From Candidatus Zhuqueibacterota bacterium (GTDB taxonomy: Bacteria; Zhuqueibacterota; Zhuqueibacteria; Residuimicrobiales; Krinioviventaceae), in assembly GCA_016934825.1 (NCBI GenBank), contig JAFGSB010000160.1, forward strand, positions 62,001 to 126,000: a stretch of DNA of 64,000 nt, in the 5' to 3' direction. How positions within the stretch are numbered: position 1 is the first letter of the stretch; each line of letters begins with the position of its first letter. The position numbers were made by a program, and so were the translations under genes. Below are positions 1 to 64,000 of this stretch, in pieces. The notes beneath the pieces were generated by a model. It was not told the DNA's origin. It saw only the letters and a list, made by a program, of their open reading frames with translations, and did not search any database.

Positions 1-215
1 ATATCAGCCCGTTTACATGTATGAACGGTATCATTACCGAAGCGGTTTATCCTAAACTGAGCAGAGAGCTTGGAGGTTTTCCGATCCGGGTTTTCTATTT
101 TGACGGAAATATAGCCGACCTGGAAAGCGATCTGGAAATTTTTATGGAACTGGCGCGTAATTTTGCAGATCGAAACTCTTCGCTAAAAGTATCTGAGCAA
201 GAACTTGTTTTATAA
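1..215 (+). CDS. C-terminal fragment of CoA-substrate-specific dehydratase activase-like protein
   Basis: The reading frame is open from the window edge (first full codon at base 3) and stops at 213-215, so only about 70 C-terminal residues are present. They read SPFTCMNGIITEAVYPKLSR followed by a GFPIRVFYFDG segment, which I recognise as the end of the BadF/HgdC-type activase family with the fused DUF2229-like C-terminal region. Full members are ATP-dependent iron-sulfur activators or related proteins of 2-hydroxyacyl-CoA dehydratases. The ATP-binding and cluster-binding domains lie outside the window, so the function rests on the tail only. The ATG at 21 is an internal methionine and not the likely start. 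Confidence 0.65.
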   Translation, partial: ISPFTCMNGIITEAVYPKLSRELGGFPIRVFYFDGNIADLESDLEIFMELARNFADRNSSLKVSEQELVL

Positions 216-408
216 CCGCATTTATGAATAATTTAAAATTCTGGAGACAATTAAATGTTCTCTCCACAACGGATTATGAAACAGCTATATCCTGCAGACT
301 TTATATTTTCGCCTCAAAAAAACTTTTTATAAATTTATTTAAGAAACAAAATAGATTTTATTTGTTATTAACGTCCTGTAAGTTCTTTTAAAAAGCATAA
401 AAACTGTA

Positions 409-621
409 TCAGGATTGTGCCCTGACCCGCGTTACGTTAGCTGCCTGGGGACCTTTATCTGTATCTTCAATTTCAAATTCTACTGTATCTCCTTCACGTA
501 ATGAACGAAAGCCGTCTCCGTTAATTCCGGAGTAGTGAACAAAAATATCTTCGCCGGATTCTTTCGTAATAAATCCGTAACCCTTAGAAGTGCTGAACCA
601 CTTTACTTTTCCCTTTTCCAT
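409..621 (-). CDS. Cold-shock domain protein (CspA family)
   Basis: This 70-residue protein is a single cold-shock (OB-fold) domain of typical length. RNP1 is KGYGFI (13-18) and RNP2 is DIFVHY (25-30), and the N-terminal KVKWF segment is classic. Family members bind single-stranded RNA or DNA and melt mRNA secondary structure in the cytoplasm. The start at 621 has a good ribosome binding site (GAAAGGATT) nine or so bases upstream. A TTGACA-type promoter at 807-835 would give a leader of about 180 nt, as in cold-inducible csp mRNAs. It stands alone, with no obvious operon partner. The family call is certain; cold inducibility is inferred. Confidence 0.95.
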
Positions 622-806
622 CAGGTAATCCTTTCAAATTTGAATGCTCCAATCGTACTTTATGCCTTGTTAGAATCGCAAAAGGTACATTTTACATCAA
701 TTTTATTTGAGGCGATTATTGTATTGCAAATGAAGGTAATTTTTATGGCGTCCATGCAGCAAAACATTACAAGGGGATTCATTGGTGCACATAGTTAATT
801 TTATGA

Positions 807-835
807 AAAATAATCCTTTTGAAAATAAATGTCAA
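807..835 (-). promoter_or_regulatory. Candidate promoter for the cold-shock gene
   Basis: Read on the minus strand there is a perfect TTGACA (835-830), a 17-base spacer, and TATTTT (812-807). A transcript from here would start near 800 and carry a leader of about 180 nt before the csp start at 621. The rest of the 622-1053 gap is AT-rich, with no other gene seen. Confidence 0.55.
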
Positions 836-951
836 GAATTTTCCCAAAAAAAAGAGAAAAATTTTTTAACAAACCGCACCTGTTAGCAGGACCATGACGA
901 CTTAATTAAAACTCTTAAATCTTTGAAAAAAGGTTATTATGATTGAAATCC

Positions 952-980
952 TTGACTAATTACAGAATTATTGTTAGTTT
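952..980 (+). promoter_or_regulatory. Weak candidate promoter upstream of the Gfo/Idh/MocA gene
   Basis: TTGACT (952-957) and TAGTTT (975-980) are separated by 17 bases, about 75 bases before the start codon. The nadB upstream region shows the same TTGACT, 17 bases, TA-rich arrangement (56656-56684). The -10 element is a poor match to the consensus. Confidence 0.35.
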
Positions 981-1053
981 CAATTCCAATTATTTGAAAA
1001 ATAATTTATCCCGTCAATGAATTATTTTTTTGATCTATAAAAAAGGAGGTAAC

Positions 1054-2238
1054 ATGATTGAAGGCAGAGAATCCGAGGGGGTCAGCCGTAAACTGCGCAT
1101 GGGGATGGTAGGCGGCGGACCGGACGCTTTTATCGGCGAGGTGCATCGGAAGGCCGCCCGCATGGATGGGAAAATTGAGATTGTTGCCGGGGCGTTTTCC
1201 TCCAAACCGGAAAAATCACGGCAAACCGGCATGGAGTTAAATCTTGATCCAAAGCGGGTATACGGAAGTTACAAGGAAATGGCGGAAGCGGAAAAAGCGC
1301 TTCCGCAAGATGAACGTATTGATTTTATCACCATCGCCACTCCCAATGTAATACATTTTGATGTTGCCAAAACTTTTCTTGAAGCAGGATTTCATATTGT
1401 ATGCGAAAAGCCGATGACGTTTAACCTGGAGCAGGCAAAAAAATTACAGCAAATTGTAAAACAAACAGGTAAAGTATTCGCCCTGTTTCACAATTATACC
1501 GGGTATCCCCTGGTCAAGCACGCCAAATACCTGGTCGATACGGGCCAGCTTGGCGAGATCCGTAAAATCATAACCGAATATCCGCAGGGCTGGCTGATCA
1601 CAAGGCTGGAAGATACCGGGCAGAAACAGGCCGCATGGAGAACCGATCCCGAGGTTGCCGGCGCCGGCGGCTGTCTGGGTGATATTGCCACCCACGCCGA
1701 AAATCTTGCCAGGTATATCACCGGACTGGAACTGACCGAAATTTGCGCCGACCTGACCATATTTGTCGAAGGGCGCAAGCTGGATGATGACGTGAATATC
1801 CTGCTGCGTTATAACAACGGCGCCAAAGGAGTTCTGCATTCCTCACAAATTTGTACGGGCCGGGAAAATGATATCAACATCCGGGTATTCGGCTCCAAGG
1901 GCGGGTTGAAATGGGTGCAGGAAAATCCCAATGAATTGTTTTATTATCCGGCCAGCGGCCCGACTCAGGTGCTCACCCGCGCCAACGATTATTTATGCGA
2001 CGCCGCGCAGCGCGGCACGCGCACCCCGACCGGTCACCCTGAAGCGTATATTGAAGCGTTTGCCAATATTTATAAAAACTTTGCGGATACGATCATCGCC
2101 AAAATGGAGGGGCGAGAACCGTCCGTTCTGGAGAATGATTTTCCGACGGTAAACGACGGTGTCAAGGGATTGTCATTTATCGAATCCGCGATCGAAAGCA
2201 GCAAAAGCGGACAAAAATGGACAAAAATGAAAAGCTGA
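1054..2238 (+). CDS. Gfo/Idh/MocA family NAD(P)-dependent oxidoreductase
   Basis: This 394-residue protein belongs to the glucose-fructose oxidoreductase/inositol dehydrogenase/MocA family, which oxidises or reduces sugars, inositols and their derivatives with NAD(P). The N-terminal Rossmann glycine region is GMVGGGPDAFIG (17-28). The signature CEKPMT sits at 117-122, and GDIATH (209-214) supplies the usual catalytic Asp and His. I place the start at the ATG at 1054 because AAGGAGGT lies just before it; an in-frame TTG at 1030 has no such site. The next gene, a sugar-phosphate isomerase-like TIM barrel, follows after 65 bases in the same direction, and this pairing is common in sugar or polyol catabolic loci. 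The substrate is unknown. Confidence 0.9.
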   Translation: MIEGRESEGVSRKLRMGMVGGGPDAFIGEVHRKAARMDGKIEIVAGAFSSKPEKSRQTGMELNLDPKRVYGSYKEMAEAEKALPQDERIDFITIATPNVIHFDVAKTFLEAGFHIVCEKPMTFNLEQAKKLQQIVKQTGKVFALFHNYTGYPLVKHAKYLVDTGQLGEIRKIITEYPQGWLITRLEDTGQKQAAWRTDPEVAGAGGCLGDIATHAENLARYITGLELTEICADLTIFVEGRKLDDDVNILLRYNNGAKGVLHSSQICTGRENDINIRVFGSKGGLKWVQENPNELFYYPASGPTQVLTRANDYLCDAAQRGTRTPTGHPEAYIEAFANIYKNFADTIIAKMEGREPSVLENDFPTVNDGVKGLSFIESAIESSKSGQKWTKMKS

Positions 2239-2303
2239 ACAGAAAATTGGATATAATATAAAAATATTGATAAATTTTGAATTTTATTAACAGGGAGAAT
2301 GTT

Positions 2304-3302
2304 ATGAACAATCCAATTACTCTTTTTACGGGACAATGGGCGGATTTGCCGTTTGAAACCATGTGTGAAAAAGCGAAAGCGTTTGGCTATGAAGGGCTGG
2401 AACTTGCCTGCTGGGGAGATCATTTTGACGTGTTCCGGGGAGCGGAGGACAAGGGATATTGCGACGAAAAGATTGCCACCCTGAAAAAATACGGCCTCAA
2501 AACCTGGGCGATCAGCAATCATCTGGCGGGCCAGTTGATCTGCGATCCGAACAATGACAGCCGTTCCGACGGATTCGCGCCTGCGGACTGCGCCGGCAAC
2601 GCAGAAAAGAAAAGACAGTTTGGCGTGGATTCCATGAAAGCCGCCGCCCGCGCCGCGAAAAATTTGGGCGTCAAGGTGGTGAACGGTTTTACCGGCTCAT
2701 CCATCTGGCACATGCTGTATTCTTTCCCGCCCTGCGACTGGAACGAAATTGATAAAGGGTACAAGTTTTTTGCCGACATGTTCAATCCCATTCTGGATGT
2801 GTTTGACGAATGCGGCGTGAAATTCGGACTCGAAGTCCATCCCACGGAAATTGCCTACGATATCCCGACCACTAAAAAGACCCTTGAAGCGATCAATCAC
2901 CGGGACGCGTTCGGCTTTAATTTCGATCCGAGCCATCTGCAGTGGCAGGGGATCGATCCCGTGAAATTCCTGCAAACCTTCGGCGATAAAGTTTATCATG
3001 TGCACATGAAGGACTGTGTGGTTCTGCTGGACGGTTCCAACGGTATTCTGGGATCGCATCTCAATTTCGGCGAACCGGGCCGGGGATGGGAATTTTGCTC
3101 CGTCGGCCGCGGCGACGTGGATTTTGAGGCGATTGTCAGACAGCTCAACAAAATGGCTTACGAGGGACCCTATTCCGTTGAATGGGAAGACCCGTTCATG
3201 GACCGTGAGTTCGGCGCCGCCGACGCCTGCCAGTTCCTCAAAGACTACGTTTACCCGGTTCCCGCCGGCGTGTTCGACGAGGCTTTTACGAAGAAAAAGT
3301 GA
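2304..3302 (+). CDS. Sugar phosphate isomerase/epimerase family protein (xylose isomerase-like TIM barrel)
   Basis: This 332-residue protein has the AP-endonuclease-2/xylose-isomerase-like TIM-barrel layout. The expected metal-ligand stretches are visible: GLEVHPTE, FNFDPSHLQWQG, VYHVHMKD and YSVEWEDPF. Relatives isomerise, epimerise or dehydrate sugars and inositols (IolE, IolI, tagatose/hydroxypyruvate isomerase types) using a divalent metal. The start at 2304 is supported by GGGAGAAT seven bases upstream. It sits directly behind the Gfo/Idh/MocA dehydrogenase and ends at a strong intrinsic terminator, so the two probably form a two-gene operon for one sugar or polyol. The exact reaction cannot be assigned. 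Confidence 0.88.
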   Translation: MNNPITLFTGQWADLPFETMCEKAKAFGYEGLELACWGDHFDVFRGAEDKGYCDEKIATLKKYGLKTWAISNHLAGQLICDPNNDSRSDGFAPADCAGNAEKKRQFGVDSMKAAARAAKNLGVKVVNGFTGSSIWHMLYSFPPCDWNEIDKGYKFFADMFNPILDVFDECGVKFGLEVHPTEIAYDIPTTKKTLEAINHRDAFGFNFDPSHLQWQGIDPVKFLQTFGDKVYHVHMKDCVVLLDGSNGILGSHLNFGEPGRGWEFCSVGRGDVDFEAIVRQLNKMAYEGPYSVEWEDPFMDREFGAADACQFLKDYVYPVPAGVFDEAFTKKK

Positions 3303-3322
3303 TTTTTCCCACGCCATGATTT

Positions 3323-3358
3323 ACGCCCCGGAAGCTGTTCCCGCCCCGGGGCGTTTTT
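3323..3358 (+). terminator. Intrinsic terminator after the dehydrogenase-isomerase pair
   Basis: A nine-base-pair GC-rich stem (ACGCCCCGG at 3323-3331 with CCGGGGCGT at 3346-3354) is followed by TTTTT. Its right arm contains the palindrome CGCCCCGGGGCG, the first core of the 64-base-spaced array that follows. Confidence 0.85.
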
Positions 3359-3553
3359 ATTTAGAACATGTGTAATGTGAATAGCACAGGAATTGATCGG
3401 AACCACGCCCCGGGGTGTCGTATGGTTGGAGCAAATATATGTGAAAATATCAAAAGTTTTTGAAAGCTACACCCCGGGGCGTCTTATGCCTGGAGCGTGT
3501 GCAGTATAAAAAGGCCGGGAATTTATCGGAACCACGCCCCGGGGTGTCCTCTG
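3342..3553. repeat. Array of four GC-rich palindromic cores with 64-65 bp period
   Basis: Near-identical 12-base palindromes occur at 3342-3353 (CGCCCCGGGGCG), 3406-3417 (CGCCCCGGGGTG), 3470-3481 (CACCCCGGGGCG) and 3535-3546 (CGCCCCGGGGTG). They are spaced 64, 64 and 65 bases apart. The flanks are partly shared. A GGAATTKATCGGAACCA block precedes cores 2 and 4, and a TCnTATGnnTGGAGC block follows cores 2 and 3. This looks like a decayed tandem repeat of hairpin-forming units. It fills the gap between the isomerase gene and the adenylate-forming enzyme; no gene is seen in it. Confidence 0.75.
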
Positions 3554-3646
3554 TCCATCTCCACAGAAATATTCCAGGGGATTTCCGTGTTTAAGAGTGT
3601 TATTATCAATAGTGACACTGTTTACTGGATTGGAAAAATTAGTATC

Positions 3647-4984
3647 ATGAATTTAGAACAAATTATACGATATAACCTGTTATGGACAGCAGACTGGTTA
3701 CGCGGCAGTCCCTTCAGAAAACATTTGCGGGATATAGAATATGCTTTCAACCATCCTGAGAAATACGAAGCCGTGCGTCAGCAGCGCCTGGCGGAGCTGT
3801 TGAAACATGCCTGTTCCACCACGAAATATTACAGCCGGTTTTCGGATCACAAAAGTCTGTCCGACTTTCCGGTTTTAAACAAAACCACATTAAAGCAGTA
3901 TTACGACGACTTTATATCCAATAAATATGATCAAACCTCCCTGCCGACAACACGAACAAGCGGTTCGTACGGTCTGCCGTTTACTTATTATATGAACAAA
4001 GAAAAATATCACAGGCGGTTCGCGGAAATTCTGTACTTTAACGGCTGGGCCGGGTATAGTCCGGGGATGCGATTTGCGCAGGTTCGTCCCAAAAGGTTCA
4101 ACCGGCTGTATAAATTGTTAAATAATTCGATAACCATCAATCCATATGTCATTAATGAAGAATGGCTTTACCGGCAAAGAAATATCTTATTAACCCAAAA
4201 AGTTGAATTTTTAATTGCCTATCCCGGCGCGCTGCTGCAGATTGCCGCCTATTGTGAAAGCAAGGGTGATACACCGGAAGATTTTCGGCTTAAAGGGATC
4301 GTCTGCAGCGCGGAAGGATTGACGCCAGGGGCCAGGGATAAATTTAATTCGGTTTTCGGGTGTCCGGTGTTCGACCGTTACGCCGCCCAGGAACTGGGTG
4401 TGATCGCCCATGAAAGCGTTACCCATGACAACTATTATGTGAATTTTGCTTCCCATTATTTCGAATTGCTGGCTTTTGATAAAGACGAACCGGTCAAACC
4501 GGGTGAACCGGGCCGCGTTGTGGTGACGGACCTGTTCTCCCATGCCATGCCCCTGATCCGGTATGAAACGGGCGACAGCGCCGAACTGGACACGGATACA
4601 AACGGGGATCCGTATATTCCTAAAATTAAAAGTATACACGGCAGGATCCTTGAACTGATCTATAAAACAAACGGGGATTATGTTAACTGGGCCGCTTTAT
4701 TCGACGTGATCGATCTGGACCCCGAGCTGACCGGCTCGATTTTTCAGTACCAGTTTATTCAAAACAGCCGGAATACCTATACGATAAAATTGTGCGTTAA
4801 ACCGTCATTTGTCCAGGAAGAACACCTGCTGAATAAGTACCAGGAATTATTGGGGGATACCGCCAAAATAACGGTTGAATATGTGGATTCCATCCCGCCG
4901 CTTGCTTCGGGCAAACGACCGATTATTATCAATAATATGCATAACACAAAAATTTTTACAAAAGCACTTAATGCAAACGAATAA
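3647..4984 (+). CDS. Phenylacetate-CoA ligase-like (PaaK/CapK family) adenylate-forming enzyme
   Basis: This 445-residue protein resembles the PaaK/CapK branch of the ANL adenylate-forming superfamily. The P-loop-like motif is TSGSYGLPF (104-112), and an A5-type motif DRYAAQELG lies near 243-251, preceded by CSAEGLTPGARDKF. Family members activate carboxylic acids as acyl-AMP for transfer to CoA or another acceptor; CapK-like members sit in capsule and surface-polysaccharide loci. I choose the ATG at 3647 because the upstream in-frame extension runs into the palindrome array, although the ribosome binding site is weak. It has no close operon partner, being flanked by repeat-rich spacers on both sides, so the substrate is open. 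Confidence 0.8.
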   Translation: MNLEQIIRYNLLWTADWLRGSPFRKHLRDIEYAFNHPEKYEAVRQQRLAELLKHACSTTKYYSRFSDHKSLSDFPVLNKTTLKQYYDDFISNKYDQTSLPTTRTSGSYGLPFTYYMNKEKYHRRFAEILYFNGWAGYSPGMRFAQVRPKRFNRLYKLLNNSITINPYVINEEWLYRQRNILLTQKVEFLIAYPGALLQIAAYCESKGDTPEDFRLKGIVCSAEGLTPGARDKFNSVFGCPVFDRYAAQELGVIAHESVTHDNYYVNFASHYFELLAFDKDEPVKPGEPGRVVVTDLFSHAMPLIRYETGDSAELDTDTNGDPYIPKIKSIHGRILELIYKTNGDYVNWAALFDVIDLDPELTGSIFQYQFIQNSRNTYTIKLCVKPSFVQEEHLLNKYQELLGDTAKITVEYVDSIPPLASGKRPIIINNMHNTKIFTKALNANE

Positions 4985-5048
4985 AAATATCGATTGTGAT
5001 ACTAATTTTCAACCGCAAGGAAGCAAGGTTCGCAAAACGAATAAGCAG

Positions 5049-5066
5049 GGTGAGCTTCAGCGCACC
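5049..5066. repeat. REP-like 18-base imperfect palindrome, copy 1
   Basis: GGTGAGCTTCAGCGCACC folds into an eight-base-pair stem with one mismatch around TC. The identical 18-mer recurs at 5244-5261, and a perfect palindromic variant lies at 5290-5307. Confidence 0.7.
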
Positions 5067-5093
5067 AATAACCTGTCATATCTTGTTAAAAAT

Positions 5094-5134
5094 GTCCCTT
5101 CGATACGTTCCACTTGGTGGAACTACTCAGGGAC
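5094..5134. repeat. REP-like nested hairpin
   Basis: An outer GTCCCT (5094-5099)/AGGGAC (5129-5134) pair encloses an inner GTTCCAC (5107-5113)/GTGGAAC (5117-5123) stem. The framing CCTTCGATACG and TACTCAGGGACC resembles extragenic palindromes that I know from many bacterial genomes. It is non-coding and lies in the gap 4985-5517, which contains no convincing gene. Confidence 0.55.
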
Positions 5135-5241
5135 CGTTGCGTCGTTAGGACAGACAGGATATTACAATTCCACAAGGGAGCCTGTTCTTACGGATGATTT
5201 TTTGGTTATATAGATTTGTCAACGCGTAAGCGGGAAAAGGT

Positions 5242-5309
5242 AGGGTGAGCTTCAGCGCACCTTTAGATAATTCGATTTGCACATGTAAAGGTGCGCCTCG
5301 GCGCACCCT
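5242..5309. repeat. Inverted repeat with 24-base arms built from two REP-like palindromes
   Basis: The arms at 5242-5265 and 5286-5309 are inverted copies with about four mismatches, separated by a 20-base loop. Each arm begins AGGGTG, ends CACCTTTA and contains its own small palindrome. The structure could be a REP doublet or a very small MITE-like element. Confidence 0.7.
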
Positions 5310-5449
5310 GCATGCTACATATCGTTTACCCTAATAGTATAAAAAACCGTGCAACCTGGCCGTCGCTTTGTATTGGATACTCTTTTCATAGCTGCGATTT
5401 TAAATCCCTTCTAAAAATAACTTTACACCTAAAATAAAAAAATCTTGAT

Positions 5450-5478
5450 TTGCTTGTCTGATCTTTTAAATTTATATT
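5450..5478 (+). promoter_or_regulatory. Candidate promoter for the SDR-flavoprotein pair
   Basis: TTGCTT (5450-5455), a 17-base spacer and TATATT (5473-5478) lie 40 bases before the SDR start codon. The match is reasonable but unproven. Confidence 0.4.
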
Positions 5479-5517
5479 CTAAAAAACTGAATTTTCAAAC
5501 AGTTAATGAGGTAAAAA

Positions 5518-6291
5518 ATGCAAAAACCGACAGCCTTGATAACGGGCGCGGGCAGGGGCATCGGCAGGGGTATCGCCGAAAAGCTGGCGGAGCTGAATTA
5601 TAATATCGTTATTGACGATATATTCAGTGAAAATGATATTGCGGAAACACTGGAATCCATAAAAGCCAAAGGCGCGGATGTACTGTACGTGCAGGCGGAT
5701 ATTTCAAAATCTGATGACCGAAAAAAATTAGTAAAGGCCGTAAAGAACAAATTTAACCACCTTGATGTGCTGGTCAATAACGCCGGTGTGGCCCCAAAAG
5801 TGCGTATGGACATATTGGAAGCAACCGAAGAAAGTTTTGACCGGGTACTGAACATTAATCTCAAAGGGCCCTATTTTCTCACCCAGCTTGTCGCCAACTG
5901 GATGATCGAGCAGAAAAAAGAGGACCCGGATCGGGATTTCAAGATTATTAATACGGCCTCCATGTCATCCTATGTGTCCTCACCTGCGCGGGGAGAGTAC
6001 TGCGTGTCCAAAGCGGGCGTCAGCATGATGACCAAACTGTATGCCGACCGGCTCTCCGAATTCGGAATCCTGGTGTACGAAATTCGTCCGGGTATTATCT
6101 ATTCGGATATGACGTCCGTCGTCAAGGAAAAATATGACAAGCTTATCGAAGACGGCCTGCTGCCGATAAAACGCTGGGGCTATCCTGAAGATATAGCCAG
6201 GGCGGTTGCCGGGATCGTACTGGGTTATTTCCCCTATTCAACCGGCGAAGTCATTAATGTGGACGGCGGATACCACCTGCAAAGATTATAA
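5518..6291 (+). CDS. Short-chain dehydrogenase/reductase (FabG-like SDR)
   Basis: This 257-residue protein is a classical SDR of typical length. It has the cofactor motif TGAGRGIG (9-16), the structural NNAG (87-90) and a catalytic set Ser148, Tyr161, Lys165 (YCVSK). An Asp at the end of the second strand (VIDD, around 33) suggests NAD(H) rather than NADP(H). The conserved C-terminal INVDGGY is present. The start at 5518 has GAGGT upstream. The flavoprotein gene follows after 30 bases, so they are probably co-transcribed. FabG-like SDRs are often annotated as 3-ketoacyl-ACP reductases, but the pairing here points to oxidation of a sugar, polyol or hydroxy-acid; the substrate is not known. Confidence 0.92.
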   Translation: MQKPTALITGAGRGIGRGIAEKLAELNYNIVIDDIFSENDIAETLESIKAKGADVLYVQADISKSDDRKKLVKAVKNKFNHLDVLVNNAGVAPKVRMDILEATEESFDRVLNINLKGPYFLTQLVANWMIEQKKEDPDRDFKIINTASMSSYVSSPARGEYCVSKAGVSMMTKLYADRLSEFGILVYEIRPGIIYSDMTSVVKEKYDKLIEDGLLPIKRWGYPEDIARAVAGIVLGYFPYSTGEVINVDGGYHLQRL

Positions 6292-6321
6292 TAATAATAT
6301 TAATCAGTTTACGGACATATC

Positions 6322-8322
6322 ATGAACAAAAAAACACTCGTAATTGATAATATAGAATTTCCCGTAGTGCGGCTTGATGTCGTTATTGTCGGCTCCGGTG
6401 CGGCGTCGTTAAACTGCGCGGACGCGCTGAATGCCATGGGAAAAAGAGATATTGCCATTGTAACGGAAAAGGTCGGCGGCGGCACTTCCAACAATACCGG
6501 TTCCGATAAACAAACCTATTATAAATTATCGGTCAGCGGCAAGGAACCCGATTCGCCGTATGATATGGCCAAATCCCTGTACGACGGCGGCGCCATGCAC
6601 GGCGACCTGGCGCTGATCGAAGCGACATTATCCGCGCAGGGATTTTTCCACCTGGCGCAAATCGGCGTACAGTTCCCGCATAATGCCTATGGCGGCTATG
6701 TCGGTTACAAGACCGATCACGACCCGCGCCAGCGCGCTACGTCGGCCGGCCCCTGGACATCGCATCAGATGGTTCAGTGCCTGTTAAAGGAAGTTAAGGC
6801 TAAAAAGATAAAAATATTTGACGGGTATGACGTCGTCGCCCTGCTTGTGGATAACAACCGGGCCGTCGGATTGATCGCCATGGATAAATCCAATATCAAT
6901 GATAAAGATTTCGGGCTGGTGTTTTTTATGGCCAATGATGTGGTCTTCGGCGTCGGCGGGCCGGGAGGGTTGTACAAAACATCCGTTTATCCAAAGGTGC
7001 ATATCGGCGCCATCGGGCTGGCACTGGAAATCGGCGCCGTGGCCCGCAACCTGACCGAATCACAGTACGGTCTGGCGTCCACCACATTCAGGTGGAACGT
7101 TTCCGGCACCTATCAGCAGGTTTTGCCCCGCTATATCAGTACGAACGCCGACGGCACAGACGAAAAGGAATTCCTGAACGAGTATTTCCCGACTATGGGC
7201 AAACTGGCGACGGATATTTTTTTAAAGGGTTACCAGTGGCCGTTCGATCCCCGCAAAATTCCCGATTACGGTTCGTCTCTGATCGATGTGCTTGTATATA
7301 TCGAAACCGTTGTTAAAGGCAGACGGGTGTATATGGACTTTCGACGGAACCCGTCCGGCGATGAGCGTATCGGTTCGTTCCGGTTTGACGATCTGGAACC
7401 GGAAGCGTATACTTATCTAAAAAATTCCGACGCCCTGTTCGGCACGCCCATTGAGCGGCTGCAAAAAATGAATCCGCTGGCAATTGAATTGTACGCCCAA
7501 AACGGCATAGATATAAAAACGGAACCCCTGGAAGTGGCTGTTTGCGCCCAGCATAATAACGGCGGTTTGGCCGGGGACATTTGGTGGGAATCGAACATCA
7601 AACACCTGTTCCCCATAGGCGAGGTGAACGGCAGTCACGGCGTGTATCGTCCCGGTGGTTCGGCGCTGAATTCCGGGCAGGTCGCGTCATTACGGGCCGC
7701 ACAGAAAATTGCCAGGGGTCCGGCTGACCGGGCTGTTCCATTGTCTGTTTTTGAAAATGCGGCAAGCTTTAAAGGCAAAGAGCTTTTATCATTGATCAAA
7801 CAATTCACCGCTTCCATGAATCCGACAAATACGGCCGTCGGTTACCGTGATGAATTCCAGCAGCGCATGACCAACTATGGGTCGCATATTCGGGACGCTG
7901 AAAAAGTGAAAGCGGCCCTTCAGGACGCTTATGACCAAATCCATCGGTTTGAAACGCAAAAGATCGCCAGCCTGAACGATTTACCCTATGTGCTGCAAAA
8001 CCGTCACCTGGTGACCGCTCATGCCGCATATCTGGAAGCGATCCGCGCCTATCTTGACAAAGGCGGCGGCAGCAGGGGCTCCTATATGGTGATGGACACT
8101 AACGGAGAACCCGTGCTGGACAGTCTGGGTGATGAATGGCGTTACAAACCGGAAAATCCCGAGCTCAGGAACTGGGTGCTTGAAACTGTCCTGGACCAAA
8201 ACGGCATCTTTGTTTCCATCTGGAAAAAACGCCGCGAATTGCCTGATGAAGAATCATGGTTTGAAAATGTCTGGGGGAAATACCTGCAGGGCGAAATTTT
8301 TAAACAGGAAAGCGATATATAA
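6322..8322 (+). CDS. FAD-dependent oxidoreductase of the succinate dehydrogenase/fumarate reductase flavoprotein family
   Basis: This 666-residue protein starts with a dinucleotide-binding motif, VVIVGSGAASLNCA (20-33). Near residues 430-452 it has the second FAD signature, GEVNGSHGVYRPGGSALNSG, typical of the FrdA/SdhA/NadB/AprA flavoproteins. The C-terminal third matches a helical flavoprotein C-terminal region. There is no signal peptide, membrane segment, iron-sulfur partner or cytochrome gene nearby, so it is not an ordinary respiratory complex II subunit. It lies 30 bases behind the SDR gene and ends at a strong hairpin terminator. A two-step oxidation or an isomerisation via a keto intermediate with the SDR is a reasonable inference; the substrate is unknown. 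Confidence 0.82.
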   Translation: MNKKTLVIDNIEFPVVRLDVVIVGSGAASLNCADALNAMGKRDIAIVTEKVGGGTSNNTGSDKQTYYKLSVSGKEPDSPYDMAKSLYDGGAMHGDLALIEATLSAQGFFHLAQIGVQFPHNAYGGYVGYKTDHDPRQRATSAGPWTSHQMVQCLLKEVKAKKIKIFDGYDVVALLVDNNRAVGLIAMDKSNINDKDFGLVFFMANDVVFGVGGPGGLYKTSVYPKVHIGAIGLALEIGAVARNLTESQYGLASTTFRWNVSGTYQQVLPRYISTNADGTDEKEFLNEYFPTMGKLATDIFLKGYQWPFDPRKIPDYGSSLIDVLVYIETVVKGRRVYMDFRRNPSGDERIGSFRFDDLEPEAYTYLKNSDALFGTPIERLQKMNPLAIELYAQNGIDIKTEPLEVAVCAQHNNGGLAGDIWWESNIKHLFPIGEVNGSHGVYRPGGSALNSGQVASLRAAQKIARGPADRAVPLSVFENAASFKGKELLSLIKQFTASMNPTNTAVGYRDEFQQRMTNYGSHIRDAEKVKAALQDAYDQIHRFETQKIASLNDLPYVLQNRHLVTAHAAYLEAIRAYLDKGGGSRGSYMVMDTNGEPVLDSLGDEWRYKPENPELRNWVLETVLDQNGIFVSIWKKRRELPDEESWFENVWGKYLQGEIFKQESDI

Positions 8323-8330
8323 AATTTAAA

Positions 8331-8362
8331 AAAGGCTTGTTGAAATTTCAACAAGCCTTTTT
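8331..8362. terminator. Bidirectional intrinsic terminator between convergent genes
   Basis: A near-perfect inverted repeat (AAAGGCTTGTTGAAA with TTTCAACAAGCCTTT) is followed by T-rich sequence on the plus strand and by T-rich sequence on the minus strand too. It sits between the flavoprotein gene and the end of hflC. Confidence 0.9.
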
Positions 8363-8383
8363 CATTACAAAAAAAATATGTGA

Positions 8384-9319
8384 TTATTTTAAGTACTTGA
8401 GATATTCAGAGTCTGTGCTCAATACGATTGTACTGGTTTTATCTACCGTTTCACGATACGTATTCAACGTCTCCAAAAAGGAATAAAATTCCGGGTCCCG
8501 GTTAAAAGCGCCGGCATATATCTCGGTAGCTTCCGCGTCCGCTCTACCTTTTATTTCCTGGGATGTGCGATAAGCTTCAGAAGATATTCGCTGCAATTCT
8601 TTTTGCATTTGACCTTCGATTTCAGCCTTTTTGCCCTGGCCCTCTGAACGATAAAGCTGGGCGATCCGGTTTCGTTCCGAGATCATCCGGTCAAAAACTT
8701 TAACTCGGACCTCTTCAATATAATTTACCTGCTTGATACGCATATCTTCAACTTCAATGCCATACTGAGGGACAATTTCCTGGACCTTAGCCAGAATGGC
8801 TTTTGTAATGGCCATTCGACCTTGTTCAATTTTGAGAGAATCTGCCTCTATCAGGGTTTCTTCCTCTGCTTCAGTGGAAATGGCCATAATGCGATTGGAA
8901 TTTCTGACAACTTCTATTAACAGGTTTTCACTTATAAAATCCCTGGTTACACCGTCAATTATATCGTCCAAACGACCGAGAGCGTTCCGTTCGTTATTGA
9001 CGGATTGAAAAAATTTCAACGGATCAACGATGCGCCATCGGGCGAACGTATCGACCAGTAAATACTTTTTATCTTTGGTTGGAATCTGGTTGGAATCCCC
9101 ATCCCATTCCATTATTCGTTTTTCAAATAATGTCGCTTTTTGAATAAACGGGATTTTGATATGCAAACCGGCATTTATTATAGGTTCCCCTACCGGATCG
9201 CCAAATTGGGTGATAATAGCCTGTTTGGTTTCGTCAACAGTAAACAGGGCATTAGATAAAACAATCAAAGCAATTATGATAATTACTGCCCATAAATAAA
9301 TTTTATTTTCCTTTTTCAT
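8384..9319 (-). CDS. hflC: HflC, SPFH-domain protease modulator
   Basis: This 311-residue protein has an N-terminal membrane anchor (about residues 7-26) and a following SPFH/band-7 domain starting TVDETKQAIITQFGDPV. The C-terminal Ala/Glu-rich helix contains the typical EGQGKKAEIEGQMQKEL. In E. coli, HflC forms a membrane complex with HflK that surrounds and regulates the FtsH protease, with the domains facing the periplasm. The start overlaps the hflK stop by four bases (ATGA), indicating translational coupling. Confidence 0.9.
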   Translation of the reverse strand: MKKENKIYLWAVIIIIALIVLSNALFTVDETKQAIITQFGDPVGEPIINAGLHIKIPFIQKATLFEKRIMEWDGDSNQIPTKDKKYLLVDTFARWRIVDPLKFFQSVNNERNALGRLDDIIDGVTRDFISENLLIEVVRNSNRIMAISTEAEEETLIEADSLKIEQGRMAITKAILAKVQEIVPQYGIEVEDMRIKQVNYIEEVRVKVFDRMISERNRIAQLYRSEGQGKKAEIEGQMQKELQRISSEAYRTSQEIKGRADAEATEIYAGAFNRDPEFYSFLETLNTYRETVDKTSTIVLSTDSEYLKYLK

Positions 9320-10302
9320 TGTGCCGCCTCCTTACTGCCAAGTTGTAACAGAGGCAAAAAAGATTTCAGCTTATCATCAATGATGACTTTGTTGTCCACT
9401 TTTGGGAGAACTTCTCTCATCATTTCAATGTATAGTCGACGTTTGGTGACATCTTTGGCTTTTGAATATTCTTTCCAAACAGAAACAAACCTGTCGGCGT
9501 CTCCTTTCGCCCGGTTGATCCGGTTGGTCGCGTATCCTTCGGCTTCTAAAATGAGTTGTTCGGCTTCACCTTTTGCTTGCGGAATGACCTTGTTATAAGA
9601 TTCCCGCGCTTCATTGATGATACGTTCTTTTTCCTGGCGGGCTTCATTGACTTCATTAAATGCGGGTTGTACGGGTACCGGGGGGTTCACATCCTGTAAA
9701 TTGATCGTAACGATATCAACACCGGTTTCGTATTCATCAAGTAAATCCTGCATCAATTTGGTAGCTTCCAGGGCAATGTTTTTCCGGCTCAGGATGATCA
9801 CTTCATCCACGCTGTTATCTCCGACGACTTGCCGCATGATGGATTCGGAGACATATCTTAGAGTTGCTTCCACACTCCGGACCTTAAACAGGTATTTGAC
9901 CGGGTCTTTAATGCGATATTGAACGATCCATTCAACAAGAGCTGAATTCAGGTCTCCGGTTAACATCAGGGATTCTGATGTAAAATCAGATTTTGAGTAT
10001 TCGGTACGGATTCCGGCTTGTACGGTTCGGAATCCAAATTCTTCCTTAAAAACCCGTTGAACCTTGACTTTTTTTACGGTTTCTATACCCCAGGGCAATT
10101 TGAAATGCAATCCGGGTTGTGTCGTGGTGATATATGCACCAAAACGCTGGATTACCCCAACTTCATCTGCAGCGACGGTATAAGCTGCGGAAATAATAAA
10201 CCAGACCACTATGAGTCCAATTACTACATTGATAATCAATTTTTTCTCAAAAACAGGTACCGTAACCTGCTCACCTCCTATATTAATTACTTTTTTTTGC
10301 AT
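9316..10302 (-). CDS. hflK: HflK, SPFH-domain protease modulator
   Basis: This 328-residue protein has one N-terminal transmembrane segment (about 24-45), a band-7/SPFH domain (AADEVGVIQRFGAYITTTQP onwards) and a C-terminal helical region with the HflK signature VNPPVPVQPAFNEVNEARQE. It lacks the long Gly/Pro-rich N-terminus of enterobacterial HflK, as is common outside Proteobacteria. It is expected to form a hetero-oligomer with HflC and to control FtsH. The start at 10302 has AAAGGATT upstream. glgC lies 79 bases upstream on the same strand and could be co-transcribed. Confidence 0.9.
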   Translation of the reverse strand: MQKKVINIGGEQVTVPVFEKKLIINVVIGLIVVWFIISAAYTVAADEVGVIQRFGAYITTTQPGLHFKLPWGIETVKKVKVQRVFKEEFGFRTVQAGIRTEYSKSDFTSESLMLTGDLNSALVEWIVQYRIKDPVKYLFKVRSVEATLRYVSESIMRQVVGDNSVDEVIILSRKNIALEATKLMQDLLDEYETGVDIVTINLQDVNPPVPVQPAFNEVNEARQEKERIINEARESYNKVIPQAKGEAEQLILEAEGYATNRINRAKGDADRFVSVWKEYSKAKDVTKRRLYIEMMREVLPKVDNKVIIDDKLKSFLPLLQLGSKEAAQ

Positions 10303-10381
10303 ACGGGAATCCTTTCATTTATGAATTTAAATTGTTTACTGATGGTACACTCTTTAAAAGAATATATTCATCTTTTATTCC

Positions 10382-11671
10382 CTAAATAGTTGTTCCGTCC
10401 GGAATTATTGCGTTTTTAGTAACGATGACAATTCCGTCCTTAATCCAGAATCCTTCCTTATCTCTTTCGGCCTCCTGTACATTTTCTTTGTTCAAAATTT
10501 TTACATTTTGCCCGATGCGTGCATTTTTATCGATTATGGCCCTTTTAATGTATGTATTTTTACCGATACCCAGCGGTATATTCCCGGATAACAATTTTAG
10601 AGATCTCAGTTCGTCGGATTCAAAATAATCGGCGCCCAGGATTAATGAATCTTCAATGGTTACATTTTCGGAAATATAGGAGCGGATACCAATTATCGAT
10701 CTTCGAATTATCGCTTTTTCGATTATACATCCCTCGGATATCATGGATTCGGTCAGTTCCGTATTTAAGATTTTGCATGGGGGTAAAAATCGCTGCCTGG
10801 TAAATATTGGGCCTTTAACATCGTAAAAGCTGAAATTGGGTTTATCGTATTTAGTTAAATTCATATTGCATTGATAAAACGATTCGATAGTACCGATATC
10901 TTCCCAATAGTCATTATAAAGATACGCCTTGACATTGTAACGGCCGATGGCCGTTGGAATTATTTCCTTGCCAAAATCCTGTTGATTGACATAGTCCTTT
11001 AGTAATTCAATTAGTGTTTCTTTGTTAAATACATAAATACCCATCGATGCAATAAAAGGTTTACGCACAGCTTCTTCCGGGGCCAATCCCAGTATTGTTG
11101 TGTCCACTTTTATCGCCTGCAAGGCATCTCCAGTCGGTTTTTCAGAGAATTCCTTAATACTTCCGGTTTCATCAATTTTTAATAAACCAAAATCGGATGC
11201 TTTCTCTTCCTCAACGGGAATAACAGAAATAGTTAAATCCGCCTTTTTTTCACGATGATATTCAATAAAGGTCCGGTAATCCATTCTGTATAAATGATCA
11301 CCCGATAATATTAAATATTCATTAACGTTGATTTCTTTAATCGAGTGAATATACTGACGAACGGCATCGGCGGTACCCTGGAACCAGTCCGATCGTTCCA
11401 GGGTTTTTTGCGCAGCAAGAATTTCCACAAAGCCTTCTGAAAATGGTGAAAACTGATAAGTCAGGTTAATATGCCGGTTCAGGGAAGCCGAATTAAACTG
11501 TGTTAATACATATATTTTTTGAATTCCGGAGTTTATACAATTGCTGATGGGAATATCAATCAATCGATATTTACCCGCCAGCGGCACGGCGGGTTTCGCG
11601 CGAAGTTTTGTGAGAGGGAATAACCGGGTCCCCTGCCCTCCCCCCAATATTATTGATAAAACATTTCGCAT
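10382..11671 (-). CDS. glgC: Glucose-1-phosphate adenylyltransferase
   Basis: This 429-residue protein makes ADP-glucose from glucose-1-phosphate and ATP, the committed step of bacterial glycogen synthesis. The nucleotidyltransferase motif is [12 protein letters not shown] (10-21). The [20 protein letters not shown] and [12 protein letters not shown] segments match the family, and the C-terminal left-handed beta-helix carries [20 protein letters not shown]. Its length and full motif set suggest an intact enzyme. The ATG at 11671 has GGGAG seven bases upstream. No other glycogen gene is in the window. Confidence 0.95.
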
Positions 11672-11713
11672 TAGCGGGCTCCCATTTGTTAATATTTCTT
11701 TAAAGAGTTGTTT

Positions 11714-11742
11714 ACTATATTTTATTTGAAAAATTTGACCAA
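11714..11742 (-). promoter_or_regulatory. Candidate promoter for glgC
   Basis: On the minus strand TTGGTC (11742-11737) and TATAGT (11719-11714) are separated by exactly 17 bases, about 43 bases before the glgC start. Confidence 0.5.
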
Positions 11743-11780
11743 CCGAAAACCTTGTTCATAAAATTTATAATGCAATAAAT

Positions 11781-12029
11781 TCATTTCGTTCTGTAATCGC
11801 TACCCATCACTTTGAATATAGAAAGTAAATAAAAAAAATGCCATTCTTTTTTCCAAAGAAACAATCCCGAGTTATACTTTACTGAGTGCCAGCCGAAAAT
11901 TTCGGCACATTGTTGATGTAATATATCGAACAAACAATCAAGTTCCGAAGATTCCATATCCGGCAAAGAAACAAGTCCTTTTTTAAGCGACATAAAAGCA
12001 GAAAAACCGATATTTAACAAATATGCCAT
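11781..12029 (-). CDS. Doubtful 82-residue open frame between glgC and the GWxTD gene
   Basis: An open frame with an ATG at 12029 begins a few bases downstream of the strong terminator at 12032-12073 and has no recognisable ribosome binding site or promoter. The sequence (LDCLFDILHQQCAEIFGW in the middle) matches no family I recognise. It may be a relic or chance frame; I list it so the 11672-12158 gap is accounted for. Confidence 0.15.
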   Translation of the reverse strand: MAYLLNIGFSAFMSLKKGLVSLPDMESSELDCLFDILHQQCAEIFGWHSVKYNSGLFLWKKEWHFFYLLSIFKVMGSDYRTK

Positions 12030-12031
12030 TA

Positions 12032-12073
12032 AACAAAAGAGGACCTGTGATCAACTGATTACAGGTCCTCTTT
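12032..12073 (-). terminator. Intrinsic terminator for the smc-GWxTD transcript
   Basis: A 13-base-pair stem (AAAGAGGACCTGT at 12036-12048 with ACAGGTCCTCTTT at 12061-12073) has a 12-base loop. Read on the minus strand it continues into TTTTGTTTAA. It lies about 85 bases past the stop of the GWxTD gene. Confidence 0.85.
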
Positions 12074-12158
12074 AAACATCGGTTAATATACTTTATATTG
12101 AATATCGTCGTATAAAGTTGTATTCAATATTGAGACAAAACTTTATCACGGTTAAATA

Positions 12159-13673
12159 TTAGTACCCGGAATAATCATAATCGGAAACACCGGTGGGACT
12201 GATCCATCGTGTCCAATCCTGATCGTATAATTCTCCACGTGCGGTAGAGTGAACAAGCTCCATATCACCCATATCCCGTCGATCAACAAAAATAAATACA
12301 ACGCCGCCCTGTATAGAATAGTAATGCCAAATTTCGTATGGTTTGTTTTCTGTACTGAAAGGGAATCGATCAATTTCATCCGGTTTTCCATACACAAGTA
12401 ATATACGTCCGCGGTCACTTTTCCAGCCGCTTCGAAACGTGCCTTTATAACTTCTGTTCGCGAGAGTTACCCTGCCCAAATAATCCTGCTTATATTCGTT
12501 AGCCGGGGTTCCGGCAGATTGATCGCGTTTAGCCCAAAATTCTTTGATAAAATTTCTTTTTCCATCCAGATTCAATTTTTTAAATGTGGAACGTTCTTCG
12601 CTTGAAGAAATATATGTTGCATATTCAAATTCCAGATCAATTTCTTTTTCGGACATCACATCATAACGATCCGCATCCAACCCCGGACTGCCTTCTTCTG
12701 CTATCTCTTCCCGGCTCTTATATAATGCGCCACCTTCGGCAAAATCCCCTTCACGATATACAAAGAATTTTCTTTGCGCATTGACTTTTTCACCGGTTTC
12801 TTTGTCCTCCACCTCCATAAGTAAAAAATAGGGCCCGGAAATTAAAGTAACAACATTAATTCCGTTCACTTCCACAGACGAAGTTCCCGGTTTGGTTCTT
12901 TCTTTTACCGGTAATGTTTTAACAAGTTTTCCGTCTTTGTCTAAAATCGAATAATTTACTATATATTTTGCTCCCGAATCGGTTGTCGCGGTTTTCAGGT
13001 TATATATTTCATTATAACAATATAAAATCGGCAGACCTATACCGTACAGCGTCATTGGATTCGGCATGATTCGATATCCGTTTTTGACAAAAATACTCTG
13101 TGAAGTGTCTTTTTGAATGGACGAAGCAAATTGCAAATCGCTTAACAATAATTCATTTTCCGGGAAATTCGTAATGGTAACGGGGAATATGCCGGCAGCT
13201 TCCCTGTCCTCGGCATTCGGATCAGAAATTGTAATTTTAAATTGATATTCTCCGGGACCAATTATAAAACTATTCGCGCAGTATAATCTTTGATTGTTGT
13301 CTATTTGTTCCAGACTATCAACCTTGTTTATATTTAACCATTGTTTTTTAGCAATCACGGAATCACCATCGATTAATTCCGCGTCAACCAAAAATTTTGC
13401 CGAAAAGGAACCGTCCTCTTCCGGCACATATTTTAATAACGTTCTATATAGTGTTGCTGTAAATTCAAAATAAGTTAGACTATCATTGTATCTGAATCTA
13501 TTCCAGTCAACAGAAAAATTAAATTTAAATTCCGTATCTGCTGACACTTGATTCGCATCCGGCTCGTTTATTACCTCAGTTATTTCCTGTGAGAACGAAC
13601 CGGACTGAAATAATAAAACACATAATAATCCCGTATATATTAAACGCACAAATATTTTAAATTTTGATAACAT
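12159..13673 (-). CDS. GWxTD domain-containing exported protein
   Basis: This 504-residue protein has a signal peptide (hydrophobic 6-22, SGSFSQ near the cleavage site), a long beta-rich middle region, and a C-terminal GWxTD-type domain. The domain shows FIKEFWAKRDQ, a GWKSDRGRILLVYGKPDEI segment (here GWKSD) and KPYEIWHYY. The domain is widespread in FCB, Acidobacteria and related phyla and has no firm biochemical role. I place the start at 13673 because AAGGAG precedes it by seven bases and the signal peptide begins there; a longer frame would overlap smc. It follows smc by 16 bases and ends at a strong terminator, so it is probably co-transcribed with smc. Confidence 0.85.
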   Translation of the reverse strand: MLSKFKIFVRLIYTGLLCVLLFQSGSFSQEITEVINEPDANQVSADTEFKFNFSVDWNRFRYNDSLTYFEFTATLYRTLLKYVPEEDGSFSAKFLVDAELIDGDSVIAKKQWLNINKVDSLEQIDNNQRLYCANSFIIGPGEYQFKITISDPNAEDREAAGIFPVTITNFPENELLLSDLQFASSIQKDTSQSIFVKNGYRIMPNPMTLYGIGLPILYCYNEIYNLKTATTDSGAKYIVNYSILDKDGKLVKTLPVKERTKPGTSSVEVNGINVVTLISGPYFLLMEVEDKETGEKVNAQRKFFVYREGDFAEGGALYKSREEIAEEGSPGLDADRYDVMSEKEIDLEFEYATYISSSEERSTFKKLNLDGKRNFIKEFWAKRDQSAGTPANEYKQDYLGRVTLANRSYKGTFRSGWKSDRGRILLVYGKPDEIDRFPFSTENKPYEIWHYYSIQGGVVFIFVDRRDMGDMELVHSTARGELYDQDWTRWISPTGVSDYDYSGY

Positions 13674-13689
13674 TGCGTTTCTCCTTTTT

Positions 13690-16600
13690 TTATTCATTCG
13701 CAGGAACAGGTTGCTCTTCATTGGTTAATTCCATTGCCCGATCAAACTTTACCGAAACAACTTTGGATACTCCTTTTTCCGCCATGGTTACTCCGTATAA
13801 TTGATTGGCAGCCCGCATGGTTAATTTATTATGGGTTACAATTATAAATTGAGTGTTTTGCGAATATTCCTGTAATGCTTTGGCAAATCTTTCCACATTC
13901 ACATCATCCAGGGGAGCATCCACCTCATCAAAAATACAAAAGGGGCTGGGCTTTACAAGATAGATTGCAAAAAGCAGTGACACAGCGGTTAAAGATTTTT
14001 CTCCACCTGATAATAATGCAAGGGAAGATAACCGTTTTCCCCCCGGTGTAGCAAATATATCAATATCCGCTTCGAGAGGATCTTCCCCTTCCCGTAAAAC
14101 GAGACTCGCGCGTCCGCCTTCAAAAAATGTTTTAAAGACCTCGGAAAAATTTTTTTGAATTTCCTGAAATGTTCCTATAAATTTATCCCGGGCGGTTTTA
14201 TTTATTATGTTAATTGTATCCTTTAGATCCTGTCTGGCTTTGATCAAATCTTCTCTTTGATCTTTTAAAAATTCGAGCCGTTTCCTTTCCTGTTCAAATT
14301 CTTTCAACGCGAGCAAATTAACCGGACCAAAGCTTTTTAATTTTTCCTTTATTGAATCAATTTCTTTTCGGGTTTCATCGAAATTAAAATTTTCTTCGAC
14401 AGGTTTACGTTCAATCTTGTACTCATAATCGTCGTACAATCTTTTTTGTAAATTGTCGAGATTCATCTTTAATTCAGAGAAACGTAATTCGTTCTGATGT
14501 ATTGTTTCGGAAAGCTGTTCGGTTTTTCCTCTGATTGAACGGATTCCTTTTTCGAATTCATCAATTTTGACATTTTTGTTATATTGTTCTTCTTTTAATT
14601 CTTCAAGTTTTTCATTAACTTTATTTCGTTCTTCTTTTAGTTTTTTTATCTTTTCCTGATATGTTTCGTTAATTTCTACAAGCTCTTCACTCTCTTCCAG
14701 GGCTCTTTTCGTTTCCTCATCACGAACTTCAATCATCTTTTTGGCTTCATATATCTGGTTTCGTAATGAATCGCTTTCGCGTTGTCTGGATTCGTATCTG
14801 CTTTGTAATTGTGCAACTTTGACCTGTACTTTTTGCACGGCCTCCGAGGATTCATTTAATTCCGCTTCGATCTTTGTAAGCTTTTCGTTGAGCACTTTGG
14901 TATGATCAACCAGACCTTGTCGTTTTTCCTTTAGCCCTTTCGTGTCGAAATTTTTTGTTTTTAAATTTTCATCCAGGGCTCCCATTTGTTCCATTAAACG
15001 CTGTTTTTCCTGATCTCGTTCCTTTACCGTTTCCCGGATGGACTGTTCTTCATATTGTTGTTGTCCCAGTTCAAGTTTCTTTGCAGAAATCAGATCCTCG
15101 AGATTCTGAATGGATACGATCAAAGCTTCACCCTCGGAATTCAAACTGCTTATCAGTTCGCTTCGTTGAACCATAATTTTTCGCCGCTGCTCGACAGCAT
15201 TTTTGACCTGTTCTATCTCTTTAAGCAGTTCATCAAGCTGTTCCTGCCTCCCGACAAAATCCGTTTGTTTTTTACTAAAACTCCCGCCTTTAATGATTCC
15301 CCAATATACAAACATCTCGCCGGAGAGCGTCACTATATTTACTTTTTGGGTTTTCAGGTTTTCATACAACCGGTTCGCAGTTTCCAAATCCTGGACAATT
15401 AAAAAGGAACCTAATAAAATATCGGCGACCGGTTTATATTTTTTATCACATTGAACAAAGGTATTGGCCCAGCCTATAACGCCCAAATCATCAATTTTAG
15501 GCTGCTTGACAGTTAACGGTGTAATATGCTTAAGAGGTATAAACGACGCAACGCCCTTTTTATCCTGGTGTAATATTCCAATCCCGGAAAAAGCCGTTTT
15601 CGTGTCTTCTACAATTAAATGCGTGGCGGCATCCCCCAGTGCGGCAGCAATGGCGGGACGGTATTCGGCGTCCATATGAAATATATTGGCAATCGCGCCG
15701 TCTGTTTTAAAGTTTTCCGCTTCGTTTGTGGCCAGATATCTCACCCCGGAAGGATAATCCTGATAACTTTCCAGTAAACGTTTAACCATTTCGGCCTGGT
15801 TTTCCAGAACCTCGATGCGGTTACGGTCCTGCATTTCGGATTTTTGCAGACTTTCAAGGGAATTTTTTGCTTCCGCCCCTTTTTTGGTAATCTCTTCGAG
15901 CTTTTTTCTTTTTTTATCCAGTTCATCGGACAGGGTGTTTTTTTGCTTTTCAACCTCGGATATCTGAATTTCCAGTTCCTGCAAACGTTTATCCTGAGTG
16001 ACCCGTTCTTCATTGATCTGATGAAGTCTGTTGCTTAAATTTTCCTCGGTTGCCTTTAACCTTTCGCCTTCATTCTGCTTGAGACTTAATTCTTCGGTGT
16101 ATCTTAATATATGCGCTTCAGCATTTTTTAACTCTTCGCGGATATTGTCGTAATCCGTACGAAAATTCTGGTACTGTTCGTTTTGTACGGCGTAATTTTC
16201 CTGCTCGGTTAATAAATCCTTTTTGGCAGTTTTTAATTCATAATTTGCTTCATCTAAATTTTTTTCAAGATCTGCAACACGGATTAAAATACTTTTTCGT
16301 TCTTCGCTGTTGCGTTGCTGGGTTTCTTTAAGGCTTCGTACCCTCTCGCTGTTTACCAATACTCTTTCTTCAAATTTTTGTATTTCATGGGTTTTTGTAT
16401 TAAAGTCCCGCTGACCCTCCGATAATTTTGTCTCCAATTCCAACAGTTCATGCCTTAATGATTCAAAAGCGGCCTCTTTTTGGGCAAGATCGGAGGAAAC
16501 CGAGCCCTTTTCATCTTTGATCAAATTTAAAGCCGAATGCAGCGGTTCCATCTCATCCAATATTCTGGCATATTCGAACTCCGCCATTTGTATTTCGATC

Positions 16601-17271
16601 TCTTTGAGTTTATCGGAATGTTCCTGGTATTTTGATGCCTTTTTAACCTGCCTTCTGAGGGAGCGAACGCTTTTTTCAACCTCGGACATGATATCTTCGA
16701 TTCTTATCAGGTCTTTTTCCGTACTTTCGAGTTTTCGAAAGGTCGCTTTTCGGCGTAATTTGTATCTGGTAATTCCGGCGGCTTCTTCGAATATTTTTCT
16801 GCGTTCTTCAGGCTTGCCGTTAAGTAACTGATCCACCTGTGGCAGTTCGATGACCGAATACGAGCCAAGCGCCATTCCCGTATCCATAAACATATCGGAA
16901 ATATCTTTTAATCTGCATTGATTACCATTAATAAGATACTGGCTTTCTCCAGAGCGAAATAATCGCCGTGTAATCAACACCTCGGAATAATCAACCGGTA
17001 AAATGTTTTTGGAATTTTCAATTTTTAATGAAACTTCGGCCATACCGACCGGTTTTGCACTGGCTGATCCCGCAAAAATCACATTATCCATTTTTTCACT
17101 TCGCAGCACACCGCTTTTCTGTTCCCCCATAACCCAGCGAATCGAGTCAACTATATTGCTTTTCCCGCACCCGTTGGGGCCAACGATGACCGTCATGCCG
17201 TCGTGAAAAAGTATGTTTGTTTTTTTGGCAAATGATTTAAAACCAACCAGGTTTAATTCTGCTAACTTCAA
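13690..17271 (-). CDS. smc: Chromosome segregation protein SMC
   Basis: This 1193-residue protein has the complete SMC architecture. Walker A is GPNGCGKS (31-38). Two long coiled coils flank a hinge at roughly 520-680. The C-terminal ATPase half carries the ABC signature LSGGEKSLT (about 1087) and Walker B FCIFDEVDAPLDD (about 1113). It acts with ScpA and ScpB, which are not in this window, to organise and segregate the chromosome. The start codon is TTG (17271-17269); the codon context KLAELNLVGFKSF leaves little room for another start. The GWxTD gene downstream is an unusual partner. Confidence 0.97.
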   Translation of the reverse strand: MKLAELNLVGFKSFAKKTNILFHDGMTVIVGPNGCGKSNIVDSIRWVMGEQKSGVLRSEKMDNVIFAGSASAKPVGMAEVSLKIENSKNILPVDYSEVLITRRLFRSGESQYLINGNQCRLKDISDMFMDTGMALGSYSVIELPQVDQLLNGKPEERRKIFEEAAGITRYKLRRKATFRKLESTEKDLIRIEDIMSEVEKSVRSLRRQVKKASKYQEHSDKLKEIEIQMAEFEYARILDEMEPLHSALNLIKDEKGSVSSDLAQKEAAFESLRHELLELETKLSEGQRDFNTKTHEIQKFEERVLVNSERVRSLKETQQRNSEERKSILIRVADLEKNLDEANYELKTAKKDLLTEQENYAVQNEQYQNFRTDYDNIREELKNAEAHILRYTEELSLKQNEGERLKATEENLSNRLHQINEERVTQDKRLQELEIQISEVEKQKNTLSDELDKKRKKLEEITKKGAEAKNSLESLQKSEMQDRNRIEVLENQAEMVKRLLESYQDYPSGVRYLATNEAENFKTDGAIANIFHMDAEYRPAIAAALGDAATHLIVEDTKTAFSGIGILHQDKKGVASFIPLKHITPLTVKQPKIDDLGVIGWANTFVQCDKKYKPVADILLGSFLIVQDLETANRLYENLKTQKVNIVTLSGEMFVYWGIIKGGSFSKKQTDFVGRQEQLDELLKEIEQVKNAVEQRRKIMVQRSELISSLNSEGEALIVSIQNLEDLISAKKLELGQQQYEEQSIRETVKERDQEKQRLMEQMGALDENLKTKNFDTKGLKEKRQGLVDHTKVLNEKLTKIEAELNESSEAVQKVQVKVAQLQSRYESRQRESDSLRNQIYEAKKMIEVRDEETKRALEESEELVEINETYQEKIKKLKEERNKVNEKLEELKEEQYNKNVKIDEFEKGIRSIRGKTEQLSETIHQNELRFSELKMNLDNLQKRLYDDYEYKIERKPVEENFNFDETRKEIDSIKEKLKSFGPVNLLALKEFEQERKRLEFLKDQREDLIKARQDLKDTINIINKTARDKFIGTFQEIQKNFSEVFKTFFEGGRASLVLREGEDPLEADIDIFATPGGKRLSSLALLSGGEKSLTAVSLLFAIYLVKPSPFCIFDEVDAPLDDVNVERFAKALQEYSQNTQFIIVTHNKLTMRAANQLYGVTMAEKGVSKVVSVKFDRAMELTNEEQPVPANE

Positions 17272-17492
17272 ATTTTTCCTACAGTTAAATAAATGTGTAA
17301 TAATTGTAATATAATAAATCCTTACAAGTTACTATCCGCACGGTCAAAAATCAAGTATAATTTATTAAACCGAATTTTAAATACGGGAAATTGTTTTAAT
17401 TATTATACTGTTAGGTTATTGAAAAATATTTACTAAATGACATTTTTTGATTATCTTTACAGATAAAAATTTAGTTACAAAGAGTTTTTCCT

Positions 17493-17831
17493 GTGACAAA
17501 TAAAAATTCAAAATTAGTATATTCTACAAATCCGGACATAAAATCCGAACCAGACAAACAAAACTCTGCGGATCCGCAAAACAAGTCACAACCGCAAATT
17601 CTGCGAATATTTTTAGATAAAAAAGGACGCAAGGGTAAAAGCGTAACCGTTGTGGAAGGATTTTCCGTCAATCCGCAGCACTTGTCCGAGATTGCCAGAA
17701 CACTGAAACAATCGTTAGGAACGGGCGGAACCGCGAAACAGGGCAGGATTGAAATTCAGGGGGATTTCCGTCACAAGATTTCCGAAAAATTAATCAGCAT
17801 GGGATATAAAAACAAAATTACCGGCGGATAA
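17493..17831 (+). CDS. yciH: SUI1/YciH-family translation initiation factor
   Basis: This 112-residue protein has a polar, poorly conserved N-terminus (1-35) followed by an SUI1/eIF1-like domain. The domain includes RKGKSVTVVEGF, the TLKQSLGTGGTAKQG segment and GRIEIQGD typical of YciH proteins. YciH is the bacterial relative of eIF1 and is thought to affect start-site fidelity on the 30S subunit. The start is GTG at 17493 with a weak AGAG upstream. It is divergent from smc and convergent with the following lipoprotein gene. Confidence 0.9.
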   Translation: MTNKNSKLVYSTNPDIKSEPDKQNSADPQNKSQPQILRIFLDKKGRKGKSVTVVEGFSVNPQHLSEIARTLKQSLGTGGTAKQGRIEIQGDFRHKISEKLISMGYKNKITGG

Positions 17832-17875
17832 TTTTACTTGTCCGATAAAGGGGATAAATTAAAACCGGAAAAAAG

Positions 17876-19501
17876 TTATTTATTTATTGATATATCCTTT
17901 ATAGATAAAAAGCCGTTTAATTTTCTGAGAACGGAAAAGGAATAGTCGCTTCTGATCTTAATTTTCACCAATTGATTGGTTCCATTGTCTCCAATCCAGC
18001 ATTCACCTGTGTTTTCATCAATGGCCATAACCTGTGGTTTTATAAAACTATAATTGCCGGTAACCGGGTGCTTTTGTAAAGGATCGTTTTCTGCAAACAG
18101 TTCCATCCGGCCGGCGGTGTTTATTACAAACACCATGGTTTGCAGATTGATCGGTAATATTCCCGTCAGTAACGGCCCGGGAGATAAAAGATCGGCCGGG
18201 TCTTCCCGTTCGAATTTTTTATTTTGATAGACAAACCGCTCAATTTGATTATCAAAAGTATCAGCGACATAGACCCGACTGGCAAGAGATCCGTCCTGTG
18301 TGTGATGTATACATAAATTATGGGGGCCGTTAAAACCGGTGTCAAAAACAACGCCGATGGCGGATGATATACTGTCCGGCAGTGAGGCGATACCCTTGCC
18401 GGCAGCAATCTGGATTGTTCTGTTATTCCCCTCTTCAACAATCCACACATCCCCGGTCCATTGATTTATTTCTATCGAGGTGGGTTGATTGAGGCCCCTA
18501 ATGGTTTTTTCGATGTTGCCGGTCCTTTCATCTATTACAGTCGCACTGTTGCTGCTGTAACTCAACGCCCATAATTTCCGGGTTGCCTGATGCAGGGCGA
18601 TATCAATAACATGGGGTATATTCGAATAGGATGTCAGTTTTTCCCCGTTATAATCCAGTTTGTACACCAGGTCGGCATCCTGATCGGCAACAAAACAACC
18701 GCTTAATTCATCAATATTACTGACAACAGCAACCGGGTATTTAAAAGTCTGGGAGGATGTAAGTATTTTATATCCGTTACTGGTGTACTTTGAAACGGAT
18801 TTAAAATCACTGTCAACAACCCATAGCGAACCGTAATTGGAGTATACCAGGACCTCCAATGTGTCCGCGGAGAAAAAATGAATGGGGTCCGTAACCCTGA
18901 CAACAAGTTTAAAAATTTCAGCCTGACCGATATTGGAAGGCGAATCCCATGATGCGGTATTCGACGTTGGCCCGGAATGGGAAAAACTGCCGCCGCCGTT
19001 TATCTCATAAAACTGGTAGGTCAATTTACCGCCTTCCGGGTCTTCAGCGGTGCACGTCAGGTCTATTGTGTTCCCGGACACAACCTGTGAAGCGCTCGCC
19101 GTATACCCGCTTATCCTGGGACACGCATTACCGACAAATAATAAAACCTCTTTATGGGCAATTCCGTCGTTTTCGTCTGTTGCCGTGGCAACAATATGGG
19201 CCGTAGCTGTATCGGACGGCGCGGTCCAATCTACCGTTAACCCGGCTGATTGGGACAGCTCCCCGGTTGTGGCGGTCCAGGTAACCGTGACTTCATCGTC
19301 CTCATCCGGGTCAGTTACCTCAGCAGTCAATTTTTGAGTTGTATTAATATCCGGATTAGAGTTCTCAACTTTTATGATTATTGTCGGCCGGGTATTTTCT
19401 TTTACGTTTTTAATGTTATTGATAAATTCCTCACAACTCATAAGAGTTAACAGCGTGAAGAAAAAAACGATGTGCAATATTTTGCCTGAATATTTTTTCA
19501 T
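17876..19501 (-). CDS. Lipoprotein with Ig/cadherin-like repeats and a beta-propeller (NHL/YncE-like)
   Basis: This 541-residue protein begins with a lipoprotein signal (MKKYSGKILHIVFF, lipobox LMSC), so I place the start at 19501. Two Ig/PKD-like repeats follow (ITVTDPDEDDE-type and AEDPEGGKLTYQFYEING segments). The second half repeats SLWVVDSDFKSVSKY, KLWALSYSSNSATVID, DVWIVEEGNNRTIQI, SRVYVADTFDNQIERF and ECWIGDNGTNQLVKI. These blades are typical of six-bladed beta-propellers (NHL, SMP-30, YncE). It is probably an envelope-anchored binding or scaffold protein; no catalytic residues are evident. It lies 31 bases downstream of the TPR lipoprotein gene, likely in one operon. Confidence 0.8.
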   Translation of the reverse strand: MKKYSGKILHIVFFFTLLTLMSCEEFINNIKNVKENTRPTIIIKVENSNPDINTTQKLTAEVTDPDEDDEVTVTWTATTGELSQSAGLTVDWTAPSDTATAHIVATATDENDGIAHKEVLLFVGNACPRISGYTASASQVVSGNTIDLTCTAEDPEGGKLTYQFYEINGGGSFSHSGPTSNTASWDSPSNIGQAEIFKLVVRVTDPIHFFSADTLEVLVYSNYGSLWVVDSDFKSVSKYTSNGYKILTSSQTFKYPVAVVSNIDELSGCFVADQDADLVYKLDYNGEKLTSYSNIPHVIDIALHQATRKLWALSYSSNSATVIDERTGNIEKTIRGLNQPTSIEINQWTGDVWIVEEGNNRTIQIAAGKGIASLPDSISSAIGVVFDTGFNGPHNLCIHHTQDGSLASRVYVADTFDNQIERFVYQNKKFEREDPADLLSPGPLLTGILPINLQTMVFVINTAGRMELFAENDPLQKHPVTGNYSFIKPQVMAIDENTGECWIGDNGTNQLVKIKIRSDYSFSVLRKLNGFLSIKDISINK

Positions 19502-19532
19502 AATTTTAACTTGTTTTATTTCCAACTTAATT

Positions 19533-20177
19533 TTAGCGATACAATACCGAAACAATTTGAATAATTTTGGATAAAACGGCTTCAAATGAAAAATAGGAAA
19601 CATCGTCAACGACCCATGTTTCAGAGGCCTGCGGGTCAATATAATTATATTTTGTGGTTAGTTTTTTAATTTCCGTCCAGGCGTCTTTATATTTTTTCGT
19701 AAAATATAATGCCTGGGCTTTAATTAAGATTAAATCGCGCCAGTCAATTTTAGGCTGATAGCTAAAACTATAAGCCGGATTGTCTTTCAGGCAATAATTG
19801 ACCAGCGCGGGTATTTCATCATATTTTGCCTGATTAAATTTTGCCACAATAATCCCTGTCCGGCAATCTGATACCCAATTGCCGTCGGTCAAGCCTTTCT
19901 CAAGACATAATATAACCAGTTGCAGATGGTTACTGTCCCGCAACAGTAATGCCCAGCCTTTACCGACATTCGCGGCAACGTTTTCAGGCTCCTGCGCCAG
20001 TACTTTATCAAACTTCTGTTGGGCCGAATCATATTGGCTGGCCGTAAAGTCCGCCCAACCTGAATCCAACAATTCTTCTATTGTAGGATCCCCGGTAACC
20101 TTTTTTTCCGGTTCCGTAGTAAATTTACCACAGTGAAGAAATATCAAGCTAAAGAATATAATCAGTATTTTTTTCAT
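19533..20177 (-). CDS. TPR-containing lipoprotein
   Basis: This 214-residue protein starts with a lipoprotein signal (MKKILIIFFSLIFLHCG, lipobox cysteine at 16) and contains tetratricopeptide-like helices, for example GWADFTASQYDSAQQKFDKV, VLAQEPENVAANVGKGWALL and ALYFTKKYKDAWTEIKKL. TPR lipoproteins usually act as assembly or docking factors in the periplasm or at the outer membrane. The ATG overlaps the stop of the upstream giant gene by four bases, so translation is probably coupled. That ties its role to the giant secreted protein and to the propeller lipoprotein downstream. Confidence 0.8.
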   Translation of the reverse strand: MKKILIIFFSLIFLHCGKFTTEPEKKVTGDPTIEELLDSGWADFTASQYDSAQQKFDKVLAQEPENVAANVGKGWALLLRDSNHLQLVILCLEKGLTDGNWVSDCRTGIIVAKFNQAKYDEIPALVNYCLKDNPAYSFSYQPKIDWRDLILIKAQALYFTKKYKDAWTEIKKLTTKYNYIDPQASETWVVDDVSYFSFEAVLSKIIQIVSVLYR

Positions 20178-23100
20178 CGAATCAATAAAACCTTACTTGT
20201 GAGATTTGTTTTGTCACCTAATTTTATTTGTATAAAATAAACGCCGGTTGGAACGGTCAAATTATTTTGATTTATGCCATGCCAGTTAAAATCATGCAGT
20301 CCGGCCTCGAGTTCGTTTAATTCAAAAGTGTAAATAGTCTGTCCTAAAATATTGAAAATTTTAATTTCACCGTTTTTTTCATTTTGTACCAGGTACCTTA
20401 TTTTTAAACTGCTGTTAAATGGATTAGGGTAGCACATGATTTTATTTTGGGGAACGTGCTCTTCCCGCGCGGGTGTACCCGCCGTTGCAAAGAAAAATGT
20501 CTCATCGGCTTTGATTTTGGCGTAATAATGCCCGTAATGATCCGTAGTAGTCTCAATCTGGGTTATGGTTTCTCCGTCCACAGTGAAAAATGAATAGTAC
20601 GGATTTTCTCCAGCATGATTATAAACAAGGTTAAAACACGTATCCTCAAAGCCCGCGCTTTTAATGGTATATAGGGTATAATTTTCTTTTCCCGGATCTG
20701 AAAATCCGTTTAAGGCACGGTTGCTTTTTTCCATTAACGCCAGTACAGTATTGTTGTCTTTTTCTTCCCTTAAACGTACCTGTAATTTGTTATCACCGCT
20801 AAAAACAGATTTGTTTAAAAATTTACCCAATTGTAAAGTCAGCCACAGGCTGTCGTGCACCTCCAGACCGTTGGGGTATTTTAAATTGACGTTCAATTTG
20901 AATAATCCCGATTTGGTAAACACATAAGGGGCCATCCAGATTTTCTGCACGGCGGAAGAATCATTCAACTTGAAATTTAAATCGAGCGACTCCAAATCGA
21001 CAACAAAATCATAATCGATACTGATGACCTGCGGTTCCGTATTGACAACAAAATTTACCCGATTGGGGAGGATTGAATTAAAGAAGCAGGACAAGCCCGA
21101 CTGACTGATTAATGTTACGTTGACCAGGTTGGATGTGGAACTGGTATCGCCGTTTGATGCGGTAAAAACGACGGAAGTTTTTCCGCTGAATCCATTCAGG
21201 GGTGTAAAAGTAACCTGAGTCGTCGACTGATTGATTCGCACATCCAGATTTTGATCCTGGCATGTCGCGCTAAAGGTTAAAGGCATCCCGCCCGGATCGC
21301 TGCAAAATTTTTTCAAATACAGCGAATTGTATATCTGGCTGTTGGTAAATTCTATATCCGGGATAGGTTGCCAGACAGGCCGGTTTTGTTTGTCAATCCT
21401 GACCAAAATGGTGTCCGACGACGAATAACCCGTTTTATTTCTGGCGGTAAAAATGATATATTGTTTTCCGGTTTTGTCAAAGGAGGACATTTTGACGATA
21501 TTATTTTCCGGGTCTCTGACGCAATTCACAAATGAATGATCATACTGAATATTCCAAACGATTAAAGAATCAGGGGTCTCCAGATCCCAAATATGATCAT
21601 CAAGATCGGCATAAAACACTAAATTTGAATTTTTCCAGTTTAAAGTTATATCCGGTAGCCGCGGTGATATGATCGGAGCGGGATTATATTCTATACAGCG
21701 GACCTCCATTGAACCGGTATCATATTCACCCCTGGAATTGGTTACTTTAAATACAACATTGGTTGTTCCCAAAAATGTGGTGTTGGTCTCGATTGTAACG
21801 AGATGAGTTATTGAATCGATAGTGACCTTTTTTAACGAGTCGCTTCTCAGGACTTCCCACTTTAATTGACTTATGTCGTCATAAATATCAATGACATAAT
21901 CGTCAAGATCGATCACTTCCCGGCTGGTACCCCTCATAGCCTGTACTATGGGTAATGGGAAAACAGATAATTTTTTAACATCGAATATTTTTAGATTGGC
22001 CTTTTTTGTGTCCGTAGAATTACCATCCGTGACGGTAAAATAAAGCTCGTCTAACGCCCGGTGACCGCTTGCGGCGGATATTTGAAGCCTTTGTGATAGC
22101 GGATCATAAGACAGACTGACATAATGATCCGGTTCTTTGGTTTGAGCATTCAATGCGACAAAAGTCCATGTCAGATCCGCTTTGGCAGCATCGGGATAAT
22201 TAACCAAATTATTTAAATAAAGCGTTGCCGTTGAATCCGGAAAGACGAGGATATCGGGTATTTCTTTTAATGAAAGCGGCGGGGATTCAATTCTCACATT
22301 CACGGTTTCGGTGTCGGAAGCGTTGTGATTATCTTTCACGGTAATTGTGATCGGCACGATTCCTGTATAATTTTTATCGACCGATTCAAGGGTAAGGACA
22401 TTATCATTAAATACCGCAATGAGATCGTTCGAATTGTTGTTAGATACACTCCAACTGAAATGATTATCATCAACATCGGTAACATGTGTGCCCGCAGTCA
22501 TGGTTATTGTTTTTGCCACCTTGTTATACATAATAACGGGATCAAGCGATGACACATTCAGAACCGGCGGATCATTTACGGAAAGTACTTCAACTGTATT
22601 GTGAGTTTTTAATGTATCACCGGTTATTTGCGCCTGTACCGCATCCTGCAAAAAAAGCCGGACCGTTTCCTTGCCGTACCAGTTCGGGTCCGCATAAAAG
22701 GTTAAGGAATCACCTTTGTTATCAACATGCACAAAATTTGATAAAATCAATACCGATACATCGGCGACATTATCATCTGCATCGGTAAAGAAAGCATTTT
22801 TTGGCATTTTCAATTTTTCATCTTCATTAAATATTACAGAAGGTTGAGGAACTTTGAATGAAGGCGGAATATCCACGCCGATATTGACATCCTGATAATC
22901 CATAAAATTGATCGAGGTTTTTAATCCTATTACACGAAGTTTGATTACGCCGTGATCTTTTTTATTTGTGGACACAGTCAGGATGTTGTTTTCAATTTTA
23001 ACGCTTGAATTCTCGAGGTTTTGCAAAACATCGACACTCCAGTCTATGTCCTGACTTGTTTCACCGCTGGCGACATGATCATCCAGATCAATTTGCAGAG

Positions 23101-23767
23101 TGGAACCGGGAGTAATCAGGGTGTCGGGAATGGGCGGAAAAATTCGAAAACCGGTGATTGAAATTTTATAATCTTTAACAGTTGAAAAGCGCTGTTCGTT
23201 TCCGGGCTCATCCAGCAAATAATAGGTAGATAACCTGTTGTCACCATTTTCAAAATCAAATTTGATCAAGGTGGAGTCCTGACGAATAACTGGCATATTA
23301 ATGACTTTTAATTCGAATGTTGCGATTATCCCCATCCCTCTGGCGGACGGACGAACACCGCCAATCGTCGGCCCGGTTGATTGGTAATAATCAAGCTGAT
23401 AGCCGTCAATGCCGTTTCCCCAGCCAGGGTTGTTATACAGATGTAAACTGTCGCCATGTGTGTTATTTATTACGGCCACACTGGTTTTTAGAAAAGTTCC
23501 CGGGTTAAAAGGTTCTCCAACCGGAGGGACTGGCTCAAATATTTCCGGATCGAATGTTAAATAAGCCGCAACACCGGTGATTTTTTCTCCGTGTGTGTCG
23601 GCTAAAATATTAAATTTAACTTTGTCGCCAATATAGGCAAATTTGTCTTCACTGTCCGCTCTTTCAATCCAGATATCGGTTTTGCCGCCGTAGACAAAAG
23701 AAATGTTTAAAATGACAAGTAATAATAAGGATAAAAAAAATTTTTTTTCAATTAATAATTTGGGCAT
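20174..23767 (-). CDS. Giant exported protein with cohesin-like N-terminus, cadherin-like repeats and C-terminal sorting domain
   Basis: This protein of about 1197 residues has a signal peptide (KKFFLSLLLLVILNISFVYG). A cohesin-like domain follows (DSEDKFAYIGDKVKFNILAD, then GVAAYLTFDPEIFEP), and then many Ig/cadherin-like units with recurring DVDDNH, DPGGMPLTF and SNGDTSSTSN patterns. The last 90 residues contain CYPNPFNSSLKIRYL, FNILGQTIYTFEL and VPTGVYFIQIKLG, the FCB C-terminal sorting domain usually taken as a type IX secretion or cell-attachment signal. I prefer the ATG at 23767; an in-frame TTG at 23791 is possible. The gene is translationally coupled to the TPR lipoprotein. It is probably a surface or extracellular scaffold or adhesin; no catalytic domain is visible. 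Confidence 0.82.
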   Translation of the reverse strand: MPKLLIEKKFFLSLLLLVILNISFVYGGKTDIWIERADSEDKFAYIGDKVKFNILADTHGEKITGVAAYLTFDPEIFEPVPPVGEPFNPGTFLKTSVAVINNTHGDSLHLYNNPGWGNGIDGYQLDYYQSTGPTIGGVRPSARGMGIIATFELKVINMPVIRQDSTLIKFDFENGDNRLSTYYLLDEPGNEQRFSTVKDYKISITGFRIFPPIPDTLITPGSTLQIDLDDHVASGETSQDIDWSVDVLQNLENSSVKIENNILTVSTNKKDHGVIKLRVIGLKTSINFMDYQDVNIGVDIPPSFKVPQPSVIFNEDEKLKMPKNAFFTDADDNVADVSVLILSNFVHVDNKGDSLTFYADPNWYGKETVRLFLQDAVQAQITGDTLKTHNTVEVLSVNDPPVLNVSSLDPVIMYNKVAKTITMTAGTHVTDVDDNHFSWSVSNNNSNDLIAVFNDNVLTLESVDKNYTGIVPITITVKDNHNASDTETVNVRIESPPLSLKEIPDILVFPDSTATLYLNNLVNYPDAAKADLTWTFVALNAQTKEPDHYVSLSYDPLSQRLQISAASGHRALDELYFTVTDGNSTDTKKANLKIFDVKKLSVFPLPIVQAMRGTSREVIDLDDYVIDIYDDISQLKWEVLRSDSLKKVTIDSITHLVTIETNTTFLGTTNVVFKVTNSRGEYDTGSMEVRCIEYNPAPIISPRLPDITLNWKNSNLVFYADLDDHIWDLETPDSLIVWNIQYDHSFVNCVRDPENNIVKMSSFDKTGKQYIIFTARNKTGYSSSDTILVRIDKQNRPVWQPIPDIEFTNSQIYNSLYLKKFCSDPGGMPLTFSATCQDQNLDVRINQSTTQVTFTPLNGFSGKTSVVFTASNGDTSSTSNLVNVTLISQSGLSCFFNSILPNRVNFVVNTEPQVISIDYDFVVDLESLDLNFKLNDSSAVQKIWMAPYVFTKSGLFKLNVNLKYPNGLEVHDSLWLTLQLGKFLNKSVFSGDNKLQVRLREEKDNNTVLALMEKSNRALNGFSDPGKENYTLYTIKSAGFEDTCFNLVYNHAGENPYYSFFTVDGETITQIETTTDHYGHYYAKIKADETFFFATAGTPAREEHVPQNKIMCYPNPFNSSLKIRYLVQNEKNGEIKIFNILGQTIYTFELNELEAGLHDFNWHGINQNNLTVPTGVYFIQIKLGDKTNLTSKVLLIR

Positions 23768-24154
23768 TTCCACTCGTCTTTTCACAATCAAAAATTCAGT
23801 TGATTAATCATTTTCCAAATTAAAATTTTGAAATCAATGTTCGGCAACGCCCGCCCGGATCCATGCCGTAAAGATTATACGGGGCCGGTGTTATCCAAAG
23901 CCCGGCGATTTAAGCGTTTTTATTCATTGAAAACATATAATTTATCATGTGTAAATCAGCAAAGGTTATGCCAATACGGCTCACGAAGGCCCAGCTTAAA
24001 TCGAATAAAAACAATGTATTCGACGATATATAATCAATTGTACGGTTACGGATTTCCAATTATGGAAAAAAAGGCATTAAATATGAACTTTTTTTCCCAC
24101 ATTAAATTTTTAATTTTAATAGAATAAAAAAGGGTTCAAAACAAATAACGAGGT

Positions 24155-24190
24155 AAAAAAAATGGCCCCGCGATTAAATCACGGAGCCAT
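24155..24190 (-). terminator. Intrinsic terminator for the dockerin-bearing giant gene
   Basis: A 14-base imperfect stem (24162-24175 with 24177-24190, only G-T wobbles interrupting it) is followed on the minus strand by eight T residues. It begins 27 bases past the stop codon. The remaining gap up to 23768 is the upstream region of the cohesin-like gene and shows nothing else I can support. Confidence 0.85.
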
Positions 24191-24216
24191 CACCATGAAG
24201 AGAAAGTAGCGGATAA

Positions 24217-27200
24217 TTATTTCAGCAACAACATTTTTTGCGTACTGATATGCTTGTTATCCACTTCAAGTCTGTAGAAATACATTCCTGAACTGACGCG
24301 TTTTCCAAAATCATCGCAGCTATCCCAAATTGATTTATAGTAACCGGCGCTCATCGTTGTCGATACCAGAGTACGGACCTTTTGACCCAGGGTATTGAAA
24401 ACAACGACCTTGACTTCACCGGCTTTGGGCAGAGCAAATTCTATGGTTGTTGTCGGGTTGAACGGATTCGGATAGTTTTTGCTCAGGCTGAATTCCATCG
24501 GTAATGCGTTTTCATCGGCAATCCCATTGGTAATCGTCGGAACATTGACCCTATGATAGATATCAACAAGCATAGCGTCATTAATTTTCGGTTGTTCGGG
24601 ATTTTTAACAATCGCCCTTACTGTAAAATTGACAAGCATCGGATTGATATCTTTTGAACCGTTGTTACCGATAGAGGCGCAAACAAAATCATGGTTGTAT
24701 CCGTTTTGTTTCTCAAAGAAGAGTTTACTGCCCCTGTGCAGTTGATCTTCAAAAGAGACCAGTTCCCATTGTTTGGCGTTGATGAATATTTTGGTTGAAT
24801 AGGCCATCAATGCCGGGAAGTTTTCCGCTACAATACCATAAGTGGTATATTTGTCGGACTGTTTCAGCACAATCAGCTTGGCAAGAGTCTTTGCATCGTC
24901 TGCCGCAACCGGTCCCTTGTACAGGATACCTTCGCCGTTCGTGGAAGCATTTTCGGCGGCGTAGGCAATATCGCTGACCGTAATGACATCATCATTATCG
25001 ACGTCACAATAAACGTTCCAGTTCGTATCCGCTGAAGTCGACTCGAATGCAGATTCAAATACCTGATGGTCGGTGCCGTTAATTTGATTGTCCGGCAATG
25101 AAGTTGTTGCCGAATTGCCGTCGTGATCGTAACCGGCGCAGTCGCCTGCCAGCAGTTTGTCGGCATTGTAAAAGTTTACGGATGTTGTCGAATAAGCCTG
25201 TACGGTCTGGTTTGAAGCTTTTTGAATCGTCCATCCGGCTTTTTCGCACAAAACATCATATTTACCGACTGGTACCGATCTCAGGGTATATGTTCCGTTC
25301 GGACCCAATGTAACCTGAATACCATCGGTAGCGCTCGCGTCGTTGTTTGCTGAAAGAAAAGTAGCGTCGGTAATGTTGTCGTAAGATCCGGTCGGGCATA
25401 CCCATAATGTAACGACCTCGCCGGAATCAGTTCTGGCCTGAACATCGACCAAACCGCTGATTTTGCCTCTTGGCGCAAGGCTGACAACTGCGGCGGACGG
25501 AGGAACATTTGTTCCGAATTGGGTAAAATTAACGTCCAGCATGTGAGATATCCTGCTGCCGGTGTTGTTGATCGTCAGGTTTGAATTTTCCATCACATCG
25601 CCGGAGGCATCCGTTTTGGCAACAATCTGGAATGTCGCTACAGCCGTATTAGCCAGATTCTTTGTGGTTGTAAAGTTGGTATAATGACTGGCAAAGTCCA
25701 GTTGATTATCAGTACCGACAACCGTCGCCACATTTTTGGTAACGGAACCGTTAAATGTTGTTGTAACCGGGGTAAAGGCTTGTACTCCCGCCGTTGAACC
25801 GTTTTGGTCCACGATATTAAAATATTCAGCGGGTACATTCACATAAACCTCGATCCACATCGGGTCATTGGTTGCCGTATTGTCGGTCGCGTATACCGTT
25901 ACTGTTAAAGTATCGCCCTTTTCCATCATCGCCCTGGTCGGCTCCAGTCTATAGTTATACTGGCCGTTTTTGTCGGTTGCACCGGAAAAGTATAGCTGAC
26001 CGTCGGCTTTGATAATGGTCTGATTGGTTAAATCCGTCCAGTCATTGTCACTGTCATAATCATACAAATAATAGATATCATATGTGCCACTTGGTGCGGA
26101 ACCGGCATCGCTAATATCATCAGTAATCACAGAGACATCAACCAGATATTTTCCGTCAGCATATGTCGGAGCGCTTGCATACGCAATTGGAGAAGTTCCG
26201 TCATCAGATGTGGTCAACCAGTAACACGCATTGGTCAACTCGTCATATTCAACGGCGCCGGAGACATCGGCATCCAGATTTGTTCCAGCAGTTACCATAA
26301 ATGCGCCGACCGTTAAATTTGCCGGAGTTCCGTCTATATCAAAAGCGTCCCAGGTTAACAGATAGGTGTCGCCCAGTCCGAGACTGAGGACTTCGCCTTC
26401 AACCGGGGTTAACGGCAGAAAATAGGAACCATGAGAAATTTGTACGGTCCTTTGACCCGCGCTTCCCATATTTCCGTTACTATTCAGGGTAACAACCGCG
26501 GCATCGCCGTCGCTTGTCACAATGGCGTATAAATAATAGGCTACCCCGGCCGCAAGACCGGAATTTCTCACATCCCACATATAGCGGTTCGCCTGTTTGG
26601 TATCCGACGTATCGACGATTGTGGCAATATGAACCGTATGTGTCGGATCTGCAATAGCATCAAGTGGAAGCAATGTGGTATCAACGGACGAAGGCGTCAG
26701 ACTCCCGCCTGCTGCCGCGTATCCAAGATCGCTGCAGTACAGGTTGATGATCATGTTGCCGTCCAGTTCGTTATCCATATCGACCAATCGGCCCCAGTTG
26801 ATGGTAACATACTGAGTAGTCGCCGTATTAATAATAATGTTGCCGTTATAATACTGATCGTCAAACACAAAATAGGGGAATGTTTTGATATCAAGCTGAA
26901 AATTTGCAGCGCCGGTATTGTTTTTAACGCGCTGCAGCGCCTGATGTCTGCCGTCGTTGGCTACAACCCAAACCTGGTACGAACCAACCGCGTCAAAATC
27001 AGAGTCACTTCTAATAGCTTCATAGTTGTAAAATGAATACGGTAAAAACGCTGTTTGTGCCGAGGTTGTAATCGCGGTCGCGCCGCCAAGCCCTGTGATA
27101 ACGATATTCGGAGATGTACCTGATGTTTTAATACTGTCCGCTGTAATAGTAACGGTAGTCGGCGCGCGGAAAATCTGAAAAGTGGCTTCATCGTCATAAT

Positions 27201-28422
27201 CGCGAACAGAGACAAAAAAGTCGATGTCATCTATGCTGGTGGAACCAATTGCGCCGTCGGCACCAAGACCGCCGCTGACATCCAGGGTTACCGAAGAGAC
27301 ATTGTCGTCGCCGATCGGTTCAACCAGACCGTCGTCGTCATAATCGACGCCGATCGCGTCATTGTCCGTGTCCGTAAAAGTCGGGTAGTGAAAAATATGG
27401 ACCGCGTCGCTCATTCCAACAACCCAATCCGCCGTCAGGTTTGTTGTGAGGTAAAAATACCAATCACCTTCTTCCAGCAGGCTTGAATTTAAATTTTCGG
27501 CGGACATGGTGCCGTCTTCATTGTCCGTTATCTGCACCGCACTGGTTACATTATAAGCTTTTTGAACTCCGGCTGTTGCCGCGCTGATCTTTTTAATGGT
27601 ATCCAGTTTGGACGCCCAGAGCGTAAAGGTGATTTCGTCCGTCGCATCGTCATTGTCAAGGGTAATGGATTCGAAATCCGCGTCCGTTCCGTTGACAACG
27701 TTTTCATTATTAACATCATCGTCCTGGTCGGTAACCCAATCCGGTAGGGCGGCGGTAATTGCAGCGGCAGCTCCGTTCGGCCATTTATCACCGTCGGTAT
27801 CGGTTGTGTCGTTACCGCCGGAATAATTGGCGGCAAATGTAACCAGATTCAATGTTTCTTTTAAAGTAACCCGCGCTCTTGCCGTGTTTGTGGTTTCGTG
27901 TGACTGCTCCTGGGTTATCACATATGAAACGGTATCGCCATCCGAAAAGGAAGGTGACGTAATAACCGGAAACATAACGGTTATAATATCACCAGCTACG
28001 ACTGCTCCCGTTACGCCAAAACTAAGCAAGATTTGTGACGCATTGGTGGAAGCTCCTACTACCGTAACGGCGCCGATATCATTTGTCGCGGCCCAGGAAA
28101 CCGATACACCATCGTTATAATTGGCATCCGGGTCGTCCGCATTCGGATTGGCAAGACTTATTCCGGTTGGCATGGTGATTTTAATATCATCATCTGCTAC
28201 CCAGACACCCCCGCCATCCAAAGTTATAACAAGTGTTTGTAAAAAGTGATGATCCCCGTCAAAATCATTGACCGACGCACCGATCGGTAATGAATCAACC
28301 GGCGCCGTCACACTCAAACCAAACGCGGTTTGAGAAAAGGCGAACAAGATCGCCATAACCAAAAACGTATTACCAAGATATTTTGATAAACGTTTAGTTT
28401 TTACAGCTGTTAAACATTTCAT
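24217..28422 (-). CDS. Giant exported protein with dockerin-like repeat and C-terminal sorting domain
   Basis: This protein of about 1401 residues has a signal peptide (KYLGNTFLVMAILFAFSQTAFG) and a very Asp/Thr-rich, beta-strand-rich body of repeated Ig-like units. A carboxypeptidase-regulatory-like unit lies around 1030-1085 (GLVDVQARTDSGEV, GTYTLRSVPVGKYDV). A dockerin-like pair spans about 1090-1160: a degenerate loop with DNQINGTDHQVF and a canonical calcium loop DVDNDDVITVSD. The C-terminus has NYPNPFNPTTTIEFALP, FNTLGQKVRTLV and SSGMYFYRLEV, the sorting domain of the FCB group. The start at 28422 is fixed by GGAGGTG six bases upstream. It is transcribed separately from the downstream cohesin-like gene, with a terminator between. 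It is probably surface-displayed or secreted; enzymatic activity is not evident. Confidence 0.85.
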   Translation of the reverse strand: MKCLTAVKTKRLSKYLGNTFLVMAILFAFSQTAFGLSVTAPVDSLPIGASVNDFDGDHHFLQTLVITLDGGGVWVADDDIKITMPTGISLANPNADDPDANYNDGVSVSWAATNDIGAVTVVGASTNASQILLSFGVTGAVVAGDIITVMFPVITSPSFSDGDTVSYVITQEQSHETTNTARARVTLKETLNLVTFAANYSGGNDTTDTDGDKWPNGAAAAITAALPDWVTDQDDDVNNENVVNGTDADFESITLDNDDATDEITFTLWASKLDTIKKISAATAGVQKAYNVTSAVQITDNEDGTMSAENLNSSLLEEGDWYFYLTTNLTADWVVGMSDAVHIFHYPTFTDTDNDAIGVDYDDDGLVEPIGDDNVSSVTLDVSGGLGADGAIGSTSIDDIDFFVSVRDYDDEATFQIFRAPTTVTITADSIKTSGTSPNIVITGLGGATAITTSAQTAFLPYSFYNYEAIRSDSDFDAVGSYQVWVVANDGRHQALQRVKNNTGAANFQLDIKTFPYFVFDDQYYNGNIIINTATTQYVTINWGRLVDMDNELDGNMIINLYCSDLGYAAAGGSLTPSSVDTTLLPLDAIADPTHTVHIATIVDTSDTKQANRYMWDVRNSGLAAGVAYYLYAIVTSDGDAAVVTLNSNGNMGSAGQRTVQISHGSYFLPLTPVEGEVLSLGLGDTYLLTWDAFDIDGTPANLTVGAFMVTAGTNLDADVSGAVEYDELTNACYWLTTSDDGTSPIAYASAPTYADGKYLVDVSVITDDISDAGSAPSGTYDIYYLYDYDSDNDWTDLTNQTIIKADGQLYFSGATDKNGQYNYRLEPTRAMMEKGDTLTVTVYATDNTATNDPMWIEVYVNVPAEYFNIVDQNGSTAGVQAFTPVTTTFNGSVTKNVATVVGTDNQLDFASHYTNFTTTKNLANTAVATFQIVAKTDASGDVMENSNLTINNTGSRISHMLDVNFTQFGTNVPPSAAVVSLAPRGKISGLVDVQARTDSGEVVTLWVCPTGSYDNITDATFLSANNDASATDGIQVTLGPNGTYTLRSVPVGKYDVLCEKAGWTIQKASNQTVQAYSTTSVNFYNADKLLAGDCAGYDHDGNSATTSLPDNQINGTDHQVFESAFESTSADTNWNVYCDVDNDDVITVSDIAYAAENASTNGEGILYKGPVAADDAKTLAKLIVLKQSDKYTTYGIVAENFPALMAYSTKIFINAKQWELVSFEDQLHRGSKLFFEKQNGYNHDFVCASIGNNGSKDINPMLVNFTVRAIVKNPEQPKINDAMLVDIYHRVNVPTITNGIADENALPMEFSLSKNYPNPFNPTTTIEFALPKAGEVKVVVFNTLGQKVRTLVSTTMSAGYYKSIWDSCDDFGKRVSSGMYFYRLEVDNKHISTQKMLLLK

Positions 28423-28447
28423 GTTAACACCTCCATGTGCAAAAAAG

Positions 28448-28476
28448 TATTTATGAATTAGTAAACTTTGCGTCAA
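28448..28476 (-). promoter_or_regulatory. Candidate promoter for the dockerin-bearing giant gene
   Basis: On the minus strand TTGACG (28476-28471), a 17-base spacer and TAAATA (28453-28448) lie just before the GGAGGTG ribosome binding site, implying a very short leader. The rest of the 28423-29054 gap is extremely AT-rich. It holds a second TTGACA (28585-28580) without a good -10 and no convincing gene. Confidence 0.35.
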
Positions 28477-29054
28477 ATCCGTTTGTCGCATTTAAAATTT
28501 CAGGACCGAATCGGATTCCCCTAATTAAAGAAATTTTAAAATTCTCGTCATAAGCCTCTCCTCATGTTTTGGTTTTAAATGTCAAGTTTATATTTTAAAA
28601 ATTTTTATATCAATAACATTATCCTTTATCGACAAAATCGAAAGAAACTTGAATTTTTTTTAATTTTATGACAAACTGCCTTCCTGCAGGTTAATTTTTT
28701 TGTATGATTTTTGTTTGATACTATTTGACAGCATGTTACCGGCAAAGTCTATGCCATGTTGATTTTTTATTATTGTATCATCAGTGACATAGATAGAACA
28801 TCCATATGTAACACATTGAAATCCCCATAATACTACATATAGATAAATCAAACGTTTATACTACTACATTTGGAAATAATAATCGAAAAAGGAGAGAAAA
28901 AACGAATTTAAAAAATTTTGTATTTGTCGTAATTTTTAAACGGTAAAGATACTTTTGGGTAAAATGTGAACTTTTTTTCCCCTGAAAACATTATATATTT
29001 TCTCTTTCAATTTTTTTCTTTTTTTAATTTTACCCCGGAAGTATTAAAATTTAC

Positions 29055-30059
29055 TTATTCATGGAATTTAGAGTATGTATCGACATAGTTTTGAAATAAA
29101 TTATTTAAATCGATGTTGCGGGAATCCCCCCGATGGACAATTAGCCGGTAGCATAAAATGAGCGGTTTTTCTCTGTTCAAAAGTACGGGCGTTCTGCCGG
29201 GGAATACCGGATTCTGCATACTGTCTTTCTGACGTAAAATCCAGCGTTGCGGGAACAACGGATTTTCAGAGTTGCAAAAAATAGTAATACCGGATATTGA
29301 TTTTTCCGAGAAAGAACCTGAAAAATCGAGCCACGGACCGGCACTTACGGATATATTCTCTGGAGTCACGGGACCTTCCCTGCCGGTGAATTGTATATCA
29401 CCGGGTAACCGGAATCTGGCTGAAAACCCGCCGTAACCTTTTTCATCATCCGATCCGCCGATAGATATTTTTTGTTCCAGTGCGTACAGGTTCGTTTGTA
29501 AATCAATGATGCGACAATCTTTATTTTCAGGATAGACGCTCAGATAAAGTATTTCCTTTACCAGCGGCTTTTCATTCCCCAGGGAATCGGTCCACAACGG
29601 TGATTTCCAGAACACTTTAACCTTTAATGTTTTGATTTTCGCTGTGGAGTCAATCAGAGAGGATTCGACTATATCCAGGCGGAAATCTTTTAAACTCCAG
29701 GAATCGCCGATCAATTTGTCATCCGCCAGCACCTGGTGCCAGGCCCAGAATAAACCCCTGTGATGCGGATGATCCTGAGGGAAATCTTCCGTTAATATTT
29801 CACCGTCCAAACCGTACAGTGGGTGAATATAATGGCAACGTGTATATGCTCCATTCAAAGATTTGGGCTTTACTTGATAGAAAAGGATTCTTTTGCCGTT
29901 TTCAAGAAACGTATAACCGTTTTCTTCCTTTTCGACTTTAATGCCTGTAAAGGTATCGCCGTTATATGAATGAATATCTTTAGCGGATGTTGCCCCAAAT
30001 AAAATAAATAGTAACAGATAAAAAATTTTTCGGACAAGAAAATTTGTTTTATATTTCAT
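29055..30059 (-). CDS. Secreted PmoA-like (DUF6807) protein
   Basis: This 334-residue protein has a signal peptide (IFYLLLFILFGATSA) and the core of the PmoA/DUF6807 family. The conserved HPHHRGLFWAWHQV motif (about 95-108), IHPLYGLDGEILTEDFPQD just before it, and GYGGFSARFRLP are visible. These proteins are common in Planctomycetes and FCB bacteria that degrade complex glycans. Despite the PmoA name they are not shown to be methane monooxygenase subunits, and their activity is not established. The fold is thought to resemble galactose-mutarotase/beta-sandwich proteins. The gene is 70 bases downstream of the lytic transglycosylase gene on the same strand. A role in carbohydrate handling is inferred only. 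Confidence 0.8.
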   Translation of the reverse strand: MKYKTNFLVRKIFYLLLFILFGATSAKDIHSYNGDTFTGIKVEKEENGYTFLENGKRILFYQVKPKSLNGAYTRCHYIHPLYGLDGEILTEDFPQDHPHHRGLFWAWHQVLADDKLIGDSWSLKDFRLDIVESSLIDSTAKIKTLKVKVFWKSPLWTDSLGNEKPLVKEILYLSVYPENKDCRIIDLQTNLYALEQKISIGGSDDEKGYGGFSARFRLPGDIQFTGREGPVTPENISVSAGPWLDFSGSFSEKSISGITIFCNSENPLFPQRWILRQKDSMQNPVFPGRTPVLLNREKPLILCYRLIVHRGDSRNIDLNNLFQNYVDTYSKFHE

Positions 30060-30129
30060 AATATTTACCGTCAGGGTTATTGAGATTTGGGTTTGTGCGG
30101 TTTCAGTAACGGAATGATTGAAACACCGG

Positions 30130-30831
30130 TCATAAAATCAGTTCCTGGTATTCTTTATATAATCTTTGAATTGCCTGCACAATTTCACCGCCTTCTTTTG
30201 ATAATATCCCGGAGGCTTTATCATTTTTAAGCCATAATGCGCCGCGGCGCTGGCCGTCAGTAAATGCCGCAAGACCGCCTTCCACATCATATAATTCAAT
30301 TAATGCGGATAGAAACCGGGAACCTATTCTGATATTATATATCGGGTTGAATAATACATCCTGCGCCGTACTCCAGTTTATATTTTCCTGCGAAGCGACA
30401 AACATGGCCGTGACGGGCATGATCTGCATCAGGCCCAGCGCGCCGCTGTCCGATGTGTGTTCGGGATCCCATGTTCCGCCTGTTTCGTAGGTTATGGTAG
30501 CGCAGATCAACTCAACATTTAAATTACTGTATTTAATTGCCATATTATAGATTTCTTCAGCAATTTCATACTTTTTATGTCGTGGCATTTTTACATTGTA
30601 TAAATCAATAATCGATATGGCTTTTTTAATGTTATATTGACGAACGCTGTCAATATTTAACGCGGTTCTCATTTCAATTATCAGATTCTGCAATTCGGCA
30701 ATTTTAACCTGGTTTTTTTTATTAAATATATATTTTATACCTGCCGTACAAATTATCAGTAATAAAATTATTAATAACAGTTTTAAAATTAAAGTTACAA
30801 CGGCACTTGAATTTTTTATTTGATTTTCCAT
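30130..30831 (-). CDS. Membrane-anchored lytic transglycosylase (SLT domain)
   Basis: This 233-residue protein has one N-terminal membrane segment (about 12-33), a short helical linker, and a Slt70-like catalytic domain. The catalytic Glu is in ATITYETGG (E116), and the GALGLMQIMPVTA segment plus the NIRIGSRFLSALIE motif complete the family signature. Such enzymes cleave peptidoglycan between MurNAc and GlcNAc to form anhydro-MurNAc, here probably from the inner-membrane side in the periplasm. A plausible AAGG site precedes the start at 30831. The late segment AAFTDGQRRGALWL is slightly unusual in place of the common AYNAG motif. Confidence 0.88.
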   Translation of the reverse strand: MENQIKNSSAVVTLILKLLLIILLLIICTAGIKYIFNKKNQVKIAELQNLIIEMRTALNIDSVRQYNIKKAISIIDLYNVKMPRHKKYEIAEEIYNMAIKYSNLNVELICATITYETGGTWDPEHTSDSGALGLMQIMPVTAMFVASQENINWSTAQDVLFNPIYNIRIGSRFLSALIELYDVEGGLAAFTDGQRRGALWLKNDKASGILSKEGGEIVQAIQRLYKEYQELIL

Positions 30832-31085
30832 TTTAAATTACCTTTATTTCAGTTCACGTTTTGATCTGTTTAGGAAAGCACGGTAATTGAAGGAAAAATA
30901 AAGAACGTTGGTAATTAAAGACCTGTCGATTATATTATGATGTAAAATAATAACTGCTCCTGAAACCATCCCCGATTAAAGCAGGGGAATGAAAAAAGTA
31001 TGTATAAAGATATAATTTACAAAAAAATTTACTAAATTATTCATGTCATGTCAACTTGTTTTAAATTAGTGGTTCATTTTTTATT

Positions 31086-32195
31086 ATGATCATTTTTATC
31101 GGCGTCCTCTTTTCGGTTGTCTATTTGGTTGTCCCGGTATTGTTAATGTTGGGACTGATTGTACAATCCAATCCTCAAAAAACAGGGATTGAATCAACGC
31201 CGGCTATTACAATTATTGTAATAGCCCGCGATGAAGAAAAAAATATTGCGGATTGTATGAACGCGTTGCTTAATCAGGATTTTCCGAAACAGAAAATCCA
31301 AATATTGATTATCGATGACGATTCCCGCGATAACACATATAATATTGCTTCAAGTATCGCGTCTGAAAATCCATTGGTCAGGGTCATAAAGAATACCCGT
31401 TCCACAAACTGGAAGAGCCGCAAAAAAGAAGCCCTGCACCAGGCCCTGCACCAGGCTGCGGGAGAATTCCTGTTTTTAACGGACGCGGACTGCCGGCCGG
31501 GCAAATCGTGGATTAAGGATACGCTGGCCGAATTCGATAACACCACCGGACTGGTTGCGGGCTTTTCACCGCAGCAATCGACAGGGTCATCCATCTGGAA
31601 CGGGTTCCTGTTTGCGGATAGTTTGTCGGCCGCCTTTGCTTCTGCAGCGACCATCGGATTAAAGCGCGGCGTGACCTGTACTGGACGCAATCTTGCAATC
31701 CGGACTCAGGCAGTCAAAGATATCGGCGGTTACCAATATTTACCCGATTCCGTTTCGGGAGACGACGATTTTATTTTGTTTCAAATCACCCGGCATCCGA
31801 ACTGGAACGTCCGATATTCATTTCATAAAAGCACTCACGTCCCGGCTTTCGGCCCGGAAAATTTCAGCGAATTCCTCAGGCAAAAAAAACGGCATATTTC
31901 CGCCGGCAGATATTTCGATCCCGGACGGCAGGCCGGTTACGGCATCTACCATCTCACAAATTTCGGATTATGGTTTGCCGCACTAATGAGCTTTTGGACA
32001 AATCACTTTTTAATTGTCCCTCTGCTGTTCAAAATTTTAGTGGATTGGATCGGTCTCAGGCTGTTCACAAAAAAATTATCGCTTGGAATGGATATAATTC
32101 ATTTTCTGATCTGGGAATTTTTATTTCCGGTTTATCATATTTTGGCCGCTCCCGGAGCCATGCGGGGCAAAATAAGCTGGAAAGAAGACCGGTAA
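31086..32195 (+). CDS. Membrane-associated family 2 glycosyltransferase (paralogue A)
   Basis: This 369-residue protein opens with a hydrophobic helix and continues with a GT-A catalytic domain. It has IIVIARDEEKNI (nucleotide binding), IIDDDSRDNT, the DXD-type LTDADCRPGKSW (about 129), GDDDFIL and a basic RQKKRHIS acceptor-region motif that lacks the Trp of its paralogues. C-terminal hydrophobic helices end in ISWKEDR. Such proteins transfer sugars from nucleotide or lipid donors to membrane-embedded acceptors. It is the first gene of a dense plus-strand cluster; the methyltransferase gene starts one base after its stop. Donor and acceptor are unknown. Confidence 0.9.
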   Translation: MIIFIGVLFSVVYLVVPVLLMLGLIVQSNPQKTGIESTPAITIIVIARDEEKNIADCMNALLNQDFPKQKIQILIIDDDSRDNTYNIASSIASENPLVRVIKNTRSTNWKSRKKEALHQALHQAAGEFLFLTDADCRPGKSWIKDTLAEFDNTTGLVAGFSPQQSTGSSIWNGFLFADSLSAAFASAATIGLKRGVTCTGRNLAIRTQAVKDIGGYQYLPDSVSGDDDFILFQITRHPNWNVRYSFHKSTHVPAFGPENFSEFLRQKKRHISAGRYFDPGRQAGYGIYHLTNFGLWFAALMSFWTNHFLIVPLLFKILVDWIGLRLFTKKLSLGMDIIHFLIWEFLFPVYHILAAPGAMRGKISWKEDR

Positions 32196-32196
32196 T

Positions 32197-32997
32197 ATGA
32201 TAAAAAATCCCAACAGAGCGTTATGGAACAATTACGATGAAAGCGCCGTTATCCGCGGAAGACTGGTGGCGCAAATTCTGTCTGCGCACCAGAATCTGCG
32301 GTCGGCGCGAATACTGGACATCGGCTGCGGTACGGGCGGTGCGGCCGTCGCGCTGGCCCGGGCCGGGGCGCGCGTTAAAGCCATTGATCCCGATCCGGAT
32401 AAAATACGACAGGCCAGACAGCTCGCACAGGTGTATGATAATATCGAATTCCGCCAGGGAGATATATCAAACGAGACCGGTCCCTGTAACGACGGCATCA
32501 TTCTCAATGACGTACTGGAACATGTGGATGACCCGGACACCACGCTGGGCTTTTGCGGGAACAACCTGAAAAAAGACGGCCTGCTTTACATCGCCACACC
32601 CAATAAATACGCTCCGCTCAATATTTTGTGCGATCCCCATTACAGTTTGCCGTTTGTGGCTTTGCTGTCACGGAAAAAAGTTAAAAGAATTGTCGTCGGA
32701 CTTTTAAAATGGCAAAAGGGACAAAAGCGTGATTTCCCTCAATTGTTATCATTTAGACAAATAGAAAAACTTTTAGAGCAAAATAATTTTGACTGGGACC
32801 TGGTCAATACCACGGCGGCCTCGATGGCTTTCAGGGAACCTGAAATGCTGTGGAGCAGGCAGTCGCATTTATTTCTGATCAAAACAATTAAAATGTTTAA
32901 ACTGGGAAAAATATTTCTTAAATTAATAAATAACAGAAAAGGCTTTTTCAATAAATACATCAATCCATCCTGGTTTATTCTGGCGAAAAGGATATGA
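32197..32997 (+). CDS. Class I SAM-dependent methyltransferase
   Basis: This 266-residue protein has the class I SAM-binding motif ILDIGCGTGG (39-48), an acidic second motif near AIDPDPDK and the UbiE/Coq5-like motif LNDVLEHVDDPDT. It is of the general small-molecule Methyltransf_11/25 type. Its start lies one base after the glycosyltransferase stop, and its own stop overlaps the next start by four bases (ATGA). It is therefore likely translated with its neighbours and probably methylates a sugar or lipid intermediate made by them. The substrate is inferred from context only. Confidence 0.88.
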   Translation: MIKNPNRALWNNYDESAVIRGRLVAQILSAHQNLRSARILDIGCGTGGAAVALARAGARVKAIDPDPDKIRQARQLAQVYDNIEFRQGDISNETGPCNDGIILNDVLEHVDDPDTTLGFCGNNLKKDGLLYIATPNKYAPLNILCDPHYSLPFVALLSRKKVKRIVVGLLKWQKGQKRDFPQLLSFRQIEKLLEQNNFDWDLVNTTAASMAFREPEMLWSRQSHLFLIKTIKMFKLGKIFLKLINNRKGFFNKYINPSWFILAKRI

Positions 32998-33971
32998 ACG
33001 GAAAATTGCTGAAAATTAAATCCGCGGCGCTGAATCATAAAAAATCGTTGTTATTTGGCATAAAGATATTCATTGCGATTATCATATTGTATTTATTGAT
33101 ACACAGGATCAGTATTGAACAGATTTTACAGGCGTTTCGTCTGGCGCAAATAAAATTTATTGTTTTTTCATTTTTATTATTATTTGTCAATGTGTTCCTT
33201 CAATTTAAAAAATGGAAGCTGCTTGTGGGTCTTGTCAAGCCGGATGTTCGAAATTATGAAATCCTGTCCTCCTTATTGGCCGGATTGACTTTGGGGTTGA
33301 TAACCCCGGGCCGGGTCGGCGAGTTTGGCCGGGCGTTGTTTATTAAAGAATGTAAATGGACATCCCTGGTGGGTCTTGTGATGGTTGATAAAATATTTGC
33401 GCTGGTTGTTATTTACCTGTTCGGCCTGTTTGGGTTTTTTTATTTTATGCAGTTAAAATTTAATCTTCTGATATGGCTGCCGCTCAAGATCATTCTTTTT
33501 CTGGTTTTGATTGTTTTCCTGTTTTTTATTTTGCATCCGCAAAAGTCAAAAATGATGTTGATCCGGTTTTTCCCCTTTTTGCAAAAGAAAAATAAAATAA
33601 ATCAGGTGATTTCCTCTCTGGATGGATTTCATAAAAAGGATGCACGTAAACTTTTATCGCTGGCCCTGCTGCATGTTATGGTGTATGTTTTTCAATTTTA
33701 CCTGTTGATCCGCGCTTTTACAACCATTCAATTATACCGGGGACTGCTGGCTATCGGTTCGACCATTATGGCCAAAACCCTGCTTCCGATATCCTTTGGC
33801 GATCTGGGTATCCGGGAAAGTGCGGCCGTTTTTTTCTTTGGTCAGTTCAATGTGTCCCAGGCCGCCGCCTTTAACGCTTCATTTTTGCTTTTTTTGATCA
33901 ATGTTTTTATACCCGGTCTGGCGGGGCTGGTATTGCTGATGGTAAACCGGCTTTATGATAATAATAAATAG
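32994..33971 (+). CDS. LPG synthase/AglD-type flippase-like membrane protein (UPF0104)
   Basis: This 325-residue integral membrane protein has about seven or eight hydrophobic helices and the conserved UPF0104 pattern: FKKWKLLVG, GLITPGRVGEFGRAL, MVDKIFALVV and LLPISFGDLGIRESA. This domain (lysylphosphatidylglycerol synthase transmembrane region) occurs without the MprF synthase domain beside many glycosyltransferases and is often proposed to move lipid-linked intermediates across the membrane. A ribosome binding site AAAAGGAT lies directly before the overlapping ATG. In this cluster it is the best candidate for the translocation step; that role is inferred. Confidence 0.85.
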   Translation: MNGKLLKIKSAALNHKKSLLFGIKIFIAIIILYLLIHRISIEQILQAFRLAQIKFIVFSFLLLFVNVFLQFKKWKLLVGLVKPDVRNYEILSSLLAGLTLGLITPGRVGEFGRALFIKECKWTSLVGLVMVDKIFALVVIYLFGLFGFFYFMQLKFNLLIWLPLKIILFLVLIVFLFFILHPQKSKMMLIRFFPFLQKKNKINQVISSLDGFHKKDARKLLSLALLHVMVYVFQFYLLIRAFTTIQLYRGLLAIGSTIMAKTLLPISFGDLGIRESAAVFFFGQFNVSQAAAFNASFLLFLINVFIPGLAGLVLLMVNRLYDNNK

Positions 33972-33980
33972 AATTTGTTT

Positions 33981-35117
33981 ATGACTGTTCTGTTCGTTTT
34001 TTATATATTGTCTACGGTTGTATATGGTTTTTTTATTGTATCCCTCGTTTTCGGATTAAACCGTCTTAAAACTCAAAAGTCAGGTCTTCAGCATACTTTT
34101 GTTTCCGTAATTATACCCGCCCGTAATGAGGAGAAAAATATTTCCAAATGCCTGAAAGCGCTTATCGGGCAATCTTACCCGAAAGAGTTGTTTGAAATAC
34201 TCATTGTCGATGACTTTTCAACTGATCTTACCGGACAAATCGTGCGGGAGTTTGCGGCGCAGCACAATAACATCAGGCTCATTTCACTCACTGAAACCAA
34301 CACCGGCGTATCACCCAAAAAACGAGCCATTGAAGCCGGTATTCAGCAGAGCAGGGGAGAGATCATATTCACGACCGATGCGGATAGTCTGGCGCCCCCG
34401 GGCTGGCTTGAAACTGTGCTGCGTTATTTTGATGAAGATACCGGACTGGTTGCTTCGTGGCTGCAGGTGAATCCCGGGAAAAAACTGTTGGGCAAGCTGG
34501 AATCTCTGGATTCTCTGAGCATGGTGATAACCGGCGCAGCGGCCTTTGGGCTTGGATTCCCCGTTCTGGCAAACGGCGCGAACCTTGCATACCGGAAATC
34601 CCTGTTTCAGGATATGAACGGGTTTCAGGGAAGCGAACAACTCGCGTCGGGCGATGACGATTTATTGCTGCAAAAGATTTTCAAACAGTCAAAATGGAAG
34701 GCGGTGTTTGCGCCGGATTTATCAGCAAGCGTATCGACCGAAGCAAACTTTTCGTTGCAGGATTTTTTCTCGCAACGCGTCCGCTGGGCATCCAAAAGCG
34801 GAACGTATCCCCTGTCTGTTTTGGCTTTTGAAATTTTTTTATATTGTTATTTTTTATTTATATTCCTGTCAATCCCGCTTTTATTTGTTTCATTCGTTTA
34901 CCTGATTTTTCCCGCCGTAAAACTCCTGCTGGATTATGTAGTCATGAAACGCGGCTGTGATAAATTGAACAGGAATTTATCTCCGGTTTATTTTTTGCCG
35001 GCGATTTTTTTTCAAATGGGTTACATATTAATTGCCGGTATCGCGGGATTGACCGGAAAATTTACGTGGAAAAACCGGTTGTACCTGAAAGGGAAACCGG
35101 TCTCCTCAAAAAATTAA
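33981..35117 (+). CDS. Membrane-associated family 2 glycosyltransferase (paralogue B)
   Basis: This protein of about 378 residues has an N-terminal hydrophobic helix, then VSVIIPARNEEKNISKC, ILIVDDFSTDLTG, the DXD motif TTDADSLAPPGW (Ser replaces the Cys of the other copies), SGDDDLLL and QRVRWASKSG. Two or three C-terminal membrane helices follow, and the tail is FTWKNRLYL. I use the ATG at 33981 rather than the TTG at 33975. The layout is that of carotenoid- or lipid-directed GT2 enzymes such as chlorobactene glucosyltransferase, but no pigment genes are nearby. It ends the first sub-block of the cluster; a palindromic MITE-like element follows. Confidence 0.9.
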   Translation: MTVLFVFYILSTVVYGFFIVSLVFGLNRLKTQKSGLQHTFVSVIIPARNEEKNISKCLKALIGQSYPKELFEILIVDDFSTDLTGQIVREFAAQHNNIRLISLTETNTGVSPKKRAIEAGIQQSRGEIIFTTDADSLAPPGWLETVLRYFDEDTGLVASWLQVNPGKKLLGKLESLDSLSMVITGAAAFGLGFPVLANGANLAYRKSLFQDMNGFQGSEQLASGDDDLLLQKIFKQSKWKAVFAPDLSASVSTEANFSLQDFFSQRVRWASKSGTYPLSVLAFEIFLYCYFLFIFLSIPLLFVSFVYLIFPAVKLLLDYVVMKRGCDKLNRNLSPVYFLPAIFFQMGYILIAGIAGLTGKFTWKNRLYLKGKPVSSKN

Positions 35118-35194
35118 GTCATATATACATTATTCTACAAGATTTAAAAGATTATTTTTGGTTTGAAAAATAATCTTTAATCATTATATTTTTG

Positions 35195-35304
35195 CACTGA
35201 TATCCGGTTACCGGACAACTCTGTCTGATCCGGTTAAAAGTTTTATAAAAATAATTAATAAATATGTAAAGAGTATCGTGTCCGGGTTTAACCGGACTCT
35301 GATG
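35195..35304. repeat. MITE-like palindromic element, copy 1
   Basis: The 110-base element has two GC-richer ends that are inverted versions of each other around TCCGGTTA/TAACCGGA, with an AT-rich middle. The left 39 bases share 31 positions with 51624-51662. The right part (AATAAATATGT onwards, containing GTCCGGGTTTAACCGGAC) matches 51757-51805. It lies about 45 bases before the start of the Wzi-like gene. Confidence 0.7.
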
Positions 35305-35350
35305 AAATTTTTTGCCAATATTAATAAGGAAATTAAAAGGCGGATCCGTT

Positions 35351-36919
35351 TTGAAAAAGTTCTTGTATGCCTGTCTGTTGTATATTTTTACCGCGACCGT
35401 TGTACAGGGTCAGTCCGTAAATCTTCCTCTGGATCACTGGGGATACCGTTTCCTGGAACGCTGCGAGGCAAAAGGGCTGATCAAATCATTTGATCTTGCT
35501 GTCAAACCGGTTTCCAGGGAAGTATTGGCTGAACTCCTCGTGAACATGGAAACCCGTCTGCAAAAGCAACCGGATCTCTTTTCGGAAACGGATTGGGCGT
35601 TGTTCAATCAGTTAAAAGGGGATTTTACCGATGAACTTTTGAATAAAGAGATTTCTTTAAAAAATATTAAAAGTGAAAGACATCTCACCCGGTTTACGGA
35701 GAACACCAGTCACGTTTATTTTGATTTGCAGGGAAGAGAATCGATCATATCCAACCGCGGCGATTTATACGATCCCGATGAACTGCTGTCCGAGACCACA
35801 TTGGGAGGAATGTTACGCGGACAGCTTGGCGGCTCAATCGGTTTTTATGCGGACGCGCGGAATTCTCTGCTCAGGGGCAGCGATGTTGAGGGAGAAAGTT
35901 TTGATGTGTCCAAAGGATCGCCGGTCGTTATGTCCGGATCAAATGTTTACCGCGACCGCGCGACGGCTTATTTTATACTGGAAAAGCCATGGCTGCGGTT
36001 CGAGATCGGCCGGGATGAATTCGAGTGGGGTCCCGGCTCGCACGGCGGATTAAGCATTAACCGGAATATGCCGCCCTCCGATATGATCCGGCTGAGCACC
36101 TGTTTCAGTCGTTTTCGGTTCACCAGCGTTCATCTGTTCCTCAGCAGCAGCCTGGGACCGAAATATCTGGCCGGACACCGCCTTGATTTTAAACTTTTGC
36201 CGGGCTTTTACCTGGGGGCGACGGAAACCGTTGTTTACGGCAACCGGGATGTGGAACCGGCTTATATTAATCCGCTGATGTTTTATCATGTTGCCGAACA
36301 TCATCTTGGCGATAAAGACAATAATACCATGAGTCTCGACATGACCTTAACGCTGTTACCGCATACAAGACTTTACGGTGAATTTTTTATCGATGATATG
36401 ACATCCACCAAAAGTCTGACGGGATATTTCGGCAACAAGTTCGCGTTCCTCGCCGGCGGACTGTGGACGGATGTTTTCAGCATAAGCAATCTCGATATCA
36501 GCGCCGAATACGCGCGTATCGAGCCCTTTGTTTACGCGCATAAGGATTCGATCAATATTTATACCCATTATGATAAAATTATCGGCCACTGGCTGGGACC
36601 CAATTCCGATTCCGCGTATTTAAAAGCGGGGTATCAATTCAACCGGGATGTCCGGCTGGAGCTGTCTTTCGAACGCCTCCGTTCCGGTTCCGGAGAGGCC
36701 AATACGGTCGACCGTCCCGAAAACGGTACGGAGAAAAAATTCCTGGACGGGTTTGTCGAATCAAAAAAACTGTATGGTTTTCAATTGATCGACCAGCTTT
36801 ATCGTGATATATTCGTTTCCCTTTCTTATACCTATTCGAACGGGGAAAATCTTTTTTTGCAGCCGAATAAAAATTCGAACGATCATCTTGCACGATTCGA
36901 AGTTTATTTTAATTATTAA
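35351..36919 (+). CDS. Wzi-like capsule assembly outer-membrane beta-barrel protein
   Basis: This protein of about 522 residues is predicted to begin at a TTG (35351) behind AAAAGGCGGA, which yields a clean signal peptide (KKFLYACLLYIFTATVVQGQ). The N-terminal region (DHWGYRFLERCEAKGLI) resembles the helical plug part of Wzi-like proteins. The rest is amphipathic beta-strand-rich, with EIGRDEFEWGPGSHGGLSI, AYINPLMFYHVAEHH and a C-terminal strand ending ARFEVYFNY, as expected for an outer-membrane barrel. E. coli Wzi binds capsule at the cell surface. Its place among five glycosyltransferases suggests that the cluster product is displayed or anchored at the outer membrane. Confidence 0.8.
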   Translation: MKKFLYACLLYIFTATVVQGQSVNLPLDHWGYRFLERCEAKGLIKSFDLAVKPVSREVLAELLVNMETRLQKQPDLFSETDWALFNQLKGDFTDELLNKEISLKNIKSERHLTRFTENTSHVYFDLQGRESIISNRGDLYDPDELLSETTLGGMLRGQLGGSIGFYADARNSLLRGSDVEGESFDVSKGSPVVMSGSNVYRDRATAYFILEKPWLRFEIGRDEFEWGPGSHGGLSINRNMPPSDMIRLSTCFSRFRFTSVHLFLSSSLGPKYLAGHRLDFKLLPGFYLGATETVVYGNRDVEPAYINPLMFYHVAEHHLGDKDNNTMSLDMTLTLLPHTRLYGEFFIDDMTSTKSLTGYFGNKFAFLAGGLWTDVFSISNLDISAEYARIEPFVYAHKDSINIYTHYDKIIGHWLGPNSDSAYLKAGYQFNRDVRLELSFERLRSGSGEANTVDRPENGTEKKFLDGFVESKKLYGFQLIDQLYRDIFVSLSYTYSNGENLFLQPNKNSNDHLARFEVYFNY

Positions 36920-36933
36920 TCCAGGACATTGTT

Positions 36934-38049
36934 TTGACAGATATTTTAATTACTTTTTTATTTGCTCTGACCTCTGTTTATGTCCTGCTTATTTTATGGA
37001 TAATTGCCGGAATAAACAGACTGTTCCCGAAAAAGAATTCCGACCAACCTTTTGTTTCCATTGTTGTCGCGGCAAGAAACGAAGAAAAGAACATAGGGGA
37101 CTTGATGACCGCCCTGGTCCGGCAGGATTATCCGAACGAAAAATATGAAATAATTATTGTAGACGACGGGTCCACCGATAATACGGCGGAGATCGTTAAA
37201 AAATACCAGTCCGGCAGTTCTTGTCGAATTCATCTGTTAACAACGACCAATCGGGCGCAGGTGATATCCCCGAAAAAGAACGCGGTTACCATGGGAGTAA
37301 ATCATGCGGCAGGCGAAATTATATTTCTAACGGACGCGGATTGTGTTCCGCCTCCCGGCTGGGTATCGGGTACGGTTCAATATTTTTCGTCCGAAACCGG
37401 GATGGTTATCGGATTCTCGCCCAATGAACTGCCGTCGTTAAATTCGATAACGGCCAAACTTCTGGCGCTGGACTCTTTGTCTCTGGCGGCGGTCGCGGCC
37501 GGCACTACGGGATGGTGCGTTCCGGCCACCTGTAACGGCCGTAACCTGGCCTATCGAAAAATTGTTTTTAAGCAGGTGGGAGGTTTTGAAAAAATCAAAC
37601 AGTATGCCTCCGGCGATGACGACCTTTTCCTGAAGCTGGTTTTAACCGGCACAAAGTGGAAAATTCAATACGCGCTTGAGGAACAGCTTGCCGTACCGAC
37701 AAAGAAACTTACAAATTTCAGGCAGTTTTTTAATCAAAGACTGCGGCACGCATCCAAAGGATTCCATTACGAGCCGATAAAAATTATTATTCTTTTTTTT
37801 GTTTATATTTTTAATTTTATATTATTATTTAATCTCTTTTATTTAATAAATTATTTTTCATATATTCCGCTGGTCTGCTTTGCCATGAAATCGCTGGCGG
37901 AATTGTTGATCCTGTATATTTTCGCGGTCCGCATTAAGAGACGGCATTACTTAAGCATTTTTCCGCTGGCATCCGTTCTGCATTTGTTTTATGTGGTTTT
38001 TTTCGGCGCCCTCGGTCAGTTGAAAAAATTTAAATGGAAAGACAATTAA
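36934..38049 (+). CDS. Membrane-associated family 2 glycosyltransferase (paralogue C)
   Basis: This 371-residue protein uses a TTG start at 36934, 14 bases after the Wzi-like stop, with AGGA upstream. It shows VSIVVAARNEEKNIGDL, IIIVDDGSTDNTAEIV, FLTDADCVPPPGW, SGDDDLFLKL and QRLRHASKG. Hydrophobic helices precede a C-terminal FKWKDN. It is clearly paralogous to the neighbouring GT2 proteins along its whole length. It probably adds one residue of the same product; specificity is unknown. Confidence 0.9.
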   Translation: MTDILITFLFALTSVYVLLILWIIAGINRLFPKKNSDQPFVSIVVAARNEEKNIGDLMTALVRQDYPNEKYEIIIVDDGSTDNTAEIVKKYQSGSSCRIHLLTTTNRAQVISPKKNAVTMGVNHAAGEIIFLTDADCVPPPGWVSGTVQYFSSETGMVIGFSPNELPSLNSITAKLLALDSLSLAAVAAGTTGWCVPATCNGRNLAYRKIVFKQVGGFEKIKQYASGDDDLFLKLVLTGTKWKIQYALEEQLAVPTKKLTNFRQFFNQRLRHASKGFHYEPIKIIILFFVYIFNFILLFNLFYLINYFSYIPLVCFAMKSLAELLILYIFAVRIKRRHYLSIFPLASVLHLFYVVFFGALGQLKKFKWKDN

Positions 38050-38067
38050 TATTTAAGGTCTGTCCTG

Positions 38068-39237
38068 GTGTTAACATTTGTTTTAATTTTTCTTTCTTTC
38101 ATTTACGTATTCACAGTAATAGTTTTTTTCATCGGCCTGTTTTTCAAAAGATCCGGGTCAAATACCGTACAGTACCGGGTTACTGTGGTCATTGCGGCGC
38201 GAAACGAAGAAAAGAACATCTCCAACATCCTCGACGATCTGGTTCACCAGACATATCCCAAAACCCTGTATGAGGTCATCATAGTTAATGACAGCTCGAC
38301 CGACAACACACAGCAGATTATCGACTCGTATGCAAAGAAATATTCATTTTTTCGGTCCTACCTGATCGAGAAGGTTCCCGCGGGATTCAGTCCGAAAAAG
38401 TACGCGTTACAATGCGCAGTCAATCAAACCGGCGGCGATATTTTACTTGGCACGGACGCCGATTGCCGCGTTTCCTCCCGGTGGATCGAATCCATGGTAT
38501 CTTTTTTCGAGCCGAATGTTGGATTTGTCATCGGCTTTTCACAATTCGGCCGAAAAAAAAGCAAACAAAATTTTATCGAGCGGCTGCAGGCATTCGATTT
38601 TATGCAAATGATGGGTGTGGCAGCAGGCACATGCAATATGAGATTACCCATGGCGGCTTCGGGGCAAAACCTGGGTTACCGGCGAAAAGTTTTTGAACAG
38701 ATCGGCGGTTTTTCAAAAATCGCGCACCGTGTGTCCGGCGATGATGTACTGCTGATGCAGCTGGTAAAAAAGCACACAAAATATAAGATCGTTTACGCGT
38801 CCACTTCGTCCAGCTTTGTCACATCCAAACCGCAGCCGGACCTGGCGTCGTTTATTAATCAAAGAATTCGCTGGGCCTCTAACGGCTCTTATCAAATTTA
38901 TCTTAATATTCCGTTTTTTGCTTACCTGCTGCAGTTCTATCTTTATTCATTCTTTTTGTTTTTCGGTCTGTTGTTCGCGCTGTCCTGCGGACATTATATA
39001 TCCTTATTCCTTACGGGTTTGCTTTTGAAATTTATTGCCGATTTTATTATTACGGCAAAAAGCGCCTCTTATTTTAATCGTATGGATCTGTTGAAATATT
39101 TCCCGGTGTGGTTTTTGTTGCAACTGCCCTATGTTCTCTATGTGGGATTATTGGGGACTTTTGGTAATTTTAAATGGAAAGAACGCAGTCACTCCCCTGT
39201 TTTTAATAAAAATCCAAAAAAATATGACAACGATTAG
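38068..39237 (+). CDS. Membrane-associated family 2 glycosyltransferase (paralogue D)
   Basis: This 389-residue protein starts at a GTG (38068) with TAAGG upstream, 18 bases after paralogue C. It has VTVVIAARNEEKNISNI, VIIVNDSSTDNTQQII (Asn replaces the first Asp of the usual DD pair), LGTDADCRVSSRW, SGDDVLLMQL and QRIRWASNG. C-terminal membrane helices follow and a tail GNFKWKERSHS. Its end overlaps the start of the DUF3108 gene by 14 bases. Confidence 0.9.
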   Translation: MLTFVLIFLSFIYVFTVIVFFIGLFFKRSGSNTVQYRVTVVIAARNEEKNISNILDDLVHQTYPKTLYEVIIVNDSSTDNTQQIIDSYAKKYSFFRSYLIEKVPAGFSPKKYALQCAVNQTGGDILLGTDADCRVSSRWIESMVSFFEPNVGFVIGFSQFGRKKSKQNFIERLQAFDFMQMMGVAAGTCNMRLPMAASGQNLGYRRKVFEQIGGFSKIAHRVSGDDVLLMQLVKKHTKYKIVYASTSSSFVTSKPQPDLASFINQRIRWASNGSYQIYLNIPFFAYLLQFYLYSFFLFFGLLFALSCGHYISLFLTGLLLKFIADFIITAKSASYFNRMDLLKYFPVWFLLQLPYVLYVGLLGTFGNFKWKERSHSPVFNKNPKKYDND

Positions 39238-40045
39238 TCACAACAATTTGTCCGGAATATTTTCTATCCGGTTTTTTATCGTTATGCTGTATTGTTTTTT
39301 TTCTTTTATAATTCCGGTTCAATCCGATGAACAGGATAAAGGCAACACATGTTATTTTTGTAACGGGGAAACATTAAAATACAATATGAAATTTAATGGA
39401 ATGTCCACAGCGCAATCTATACTATATGCCGAATCGGAGGATCCGCCGTTTCTTGAAATCAACTGGGATTTGCATTCAAAAACTGTCTATAAACTTTTAT
39501 TTTATGTCGACAATCATTATTATGCAAAAGTCGATATGAACATCTGGCTGCCGGTAAAACTGGCCAAAAAAGTAAAACAGAAAAATATCAAACAATCCTT
39601 CGAAACCGTTTATGACCGTAAAAGATTGATTGCCCAAACGGATAACGGCTTGCAGTGGCCCATAAAAAACAACTGTATGGATTTGTTTTCCATGTTGTAC
39701 CATCTCAGGACCAGGGAACTGGCGCCGGGCGACAGCCTGATTTATATATTGGACATCGAGAGCCATGTCTGGAAACTGACGGGAAAAGTCAGGGAAGGCG
39801 AAAAAGTAAAAGGTCCTTTTCAGGATTTGAACATCCGGCAAGTCGATTTTTCTTTTACGCCGGAACTGCCGGTAAAAGACCGGACATGGAAAACGGACCT
39901 GTTCACGAACCGTATTTCACAACCGGACACAAAATTAACTGTTTGTTTGGGGCCGCCGCCGGAAAAATTGCCGGTTTTTTTAAAATTTGAGACAAAAAAG
40001 ACATCCGTAGAGATGCTGCTTGATGAATATTCCTTAAAAAAGTGA
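39224..40045 (+). CDS. DUF3108 domain-containing exported protein
   Basis: This 273-residue protein has an N-terminal hydrophobic export segment (IRFFIVMLYCFFSFIIPVQS) and a DUF3108 domain, a beta-rich fold related to periplasmic lipoprotein-carrier proteins. Recognisable segments are NGETLKYNMKFNGMSTAQS, TVYKLLFYVDNHYYAKVDM and LQWPIKNNCMDLFSMLYHLR. I place the start at 39224 because the export signal begins there and the longer frame lies inside paralogue D. It overlaps paralogue D and is eight bases from paralogue E. A role in handling or transporting the product in the periplasm is inferred from the neighbourhood. Confidence 0.75.
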   Translation: MTTISHNNLSGIFSIRFFIVMLYCFFSFIIPVQSDEQDKGNTCYFCNGETLKYNMKFNGMSTAQSILYAESEDPPFLEINWDLHSKTVYKLLFYVDNHYYAKVDMNIWLPVKLAKKVKQKNIKQSFETVYDRKRLIAQTDNGLQWPIKNNCMDLFSMLYHLRTRELAPGDSLIYILDIESHVWKLTGKVREGEKVKGPFQDLNIRQVDFSFTPELPVKDRTWKTDLFTNRISQPDTKLTVCLGPPPEKLPVFLKFETKKTSVEMLLDEYSLKK

Positions 40046-40052
40046 CGTTGCC

Positions 40053-41186
40053 ATGCCGGATTTTACAATTGTATTATTTTTTATTTACGCCATGTATTTA
40101 TTATTGGGGCTTTTAATCCTTTTCGGATTGAAAAATCCGGGGCAAACCGAATACAGTGGTCAACCATTCGTTTCGGTAATTATCGCGGCGCGAAACGAGG
40201 AAGAAAATCTGCCGAATTGTTTAACATCTTTAATTGCACTGGATTACCCCAGTGACAAACTGGAAATTATTGTCGTGGACGACCATTCTTCCGATTCAAC
40301 GGCGCGGATTATCTCCAGGTTCGCTGAAACATATCCGTTTATAAAACCATATCCGTTAGAGGCCGGACAAAATTCTACCCCGGGGAAAGCCGGGGCCCTC
40401 AATTATGGTATTCGTAAAAGTAAAGGCGAATTCATTTTTGTCACGGACGCCGATTGCCGTGTACCGTCAACATGGGTCAAAAGCCTGTTATCTTTATTTT
40501 CGGATTCTGTCGGCGTTGTCGGCGGAGTAACCCTGCTGGATAAACGTCACGATTCATCACCGCTTTTCGGCAAAATTCAATCCTGTGACTGGTTATTTTT
40601 GCTCAGCGTCGCCGCGTCCGCCAACAATTATGGATTGCCGCTAAGCTGGTTCGGCAATAATATGGCATTCCGGCGTAAAACCTACAATGATGTCGGCGGC
40701 TTTGAAAAGATCAGCAACAACCTGGTTGAAGATATTGCCCTGCTGTTGGAAATACATAAATCCTCCCAATGGGGGATAAAATTTTCTTTTTCCCCTCATT
40801 CGTTATTACACAGTATACCCGCACCGAATCTGAAAGAATACTATAACCAGCGAAAAAGATGGGCAAGCGGCATCCGGATTGTTCATTCATTCGGGATCCT
40901 CCTGTTAACCGTTTCCGTGCTGGCACATATCCTGACAGTTTTGGTTTTGTTATGGTCGCACAGTATTACCGCACTGGCCGGTATTATATTGCTGTCTGTA
41001 ACCGATTTTGCTGTACTGAACCGGGCATCCCGGCTGCTGGGGCGTACGGATCTTTTACGTTATGTTTTTATTTTTGAAATATATTATTTTATTTATACAA
41101 TATTACTGCCGATATTTCTTTTGTTTGACAAAAAAACAAGCTGGAAGGACCGGCAATATTCTTTGAAAAAAAATAAAATCGTTTAA
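40053..41186 (+). CDS. Membrane-associated family 2 glycosyltransferase (paralogue E)
   Basis: This 377-residue protein has VSVIIAARNEEENLPNC, IIVVDDHSSDSTARII, VTDADCRVPSTW and QRKRWASG. Where its paralogues have GDDD it has LVEDIALLLEI, the ED motif seen in many processive or lipid-directed GT2 enzymes. C-terminal helices end in TSWKDRQYSL. It is the most divergent of the five copies. A gap of 42 bases separates it from the radical SAM gene. Confidence 0.9.
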   Translation: MPDFTIVLFFIYAMYLLLGLLILFGLKNPGQTEYSGQPFVSVIIAARNEEENLPNCLTSLIALDYPSDKLEIIVVDDHSSDSTARIISRFAETYPFIKPYPLEAGQNSTPGKAGALNYGIRKSKGEFIFVTDADCRVPSTWVKSLLSLFSDSVGVVGGVTLLDKRHDSSPLFGKIQSCDWLFLLSVAASANNYGLPLSWFGNNMAFRRKTYNDVGGFEKISNNLVEDIALLLEIHKSSQWGIKFSFSPHSLLHSIPAPNLKEYYNQRKRWASGIRIVHSFGILLLTVSVLAHILTVLVLLWSHSITALAGIILLSVTDFAVLNRASRLLGRTDLLRYVFIFEIYYFIYTILLPIFLLFDKKTSWKDRQYSLKKNKIV

Positions 41187-41228
41187 TTTAAAATTAAGAT
41201 CCTCATAAAACAAACCAGATCGCGCATT

Positions 41229-42284
41229 ATGACTCTACTACGGCCCTTACTGCTGCATTATTTTATTACTTTCCGCTGTAATTGCAGGTGCTCATTTTGC
41301 GATATCTGGAATGCCGATCGATATGATCAGACAATTTTTGCCGATATAAAGGACGTTGAACAAAACCTTATAGAGGCAAAAAAGCTGGGCGTCAAATTTG
41401 TCGATTTTACCGGCGGCGAACCGCTTTTGCATCCGCACATCCGCACATTTCTTAAATTGGCCAGGAAACTGGGTTACCGGACATCCGTTACCACAAACTG
41501 TTTATTATACCCGCAAATTGCCGAATCCATAAAAGGACAGGTTGATTTTTTGCATTTTTCTCTGGATTCGTTGATCGAATCACAGCATGATGAAATCAGG
41601 AATAAAAAAGCATTCGTCTCTGTATTGACAAGTATTGATACCGCACGCGCACTGGGCGAAAAGCCAGACCTGTTATTCACGGTGACGGATATTAACGTTA
41701 AACAAACAGGCCCGTTATCTGAATTAGCGAAACGGCTCGGACTTTTATTGCTTGTCAATCCTGTTTTTACCAACAGCAGGGGGCTGGAAATCTCTTTGCA
41801 AAATTTAAAATTTCTTGAGAGATTTCAGTACAAACCCTATGTATATATCAACAAGGCGTTTCACCGGCTGCGGGGAAACGGGGGCAATTCCATCCAAAAA
41901 CCGAGGTGCCGGGCGGTTGATTCCACCCTCGTAATTTCGCCGGACAACCATCTGCTGCTGCCCTGTTTCCATTTTTGTCAAATAAAAAAGGCGATTAATG
42001 GAGACTTGTCGGGAATTTATAACAGCGAAAAGTTGAGGGAATATAAAAACAGGCAGGGTCGTTTTGATTTTTGCGAGAGATGTATGTTAAATTGTTATTT
42101 CGATCCCTCATTTGTTTACAAATGCGACGTTTATTTTTTGGAAAGCCTCTTTGCGAAAGCGCGTTATGTTTATTATAAGCATATCAGAAGAATGGCGGAT
42201 AGTCTGTTCGGCAGGCTTGAAAACAGGCCGGCGCTGCAGATTGTTAAAGAAATCAACAGCAAATATTTCCCGGAAAACAGTTAA
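41229..42284 (+). CDS. Radical SAM protein with extra C-terminal cysteines
   Basis: This 351-residue protein carries the radical SAM cluster motif C-x3-C-x2-C (C17, C21, C24) and the GGEPLL motif. It has additional cysteines at KPRCRAV, LPCFHFCQ and FCERCMLNC, which suggests a SPASM/Twitch-like auxiliary iron-sulfur site. Such enzymes carry out radical modification of lipids, peptides or sugars. The stop codon overlaps the start of the PHP gene (TAATG), so the two are tightly coupled. The N-terminal LLRPLLLHYFITFRCN resembles lipid- and cell-envelope-associated radical SAM proteins, but the substrate is unknown. Confidence 0.85.
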   Translation: MTLLRPLLLHYFITFRCNCRCSFCDIWNADRYDQTIFADIKDVEQNLIEAKKLGVKFVDFTGGEPLLHPHIRTFLKLARKLGYRTSVTTNCLLYPQIAESIKGQVDFLHFSLDSLIESQHDEIRNKKAFVSVLTSIDTARALGEKPDLLFTVTDINVKQTGPLSELAKRLGLLLLVNPVFTNSRGLEISLQNLKFLERFQYKPYVYINKAFHRLRGNGGNSIQKPRCRAVDSTLVISPDNHLLLPCFHFCQIKKAINGDLSGIYNSEKLREYKNRQGRFDFCERCMLNCYFDPSFVYKCDVYFLESLFAKARYVYYKHIRRMADSLFGRLENRPALQIVKEINSKYFPENS

Positions 42285-43933
42285 TGACAATAGATCTGCC
42301 CGAAAATTATTTATGGCTTGCCCCGGTCTTTTTCTTTCTTTACGCGGAAATCCATTTCCGTATACCCGGATTATACAGCCGTTATTATAAAAAAGAACCG
42401 GAAATAATCGCCGATGTTCCTTTTCGGCTTGATCCTGGTCAGCCTTTGCCTGTATTGATCCTGATCAAAGACGCCCACATGTTCCCGGTCAGGTTATTAC
42501 ACATATCCGCGGATATTTCCCGGAACGGTCAAAAGTATGAGCTGTTGAATGAACAGCCGGGAAAACTTTTGGTTGAAAAGCCCCTCTGGTCGAAATTGTA
42601 TTTTATCCGTTTACCGGAAGAGATTGACGGGCGGGTTCGTATGGACGTTGCCATAACTTTTGAGATAAACGGAAAAGTGAAAACAATCCATAACGACAAT
42701 TACGCGTTGACCTCGCATTCGCCGTTTGAAATTTTGATCGACCAGTATCCCCTTCCCAAAAAAGAAAAGTGGTACCTTGGCGATCTGCATTATCACAGCA
42801 TTTACTCCAGCGACCAGGTAGAATTCGGCGCTCCGCTTGATGTTTCAAAACAGATCGCCAAAGCAATGGGAATAGATTTTTTTGCCGTTACCGACCACTC
42901 TTATGATCTGGACGATCTCCCGGATAATTACCTGCAAAACGATCCGTTATTATCCAAATGGATTGACATGCTGGATTCCACAGCCGCACTTAACAAGGAA
43001 GACAAATCATTTATCATCATCCCGGGAGAAGAAATGTCCGTAGGCAATGAGAAAAAACAAAATGTACATTTTCTGCTGCTGAACAACCGGGATTTTTTCC
43101 ACGGCAGCGGCGACGGTGCCGAAAAATGGTTTCGCACCAAACCGGAATGGCTCATCCGGCAAATTTTGCCGAAACTGGAACCGACCGCCCTGGCCGTCGC
43201 GGCCCATCCGGAAACGAAACCGCCGCTGCTGCAAAAACTGCTTATTAACAGGGGGAAATGGAGGAACAAGGATTATATGGCGGAAGGATTGCATGGCGTG
43301 CAGATGTGGAATGGTATAAAAAGCCACTTTTTACAACACGGAATTCAAAAATGGGTCTCTTTGCTTCTAAAGGGGAAAAAGTTGTCACTTTTAGCGGGAA
43401 ATGACGCACACGGAAATTTTAACCGGTTCCGGCAGCTCGGCACACCGTTTTTAACTATGCGGGAAAATAAAAATGACGTATTCACAACCGTCAGAACGGG
43501 CGTTTATATTGAAAAAGAATTTTCACTAAACAGTCTCATCGAAGCCATCAGAAAGGGAGGAACGATTGTAACGGACGGGCCCTTTGCGGAAATATCCATA
43601 AAAAATAATAATGGTAAAATTTGTAAAATGGGGGATACCTTTACCGACAACGCAGGAACTCTGCAGGTAACGGTGCTTTCGTCACCGACTTTTGGTTTTA
43701 TAAAATCGGTTGAGCTGTATGCCGGCGATGTTGACCGTGGAGAGGAAACAATTGTTTTTTGTTTAACACCCGAAACCGGCTGCTATGAATATTTTAATGA
43801 ACAGGAAATAAACAGACTCCCCGGAAATGGATATATACGATTAATGGCCATAAGTGAAAATCAGGAAAATACATACCACTGTTTTACCAATCCTGTTTAT
43901 ATAAAGCAGGATGAAGATTTTTACATGACCTGA
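42284..43933 (+). CDS. PHP-domain (CehA/McbA-like) metal-dependent hydrolase
   Basis: This 549-residue protein has an N-terminal beta-rich region (1-150) and a PHP domain from about 160. Metal-ligand motifs are WYLGDLHYHSIYSSD, FFAVTDHSYD, IPGEEMSV, LAVAAHPETKPP and LLAGNDAHGNFNRFR. A C-terminal beta-rich region follows GGTIVTDGPFAEI. PHP enzymes hydrolyse phosphoesters; CehA/McbA relatives hydrolyse carbamate or aryl esters. No signal peptide is certain, although residues 8-20 are hydrophobic. Coupled translation with the radical SAM gene ties it to the same pathway, possibly phosphate removal from an intermediate; this is inferred. Confidence 0.82.
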   Translation: MTIDLPENYLWLAPVFFFLYAEIHFRIPGLYSRYYKKEPEIIADVPFRLDPGQPLPVLILIKDAHMFPVRLLHISADISRNGQKYELLNEQPGKLLVEKPLWSKLYFIRLPEEIDGRVRMDVAITFEINGKVKTIHNDNYALTSHSPFEILIDQYPLPKKEKWYLGDLHYHSIYSSDQVEFGAPLDVSKQIAKAMGIDFFAVTDHSYDLDDLPDNYLQNDPLLSKWIDMLDSTAALNKEDKSFIIIPGEEMSVGNEKKQNVHFLLLNNRDFFHGSGDGAEKWFRTKPEWLIRQILPKLEPTALAVAAHPETKPPLLQKLLINRGKWRNKDYMAEGLHGVQMWNGIKSHFLQHGIQKWVSLLLKGKKLSLLAGNDAHGNFNRFRQLGTPFLTMRENKNDVFTTVRTGVYIEKEFSLNSLIEAIRKGGTIVTDGPFAEISIKNNNGKICKMGDTFTDNAGTLQVTVLSSPTFGFIKSVELYAGDVDRGEETIVFCLTPETGCYEYFNEQEINRLPGNGYIRLMAISENQENTYHCFTNPVYIKQDEDFYMT

Positions 43934-43962
43934 AATCGGAAACCGGTTTTTAATTACATAGT

Positions 43963-44001
43963 ATGGTGAAAAACGGGTGTCCGTGATAACCCGAACACCA
44001 T
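43963..44001. other. Two-tier stem-loop between convergent genes
   Basis: ATGGTG (43963-43968) pairs with CACCAT (43996-44001), and inside it CGGGT pairs with ACCCG. No T-run follows on either strand, so it may be a transcript-end stabiliser rather than a true intrinsic terminator. It separates the glycosyltransferase cluster from the R3H gene. Confidence 0.4.
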
Positions 44002-44009
44002 TATAAAAC

Positions 44010-44468
44010 CTATATTAATTTAATTTTTTTGATAATACGTTTTAAACCCCTGCCGAAAGCATCGGGAGAAATTTCGATATGTCTTTTTTCACCCTCACCA
44101 AAACTTTCCGCTTTGATCGAATCCATATTTTTTAAAGCATCATGAATTACAAATCTTTCATAATTGCTCATATGGGGGAGTGTAACTTTTTTCCTGGTTT
44201 GCAGGGCTTCCTCTGCTTTTCCCTCGGCATATTTACGTAAATTTCCTACAGGATAGATTTTCAAGTCAAACTCTTCACCGTTCCGATATGTTTTGGTAAC
44301 AACATCCGGATTATGATCGAAATGGCGGTGTACCAGCTTTCTTTCAAAAGAATTCAAGTTTGATAATGTAATGGGTTCAATGGAGTCGATGATGTTGCTT
44401 TGTATTTCGGATAAGATCTTTTTTATTTTCCCATTATCATGTCGTATATGTTGTTCTCTCCTCAACAT
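44010..44468 (-). CDS. Small protein with two R3H-like domains
   Basis: This 152-residue protein contains two tandem R3H-like units. The first (about 32-73) has FERKLVHRHF and the second (about 95-136) has YERFVIHDAL. Both keep the R-x3-H signature (R43/H47, R105/H109) and end in a matching strand (DLKIYP and HIEISP). R3H domains bind single-stranded nucleic acids; the usual bacterial carrier is Jag/KhpB, with a KH domain before a single R3H. No KH GXXG loop is visible here. The start at 44468 has GAGGTT seven bases upstream. It is a separate minus-strand gene just before mpl in reading order. A role in RNA binding is inferred. Confidence 0.75.
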   Translation of the reverse strand: MLRREQHIRHDNGKIKKILSEIQSNIIDSIEPITLSNLNSFERKLVHRHFDHNPDVVTKTYRNGEEFDLKIYPVGNLRKYAEGKAEEALQTRKKVTLPHMSNYERFVIHDALKNMDSIKAESFGEGEKRHIEISPDAFGRGLKRIIKKIKLI

Positions 44469-44525
44469 AGATATAACCTCATTTTCTATTAATAAACCTT
44501 GAATATTCGTACATTATGTAAAAAT

Positions 44526-45947
44526 TTAATTATTTTTATTTATAATTGCATCAATTAATTTATCATGAATATGATCAAACGGACCGTTACTAAATGTGAC
44601 GACTTTATCGCCGGACTGCAAGTGTTGTAAGAGATATTGTACGATCTCTTTGGTTGATTTCAAATGTACGGCGTTTTTACCTTTATTCTGTAAATCAAGG
44701 GCCAGTTGTTCACAGGAGAACAGCTCCTCTGCCGGGACCTTGTCCGGGCGGTTGACGGGAGCGATGATGATGTGATCCGCCTTTTCGAACACATCCACAA
44801 ATACTTTTTGAAAAATATTACGGCGGGTCGTTGCCGAACGGGGTTCATATAAAACGAAAATTCGTTCTTTCGGATAAAGACTCCGAAACGCGGCAATGGT
44901 TTCTTTAATGGCGGTCGGATGATGACCGAAATCATCATAGATCTCAATCCCCTTTGCCGTTCCTTTCAACTCCAGGCGCCTTTTAATGCCTTTGAACTGC
45001 TGCAGGGCGGCGGTAATCGTCTGGAAATTTATTCCGGCATGGTGCGCGGCCGCAATAGCCGCCAGCGCGTTTCTTATATTGTGTTCTCCGGATAGCGGCA
45101 GGGCGATATTTCCCATAAAATCGCCGTTAAAAAAAACATCGAAATGTAATGAATGCTGGTTCATGGCAATATTTTTCCCCTGCCAGTTTGATGTGGGAGA
45201 CAGCCCGAATGTTTCAACGGGACAAAAAGCCCCGCCGCTGATTTCCATTGCGGCGTCATTATCCCGGCATACGATCAGCAGGCCGTTGTTCGGAATTAAA
45301 TTCACAAATCTCTTAAAGGCCAGTTTGATTTCGTCCAGCGATTTGTAGATGTCGGCATGATCGTATTCGATGTTGTTGACGATGCCGATGTCCGGCATAT
45401 ACCGCAGGAATTTTGCGGCTTTATCAAAAAAAGCGGAATCATATTCGTCGCCTTCGATAATGAAATCCTTTCCGTCTCCCACCTGGAACCCCCGGCCGAA
45501 ATTGAGCGGTATCCCGCCGATCATAAAACCGGGATGCCTGCCGGCAAAGTCAAATATCCAGGCGGTCAGGGCTGTCGTAGTTGTTTTACCATGCGTGCCG
45601 GTCACTACGATTGACCGTTTACCGCGTATTATAAATTCACGAAGCGCGTCGGGTAATGATATATATAGCATGTGACGCGTCAGAATTTCTTCGATTTCAA
45701 CGTTGCCTCGGGATATCACATTACCGACAACAACCATGTCCGGCTCCGGATCGAGATGTCCCACATCAAAGCCCTGGTAAACGGGAATCTGTTGTTCCTC
45801 CAGGAAGGTGCTCATCGGCGGATACAGGTTCTCATCCGAACCGTAAACATCATACCCTTTTTTCTTCAGCATTGCCGCCAGTGATGCCATAGCCGTCCCG
45901 CATATCGCGAGAAAATATATTTTTTTTATTTCCTTATGGTCCTTCAA
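44526..45947 (-). CDS. mpl: UDP-N-acetylmuramate:L-alanyl-gamma-D-glutamyl-meso-diaminopimelate ligase
   Basis: This 473-residue Mur ligase has the Mpl-type N-terminus IYFLAICGTAMASLAAML, the ATP-binding VVTGTHGKTTTTALTAW, and the GRFEL-equivalent IYDDFGHHPTAIKETI and YEPRSATTRR segments. Mpl recycles murein tripeptide by ligating it to UDP-MurNAc in the cytoplasm. MurC-like activity is the alternative, but the N-terminus and the DDFGHHPTA motif favour Mpl. The start codon is a TTG at 45947 with GGGAT upstream. It follows rodZ by 12 bases. Confidence 0.9.
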   Translation of the reverse strand: MKDHKEIKKIYFLAICGTAMASLAAMLKKKGYDVYGSDENLYPPMSTFLEEQQIPVYQGFDVGHLDPEPDMVVVGNVISRGNVEIEEILTRHMLYISLPDALREFIIRGKRSIVVTGTHGKTTTTALTAWIFDFAGRHPGFMIGGIPLNFGRGFQVGDGKDFIIEGDEYDSAFFDKAAKFLRYMPDIGIVNNIEYDHADIYKSLDEIKLAFKRFVNLIPNNGLLIVCRDNDAAMEISGGAFCPVETFGLSPTSNWQGKNIAMNQHSLHFDVFFNGDFMGNIALPLSGEHNIRNALAAIAAAHHAGINFQTITAALQQFKGIKRRLELKGTAKGIEIYDDFGHHPTAIKETIAAFRSLYPKERIFVLYEPRSATTRRNIFQKVFVDVFEKADHIIIAPVNRPDKVPAEELFSCEQLALDLQNKGKNAVHLKSTKEIVQYLLQHLQSGDKVVTFSNGPFDHIHDKLIDAIINKNN

Positions 45948-45959
45948 TACTCATCCCGA

Positions 45960-46895
45960 TTATTGAGTTGTTCCGCCAACACCCATTGCCTGAGGAAATT
46001 CAGTTTTTAGGATATTTTTAAAGCCCTGCTCGTCCACTATGATGTTTGTGATCCGTCCTGGTCTGCCGGGGCTGCCGAGGTCTTTACCGTCAAGGGTTAA
46101 TTGAACTCCGCTGGCGTTTCCTATTCTTAAATAAAAAGGCTCTTTACTTTGCCATGTTTTTTCGTCGCCGGGAACGTAAATGGCTTCTTCGGCGATACTG
46201 TCATCGTATACGATCCGGATCCAGTTTGTATCGGTTACGGTTATTTTTAACTCCATGTTCTTAATGTCCGGTTCCAGTTGAAGGGAATCCGCTATAGGAA
46301 CTGTTGTCTGCATAACCAGAGAATCCGGTTGTACAGGCGTTACAGGTAAATTCTGTGCTTTTTTGTCTTTTAATCCGGGTAGCACCCAAAAAACGATAAT
46401 TAGCGCAACAACAACAAATAAAGCGCCAAAAATAAACACACTGTAAAACCGGATGATCAGCCAGAATTCTTCAAACCAATTTGTGGACGTGTCGCTCTCT
46501 TGTTTGATTTTATCCGGTTCTTTTGGCTTTTTGGGTTCCTTTGGTTTTTTAGGTTCCTTAACTTTTAACGGAGCTGACTGCTTTTCGACATGTTTTTTAT
46601 TTTTTTCTGCGGGTTTTAATTCTTCAAATGAGGATGTGTCCACATCCCGCACGTACGACGCTTTATATTTGCGCAATATAACCCCGGGATCGAGGCCCAA
46701 TTCCACCGATATTGCGGAAAGATATGCTTTAACATAGGCGCTTGGTAAAAAGTCAAAAATACCGTTTTCTATATTTTCAATATTTTTAACGGCAATTTTT
46801 GTCATTTCGGATAATTGCTGAACACTCAATTCCTTGGTTTCTCTCTGTTCAGCTATTTCACGGCCCAGTTCGAGTTTTTTGTTTTTCCCATTCAT
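45960..46895 (-). CDS. rodZ: RodZ-like helix-turn-helix membrane protein
   Basis: This 311-residue protein has a cytoplasmic HTH domain (about 8-78), a Lys/Pro-rich linker with repeated KPKEP units (111-130), one transmembrane helix (about 152-173), and a periplasmic DUF4115 domain (about 210-300) with WIRIVYDDS and PFYLRIGNASGVQLTLDG. RodZ links MreB to the elongation machinery and sets rod shape. It lies in a minus-strand run with mpl, maf and dtd. The low-complexity linker is the only unusual feature. Confidence 0.88.
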   Translation of the reverse strand: MNGKNKKLELGREIAEQRETKELSVQQLSEMTKIAVKNIENIENGIFDFLPSAYVKAYLSAISVELGLDPGVILRKYKASYVRDVDTSSFEELKPAEKNKKHVEKQSAPLKVKEPKKPKEPKKPKEPDKIKQESDTSTNWFEEFWLIIRFYSVFIFGALFVVVALIIVFWVLPGLKDKKAQNLPVTPVQPDSLVMQTTVPIADSLQLEPDIKNMELKITVTDTNWIRIVYDDSIAEEAIYVPGDEKTWQSKEPFYLRIGNASGVQLTLDGKDLGSPGRPGRITNIIVDEQGFKNILKTEFPQAMGVGGTTQ

Positions 46896-46933
46896 TTATT
46901 TATATATCACCGATTTTCAGATTTGAATGAATA

Positions 46934-47545
46934 TTAATAATTTAACATTTTTAATAATCTTGTATAAAATTTTGTTACCGGGAAACCGACAACATTGTAA
47001 AAACACCCGTCAATCCGGTCGGCAAAAACGGCGCTTTGGTCCTGTATCCCATACCCCCCGGCTTTGTCAAACGGGTTTTGAGTGTTTACATAGCCCTCAA
47101 TTTCCCAGTCATACAGATCCCGGAAATGCACATTTGTTACTTCATAATCGAACATGTCGTTTCCACCCGGATTTTCCAACACGGTAAAACCGGTATAAAC
47201 CTGGTGCGTTCTTCCGCTGAGCCGGGACAACATATCGGCGGCTTCTTTTTTGTCGGCCGGTTTTCCAAGTATTTGGCCATCCAGGACTACTATGGTGTCC
47301 GCACCGATCACAAGTCCGAATTCCAGAGAATCGGCCACTTCTTTTGCTTTTGCACGGGACAGTTCCAGAACATGACTTACGGGATCTTTTATTTGTATCG
47401 AATCCTCATCCACATGACTGGGACAAATTTGAAAATTTAAACCCAAAAGTTTTAGCAGTTGCGCCCGTCGAGGCGATTGAGATGCCAAAACAATATTTTT
47501 AGAGTTGATCGAATTTATGATCGTTTTATATTTATCGTTTTTCAT
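46934..47545 (-). CDS. maf: Maf-family nucleoside triphosphate pyrophosphatase
   Basis: This 203-residue protein has the Maf hallmarks VLASQSPRRAQLLKLLG, IGADTIVVLDG, LGKPADKKEAADML and FDKAGGYGIQDQSAVF. Maf proteins hydrolyse non-canonical or modified nucleotides such as dTTP/UTP analogues to the monophosphate, and some arrest septation when overproduced. Its start overlaps the dtd stop by 14 bases, so the two are probably co-expressed. Confidence 0.93.
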   Translation of the reverse strand: MKNDKYKTIINSINSKNIVLASQSPRRAQLLKLLGLNFQICPSHVDEDSIQIKDPVSHVLELSRAKAKEVADSLEFGLVIGADTIVVLDGQILGKPADKKEAADMLSRLSGRTHQVYTGFTVLENPGGNDMFDYEVTNVHFRDLYDWEIEGYVNTQNPFDKAGGYGIQDQSAVFADRIDGCFYNVVGFPVTKFYTRLLKMLNY

Positions 47546-47981
47546 CGCTGTCCAGCATGATTGTTACCGGTCCGTCGTTATGGATCTCCACCAGCATATG
47601 TGCTCCGAATTGTCCTGTCTCGACCTTTAATCCGGATGTTTTTAATAATTGTATAAACTGATTGTACAATGGTTCGGATATATCCGGATGGGCGGCCTCT
47701 GTAAAACCCGGTCTTCTGCCCCTGCGGCAGTCCGCATACAAGGTGAATTGAGATATCGCTAAAATTTCGGCTCCCAAATCCATAGCGGAAAGATTAAATT
47801 TGCCGGATTCATCCTCGAAAATTCTTAAATTAATAATTTTATTGGCAAGGAATCCGGCCGTGTCGTTATTGTCGTTGTTATTTACACCAAGCAGAACAAC
47901 CAGACCTTTGTTTATTTCACCGATAATTTTTCCGTCCACTTTTACCGAGGCTTTGGAAACACGTTGTATTAAAGCACGCAT
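47532..47981 (-). CDS. dtd: D-aminoacyl-tRNA deacylase
   Basis: This 149-residue protein matches Dtd along its full length: MRALIQRVSKASVKVDGK, VVLLGVNNND, ILAISQFTLYADCRRGRRPG and the catalytic-region NDGPVTIMLD. Dtd removes D-amino acids (and glycine from tRNA-Ala) from mischarged tRNAs. It lies eight bases downstream of the UbiA gene and overlaps maf. Confidence 0.95.
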   Translation of the reverse strand: MRALIQRVSKASVKVDGKIIGEINKGLVVLLGVNNNDNNDTAGFLANKIINLRIFEDESGKFNLSAMDLGAEILAISQFTLYADCRRGRRPGFTEAAHPDISEPLYNQFIQLLKTSGLKVETGQFGAHMLVEIHNDGPVTIMLDSDEKR

Positions 47982-47989
47982 AACTCACC

Positions 47990-48823
47990 TTACCAGCGCC
48001 CGGCAATAATAGCCAGCAACCCGATTATCATATCCGCTTTTAATAATACACTTAATTGTGAAAATATTTCTTTACTTGAATGACGCCACATTCGTATGAT
48101 CGTATAAACCAGGATCGAATTGACTCCAAGCAGAACAATTAAAAAATACCATATACCGTAGATATTGGTCAGAAACGGAATAATGGTTAAAATAAACAAT
48201 AAGAAAAAGATAACCGTTGCGGACCATTTTGCGGGAATCAAACCGAACCGTACCGGCAGAGTGATGGCCCGGTTTTTTTTGTCGCCTTCAATATCTTCCA
48301 TATCTTTAATGATTTCACGGCCAAAATGCATCATAAAAGCGAAAACCGCCGGTATCACAGCATTTTTCACCCGTCCGACCGCCACACCTCCGTAAATAAA
48401 AGCGAGCGCCGTTGACAGGCTCACGGCAACGTTGCCCAGCAAAACAGTGCGTTTGAGCTTTACGCTGTAAAAAAGGAGTAACAGCGAAGTGCTCAAAGCT
48501 ATGACAAAGGCGGTTAAATTGATCAATAATCCAAGTAAAACGCCCGCCGTATACAAAAACAACGAGAAAGTGAGGGCATCTTTTCTTTTAACCATCCCGG
48601 CGGGTATTGGGCGATTCGGTTTATTGATCCGATCAATTTCTACATCATAATAATCATTGATCGTATTCGAAGCAGCCGTAATCAGACCGCCTGAGAAACA
48701 TGCCGCCAGTACCTTAATTATCCATGCCAGATTGCCGCAAATCACTATGGCGATGAATATAGAGAGCATTGATATTAAAACATTAAGCGGCCGGGATAAT
48801 ATAATGTATCCACGTAATTTCAC
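47990..48823 (-). CDS. UbiA-family prenyltransferase (DGGGP synthase-like)
   Basis: This 277-residue integral membrane protein has about eight or nine hydrophobic helices and both UbiA aspartate motifs, NDYYDVEIDRINKPNRP and DMEDIEGDKKNRAITLP. The NRPIPAG and REIIKDMEDIEGD forms are those of the (S)-2,3-di-O-geranylgeranylglyceryl phosphate synthase group, which adds the second isoprenoid chain in archaeal-type ether lipids. Such genes are known from FCB bacteria. No GGGP synthase is in this window, so the substrate is inferred from motif similarity. The start is a GTG (48823) with a weak ribosome binding site. Confidence 0.85.
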   Translation of the reverse strand: MKLRGYIILSRPLNVLISMLSIFIAIVICGNLAWIIKVLAACFSGGLITAASNTINDYYDVEIDRINKPNRPIPAGMVKRKDALTFSLFLYTAGVLLGLLINLTAFVIALSTSLLLLFYSVKLKRTVLLGNVAVSLSTALAFIYGGVAVGRVKNAVIPAVFAFMMHFGREIIKDMEDIEGDKKNRAITLPVRFGLIPAKWSATVIFFLLFILTIIPFLTNIYGIWYFLIVLLGVNSILVYTIIRMWRHSSKEIFSQLSVLLKADMIIGLLAIIAGRW

Positions 48824-48969
48824 ATATAAATTGAGTATAGTGCTTGTTCCATTTCTAAATCGTTAATATAGTATTATTCTTTTCTAAAATCAAGTTTAAT
48901 TACTGTAATATTTTTAATAATTTATTTAGATTTAGCAGACAAGAAAAAGAATTCCAAACAGACACTTTT

Positions 48970-49707
48970 TTAGACAGGATTCGGGATATCAATAAATTTT
49001 ACATCCAGGCCAAACGTATCGGCGATAATTCCGCCAAGGGCTTTGATACCGAACTTTTCAGTTGCATAGTGACCCGCGGAAAAAAAATGAATTTGACCTT
49101 CTCTGGCAAGATGCATGATCGATTCGGATACTTCGCCGGTAACAAAAACATCCAGGCCCTGTTCGACCGCTAATGTTATGTCTCGCTGCGCAGCCCCTGA
49201 GCATATCCCCACGCTGGTTATCCTGTCCGGGCCATAAGAAAAGACCAGCGGATCAACCTTGTAAACGGAATGTACCAATTTAGAAAAAACGTCAAAGGAG
49301 CATTCGTCGATCCGACCCATAATCCCGACTTCACCGAATTCCGATATATCTTTTAATCCGAATTCCTTTGCCGCCAGCGCGTTATTACCGATAACCGGGT
49401 GTTTATCAAGGGGCAGATGATAAGCCAGCAAATTTATATCATTTTGTAATAACAATTTCAGCCGTTTTTTATAACTTCCCCTGACAATTTGACTCTCCTT
49501 GTTCCAAAGAATACCGTGATGCACAATGATCATGTCGGCATTTTCTTCAATTGCCCGTTCAAACAATTGCACGCTGACCGATACCGCGGTAACGACTTTG
49601 TTCACTTTGGTTTTGCCCTCAACCTGTAAACCCTGCGGGCAATAGTCATTAAAATCCCTGATATTCAAATAATCATTAACAAAAGTTTCCAGTTCATTAC
49701 ATTTCAT
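48970..49707 (-). CDS. Nif3-like dinuclear metal centre protein (YbgI/GTP cyclohydrolase I type 2-like)
   Basis: This 245-residue protein is of the Nif3/YbgI family. The metal-ligand motifs are MIIVHHGILWNKE, LLAYHLPLDKHP and FFSAGHYATEKFG, and CSGAAQRDI is also typical. Family members form hexameric toroids with a dinuclear metal site; the reaction is not settled. The start at 49707 has AAGGAT upstream. It is 18 bases from the Gfo/Idh/MocA gene upstream. Confidence 0.9.
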   Translation of the reverse strand: MKCNELETFVNDYLNIRDFNDYCPQGLQVEGKTKVNKVVTAVSVSVQLFERAIEENADMIIVHHGILWNKESQIVRGSYKKRLKLLLQNDINLLAYHLPLDKHPVIGNNALAAKEFGLKDISEFGEVGIMGRIDECSFDVFSKLVHSVYKVDPLVFSYGPDRITSVGICSGAAQRDITLAVEQGLDVFVTGEVSESIMHLAREGQIHFFSAGHYATEKFGIKALGGIIADTFGLDVKFIDIPNPV

Positions 49708-49725
49708 TATTATCCTTACCCGGAT

Positions 49726-50754
49726 TTAATTCAGATACACTGGCTGGTTTTTTTTCGAAGATTCATAAATTGCCAGAACAAGCTGTAACGCCCGTCGTGC
49801 TTCATTTCCATTTATTATGGGTTCTCTTTTTTCCCTGATTGCCGAAACAATATCCTCAAATTCCCTGACAAACGGTTTTAAATCAATATCCATCGGTTTT
49901 GCCGCTCCGCCTTCCGCGACTTTATAATCACGAAACGGTTCTTCACCTTTTATATGCACAAAGGCGAGCTTTTCACCCTCGATAACAACAGTCCCCTCGG
50001 TACCATGAATATCCAGCCTTGCCGGGAGCCCGGGGAAAGTCGCTGTGGACGCCTGTATGACACCGGTGGTACCGTTTGTAAACTCCAGCATGGCCATACC
50101 GATATCCTCGACTTGAATATCATGCGAAACATTTCTTGTTTTGCCATATACCCATTTCACCGGTCCCATAACCGACAGCAGCAGATCGATAAAATGTATT
50201 CCCTGGTTAATAAACGGACCGCCGCCGTCCAGTTCCCAGGTTCCGCGCCAGTCGCCGCTGTTATAATATTCCATAGACCGATACCACTTTATGCTCGCTT
50301 CTCCATGTATCAAAGCACCCAGTTTGTTTTGCTTCAGAATGTCGTATAATTTTTGCGAGGCATCCAGAAACCTGTACTGGCTCATCACGCCCAGTGTGAC
50401 ACCGGTTTTTTTACATTCGTTAATAAGCCGATCAGCCTTTTCAAGTGTTACATCAATCGGTTTTTCGACAATTACATTCTTGCCCGCCTTTGCCGCGGCA
50501 ATACCCGTTTCCGCGTGCAAACCCGACGGCACAGCGATATCGATTACATCCACATCGGGATTGGCTAAAATTTCCCGGTAATCGGTCGTCCAGGGAATAT
50601 CAAACCCGGCGGCAAATTCGAGGGTTTTGTCCCGGATGTTACCGCAGATACTTAAAATTTCAACATCCCCGAGTTGACGTAACGCTTTGACGTGATGCGA
50701 CGCGACGGCGCCGGCGCCGATAATTGCGAATCCCAGTTTTTTATTGTTTTTCAT
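49726..50754 (-). CDS. Gfo/Idh/MocA family oxidoreductase
   Basis: This 342-residue protein has the Rossmann motif GFAIIGAGAVASHHVKAL, the VIVEKPIDVTLEKADRL signature, and GGGPFINQGIHFIDLLLSVM, which supplies the catalytic-region His. It resembles nucleotide-sugar or free-sugar dehydrogenases of the family, for example Wlb-type 3-oxidoreductases. The substrate is unknown, and it is not closely related to the one at 1054. It sits between a nitroreductase gene and a Nif3-like gene, so the context adds little. Confidence 0.9.
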   Translation of the reverse strand: MKNNKKLGFAIIGAGAVASHHVKALRQLGDVEILSICGNIRDKTLEFAAGFDIPWTTDYREILANPDVDVIDIAVPSGLHAETGIAAAKAGKNVIVEKPIDVTLEKADRLINECKKTGVTLGVMSQYRFLDASQKLYDILKQNKLGALIHGEASIKWYRSMEYYNSGDWRGTWELDGGGPFINQGIHFIDLLLSVMGPVKWVYGKTRNVSHDIQVEDIGMAMLEFTNGTTGVIQASTATFPGLPARLDIHGTEGTVVIEGEKLAFVHIKGEEPFRDYKVAEGGAAKPMDIDLKPFVREFEDIVSAIREKREPIINGNEARRALQLVLAIYESSKKNQPVYLN

Positions 50755-50854
50755 AGTTTTCTTCTGCGTTTACGTCCCGCATCAGGCCGCCAGGGAAAAT
50801 TTTTTCGTTGTTAATTTATTTTCTCAAAGCGGTCTTGCGGGAATTAACAAAAAA

Positions 50855-51433
50855 TTAAAATATATTTCGATGCAGGATGTCATACAATTCACGTTTTGGA
50901 ACATGCAGGCGGCCGGTTTCATCCCGGTAATATGCTGTCGTATCCTTAATGGGTTCCATAACAGGGTGTTCATCGGGATATCCGAGAGCAATAACCGAAT
51001 CAACTCTATAATTTTCAGGGACATCCAGCAGGGAAGCAATCTTTTTCCTGTTTATTGAAGCAAGCCAGCAGGTTCCGACATCATATTGCATTGCGGTTAA
51101 TATAATGTTTTCCGAAGCCGCGCCCACATCATGGCCGATCCACGCCGTTTCGTGGTCCTTGTTCACCAGAATGACAATAAAAGCAACGGGTTGCTGCCCG
51201 GCCTGCGGCCTCCCCGTTTTATTGGGCAGTAAACGCGCCCATTCCGTGTGATCAAATATGGTGTCGACCGTATCCGGTTCGTCAACGATGATGAATTCCA
51301 GCGGCTGCATATTGGATGCGGACGGCGCGATACGACCCGCATCGGCAAATTTTTTTAACAATTCATAATCGACCGCTTTTTGTTTGAATCTTCTTATCGA
51401 ACGTCGTAAATAAATCAATTCAAAAACGGACAT
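50855..51433 (-). CDS. Nitroreductase family protein
   Basis: This 192-residue protein has the nitroreductase fold signature: LIYLRRSIRRFKQKAVD, GRIAPSASNMQPLEFIIV, DVGAASENIILTAMQYDVGT and VIALGYPDEHPVME. Members are FMN-dependent and reduce nitro compounds, quinones or flavins with NAD(P)H. The start has GGGAG eight bases upstream. It is monocistronic as far as can be seen, with a 100-base gap to the next gene. Confidence 0.9.
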   Translation of the reverse strand: MSVFELIYLRRSIRRFKQKAVDYELLKKFADAGRIAPSASNMQPLEFIIVDEPDTVDTIFDHTEWARLLPNKTGRPQAGQQPVAFIVILVNKDHETAWIGHDVGAASENIILTAMQYDVGTCWLASINRKKIASLLDVPENYRVDSVIALGYPDEHPVMEPIKDTTAYYRDETGRLHVPKRELYDILHRNIF

Positions 51434-51623
51434 CTTTTTCTCCCATTTTTTTGTCCTATGTTTTATAATTTATATTCTTGGGCGCTAAATTTCAAGTAAA
51501 ATCATAAAATAAATTGCATGGGACCGGAAATGGATTTCTTTTAAAATTAATAAAAGAAAATTTAATAACAATGATTTCGTGTAACCACCTTAAAGATTTT
51601 TCGTATTAGAATATAGATAATAT

Positions 51624-51805
51624 CACTGTTGTCCGGTTAACTGGCACCGCTGCCTGATCCGGCTTACAAGTTAATTAAAATCAGGTTATTTAATAATAAA
51701 AATTTATTTTACCTAAACAAATCAATTAATGATGTTTTATCCGAAAATTTAAATAAAATAAATATGTTACGAGTGTCGCGTTCGGGTTTACCTGACACGG
51801 GTGAG
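51624..51805. repeat. MITE-like palindromic element, copy 2
   Basis: This 182-base copy shares its left 39 bases (31 identities) and right 49 bases with the element at 35195-35304. Its AT-rich middle is longer and unrelated. It occupies most of the 51434-51838 gap and ends 33 bases before the start of the small membrane-protein gene. The remainder of the gap (51434-51623) is AT-rich with nothing I can support. Confidence 0.7.
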
Positions 51806-51838
51806 ATAATATAAAGAATATAAGAAAGAGGTTTGGTC

Positions 51839-52231
51839 ATGGACGCAAATAATATACAAACAAAACAATCACGCTATAATAAAAGAGCGACAAGGAGCGG
51901 AGACCCGTTAAGCGGAATCATCACGGGCATCATATTTATACTGGCCGGTTCATTTATATATGCTGATAATCAGGGGTATTTATATTCTGGTTGGTTCTGG
52001 TGGTTAATATTTTCCATGGGACTCGTTTTTCTGATCGAATCTGTTATTCGGGCAACTGTTGAAAAGTATAAAAAATCATTTCACGCTTCCGTAATCTGGG
52101 GCGCAATTCTGACGACGATTGGCGCAAACCATTTGTTTGATATTGGCAATTGGTGGCCTCTTATTTTAGTTTTTATTGGTATCATCTTAATTTTGAGTTC
52201 TCAAAAAAACCATATAAGGCAAAGCGCATAA
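51839..52231 (+). CDS. Small membrane protein with LiaF/DUF5668-like transmembrane region
   Basis: This 130-residue protein has about four hydrophobic helices: GIITGIIFILAGSFIYA, WFWWLIFSMGLVFLIES, ASVIWGAILTTIGANHLF and WWPLILVFIGIILILSS. The GWFWWLI and NWWPLILVFIGI patterns recall the membrane part of LiaF-like/DUF5668 proteins. I use the ATG at 51839 because AAAGAGG lies seven bases upstream. It is followed by a strong terminator, so it is monocistronic. The function is unknown; envelope-stress sensing is only suggested by the fold. Confidence 0.65.
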   Translation: MDANNIQTKQSRYNKRATRSGDPLSGIITGIIFILAGSFIYADNQGYLYSGWFWWLIFSMGLVFLIESVIRATVEKYKKSFHASVIWGAILTTIGANHLFDIGNWWPLILVFIGIILILSSQKNHIRQSA

Positions 52232-52245
52232 TTAATGAAACAGTA

Positions 52246-52283
52246 AAAACCCCGCACACGGTATTATCGGTGCGGGGTTTTTT
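52246..52283 (+). terminator. Intrinsic terminator after the small membrane-protein gene
   Basis: A perfect CCCCGCAC/GTGCGGGG stem (52250-52257 and 52270-52277), extended by A-T pairs, is followed by six T residues. Confidence 0.93.
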
Positions 52284-52427
52284 GTTTTAGGATCACAATT
52301 GTGATTCACAGAACTTTTTCCCGGGACAGGTGTAGTAAACTCAAGATTCATAATTTACATTGCCAAAAATGTTTTGGAAATAATAATATTTATTATATAT
52401 TAGTCTGTTAATTTTTTAGGAGTCGAT

Positions 52428-52898
52428 ATGAACCTGAGTGATCTTCTTAACAAAGAAGTTATCCGTATACCGTTAAAAAATACTGAAAAAAACAAAATCA
52501 TTGAAGAAATGGTCGATATCCTTGCGCAGAACAATAAGCTTAAAGATCGACAGACAGTATTGGATGACGTATTGGAACGCGAAAGGGTCATGAGCACCGG
52601 AATGGGCGACGGCGTAGCTATTCCACACGCCAAAAGTGAAGGTGTAGATAAGCTGGTCAGCGCTTTTGGAATAACAGATAAAGATGTGGATTTTAAATCA
52701 ATAGACGAAAAGCCGGTGAGATTAATATTCCTGTTGGTCGGTCCTGTTGACCAAACCGGACCGCATTTAAAAGCCTTGAGCAGAATTTCCCGTTTAATGC
52801 ATCGAAAAGAATTCCGTGACCGCCTGGCTTCCGCGCATAGCAGTGAAAAAGTTATCGAAGCCATCGCAAAGGAAGAACAAAAATACTTTTCCTTATAA
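52428..52898 (+). CDS. ptsN: PTS IIA-like nitrogen-regulatory protein (PtsN family)
   Basis: This 156-residue protein is a single EIIA-Ntr/fructose-type domain. The phosphoacceptor His is in DGVAIPHAK (H67), preceded by the typical RERVMSTGMG. Residues through LKALSRISRLMHRKEF complete the fold. PtsN proteins receive phosphate from NPr and regulate potassium, nitrogen or envelope functions. No HPr or enzyme I gene is nearby. Monocistronic, with a terminator downstream. Confidence 0.88.
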   Translation: MNLSDLLNKEVIRIPLKNTEKNKIIEEMVDILAQNNKLKDRQTVLDDVLERERVMSTGMGDGVAIPHAKSEGVDKLVSAFGITDKDVDFKSIDEKPVRLIFLLVGPVDQTGPHLKALSRISRLMHRKEFRDRLASAHSSEKVIEAIAKEEQKYFSL

Positions 52899-52931
52899 AA
52901 ATAATTCCATTACATGTTTTTATTTTCTTTA

Positions 52932-52963
52932 AACGGGTCTCTCATAGAGGCCCTTTATTTTTT
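52932..52963 (+). terminator. Intrinsic terminator after ptsN
   Basis: GGGTCTCT (52935-52942) pairs with AGAGGCCC (52946-52953) over a three-base loop and is followed by TTTATTTTTT. Confidence 0.85.
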
Positions 52964-52978
52964 AGCGAAGGTAATATT

Positions 52979-53236
52979 ATGGACGAGCAGAAAAATAACC
53001 AGAATGACGAAGAATTAATTGGGTTAAGTAATTTACCCGGTATTGTCTATGCGGAGATGGTAAAAGAAGCCCTTGAAAGGCAGGGAATCAAAAGTATTAT
53101 TAAACCTGATGTAATGAGTTCCGGTTTACAGGCAAAAGGCGCCCATATCACCGGAGATTCATGCCGGATTTTTGTTTTTAAAAAAGATGCTGAAAAAGCA
53201 CAGGAAATTCTTGAAACCATGATGGATCATATATAG
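52979..53236 (+). CDS. DUF2007 (putative signal-transducing) small protein
   Basis: This 85-residue protein resembles DUF2007: SNLPGIVYAEMVKEALERQG with IKSIIKPDV, a central GDSCRIFVFKKDAEKAQEIL, and a short acidic N-terminus. Members are small alpha/beta proteins, sometimes fused to signal proteins, with no defined function. It lies 19 bases before hisS and may be co-transcribed with it. Confidence 0.75.
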   Translation: MDEQKNNQNDEELIGLSNLPGIVYAEMVKEALERQGIKSIIKPDVMSSGLQAKGAHITGDSCRIFVFKKDAEKAQEILETMMDHI

Positions 53237-53255
53237 TTTAAACTGAAAGGGTGTT

Positions 53256-54518
53256 ATGAAATACAAATCCGTTACCGGAATGCGCGATGTTCTGCCGGAC
53301 GAACAACCGTACTGGCGGTTGATAGAACAGAAAATTTATGAAATTACGTATTTGTATGGTTACAAACGAATAGACCCGCCGATCCTGGAAGAGACCGCTT
53401 TATTTATCAGAGGTGTTGGGGAGACGACAGATATTGTCGAAAAAGAAATGTATACTTTTTCAGATAAGGGCGGCAATTCGGTTACGATGCGGCCCGAATT
53501 CACGGCCGGCGTTTTACGCACATACCTGCAAAACGGTCTGTTTACCCAGGCGAAACCGGTTAAATTATTTTCAATCGGACCGGTGTTTCGGTACGAACGG
53601 CCCCAGGCCGGCCGCTTTCGCCAGCACACCCAATTCAATGTCGAAGCGCTGGGGGAAATGGACCCCGCACTGGATGTGGAAGTCATGTCCATTGCCTGGC
53701 AGCTCTATGCCGAACTGGGTTTTACCGGATTAAAATTCCAGTTGAACAGCACCGGCTGCCCCCAATGCAGACCCAACTATATTCAAAAATTAAAAGAATA
53801 TTATGAAAGCAATTATGACGTAATTTGCAATGACTGTAAACGTCGTCTTGATAAAAATCCTCTCAGATTACTGGACTGTAAAAACAAAACCTGTCAGCCG
53901 GTAATCGCCAAAGCACCCGTTATCAGTGATTACCTGTGTGAAGAATGCCGGGGGCACTTTTCCAGCTTGAGGAACTATCTGGAACTGTCGGGAAGGGATT
54001 ACTCCATCAATCATAAACTGGTTCGGGGGCTGGATTATTATACAAAGACTGTTTTTGAAGTCTGGGCGCAGGGAATCGGCGCGCAAAATGCCATGTGCGG
54101 CGGCGGCCGATACGACGGTCTGATCGAACAGCTTGGCGGACAACCGACACCGGGAATCGGATTTGGCTCCGGGTTCGAGAGAATTATCCTCAGCATGAAG
54201 GAACAGGGCCTGGTTCCCGCGGAATCGAGAACACCGGACATTTTTATCGCCCATATGGGAGATAATGCGAAAAAGGAAGCCATCCAGTTGGCTTTTCATT
54301 TACGCCGGGAAAATTTCTCCACCCTGCTTGCCTTTGGCGACAGAAGCATAAAATCCCAGATGAAAGAAGCAAACCGGCTTGGCGCTTCTTTCGCCCTGAT
54401 ACTGGGCGACCGGGAAATCGATGAGCAGATTGCCACGGTTAAGGACCTTGAAGAAGGTTCACAGTCTGAAATCAGTCTGGATCAACTCGTTCCGTTTTTC
54501 AGGGAAAAAATTTTATAA
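53256..54518 (+). CDS. hisS: Histidyl-tRNA synthetase
   Basis: This 420-residue class II synthetase has motif 2 FRYERPQAGRFRQHTQFN (about 110-127), the histidine-binding segments LVRGLDYYTKTVFEVWA (about 253) and GGGRYDGLIEQLGG (about 281), and a C-terminal anticodon-binding domain. The insertion between 165 and 240 has four Cys pairs (CPQC, CNDC, CKNKTC, CEEC), a known feature of many bacterial HisRS. It charges tRNA-His in the cytoplasm. Confidence 0.97.
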   Translation: MKYKSVTGMRDVLPDEQPYWRLIEQKIYEITYLYGYKRIDPPILEETALFIRGVGETTDIVEKEMYTFSDKGGNSVTMRPEFTAGVLRTYLQNGLFTQAKPVKLFSIGPVFRYERPQAGRFRQHTQFNVEALGEMDPALDVEVMSIAWQLYAELGFTGLKFQLNSTGCPQCRPNYIQKLKEYYESNYDVICNDCKRRLDKNPLRLLDCKNKTCQPVIAKAPVISDYLCEECRGHFSSLRNYLELSGRDYSINHKLVRGLDYYTKTVFEVWAQGIGAQNAMCGGGRYDGLIEQLGGQPTPGIGFGSGFERIILSMKEQGLVPAESRTPDIFIAHMGDNAKKEAIQLAFHLRRENFSTLLAFGDRSIKSQMKEANRLGASFALILGDREIDEQIATVKDLEEGSQSEISLDQLVPFFREKIL

Positions 54519-54543
54519 ATATATAATCAACATTTTGAATTTT

Positions 54544-55320
54544 ATGATCCCTTTATCGCAAAACCAGTATAAATACATTCGCTCTTTACAGTTTAAAAAA
54601 GGACGCGACCGGGAGAACCGTTTTCTGGTGGAAGGGATACGATTATGTGAAGAGGCTATAAACTCGGATTATCAAATCAATAGTTTGATCATAGCCGAAA
54701 ATCTCCGTGAATCGGAACGAATTTTACAATACGTTGATAAAATTAAAAAACAACAACTGCCCATCTATATTACGGATGAAAAAAAGTTTAAAACCCTGGC
54801 CGATACGCAAACGCCACAGGGTATTGCCTGTATCGTAACAAAAAAAGAGCGGCCGATTGATTTGAGTTCAAGTTCGCTGCTGCTGGCGCTGGATGCCATA
54901 CGGGATCCGGGGAATTTGGGAACAATTATCAGAACGGCGGAATGGTTCGGTATTGACGGTATATTCTCCGGCGTCGACACCGTTGACATATATAATCCCA
55001 AAGTCATTCGCAGCACGATGGGGGCGTTTTTTCATGTTCCGGTTAAAGAAAATGTGATATTACCGGATGAACTGAACGTGCTCAAAAAAAATAATTATAA
55101 AATAATAGGAACAGTGAGAGAGGGCGGTATTCCGCTTGAACAATTTAAAAAAAAGGAAAAAACCGTACTCTTGATCGGCAGCGAGGCGCAGGGATTAAAT
55201 CCCGGGCTAAAAAAAATCATCGACATGAACATTACCATTTCCGGAAAAGGTAAAAGCGAATCGTTAAACGCCGCTATTGCTGCGGGAATTACATTATATC
55301 ATTTTACTAAAGACTATTAA
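54544..55320 (+). CDS. SpoU/TrmH-family RNA 2'-O-methyltransferase
   Basis: This 258-residue protein has an N-terminal substrate-binding region (KYIRSLQFKKGRDRENRF, FLVEGIRLCEEA) and a SPOUT catalytic domain with the three family motifs: ALDAIRDPGNLGTIIRTAEW, LLIGSEAQGLNPGL and SGKGKSESLNAAIAAGI. It methylates a ribose 2'-OH in tRNA or rRNA using SAM; the exact target cannot be told. I use the ATG at 54544, because upstream in-frame sequence overlaps hisS. The ribosome binding site is not evident. Confidence 0.92.
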   Translation: MIPLSQNQYKYIRSLQFKKGRDRENRFLVEGIRLCEEAINSDYQINSLIIAENLRESERILQYVDKIKKQQLPIYITDEKKFKTLADTQTPQGIACIVTKKERPIDLSSSSLLLALDAIRDPGNLGTIIRTAEWFGIDGIFSGVDTVDIYNPKVIRSTMGAFFHVPVKENVILPDELNVLKKNNYKIIGTVREGGIPLEQFKKKEKTVLLIGSEAQGLNPGLKKIIDMNITISGKGKSESLNAAIAAGITLYHFTKDY

Positions 55321-55324
55321 GATC

Positions 55325-56107
55325 ATGGAAGATTTAAACAAAAACGGACTTTTTTCACCTATTCAAATTTTTATTTTATTTTTGGTCACCATTGCACTGG
55401 TTACCGTTACGGGGGTGATCATCATTTTACTGGGCGGTTCCACTCTGAGCCTGCTTACGGAAATACTGATTGTTTTACCGGCGTTGATTGCGTGTCTGCA
55501 ATTTAAAATGCCTTTTACAAAAACATTTCGTTTACATAAAATCAATCTGCCGATTATTTTTTATTCAATAGTGATATCCCTGGCAGTGTTTATAATCGGC
55601 GATGAAATTGACCGTATTATTTATTTAATCTTCCCCATGCCGGAAGAGTTGTACGAATCCATGATTAGGCTTTTACAGATCGATTCTGTAAAGGACGCCG
55701 TCATATTAATCATGTCTGGTGTTATTTTTGCCGCATTTGCCGAAGAAATGTTGTTCCGGGGAGTATTGCAAAAATCGCTCGAACATTTCCGGGAACCGGC
55801 AACGGCTATCGTTTTATCATCGGTTTTTTTCGCGATAATTCATTTTAATCCCTGGGCCGCATTACAAATTATGATATTGGGCCTTTTTCTGGGATATATG
55901 GCCTGGCGGGCAAACAGTATTTTCCCGGCGATTATATTGCATGGTATAAATAATTTGCTGTCCATGATTCTTATGAACCTCCCTGAGGAAAAATTAAAGT
56001 GGTATTCGGAAACAACAATACATGTCAACGTGTATCTGATTGTTTTCGCTATAGTTGTCCTTGTGCCTGCTATTGTCTCGTTCAACCGGGCATGTGATGA
56101 GAAATAA
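55325..56107 (+). CDS. CPBP family intramembrane metalloprotease
   Basis: This 260-residue integral membrane protein has about seven helices and the CPBP/CAAX-protease motifs EEMLFRGVLQKSLE, FFAIIHFNPWAALQI and AIILHGINNLLSM, with the catalytic Glu pair and two His. CPBP proteases process proteins or peptides in the membrane, often with immunity or maturation roles. I place the start at 55325, four bases after the methyltransferase stop. No bacteriocin-like gene is seen nearby. Confidence 0.9.
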   Translation: MEDLNKNGLFSPIQIFILFLVTIALVTVTGVIIILLGGSTLSLLTEILIVLPALIACLQFKMPFTKTFRLHKINLPIIFYSIVISLAVFIIGDEIDRIIYLIFPMPEELYESMIRLLQIDSVKDAVILIMSGVIFAAFAEEMLFRGVLQKSLEHFREPATAIVLSSVFFAIIHFNPWAALQIMILGLFLGYMAWRANSIFPAIILHGINNLLSMILMNLPEEKLKWYSETTIHVNVYLIVFAIVVLVPAIVSFNRACDEK

Positions 56108-56214
56108 TTCTATTATTAATTTGAATTGATCATTAATTGTCCGCAAAAAACTTTTATTGTCTCTATTTAAATTTTAAAAAAGCTCATCTCGACACAAAAA
56201 GAAAAAAACAGTTT

Positions 56215-56574
56215 ATGAAGATTATCATTCTGAACGGGGAACTGCGTTCCGGTATGCAAATATATCTGGCCTTAAGTAATTTTTATGAAGTAGAAGTCGC
56301 TCTTGATGTGAACGATTTAATGCGGTTATTGGAATCGGAAAATACGGATTATACTTTTCTTGATCTGGATGAAGAGGACTCGAATTGTGTGGATCCGGGG
56401 AATTATAAGATCGTCGATAAAATTCTAAAAAAGTACCCCAAAACAAAAGTCGTTGGCATTTGTGACCATGTCAATCCGAATATGAAAGAACAAATATCTC
56501 TTCACGGAATCAATAAAGTATTGACAAAACCGATAAAAAACCGGGAATTGTACGAGACGATTAAAGCCGGTTAA
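56215..56574 (+). CDS. Degenerate response-regulator receiver-like protein
   Basis: This 119-residue stand-alone protein has a receiver-like pattern: hydrophobic strand KIIILNGEL, an acidic site FLDLDEED with D50, and a conserved-Lys loop VLTKPIK (K105). The paired acidic residues that bind magnesium (normally DD near the N-terminus) are replaced by N7-G8, and the switch Thr/Ser position reads ICD. The phosphorylation state is therefore doubtful. I place the start at the ATG at 56215; the longer upstream frame has no good initiation site. A terminator follows, so it is monocistronic. Confidence 0.6.
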   Translation: MKIIILNGELRSGMQIYLALSNFYEVEVALDVNDLMRLLESENTDYTFLDLDEEDSNCVDPGNYKIVDKILKKYPKTKVVGICDHVNPNMKEQISLHGINKVLTKPIKNRELYETIKAG

Positions 56575-56609
56575 TGTTTAGTTTAAAAATGTTTCGATTA
56601 TTCTTTTAT

Positions 56610-56641
56610 AAGGTTGATATCAAAAGATATTGACCTTTTTT
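56610..56641 (+). terminator. Intrinsic terminator after the receiver-like gene
   Basis: AAGGT and ATATC pair with GATAT and ACCTT around AAAA, with one TG/TG internal mismatch, and the stem runs into six T residues. Confidence 0.75.
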
Positions 56642-56655
56642 GTTATGTAAAATTA

Positions 56656-56684
56656 TTGACTTTGATTTAATATTAACGTAAGTT
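56656..56684 (+). promoter_or_regulatory. Candidate promoter for nadB
   Basis: TTGACT (56656-56661), a 17-base spacer and TAAGTT (56679-56684) lie about 40 bases before the nadB start. Confidence 0.4.
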
Positions 56685-56722
56685 AGTCTCAAAAAAATTA
56701 ACCCGGACAAGAAAATATAGAA

Positions 56723-58339
56723 ATGTCAGTTAAAACAGATTTTTTAATAATAGGCAGTGGAATTGCCGGATTATATTCAGCGCTTAAACTTGCCAAACAC
56801 GGTACGGTAGCAATCGTTACCAAAAAACACAAAGCGGAATCGAACACGAATTACGCCCAGGGAGGTATTGCATCAGTTTTTGATCCGAAGGATTCATTTG
56901 ACCGGCATATCAAAGATACCCTGGATGCGAGCGCCGGGTTATGCAAGCTTGAAGCGGTAAAACTGGTTGTTGAAGAAGGCCCGGCTCATATCAAAGAATT
57001 ATTTAAAATTGGCGTACCTTTTACGCTCGATAAAAACGGAAATTTTGATCTGGGGCGCGAAGGAGGTCATCATTTTCACAGAATCGTTCATGTCAAAGAC
57101 CACACCGGACGGGATGTGGAATCAAACCTTTTGAATAAAGTTAAAGATGAACCCAATATTACTATTTTCGAGGACCATGCGGCCATCGACCTGATTACGG
57201 AACATCACACATTTTCACCCGGTCCGGCTAACGATTCGTTGCTGCATTGCTGGGGCGCCTATGTGCTGGATTCGAACAGCGATAAAGTGGTAAAATTTAC
57301 TTCAAAGGCGACAATACTGGCATCAGGCGGTTGCGGCCAGGTCTATTTGCATACCACGAACCCGGGAATCGCAACCGGAGACGGTGTGGCCATGTGTTAC
57401 AGGGCCGGCGCTTCCATTGCGAATATGGAATTCATGCAGTTTCACCCGACAACTTTATATCACCCCGATGCCGGTTCATTTCTGATCTCCGAGGCGGTCA
57501 GGGGTTTTGGCGGCACGCTCATTACGCAGGACGGATTAGAATTCATGCAAAATTATCATCCCATGAAATCTCTGGCGCCGCGTGATATTGTCGCCCGGGC
57601 AATCGACAATGAGCTAAAAAAACGAGGCGACCGCTGCGTCTTTCTGGATGTCACGCACCTCGATGCGGACAAGATTCGAAACCGTTTTCCGCAGATATAT
57701 GAAAAATGTGCAAGTTTCAAGATCGATATCACAAAAGAACCCATTCCGGTGGTCCCGGCAGCACATTACTCTTGCGGCGGCGTTGTAACGGATTTGAATG
57801 CCAAAACCATTATATCGGGTCTTTTTGCTTGTGGTGAAGTTGCCTGTACCGGCGTGCATGGCGCAAATCGTCTTGCCTCAAATTCGCTGCTGGAAGCCCT
57901 GGTATTTGCAAACAGAGCCTGTCAATCCGCCGTGCAGTTCGTTAAAGCGCAAAAAAACCAAATGCCCCGCATTCCTCATTGGGATGACGCCGGAACGTTT
58001 AACAGCGAAGAGTGGGTGCTCATATCTCACGATAAAATGGAAATAAAAAACCTGATGTGGGATTACGTTGGCATAGTACGGTCCAATCTTCGGCTGGAAC
58101 GCGCGTTAAGCCGGATCAGACTGATACGTCAGGAAATCGAGAATTTTTATCGCCGTACCAAAGTAACCGACGGACTGGTGGAATTGCGGAACCTGGCAAC
58201 CGTTGCGCAGCTTATCATCCAATCCGCGCTTTTAAGAAAAGAAAGCAGGGGTCTGCATTATACAACGGATTACCCCAAAACAAATGACGAGGATTTTCTA
58301 AAGGACACGATCGTACAACATAAAACATATCCGTTTTAA
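56723..58339 (+). CDS. nadB: L-aspartate oxidase
   Basis: This 538-residue flavoprotein makes iminoaspartate from aspartate, the first step of NAD synthesis. The FAD motif is [16 protein letters not shown] (9-24). The NadB-specific segments are [58 protein letters not shown] and [22 protein letters not shown]-terminal helical domain with REIENFY-type packing follows. The length is normal. nadA and nadC are not in the window. Confidence 0.95.
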
Positions 58340-58467
58340 AATATTTTGTAATCTATATCAATATTTATATTTTTTTATTTTGGTATACTGTTACAAATGT
58401 TTTTCTTGATTTTAATATCATCATTTTCTATAATAAAATGTTTTTGATAAACCAAGGAGATACTTTA

Positions 58468-59106
58468 ATGAAAAAAAACAGTATTTTTTTGTACGTTTTA
58501 ATGATAATGCTATCAGCCACTATTGTGACCGCACAAACCGGGAATGTTTTTACTATCAACGCCGGTTATATGAATCCGAAAAATATTAAAGGCGGAATGT
58601 TTTTCGGTTTTATGTTCGGAACCGCAATTGATGAAGCGGTTGACATCGGTATTGGCGCCGACATTTTTCATAAATCTTATTCTGAAAGAACGAATGTGGC
58701 CAATGAAGAAAAAGAAGGTCTGACAACCAATACTTATGAAACGGAAGTGGAATATGCCAGAACAATGGTACCGCTGACCCTTGCCGTAAATGTCAAGATC
58801 CCGACCAGCGCCTATTACGGATATTTTATCAGGGGAAGCCTGAATTATGAATTGTTGTTTAGTAAAGAAAAGAATTATGAGCTTGATAAATCTCAAACCC
58901 ACAGGTATGGCGGCTTTGGCTGGCAGGCTGCGGCCGGTCTTTTTTATCATGTTGGTTCGCGGTCGACTTTGATTGCCGATGTTTGTTACAACAGTTGTGA
59001 AGTCGGCAGAAATGTAGACAGCAGTACAAAAGGATTGCCGACTACGGAACGGGTCGATTTGTCAGGTTTTGGTTATCGTTTAGGAGTAAGTTTGGATTTA
59101 AAATAA
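58468..59106 (+). CDS. Outer-membrane beta-barrel-like exported protein
   Basis: This 212-residue protein has a signal peptide (SIFLYVLMIMLSATIVTAQ) and a body of alternating beta-strands: VFTINAGYMNPKNIKGGMF, ADIFHKSYSERT, VPLTLAVNVKIP, RYGGFGWQAAAGLFY and GFGYRLGVSLDLK, the last ending in an aromatic/Leu strand typical of OmpA/OprF-like barrels. I start at 58468 because AAGGAG lies eight bases upstream. It lies one base before the rhomboid gene. A small outer-membrane barrel is the best guess; no specific family is certain. Confidence 0.7.
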   Translation: MKKNSIFLYVLMIMLSATIVTAQTGNVFTINAGYMNPKNIKGGMFFGFMFGTAIDEAVDIGIGADIFHKSYSERTNVANEEKEGLTTNTYETEVEYARTMVPLTLAVNVKIPTSAYYGYFIRGSLNYELLFSKEKNYELDKSQTHRYGGFGWQAAAGLFYHVGSRSTLIADVCYNSCEVGRNVDSSTKGLPTTERVDLSGFGYRLGVSLDLK

Positions 59107-59107
59107 T

Positions 59108-59962
59108 ATGAATGTTTATAACCAGCGAGTAAGATTTGGATTCGGCGGCGGGTTGACGCCCGTCGTAAAATATCTGTTATTAATAAATATTTTTGTTTAC
59201 TTTATTCAGGTGGTTGTTTACCTGCGCACGCATGTTTCACTTGCTCTGTTTTTTGGATTACAACCATACGATATTATACATTCTTTTAAAATATGGCAGT
59301 TCATTTCGTATTTGTTTCTTCACAGTGAACAGAGTATTTTTCATATCTTTTTTAATATGTTCACACTATGGATTTTCGGCTGTGAAGTTGAAAGATGGAT
59401 GGGCGCCAAAAAGTTTCTTAGATATTATTTGATTACCGGAGTCGGCGCCGGGATTTTTCATATATTGTTTAACTGGGGATCACAAACCCCGGTTATCGGG
59501 GCGTCAGGGGCTATTTATGGCGTGCTGGTCGCTTTTGCCGTAATTTTCCCGGATAGAATTGTTACCCTGTTGCTGTTTTTTATTTTACCTGTCAGTTTAA
59601 AAGCGAAACATTTGGTGGCTATATTTGTCGGCATATCGTTATTTTCGGGAATAGTCGGAATTTTTGGAAAATCTGACAGCATTGCTCATTTCGCGCATTT
59701 GGGGGGCGCTTTGGTTGGTTATTTAATGCTGCGCGGTAATGTTTTTCTGGGGATGCTTTTACGAAAAATACGACTGTATCAGCAACAACAAAAAGTTGCC
59801 ACCGAACAAAAAAGATTAAAAAATATCCAGGAAAAACGTGAAGAGGTTGACAGGATTCTTGACCGGATTAATGAAGTTGGATACGAAGGTATTACAGAGC
59901 AAGAAAAACAAGATCTTAAAAAGGCAAGTGAATTTTTGTCCAAGGAAGATAAGATTTGGTGA
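59108..59962 (+). CDS. Rhomboid-family intramembrane serine protease
   Basis: This 284-residue protein has six or so transmembrane helices and the rhomboid catalytic motifs: the Ser in VIGASGAIYGVLVAF, the His in AHFAHLGGALVGYLM, and the HIFFNMFTLWIFG segment in the early helix. A charged C-terminal helix (KIRLYQQQQKVATEQK and beyond) follows. Rhomboids cleave other membrane proteins in or near the lipid bilayer. The substrate is unknown. The amidase gene starts 25 bases after its stop. Confidence 0.92.
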   Translation: MNVYNQRVRFGFGGGLTPVVKYLLLINIFVYFIQVVVYLRTHVSLALFFGLQPYDIIHSFKIWQFISYLFLHSEQSIFHIFFNMFTLWIFGCEVERWMGAKKFLRYYLITGVGAGIFHILFNWGSQTPVIGASGAIYGVLVAFAVIFPDRIVTLLLFFILPVSLKAKHLVAIFVGISLFSGIVGIFGKSDSIAHFAHLGGALVGYLMLRGNVFLGMLLRKIRLYQQQQKVATEQKRLKNIQEKREEVDRILDRINEVGYEGITEQEKQDLKKASEFLSKEDKIW

Positions 59963-59987
59963 TTTGTTCAGGGGGTATCGAACCGTT

Positions 59988-61487
59988 ATGAAAAAATATT
60001 GTTCGTTACTGCTTTTTGTTTTCCTCTTTGGTTTTATTAGACATGATGCCGTTGCCGAAAACATATCGGTAATTGACAAATCACTGGGAAAATCTATGGG
60101 GACAATTGAATCCGTCCGGGTTGGTCATTATGATTTTGTATCCGCTACCGGTTTTGCGGAAAAATTCAACTTTCCATATGAATTAAATTTTTTTTTAAAA
60201 AAAATAACAATACAAACTCCTCAAAATCTTATTACGATAAACGCGTTGATCCCTTATATTTTAATAGACAATGCCGTTTACCAGATGCCCGTTAACACGC
60301 TTTATAAAGATAAAGAGTTTTATATACCCATTAAGTTTTTTATTGAAATATTAAACGGTCAATTCCAGTATGAAATGGAATATAATGAAACGGAAAATGC
60401 CCTGCTGGTTACGACCAATTTACCCAACATAGCGGACGTTTCTATTGAAGAAATGGATAACGGCGTACTAATCCAGATTAACAGTCTGAAAAAATTTTCA
60501 ACTTCCAACATATTTACAAGCGAAAGTAACGGCTGGTTCTATGTTGATTTTTTTGGCGGACGAGTTGACACGCTGCGCTCTTTTATTGTCGAGAATAATA
60601 TAAAAAGGATCAAACAAATAATTCCCATACAATTATCGGAAGAAACAGCCAGGCTGTCCTTCCGGGTTTTACCCGAAATTAAAGAAAAGAATGTTTATCT
60701 AAAAACTCCCAATGAAGTAATTATAACCCTTCGCACAAAAAAGAAATTATCAAATGATATTTTAGCGGACCTGGAAAAAGAAAGAGAAAAATGGAATATA
60801 GATGTCATTATCATTGACGCCGGACATGGCGGGAGGGATCCCGGAGCCATCGGCCCGAATGATTTTTTAGAGAAAAGAATTACCTTTGCCATTGCCAAAG
60901 AATTAAAAGCCGAACTGCAAAAAAAACTGGATGTGAAAGTTTTAATGACCCGGGAGAGTGACAATTTTATTCCCCTGATTCAGCGAACCAGGTTTGCCAA
61001 TAATAACCAGGGAAAACTATTTCTCAGTATACATGTGGACTCGAATCCAAGTTCGAGAATTCACGGCCATACGGTTTATATACTTGGCCCGGCAAAAACG
61101 GAAGAAGCGCGTCGCGTTGCCCAATATGAAAATTCGGTTATAAGACTGGAAGAGGATCAAAATCAATACGCAGACCTGTCGGAAGCGACATTTATTCTCG
61201 CCGCGAACGCGCAAAGTTCGTTCCTTAAAGAAAGCGAGGATTTTGCCTCCATTTTGGATAATGAGATAAAAAACAAATGTGAATCATTTAGTCATGGGGT
61301 GAAACAAGCGGGGTTCCAGGTTTTATATGGGGCGTCTATGCCCAGCATTTTACTGGAAACGGCATTTCTGACCAACCGTTATGATATACAAAAATTAAAA
61401 ACAAAAACTTTTCAAAAATCCATGGCCCGCGCCTTATGCGACGGTATTGTTAAATTCAAGGAACGGTATGAAACTTATAATCATTAA
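59988..61487 (+). CDS. N-acetylmuramoyl-L-alanine amidase with AMIN-like domain
   Basis: This 499-residue protein has a signal peptide (YCSLLLFVFLFGFIRHDAVA), a copper-amine-oxidase-N-like domain (about 25-130, SATGFAEKFNFPYELNFFLK), an AMIN-like region (about 150-255) and a C-terminal amidase_3 domain. The last has IIIDAGHGGRDPGAIGP, MTRESDNFIPLIQRT, KLFLSIHVDSNPS and the catalytic Glu in SILLETAFLTN. It cleaves the MurNAc-L-Ala bond in the periplasm during cell separation. I use the ATG at 59988 with GGGGGT eleven bases upstream; the longer frame lies within the rhomboid gene. Confidence 0.92.
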   Translation: MKKYCSLLLFVFLFGFIRHDAVAENISVIDKSLGKSMGTIESVRVGHYDFVSATGFAEKFNFPYELNFFLKKITIQTPQNLITINALIPYILIDNAVYQMPVNTLYKDKEFYIPIKFFIEILNGQFQYEMEYNETENALLVTTNLPNIADVSIEEMDNGVLIQINSLKKFSTSNIFTSESNGWFYVDFFGGRVDTLRSFIVENNIKRIKQIIPIQLSEETARLSFRVLPEIKEKNVYLKTPNEVIITLRTKKKLSNDILADLEKEREKWNIDVIIIDAGHGGRDPGAIGPNDFLEKRITFAIAKELKAELQKKLDVKVLMTRESDNFIPLIQRTRFANNNQGKLFLSIHVDSNPSSRIHGHTVYILGPAKTEEARRVAQYENSVIRLEEDQNQYADLSEATFILAANAQSSFLKESEDFASILDNEIKNKCESFSHGVKQAGFQVLYGASMPSILLETAFLTNRYDIQKLKTKTFQKSMARALCDGIVKFKERYETYNH

Positions 61488-61507
61488 CGTTCGATCCGGT
61501 TACACAA

Positions 61508-62425
61508 TCACAGGTTTTTAAACCGGCTTCCCTGGAATGATCCTCTTCTTTTAAGCTCCTGTTCGATATATCTCAAAACGGCCATTTTATTTTTTATCCA
61601 GTCGGGGGCTAATAACATATCCAGTGGTGATTCCGCCGTTAATCTTTGAACCACCATTGTGGGCGGTATCCGTTCCAGGAAATCACAAACCAGTTGAACA
61701 TATTCATTTAGTTTTAATTCCTGTATTTCTCCTTTTAAAAAAGTGTTCTCGAGTTGAGTGTCCTTTAAAATCAATAAAGGATGTATTTTTACTTCCTGCG
61801 TTCCGGTTAAGGCTATTTTGTCGGCCGTTTCGATTATATGACGACGGCTTTCCCCGGGTAATCCGATCATGATGTGGGTACATATTCTGAGGTTTAAGAC
61901 GGACAGCTTTTGCACCGCGTTCAAATAATCCTGAAATGTATGCCCACGGTTAATGATTTTTAAAGTTGTATCAAAACTGCTCTGCAAGCCCAATTCAAGC
62001 CATAGATCTGTTTTTCGCGACAAATCATCCAACAGTTCGATTACGTTATCCGACAAACAATCCGGCCGCGTGGCGATAGACAATCCGACAACGCCTTCAA
62101 CCGCTATCGATTCCATAAAGTATCGTCGTAAAACATCAACCGGCGCATACGTATTTGTTGAGGATTGAAAATAAATAATATATTTATTGACGCCCTTCCT
62201 CTGTTTCGCTGTTTGAATTCCCTTTTCTATTTGTTCTTTTGTACTGATATTCTGAAGTGACTGCATGAGCGAAAAACTGTCGTTACGGCAAAATATACAC
62301 CCTCCTTCGCCGGTCAGCGGGTCTTTATTAGGACAGGTAAAACCCGCATCGATCGAGATTTTTCTTACTTTTTCACCATATTTTTCTTTTAAAAATCTTG
62401 AAAATTTATAATATCTGTCGTTCAT
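61508..62425 (-). CDS. TIGR01212-family radical SAM protein (YhcC-like)
   Basis: This 305-residue protein matches the TIGR01212/YhcC radical SAM family: YGEKVRKISIDAGFTCPNKD with GGCIFCRNDSFS giving the cluster-binding cysteines, YFQSSTNTYAPVDVLRRYF, LGLQSSFDTTLKIINRGH and RICTHIMIGLPGE. Its function is unknown, although the family is widespread. I start at 62425 because the terminator at 62444-62470 separates any longer frame from an upstream promoter. A weak AGG precedes the start. Confidence 0.88.
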   Translation of the reverse strand: MNDRYYKFSRFLKEKYGEKVRKISIDAGFTCPNKDPLTGEGGCIFCRNDSFSLMQSLQNISTKEQIEKGIQTAKQRKGVNKYIIYFQSSTNTYAPVDVLRRYFMESIAVEGVVGLSIATRPDCLSDNVIELLDDLSRKTDLWLELGLQSSFDTTLKIINRGHTFQDYLNAVQKLSVLNLRICTHIMIGLPGESRRHIIETADKIALTGTQEVKIHPLLILKDTQLENTFLKGEIQELKLNEYVQLVCDFLERIPPTMVVQRLTAESPLDMLLAPDWIKNKMAVLRYIEQELKRRGSFQGSRFKNL

Positions 62426-62443
62426 TCGGAACCTGTTATCAAC

Positions 62444-62470
62444 AAAAAAAGCGAGGGGTAACCGCCTCGC
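62444..62470 (-). terminator. Intrinsic terminator for the LiaF-like gene
   Basis: On the minus strand GCGAGG (62470-62465) pairs with CCTCGC (62456-62451) and is followed by seven T residues. It lies 25 bases past the stop of the LiaF-like gene. Confidence 0.85.
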
Positions 62471-62495
62471 CTTAATCATTCATGCCATAGGAAAA

Positions 62496-63098
62496 TTACC
62501 AGACATGAATTTCACCAAAAGTAACATTGCAATATAAAATTAACTTTGCTTTTGCCTGGGCGTAATTGTCCGACTGGTACACCAGTCTTTGATTCAAACC
62601 GTCACGTCTTTCCCCAAAGACATTTATGTCCCCGCCAAGATTCGTGGCAATCACCTTTACCGCCAAGTTTTTGGCCGTCTTGACCCTGATTTCTCCGAAT
62701 ACCGTATTCAGGTAGAGATGATTTTCTCCATCGGCAATATTTATATCCGTTAAATCGGCCATTACTTTGCCGAAAACCGTGCGAACTGTTCCCTTTTGAA
62801 AGTTTTCGCTTTTTATATTTACGTTGATATCACCAAAGACATTGGATTCGTCAATATCCTCTTTATCTGCGGTTATATCAAGTCCGGTTTTGATTTTCAT
62901 TTCTTCATCATCGGGCGCCGTTCGCCGGTAATTTTTGAATATGACATATATTCCGATCAGGATCAGAATTACAGGCCAGAAATCACGGATCACATCGTGA
63001 ATACTCATAATATCCAGATTGTTAAACAGGAAAAGCAATCCTAAAATAATCAGGATAATACCCCCCACTGGCGTATGTCGATTTGAATGATGATGCAT
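62496..63098 (-). CDS. LiaF-like/cell-wall-active antibiotics response protein
   Basis: This 200-residue protein has an N-terminal membrane region with two hydrophobic helices (GGIILIILGLLFLFNNL and FWPVILILIGIYVIF) and a C-terminal beta-solenoid-like domain with repeated VFG-D-I/V units: NVFGDINVNI, TVFGKVMADL, NTVFGEIRVK and NVTFGEIHVW. This is the DUF5668/DUF2154-type LiaF-like layout. LiaF homologues sense or modulate envelope stress. The GAGGAGG ribosome binding site five bases before the start is strong. A terminator follows. The smaller membrane protein at 51839 has a related membrane part only. Confidence 0.85.
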   Translation of the reverse strand: MHHHSNRHTPVGGIILIILGLLFLFNNLDIMSIHDVIRDFWPVILILIGIYVIFKNYRRTAPDDEEMKIKTGLDITADKEDIDESNVFGDINVNIKSENFQKGTVRTVFGKVMADLTDINIADGENHLYLNTVFGEIRVKTAKNLAVKVIATNLGGDINVFGERRDGLNQRLVYQSDNYAQAKAKLILYCNVTFGEIHVW

Positions 63099-63118
63099 GA
63101 AACCTCCTCAAAGATAAA

Positions 63119-64000
63119 TTATTTTTTACCCGGGTATGCGGTTCCTTCAAGTTCCGCGACATATTTTTCCACTTCCATGGCCGATTGGCAGCCGGTTCCG
63201 GCCGACGTGATTGCCTGCCTGTATATCGGGTCCTGAACATCTCCACAGGCAAAGACGCCTTTTATATTTGTTTTGGTATATCTGTCTGTAATAATATAAT
63301 TGTTCTCATCTAACTTGATCTGACCTTTGACCAGATCGACATTCGGATAATGGCCAATAAAAATAAAAATTCCGTCCACCGCAAATTCGGATGTTTTGTC
63401 GGTCTTAACATTTTTCAGCGTCAAGGTTTTAACCGCATCTTCGCCATTAATTTTTTCTACTACAGTATCCCAGAGGAATTCGATTTTTTCATTTTTTTTG
63501 GCGCGTTCCTGTAATATTGCATCGGCGCGAAGGCGGTCACGCCGGTGTATGATGGTGACTTTTTTAGCGAAACGGGTTAAAAACAATCCTTCATCCAAAG
63601 CGCTGTTGCCGCCGCCCACAACAACGACTTTTTTATCCTTAAAGAAAAAACCATCGCAGGTGGCGCAATATGAAACGCCCCGGCCAATCAATTTTTCTTC
63701 ACCCGGGATACCCAATCTTTTGGGTGTCGAACCAGTTGCAATAATAACAGATTTTGCCTGGTATTCCTTGTCAGCAGTTTTTACAATTTTAACATCACCG
63801 GTTAAATCTACTTCAGTAACAACATCATATATAATTTCCGAACCGAACCGATTGGCCTGTTTTTCAAATAATTGGTACATGTCCAGACCGCCTATACCGT
63901 CGGGGAAACCGGGAAAATTTTCCAGATCATCGGTCAACGTAATTTGGCCGCCGCGTTCCATACCGGCAAAAACAAGCGGATTTAAATTCGCCCTCGCTGC
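63119..64000 (-). CDS. trxB: Thioredoxin reductase, N-terminus outside the window
   Basis: About 293 codons are present and the frame runs off the window edge, so roughly the first 20-25 residues are missing. The redox-active pair is CATC in SYCATCDGFFFKDK, the NADPH-binding motif is VVVVGGGNSALDEGLFL, and the C-terminal FAD-domain segment is GVFACGDVQDPIYRQAITSAGTGC. The visible N-terminal part continues ANLNPLVFAGMERGGQITL. TrxB transfers electrons from NADPH to thioredoxin. The gene lies 20 bases upstream of the LiaF-like gene on the same strand. Confidence 0.95.
   Translation of the reverse strand, partial: AARANLNPLVFAGMERGGQITLTDDLENFPGFPDGIGGLDMYQLFEKQANRFGSEIIYDVVTEVDLTGDVKIVKTADKEYQAKSVIIATGSTPKRLGIPGEEKLIGRGVSYCATCDGFFFKDKKVVVVGGGNSALDEGLFLTRFAKKVTIIHRRDRLRADAILQERAKKNEKIEFLWDTVVEKINGEDAVKTLTLKNVKTDKTSEFAVDGIFIFIGHYPNVDLVKGQIKLDENNYIITDRYTKTNIKGVFACGDVQDPIYRQAITSAGTGCQSAMEVEKYVAELEGTAYPGKK

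Follow-up and report, generated by a model that had tools for sequence, protein, structure and literature searches.

The paired palindromes at one intergenic site of the window, the whole 64,000-nucleotide stretch of DNA analysed here (C34:62001-126000), form a REP doublet of the ordinary bacterial kind, a very small mobile element without coding content. There is little doubt in our view that this doublet is a REPIN, a non-autonomous miniature element, and that a REP-associated tyrosine transposase (RAYT) gene on another contig of the same genome, C23, is its most likely mobiliser. The anatomy of the element, its repetition, a spacer common to several copies and a RAYT with its catalytic residues amid the same units are all observed in the DNA.

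Results

Anatomy of the window doublet

Including its tags, the whole element spans 5240-5311 and is an inverted pair of palindromes with the tags pointing outward. The plus strand carries GTAG followed by GGTGAGC-TTCA-GCGCACC and the minus strand GCAG followed by GGTGCGC-CGAG-GCGCACC, with a 28-nt spacer between them. An A.G mismatch lies in the middle of the stem in the left and the single units, and the right unit is paired throughout its 8-bp stem, leaving a loop of 2 nt. The inverted arms, taken as 5242-5268 and 5283-5309, are 27 nt long and 78% complementary, with 14 nt between them. An earlier sequence-only reading had described inverted copies at 5242-5265 and 5286-5309, which are present as placed and agree at 19 of 24 positions by eye. 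It had also assigned each arm its own GGTG(A/C)GC...GCGCACC palindrome, and hairpins are indeed found in both units, with the mismatch in the left one. The third copy that it reported, with an identical 18-mer, matches the left arm over 20 nt (5047-5066 against 5242-5261); such a copy does lie nearby, but not at the 180 bases proposed, as the gap to the doublet is 175 nt. This lone unit is probably the remnant of another REPIN.

Allowing up to three mismatches, the unit pattern was matched four times in the window (three sites, one on both strands) against 0.03 expected from whole-window shuffles, and the exact gapped pattern was likewise matched four times against 0.00 expected. Folding as single-stranded DNA, computed for the long hairpin of the window doublet only, gave -20.1 kcal/mol for the 89-nt doublet (z -4.1), and 0 of 200 shuffles were as good. 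The copy is extragenic, as the flanking genes end at 4984 and start at 5518. It thus has the features that define a REPIN, namely inverted REPs, outward tags, a spacer and the ability to form one long hairpin, in an extragenic position. Two of the three window tags are GCAG instead of GTAG, and these show that the window copy has decayed. A 112-aa open reading frame running across the repeats (4875-5213) is probably spurious. The 2-nt loop of the L-type unit, read after the tag, is TC at C23 (L031, 2027-2044) and GA, its reverse complement, in the window (5290-5307); either two substitutions or a flipped hairpin would account for the difference.

Table. Features of the window (plain coordinates) and of contig C23 (prefixed coordinates)
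Feature	Coordinates	Strand	Description
Upstream ORF	3497..4984	+	Weak AMP-binding similarity (17.4 bits; Pfam cut-off not reached); stops 60 nt short of the first REP tag
Solitary REP unit (R type)	5045..5066	+	GCAG tag and R-type hairpin as in unit 1
Family B palindrome	5094..5134	-	Outer stem GTCCCT/AGGGAC; internal loop GAGTAG/CGTATCGA; inner stem TTCCAC/GTGGAA
Family C, third repeated piece	about 5160..5235	.	Similar to stretches of C98 and C60
REP unit 1 (R type)	5240..5261	+	GTAG tag intact (5240-5243); GGTGAGC/GCGCACC stem containing an A.G mismatch; TTCA loop
REPIN spacer	5262..5289	.	28 nt; alignable to the C48 and C23 doublet spacers
REP unit 2 (L type)	5290..5311	-	Decayed GCAG tag 5308-5311; perfect stem GGTGCGCC/GGCGCACC
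Short-chain dehydrogenase gene, downstream	5518..6291	+	
Upstream doublets of C23 RAYT	C23:19614-19693, 19856-19925		
RAYT gene	C23:19971-20525		184-aa product; NF047646, PF01797 and 4er8 similarity
Downstream doublet of C23 RAYT	C23:20522-20601		
Downstream single of C23 RAYT	C23:20646-20667		

Copies across the genome

A scan with three unit forms, covering selected stretches of the genome (5.39 Mb, 179 contigs), identified 14 units of this family, here family A, on four contigs: three in the window, seven on C23, two on C48 and two on C133. This count disposes of the outcome that had been raised against the sequence-only reading, a unit occurring only here. Ten of the 14 units pair into five inverted doublets, and the remaining four are single. 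Their tags are exact GTAG in 11 cases, GCAG in two and GCAT in one. Family A shows the mark of the GTAG super-family, whose palindromes carry at one end an unpaired tag, GTAG (or GYAG/GTRG). The same scan found no family A unit in 20 other stretches of the genome (53,145 nt). Searching the genome with the exact pattern GGTGMGCNNNNGCGCACC returned 13 strand matches at 8 sites and none for the reversed control; with two mismatches allowed, there were 52 strand matches against 9, and those off the four contigs look by eye like scattered chance matches.

The doublets of the window, C48 and C23 (three) can be aligned through the spacer, and the window and C48 copies show 86% identity across 66 nt (E 2e-15). 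The arms fall into two types, L (GTAGGGTGCGCC...) and R (mostly with a GGTG(T/A)GC stem), each in a constant position, which makes the doublet a heterodimer. Although dispersed over four contigs, family A comprises only 14 units, seven of them beside the RAYT. According to the portions of PMC2817692 available to us, REPs usually exceed 100 copies, and one family in its table has just 1/10/16 copies. Low copy number is the only unusual feature of family A, and some copies may be missing owing to the 179-contig assembly; C48, for instance, starts 132 nt before its doublet.

The RAYT gene on C23

Eight Y1_Tnp matches were found in the genome, one of which (C23:20007-20378, 48 bits, PF01797) is embedded in a cluster of REP units. 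The encoded protein scores 197.2 bits against the NCBIfam model NF047646 REP_Tyr_transpos (REP-associated tyrosine transposase; cut-off 80) and 32.5 bits against the IS200 model, under the cut-off of 55. It also matches the solved TnpA-REP structure PDB 4er8 (E 1.2e-36), with homology in two stretches that cover most of the protein. In this alignment the HUH motif (H-I-H) and a tyrosine aligned with Y115 are kept, within the segments PDHIHCIW and DYIHYNPVKH (residue numbers were counted by hand). Judged by these similarities, the gene encodes a RAYT, that is, a Y1/IS200-like transposase of the REP-associated type.

Seven REP units surround the gene, with inverted copies on both sides, which is the RAYT gene flanked by the unit that the sequence-only reading had anticipated. 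Its inference of a REP-doublet (REPIN) organisation is likewise borne out by the outward tags, the spacer and a family dispersed in the genome together with a RAYT. The stop codon TAG of the gene coincides with the last three letters of the downstream GTAG tag, and one unit thus overlaps the stop. At L035 (2014-2019), the RAYT stop TAG sits inside the tag (GTAG) of the REP downstream.

RAYT relatives and their hairpins

Relatives of the C23 RAYT were collected as the best 80 of 582 confirmed stretches, which are 43-57% identical and come from several phyla, and seven loci from a family search brought the sample to 87. A GTAG-tagged hairpin was found near the gene at 71 of the 87 loci and two or more at 59, with 80 of the loci being the best of 582. 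The GTAG tag gave 224 hairpin matches near these loci, compared with 7-47 for nine other tags; this control is uneven, and its higher values (GATG 47, CATG 25) count against the reading. Three of the loci (L065, L082 and L115) have the very same stem, GGTGCGC/GCGCACC, together with GTAG. Stem type was mapped on a quick tree of 68 RAYTs (L128, one of 69 labelled rows, was dropped as too short), with 67 rows and 14 states scored and with loci that lacked a clear hairpin or were cut short left out of the labels. It changed 25 times, whereas 300 shuffles averaged 40.2 changes and never gave fewer than 35. Stems thus tend to follow their RAYTs.

Among 82 genomes of the phylum, 15 carry a RAYT relative (E up to 1e-30) and six carry GTAGGGTGNGC..GCNCACC. 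At the variable stem position, C, T or A was seen in the genome of the window only, save one GGTGTGC in G050, and the others have GGTGGGC. Further RAYTs of the own genome have GTAG hairpins alongside (GTAGGTCGGGC..., GTAGGGCGGATC...), namely L036 (C86), L038 and L039 (C100, C102), the copies on C100 and C102 ending at contig ends. Two other Y1_Tnp genes, L034 (C117) and L037 (C106), are flanked by palindromes of a non-GTAG kind, ACAAGGGG/CCCCTTGT and AGTGCATCCC/GGGATGCACT; the C117 kind also occurs in the only congener (G001), at L202.

A second palindrome family in the same mosaic

The stretch that runs from the lone unit to the doublet contains first a family B palindrome and then a family C piece. 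On C48 the order is a family A doublet followed by family B, without family C between them. Family C consists of a GTTGACAAATATATCAAA-like stretch, followed by an imperfect hairpin in other copies; it lies near family B on C60 as well, and further copies are at L013 (about 1501-1557) and L014 (about 1501-1585).

The hairpins of family B change in sequence and are bracketed by the tags GAGTAG and CGTAYCGA; since copies were identified through these tags, it is by construction that the tags are constant. Matches outnumbered those of the reversed control in the own genome (21 vs 0), in G001 (67 vs 3) and in G071 (33 vs 2), whereas 0-2 matches per genome represent background, as the reversed control has as many or more in most genomes. 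Some copies are head-head pairs. In the own genome, 86% of arm positions of the inner stem pair, against 49% when partners are shuffled (13 distinct 5' arms, 20 copies), a value reached in 0 of 2000 shuffles. Pairing of the outer stem stands out in the own genome, where 2 of 2000 shuffles do as well, and does not in G001 (753 of 2000; only five distinct arms).

A Y1 transposase beside family B was considered and dropped, as no copy was near any Y1_Tnp gene examined: in a search that reached about 1.5 kb from the gene, or as far as the contig allowed, none was found at all 22 Y1_Tnp loci of G001, G071, G025 and G044 or at seven of the eight own loci, nor near the eighth (C23) with the stricter CGTATCGA tag. 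In two G001 stretches, the genes adjoining family B are unrelated and ordinary-looking by eye. No family B match was found in plasmids, and literature searches by the sequence letters of family B and of family A gave unrelated papers only among the matches listed. A further literature search returned the known REP/RAYT papers. We tentatively propose that family B is a separate class of dispersed element without an adjacent RAYT, whose partner, an enzyme or an RNA-binding factor, might read the fixed loop and the shape instead of the stem. If so, stems would have been re-written from copy to copy while still pairing, clearly so for the inner stem and less so for the outer one. In REP families, as described in the parts of the literature available to us, stems are largely conserved per family, whereas those of family B vary. 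Family B is odder than the REP doublet itself.

Discussion

From the biology of RAYTs, as given in the available portions of PMC8266576 and PMC3116915, we infer how the doublet moves. The C23 RAYT most likely recognises a folded single strand consisting of tag and hairpin, would cut near it by its HUH/tyrosine centre, and the doublet would then be pasted or copied elsewhere. The window copy is taken to be an old insertion between two genes of the same direction, in which one doublet tag has presumably decayed to GCAG and the lone third unit would be left from another doublet. A DNA search of 40 genomes yielded no pair of filled and empty sites; the sole match in any other genome was to the downstream dehydrogenase gene. 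The congener G001 is without a family A unit, and the region before its orthologous dehydrogenase carries family B and other repeats and no family A, which is why it offers no clean empty site.

The window copy could instead be part of a larger mosaic of A doublet and B palindrome, common to C48, that was duplicated or recombined as a whole, which we regard as possible but doubtful. The order of doublet, B palindrome and spacer is common to both sites, with linker similarity in register, and because the similarity runs past the doublet into family B, a larger segment may have been copied to give the two. However, a piece of about 60 nt that parts A from B in the window is absent at C48, the three C23 doublets have the REPIN in common and not family B, and two independent insertions next to older B copies are an equally simple account. 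It is less probable still that the hairpins persist because they serve the 3497-4984 gene, which they follow, as a transcription terminator or mRNA stabiliser, and have nothing to do with mobility. They start 60 nt past the upstream stop codon and can fold, but a terminator scan picked out nothing terminator-like at the REP units, only one weak site on the minus strand at 5351-5366, and the same units surround a RAYT gene. The terminator reading of the units was therefore dropped, and so was a known RNA family, as no part of the window matched Rfam. A secondary RNA role for the hairpins alongside mobility is possible. Finally, as a short inverted-repeat element with no gene inside, the doublet might be taken for a MITE that derives from an ordinary (DDE) insertion sequence and has no relation to RAYTs; the outward GTAG tags, the self-palindromic arms and the RAYT flanked by the same units are features of REPs and make this highly improbable.

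As a REPIN, the element can be compared with known systems through the available portions of the papers cited. Like the REPINs of Pseudomonas fluorescens SBW25 (PMC3116915), it is an inverted REP doublet with a spacer that can form one long hairpin, with clusters by the cognate RAYT and with singlets that are taken as remnants there. It differs from them in stem sequence, in copy number (14 units here, hundreds there) and in its distinct R and L arms. The REPs of the GTAG super-family (PMC3733652) show the same degeneration of GTAG to GYAG and a 7-bp stem, as well as head-head dimers 20-100 bp apart, REP-flanked RAYTs and several REPtrons per genome, and a heterodimer form has been described for them. 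The text of that paper, whose consensus sequences are printed in figures, gave no match to GGTGCGC. The REP of Haemophilus influenzae reported by Nunvar et al. 2010 (PMC2817692), GTAGGGTGGGCTTcAGCCCACC, has the same tag and nearly the same stem as family A (GGTGGGC in that gammaproteobacterial host, GGTGCGC here). The C23 RAYT resembles the TnpA-REP of 4er8 in its HUH motif and tyrosine. The E. coli REPs, in contrast, are longer and have a stem bulge, according to work on the biochemistry of group 2/3 TnpA-REP (PMC8266576).

These findings add a clear low-copy REPIN/RAYT pair in a lineage that has several such pairs. Family A is notable for two arms that differ in a fixed way and for a RAYT that ends inside a REP tag. 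If the tags of family B are fixed and its stems variable, that family would offer a direct test of what a palindrome-moving enzyme recognises.

What the first reader, a model, noticed from the sequence alone, without database searches (positions are those of the whole stretch)
31086..43933. Candidate undescribed glycolipid/surface-glycan assembly cluster
Twelve closely packed plus-strand genes combine five paralogous membrane-associated GT2 enzymes, a SAM methyltransferase, an AglD/LPG-synthase-type membrane protein, a Wzi-like outer-membrane barrel, a DUF3108 exported protein, a radical SAM enzyme and a PHP-domain hydrolase. Spacings are one to a few tens of bases or overlaps (ATGA at 32994, TAATG at 42282, 14 bases at 39224). 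It lacks the usual Wzx, Wzy, Wzz, ABC exporter or nucleotide-sugar genes, so it does not match a standard O-antigen or capsule locus. The set suggests stepwise glycosylation and modification of a membrane lipid, flipping by the UPF0104 protein and outer-membrane display; the pathway is inferred.
Basis: partly seen in the sequence, partly recalled or inferred. Interest (0 to 1): 0.78.

Follow-up and report, generated by a model that had tools for sequence, protein, structure and literature searches.

The report
Conserved glycolipid-assembly gene cluster in KSB1
Eleven neighbouring genes in an uncultured KSB1 bacterium look like an assembly line that adds several sugars to a membrane lipid, flips it across the inner membrane and probably shows it on the cell surface; the line is kept in many related phyla, but no one has shown what it makes.

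Summary
In detail: eleven (not twelve) plus-strand genes at 31086-43933, tightly packed except for a ~230-base gap at 35118-35350. Five encode membrane-associated GT2 enzymes, and no Wzx, Wzy, Wza or ABC exporter gene was seen in the 64 kb. The five GT2s are five old orthologous lines, not recent duplicates, and three of them (a, b, e) recur by position in Ignavibacteria. The block is three modules that join and part: GT2a-MT-(rSAM)-UPF0104-GT2b; Wzi-GT2c-GT2d; DUF3108-GT2e-rSAM-PHP. In Ignavibacteria the compact form is GT2-UPF0104-GT2-CE4 deacetylase-GT2-PHP, which resembles the characterised glycolipid operons gpgSDF and hexSDF. One KSB1 family whose genomes lack LpxC and LpxB still keeps the core, so lipid A is unlikely to be the obligatory acceptor. 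DUF3108 models as an EipB/LolA-like barrel, and the PHP protein as a phosphoesterase-type domain between two Ig-like domains. Best reading: stepwise building of a glycolipid or lipid-linked glycan, flipped by UPF0104, with periplasmic and outer-membrane parts. Lipid, sugars and end product are unknown. New variant of a known kind, moderately interesting.

The parts
31086..32195 (+). GT2a: membrane-associated family 2 glycosyltransferase
   Evidence: Pfam PF00535 E 9.8e-23; DxD 'TDADC', 'GDDD'; clade that includes the first GT2 of the Ignavibacteria operon (98/99)
32197..32997 (+). MT: class I SAM-dependent methyltransferase
   Evidence: PF13489 E 3.7e-19
32994..33971 (+). UPF0104 / LPG_synthase_TM protein, MprF-flippase-like, without a lysyl-transferase domain
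   Evidence: PF03706 93 bits, TIGR00374 just over cut-off; ortholog in 8 of 9 other genomes of the family, 35-59% identity, with GT2b next to it in all 7 loci examined
33975..35117 (+). GT2b: membrane-associated GT2, partner of UPF0104
   Evidence: PF00535 E 1.2e-28; orthologous clade with the second GT2 of the Ignavibacteria operon, 95/95
35118..35350 (.). largest intergenic gap; module boundary, possible internal promoter
   Evidence: sequence; promoter-like match at 35163, of a kind also found in shuffled sequence; module 1 is separated here in sister genera
35351..36919 (+). Wzi-like outer-membrane protein
   Evidence: PF14052 79.8 bits, cut-off 30.1; homologs in 77 of 82 phylum genomes; GT2c directly follows it in 16 of 18 loci fetched for it
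36934..38049 (+). GT2c
   Evidence: PF00535 E 9.4e-27; own clade in the order, 100/99
38068..39237 (+). GT2d
   Evidence: PF00535 E 6.9e-23; own clade 100/100
39224..40045 (+). DUF3108 exported protein, LolA/EipB-like barrel
   Evidence: PF11306 30 bits; model pLDDT 87; best match DUF1849 6NTR, Z 17.0 over 211 residues
40053..41186 (+). GT2e, conserved in nearly all forms of the operon
   Evidence: PF00535 E 8.2e-27; nearest solved relative 6YV7, a family 2 GT, E 2.9e-17, and ceramide glucosyltransferase E 3e-7; clade 100/100 over all lineages sampled
41229..42284 (+). radical SAM enzyme with a C-terminal cysteine cluster
   Evidence: PF04055 E 1.8e-18; CxxxCxxC at residue 17 and Cys 282/285/289/299
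42284..43933 (+). PHP-domain metallohydrolase between two Ig-like domains
   Evidence: NF038032 CehA/McbA 91 bits over cut-off 80; metal-ligand residues invariant in 43 sequences; model pLDDT 91; best match 2ANU, Z 17.6 over 199 residues

Best explanation
A glycolipid (or lipid-linked oligosaccharide) assembly operon. On the cytoplasmic face of the inner membrane the GT2 enzymes add sugars one after another to a membrane lipid, each of the five probably making a different linkage; the methyltransferase and the radical SAM enzyme decorate the product. The UPF0104 protein, usually next to GT2b, moves the lipid to the outer leaflet. DUF3108, an exported barrel of the LolA/EipB kind, and the Wzi-like outer-membrane barrel then carry or hold the glycan at the cell surface. 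The PHP enzyme, probably a phosphoesterase or similar hydrolase, trims or releases an intermediate. Shown: the genes, their families, the conserved linkage, orthology and module structure. Inferred by analogy: order of sugar transfer, flipping, periplasmic transfer, surface display, PHP role.
For: GT2s with one N-terminal and several C-terminal hydrophobic segments and intact DxD and GDD/ED motifs; closest solved relatives of GT2e include membrane GT2s such as 6YV7 and ceramide glucosyltransferase. Five separate orthologous clades kept in position, as expected if each has its own step. UPF0104 next to GT2b in all seven sister-genus loci and in most Ignavibacteria loci. The Ignavibacteria form adds a CE4 deacetylase, matching the synthase-deacetylase-flippase logic of gpgSDF, which makes GlcN-phosphatidylglycerol (PMC12713373), and hexSDF, which makes an aminohexosyl-hexosyl-diradylglycerol (PMC10128005). 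Wzi followed by GT2c in 16 of 18 loci. DUF3108 fold. Core kept where LpxC and LpxB are missing.
Against: Family membership of the GT2s does not fix the acceptor; PgaC-type polymer synthases also give long profile matches to GT2e, though far below their cut-off (103 against 422 bits). UPF0104 flippase activity has not been shown directly even in the Gpg and Hex systems. PHP occurs without any GT2 in many genomes, so its tie to the pathway is weak. Wzi and DUF3108 are absent from the compact form. No deacetylase in the window's cluster.
Confidence: 0.6

Rival explanations
1. Exopolysaccharide or capsule locus: one or more GT2s are synthase-type polymerases that make and extrude a polysaccharide, and the Wzi-like protein anchors it at the surface, as Wzi does for group 1 capsule.
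For: GT2e and GT2d give their best NCBIfam match to PgaC/IcaA (103 and 87 bits); QxxRW motif in GT2b, d and e; Wzi-GT2c-GT2d triad kept even apart from the rest.
Against: All scores far below the PgaC cut-off of 422; five distinct GT2 lines and a UPF0104 partner suggest stepwise transfer; ceramide glucosyltransferase-like GTs also carry (Q/R)xxRW (general knowledge); no Wza, Wzc, BcsB-type or Pga partner in the cluster.
Confidence: 0.2
2. Protein glycosylation: a polyprenyl-phosphate-linked glycan is built by the GT2s, flipped by UPF0104 (as the C-terminal domain of AglD may do) and transferred to secreted proteins such as the T9SS-type cargo of this phylum.
For: UPF0104 is the C-terminal domain of AglD and is predicted to flip lipid-linked sugars (PMC5898192); nearest solved relative of GT2e is 6YV7, which I recall as an archaeal mannosyltransferase; a sorted surface protein lies nearby.
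Against: No oligosaccharyltransferase (PglB, PglL or PMT type) among the genes of the cluster; Wzi and LolA-like DUF3108 are not part of such systems as far as I know.
Confidence: 0.12
3. LPS core or O-antigen modification: the sugars end up on lipid A.
For: The genome has LpxC and LpxB; a published KSB1 analysis finds the lipid A pathway in all but one clade (PMC9012183).
Against: Family f7 lacks LpxC and LpxB in 8 of 8 genomes but keeps GT2a-(MT)-rSAM-UPF0104-GT2-GT2e-PHP in the four loci with enough contig; no LPS genes near the block.
Confidence: 0.08

Closest known systems
gpgSDF of Pseudomonas aeruginosa (GlcN-phosphatidylglycerol synthesis; PMC12713373)
   Same: Glycosyltransferase on a membrane lipid and a UPF0104 predicted flippase in the same operon; Ignavibacteria relatives also have a polysaccharide deacetylase-family enzyme
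   Different: One GT4 enzyme instead of three to five GT2s; no Wzi, DUF3108, radical SAM or PHP; the window has no deacetylase
hexSDF of Clostridioides difficile (aminohexosyl-hexosyl-diradylglycerol; PMC10128005)
   Same: Synthase, polysaccharide deacetylase, MprF-like flippase; some Ignavibacteria loci carry a GT28-like enzyme in place of, or beside, GT2e, like HexS
   Different: Single sugar step, monoderm host, no outer-membrane parts
Hopanoid hpn cluster (HpnB, HpnI, HpnH, HpnL)
   Same: Combination of GT2 with radical SAM and, from memory, a UPF0104-type HpnL; HpnB/HpnI are among the best NCBIfam matches of the GT2s
   Different: No convincing squalene-hopene cyclase in the genome (one 20-bit, 85-residue match); HpnB/HpnI scores far below cut-off
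Group 1 and group 4 capsule outer-membrane parts (Wzi; GfcB/YmcC, GfcD)
   Same: Wzi family membership; the DUF3108 model resembles the YmcC-like 3FZX (Z 10.5)
   Different: No Wza/GfcE, Wzc/Etk, GfcC or GfcD/DUF940 in the cluster

Membership tests
Synthase-deacetylase-flippase glycolipid operon (Gpg/Hex type) | UPF0104 flippase-domain protein without aminoacyl-transferase domain, in operon with glycosyltransferase | tested here: met
   32994-33971 is 325 aa, PF03706 only; adjacent to GT2b, 3 bases apart
Synthase-deacetylase-flippase glycolipid operon (Gpg/Hex type) | N-acetyl-sugar deacetylase in the operon | tested here: not met
   None in 31086-43933; present as CE4 (PF01522) in the related operons L109, L123, L112
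Synthase-deacetylase-flippase glycolipid operon (Gpg/Hex type) | glycosyltransferase acts on a glycerolipid | not testable with these tools
   needs lipidomics
Wzx/Wzy- or ABC-dependent O-antigen/capsule locus | Wzx, Wzy, or ABC exporter plus nucleotide-sugar genes in the locus | tested here: not met
   All 11 genes assigned to other families; flanks to both window ends are housekeeping or T9SS-type genes as read from ORF lists; Wza genes on other contigs
Hopanoid biosynthesis (hpn) | squalene-hopene cyclase in genome | tested here: not met
   one 20-bit partial match of 85 residues in a 311-aa frame
Wzi capsule-assembly family PF14052 | score above curated cut-off | tested here: met
   79.8 against 30.1 bits
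CehA/McbA PHP metallohydrolases (NF038032) | score above curated cut-off and intact metal ligands | tested here: met
   91.2 against 80 bits; H169, H171, H205, E249, H262, H308, D374, H376 invariant in 43 sequences
LolA/LolB/EipB-type periplasmic barrels | fold of the DUF3108 protein | tested here: met
   DUF1849 6NTR Z 17.0, rmsd 3.5, 211 residues; LolA 8T5J Z 10.9; 3FZX Z 10.5. Shared fold only, no function shown
Poly-GlcNAc synthase PgaC/IcaA | NCBIfam equivalog cut-off | tested here: not met
   best 102.7 bits (GT2e) against 422.3

The most novel reading that the evidence does not exclude
A non-LPS outer-membrane glycolipid pathway, spread over the FCB bacteria, with its own synthesis (several GT2s), inner-membrane flippase (UPF0104), periplasmic carrier (DUF3108, LolA/EipB-like) and outer-membrane receiver (Wzi-like); in the KSB1 family without LpxC and LpxB its product could be the main surface glycolipid in place of LPS.
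Probability: 0.15. Interest if true: 0.8.

Novelty: new variant of a known kind. Interest (0 to 1): 0.5.

Why it matters
Few glycolipid pathways outside LPS are known in diderm bacteria, and none, to my knowledge, with both a flippase-type protein and outer-membrane parts in one operon. The compact form occurs in Ignavibacteria, a group with cultured members (from memory, Ignavibacterium album and Melioribacter roseus, not checked here for the operon), so the product could be sought by lipidomics. The lineage without LpxC and LpxB makes 'what replaces LPS' a concrete question.

Tried and rejected
Hopanoid decoration: rejected for lack of a squalene-hopene cyclase. Rearranged O-antigen locus with Wzx/Wzy just outside: none within 31 kb upstream or 20 kb downstream in the window. 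Recent tandem duplication of the GT2s: rejected by the tree. PHP as a strict pathway marker: rejected, it occurs without a labelled GT2 in 18 of 50 loci with 7 kb upstream. LptD as a test of LPS loss: inconclusive, family matches too weak throughout the phylum. PDB search by sequence with DUF3108 and Wzi gave nothing useful. Plain Foldseek with the whole PHP model was filled by beta-sandwich proteins with TM about 0.2 or less; the VIA look gave the PHP matches. Literature searches for UPF0104 with GT and radical SAM, and for Ignavibacteria glycolipids, found no description.
Full report
What is there. The window lies on contig C34 of a 5.39 Mb, 95% complete genome whose named relatives are candidate division KSB1 MAGs. 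Eleven plus-strand genes fill 31086-43933: GT2a, a methyltransferase, a UPF0104/LPG_synthase_TM protein, GT2b, a Wzi-like protein, GT2c, GT2d, DUF3108, GT2e, a radical SAM enzyme and a PHP protein. Spacing is close to zero except for about 230 bases before the Wzi-like gene. The five GT2s share 26-38% identity among themselves, while the next GT2 matches in the genome have E-values of 1e-15 or worse.

Is it more than chance? Yes. The PHP protein was used as an anchor: it is present in 60 of 82 genomes of the phylum. Around it the same genes recur in the same order and strand in several families of the order and class: for example GT2a-MT-UPF0104-GT2b-Wzi-GT2c-GT2d-DUF3108-GT2e-rSAM-PHP in G034 (L022), and the same with two extra radical SAM genes in G051 (L036). 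Counting loci fetched later, Wzi directly follows UPF0104-GT2b in ten other genomes of the order: G034, G044, G045, G046, G047, G049, G050, G051, G053, G054. The downstream neighbours R3H-Mpl-RodZ-Maf-DTD are shared by many loci, and a divergent lytic-transglycosylase gene upstream of GT2a by several.

Modules. In sister genera the block is split. GT2a-MT-UPF0104-GT2b lies alone in G037 and G039, and UPF0104-GT2b alone in five others. The Wzi-like gene, with homologs in 77 of 82 genomes, is followed directly by GT2c in 16 of 18 loci fetched for it, often with GT2d next. The third module is DUF3108-GT2e-rSAM-PHP. The 230-base gap is the border between the first and second modules. Repeated joining of the three modules argues for a shared pathway; their separation argues that each can work from elsewhere in the genome.

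Orthology. A maximum-likelihood tree of 85 GT2s places GT2d (100/100) and GT2e (100/100) in own clades, groups GT2b of KSB1 with the second GT2 of Ignavibacteria (95/95), and GT2a with the first GT2 of Ignavibacteria (98/99); GT2c of the order forms its own clade (100/99). The paralogs are therefore old and probably kept for different tasks. In Ignavibacteria and some Bacteroidota the compact operon is GT2a-UPF0104-GT2b-CE4 deacetylase-GT2e-PHP, in some with a GT28-like enzyme beside or in place of GT2e. Its upstream neighbours differ from those in KSB1.

How it probably works. UPF0104 proteins share the flippase domain of MprF and have been predicted to flip lipids or lipid-linked sugars (PMC5898192). 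Two small operons with this protein are characterised: gpgSDF makes glucosaminyl-phosphatidylglycerol (PMC12713373) and hexSDF makes aminohexosyl-hexosyl-diradylglycerol (PMC10128005); in both the flippase step itself is unproven. The Ignavibacteria operon has the same logic with more sugar steps. The KSB1 form lacks the deacetylase and adds a methyltransferase, radical SAM enzymes, DUF3108 and a Wzi-like protein. The GT2s have one hydrophobic segment at the N terminus and several at the C terminus, with intact catalytic motifs; GT2e is nearest among solved structures to 6YV7, and matches ceramide glucosyltransferase over 270 residues. I therefore favour stepwise synthesis of a glycolipid or lipid-linked oligosaccharide; a polymer synthase is the main rival.

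Envelope parts. The DUF3108 model (pLDDT 87) matches DUF1849 6NTR (Z 17.0, 211 residues), then LolA, YmcC-like and other lipid-carrier barrels at Z about 10. That 6NTR is EipB of Brucella is from memory. A shared fold does not show function, but it fits a protein that handles a lipid in the periplasm. The PHP model (pLDDT 91) has a PHP domain between two Ig-like domains and matches phosphoesterases (2ANU Z 17.6; 3E38 Z 16.9), with the metal ligands invariant in 43 sequences. PHP is also found without any of the glycosyltransferases; its role is the least certain.

LPS. LpxC is found in 70 of 82 genomes but in none of the eight of family f7; LpxB is likewise not over the cut-off in any of the eight, while Omp85 proteins are present in all eight. 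The published KSB1 survey also reports one clade without the lipid A genes (PMC9012183); whether it is the same clade was not checked. Family f7 keeps a core of GT2a, radical SAM, UPF0104, a second GT2, GT2e and PHP, with the methyltransferase labelled in two of the four loci that have enough contig. So the core does not depend on lipid A. The f7 core lacks Wzi and DUF3108 at this locus, so its product may differ.

Verdict. Real, conserved and, as far as the held literature shows, undescribed; it works like known glycolipid operons but is not a member of the Gpg/Hex type as it stands (no deacetylase), nor of Wzx/Wzy or ABC loci, nor of the hopanoid cluster. New variant of a known kind. The chemistry is open.

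Noticed in passing
genomes G023-G030 (KSB1 family f7): All eight genomes lack LpxC, and none has LpxB over the cut-off, although six are at least 94% complete and all carry Omp85 proteins: a probable LPS-free diderm lineage within the phylum.
   Followed up: partly
window 42284-43933 and relatives L086, L101, L126, L130, L135: The PHP/CehA-like protein is widespread in FCB phyla and often stands alone; in L126 (Ignavibacteriae) the flanks of the operon remain but the GT2, UPF0104 and deacetylase genes are gone while PHP stays. Its function is unknown.
   Followed up: partly
window 30130-30831: A divergent lytic-transglycosylase (SLT) gene next to GT2a is also next to GT2a in G034, G044, G045, G047, G050 and G054.
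   Followed up: no
G000:C148, about 40-75 kb: Three UPF0104 genes, several GT2s and one Wza-type gene lie together: probably the conventional polysaccharide region of this genome.
   Followed up: no
L103:5914-7014, L036:1986-3146, L036:9209-10297, L112:6310-7215: Different radical SAM (some SPASM) genes sit at recurrent places of the operon in different lineages, next to UPF0104 or between GT2d and DUF3108.
   Followed up: partly
window 29055-30059: DUF6807 protein next to the cluster on the minus strand, not seen in the neighbouring loci labelled.
   Followed up: no
window 17876-28491: Large surface proteins on the minus strand; the one at 24217-28491 has a T9SS-type C-terminal sorting domain.
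   Followed up: no
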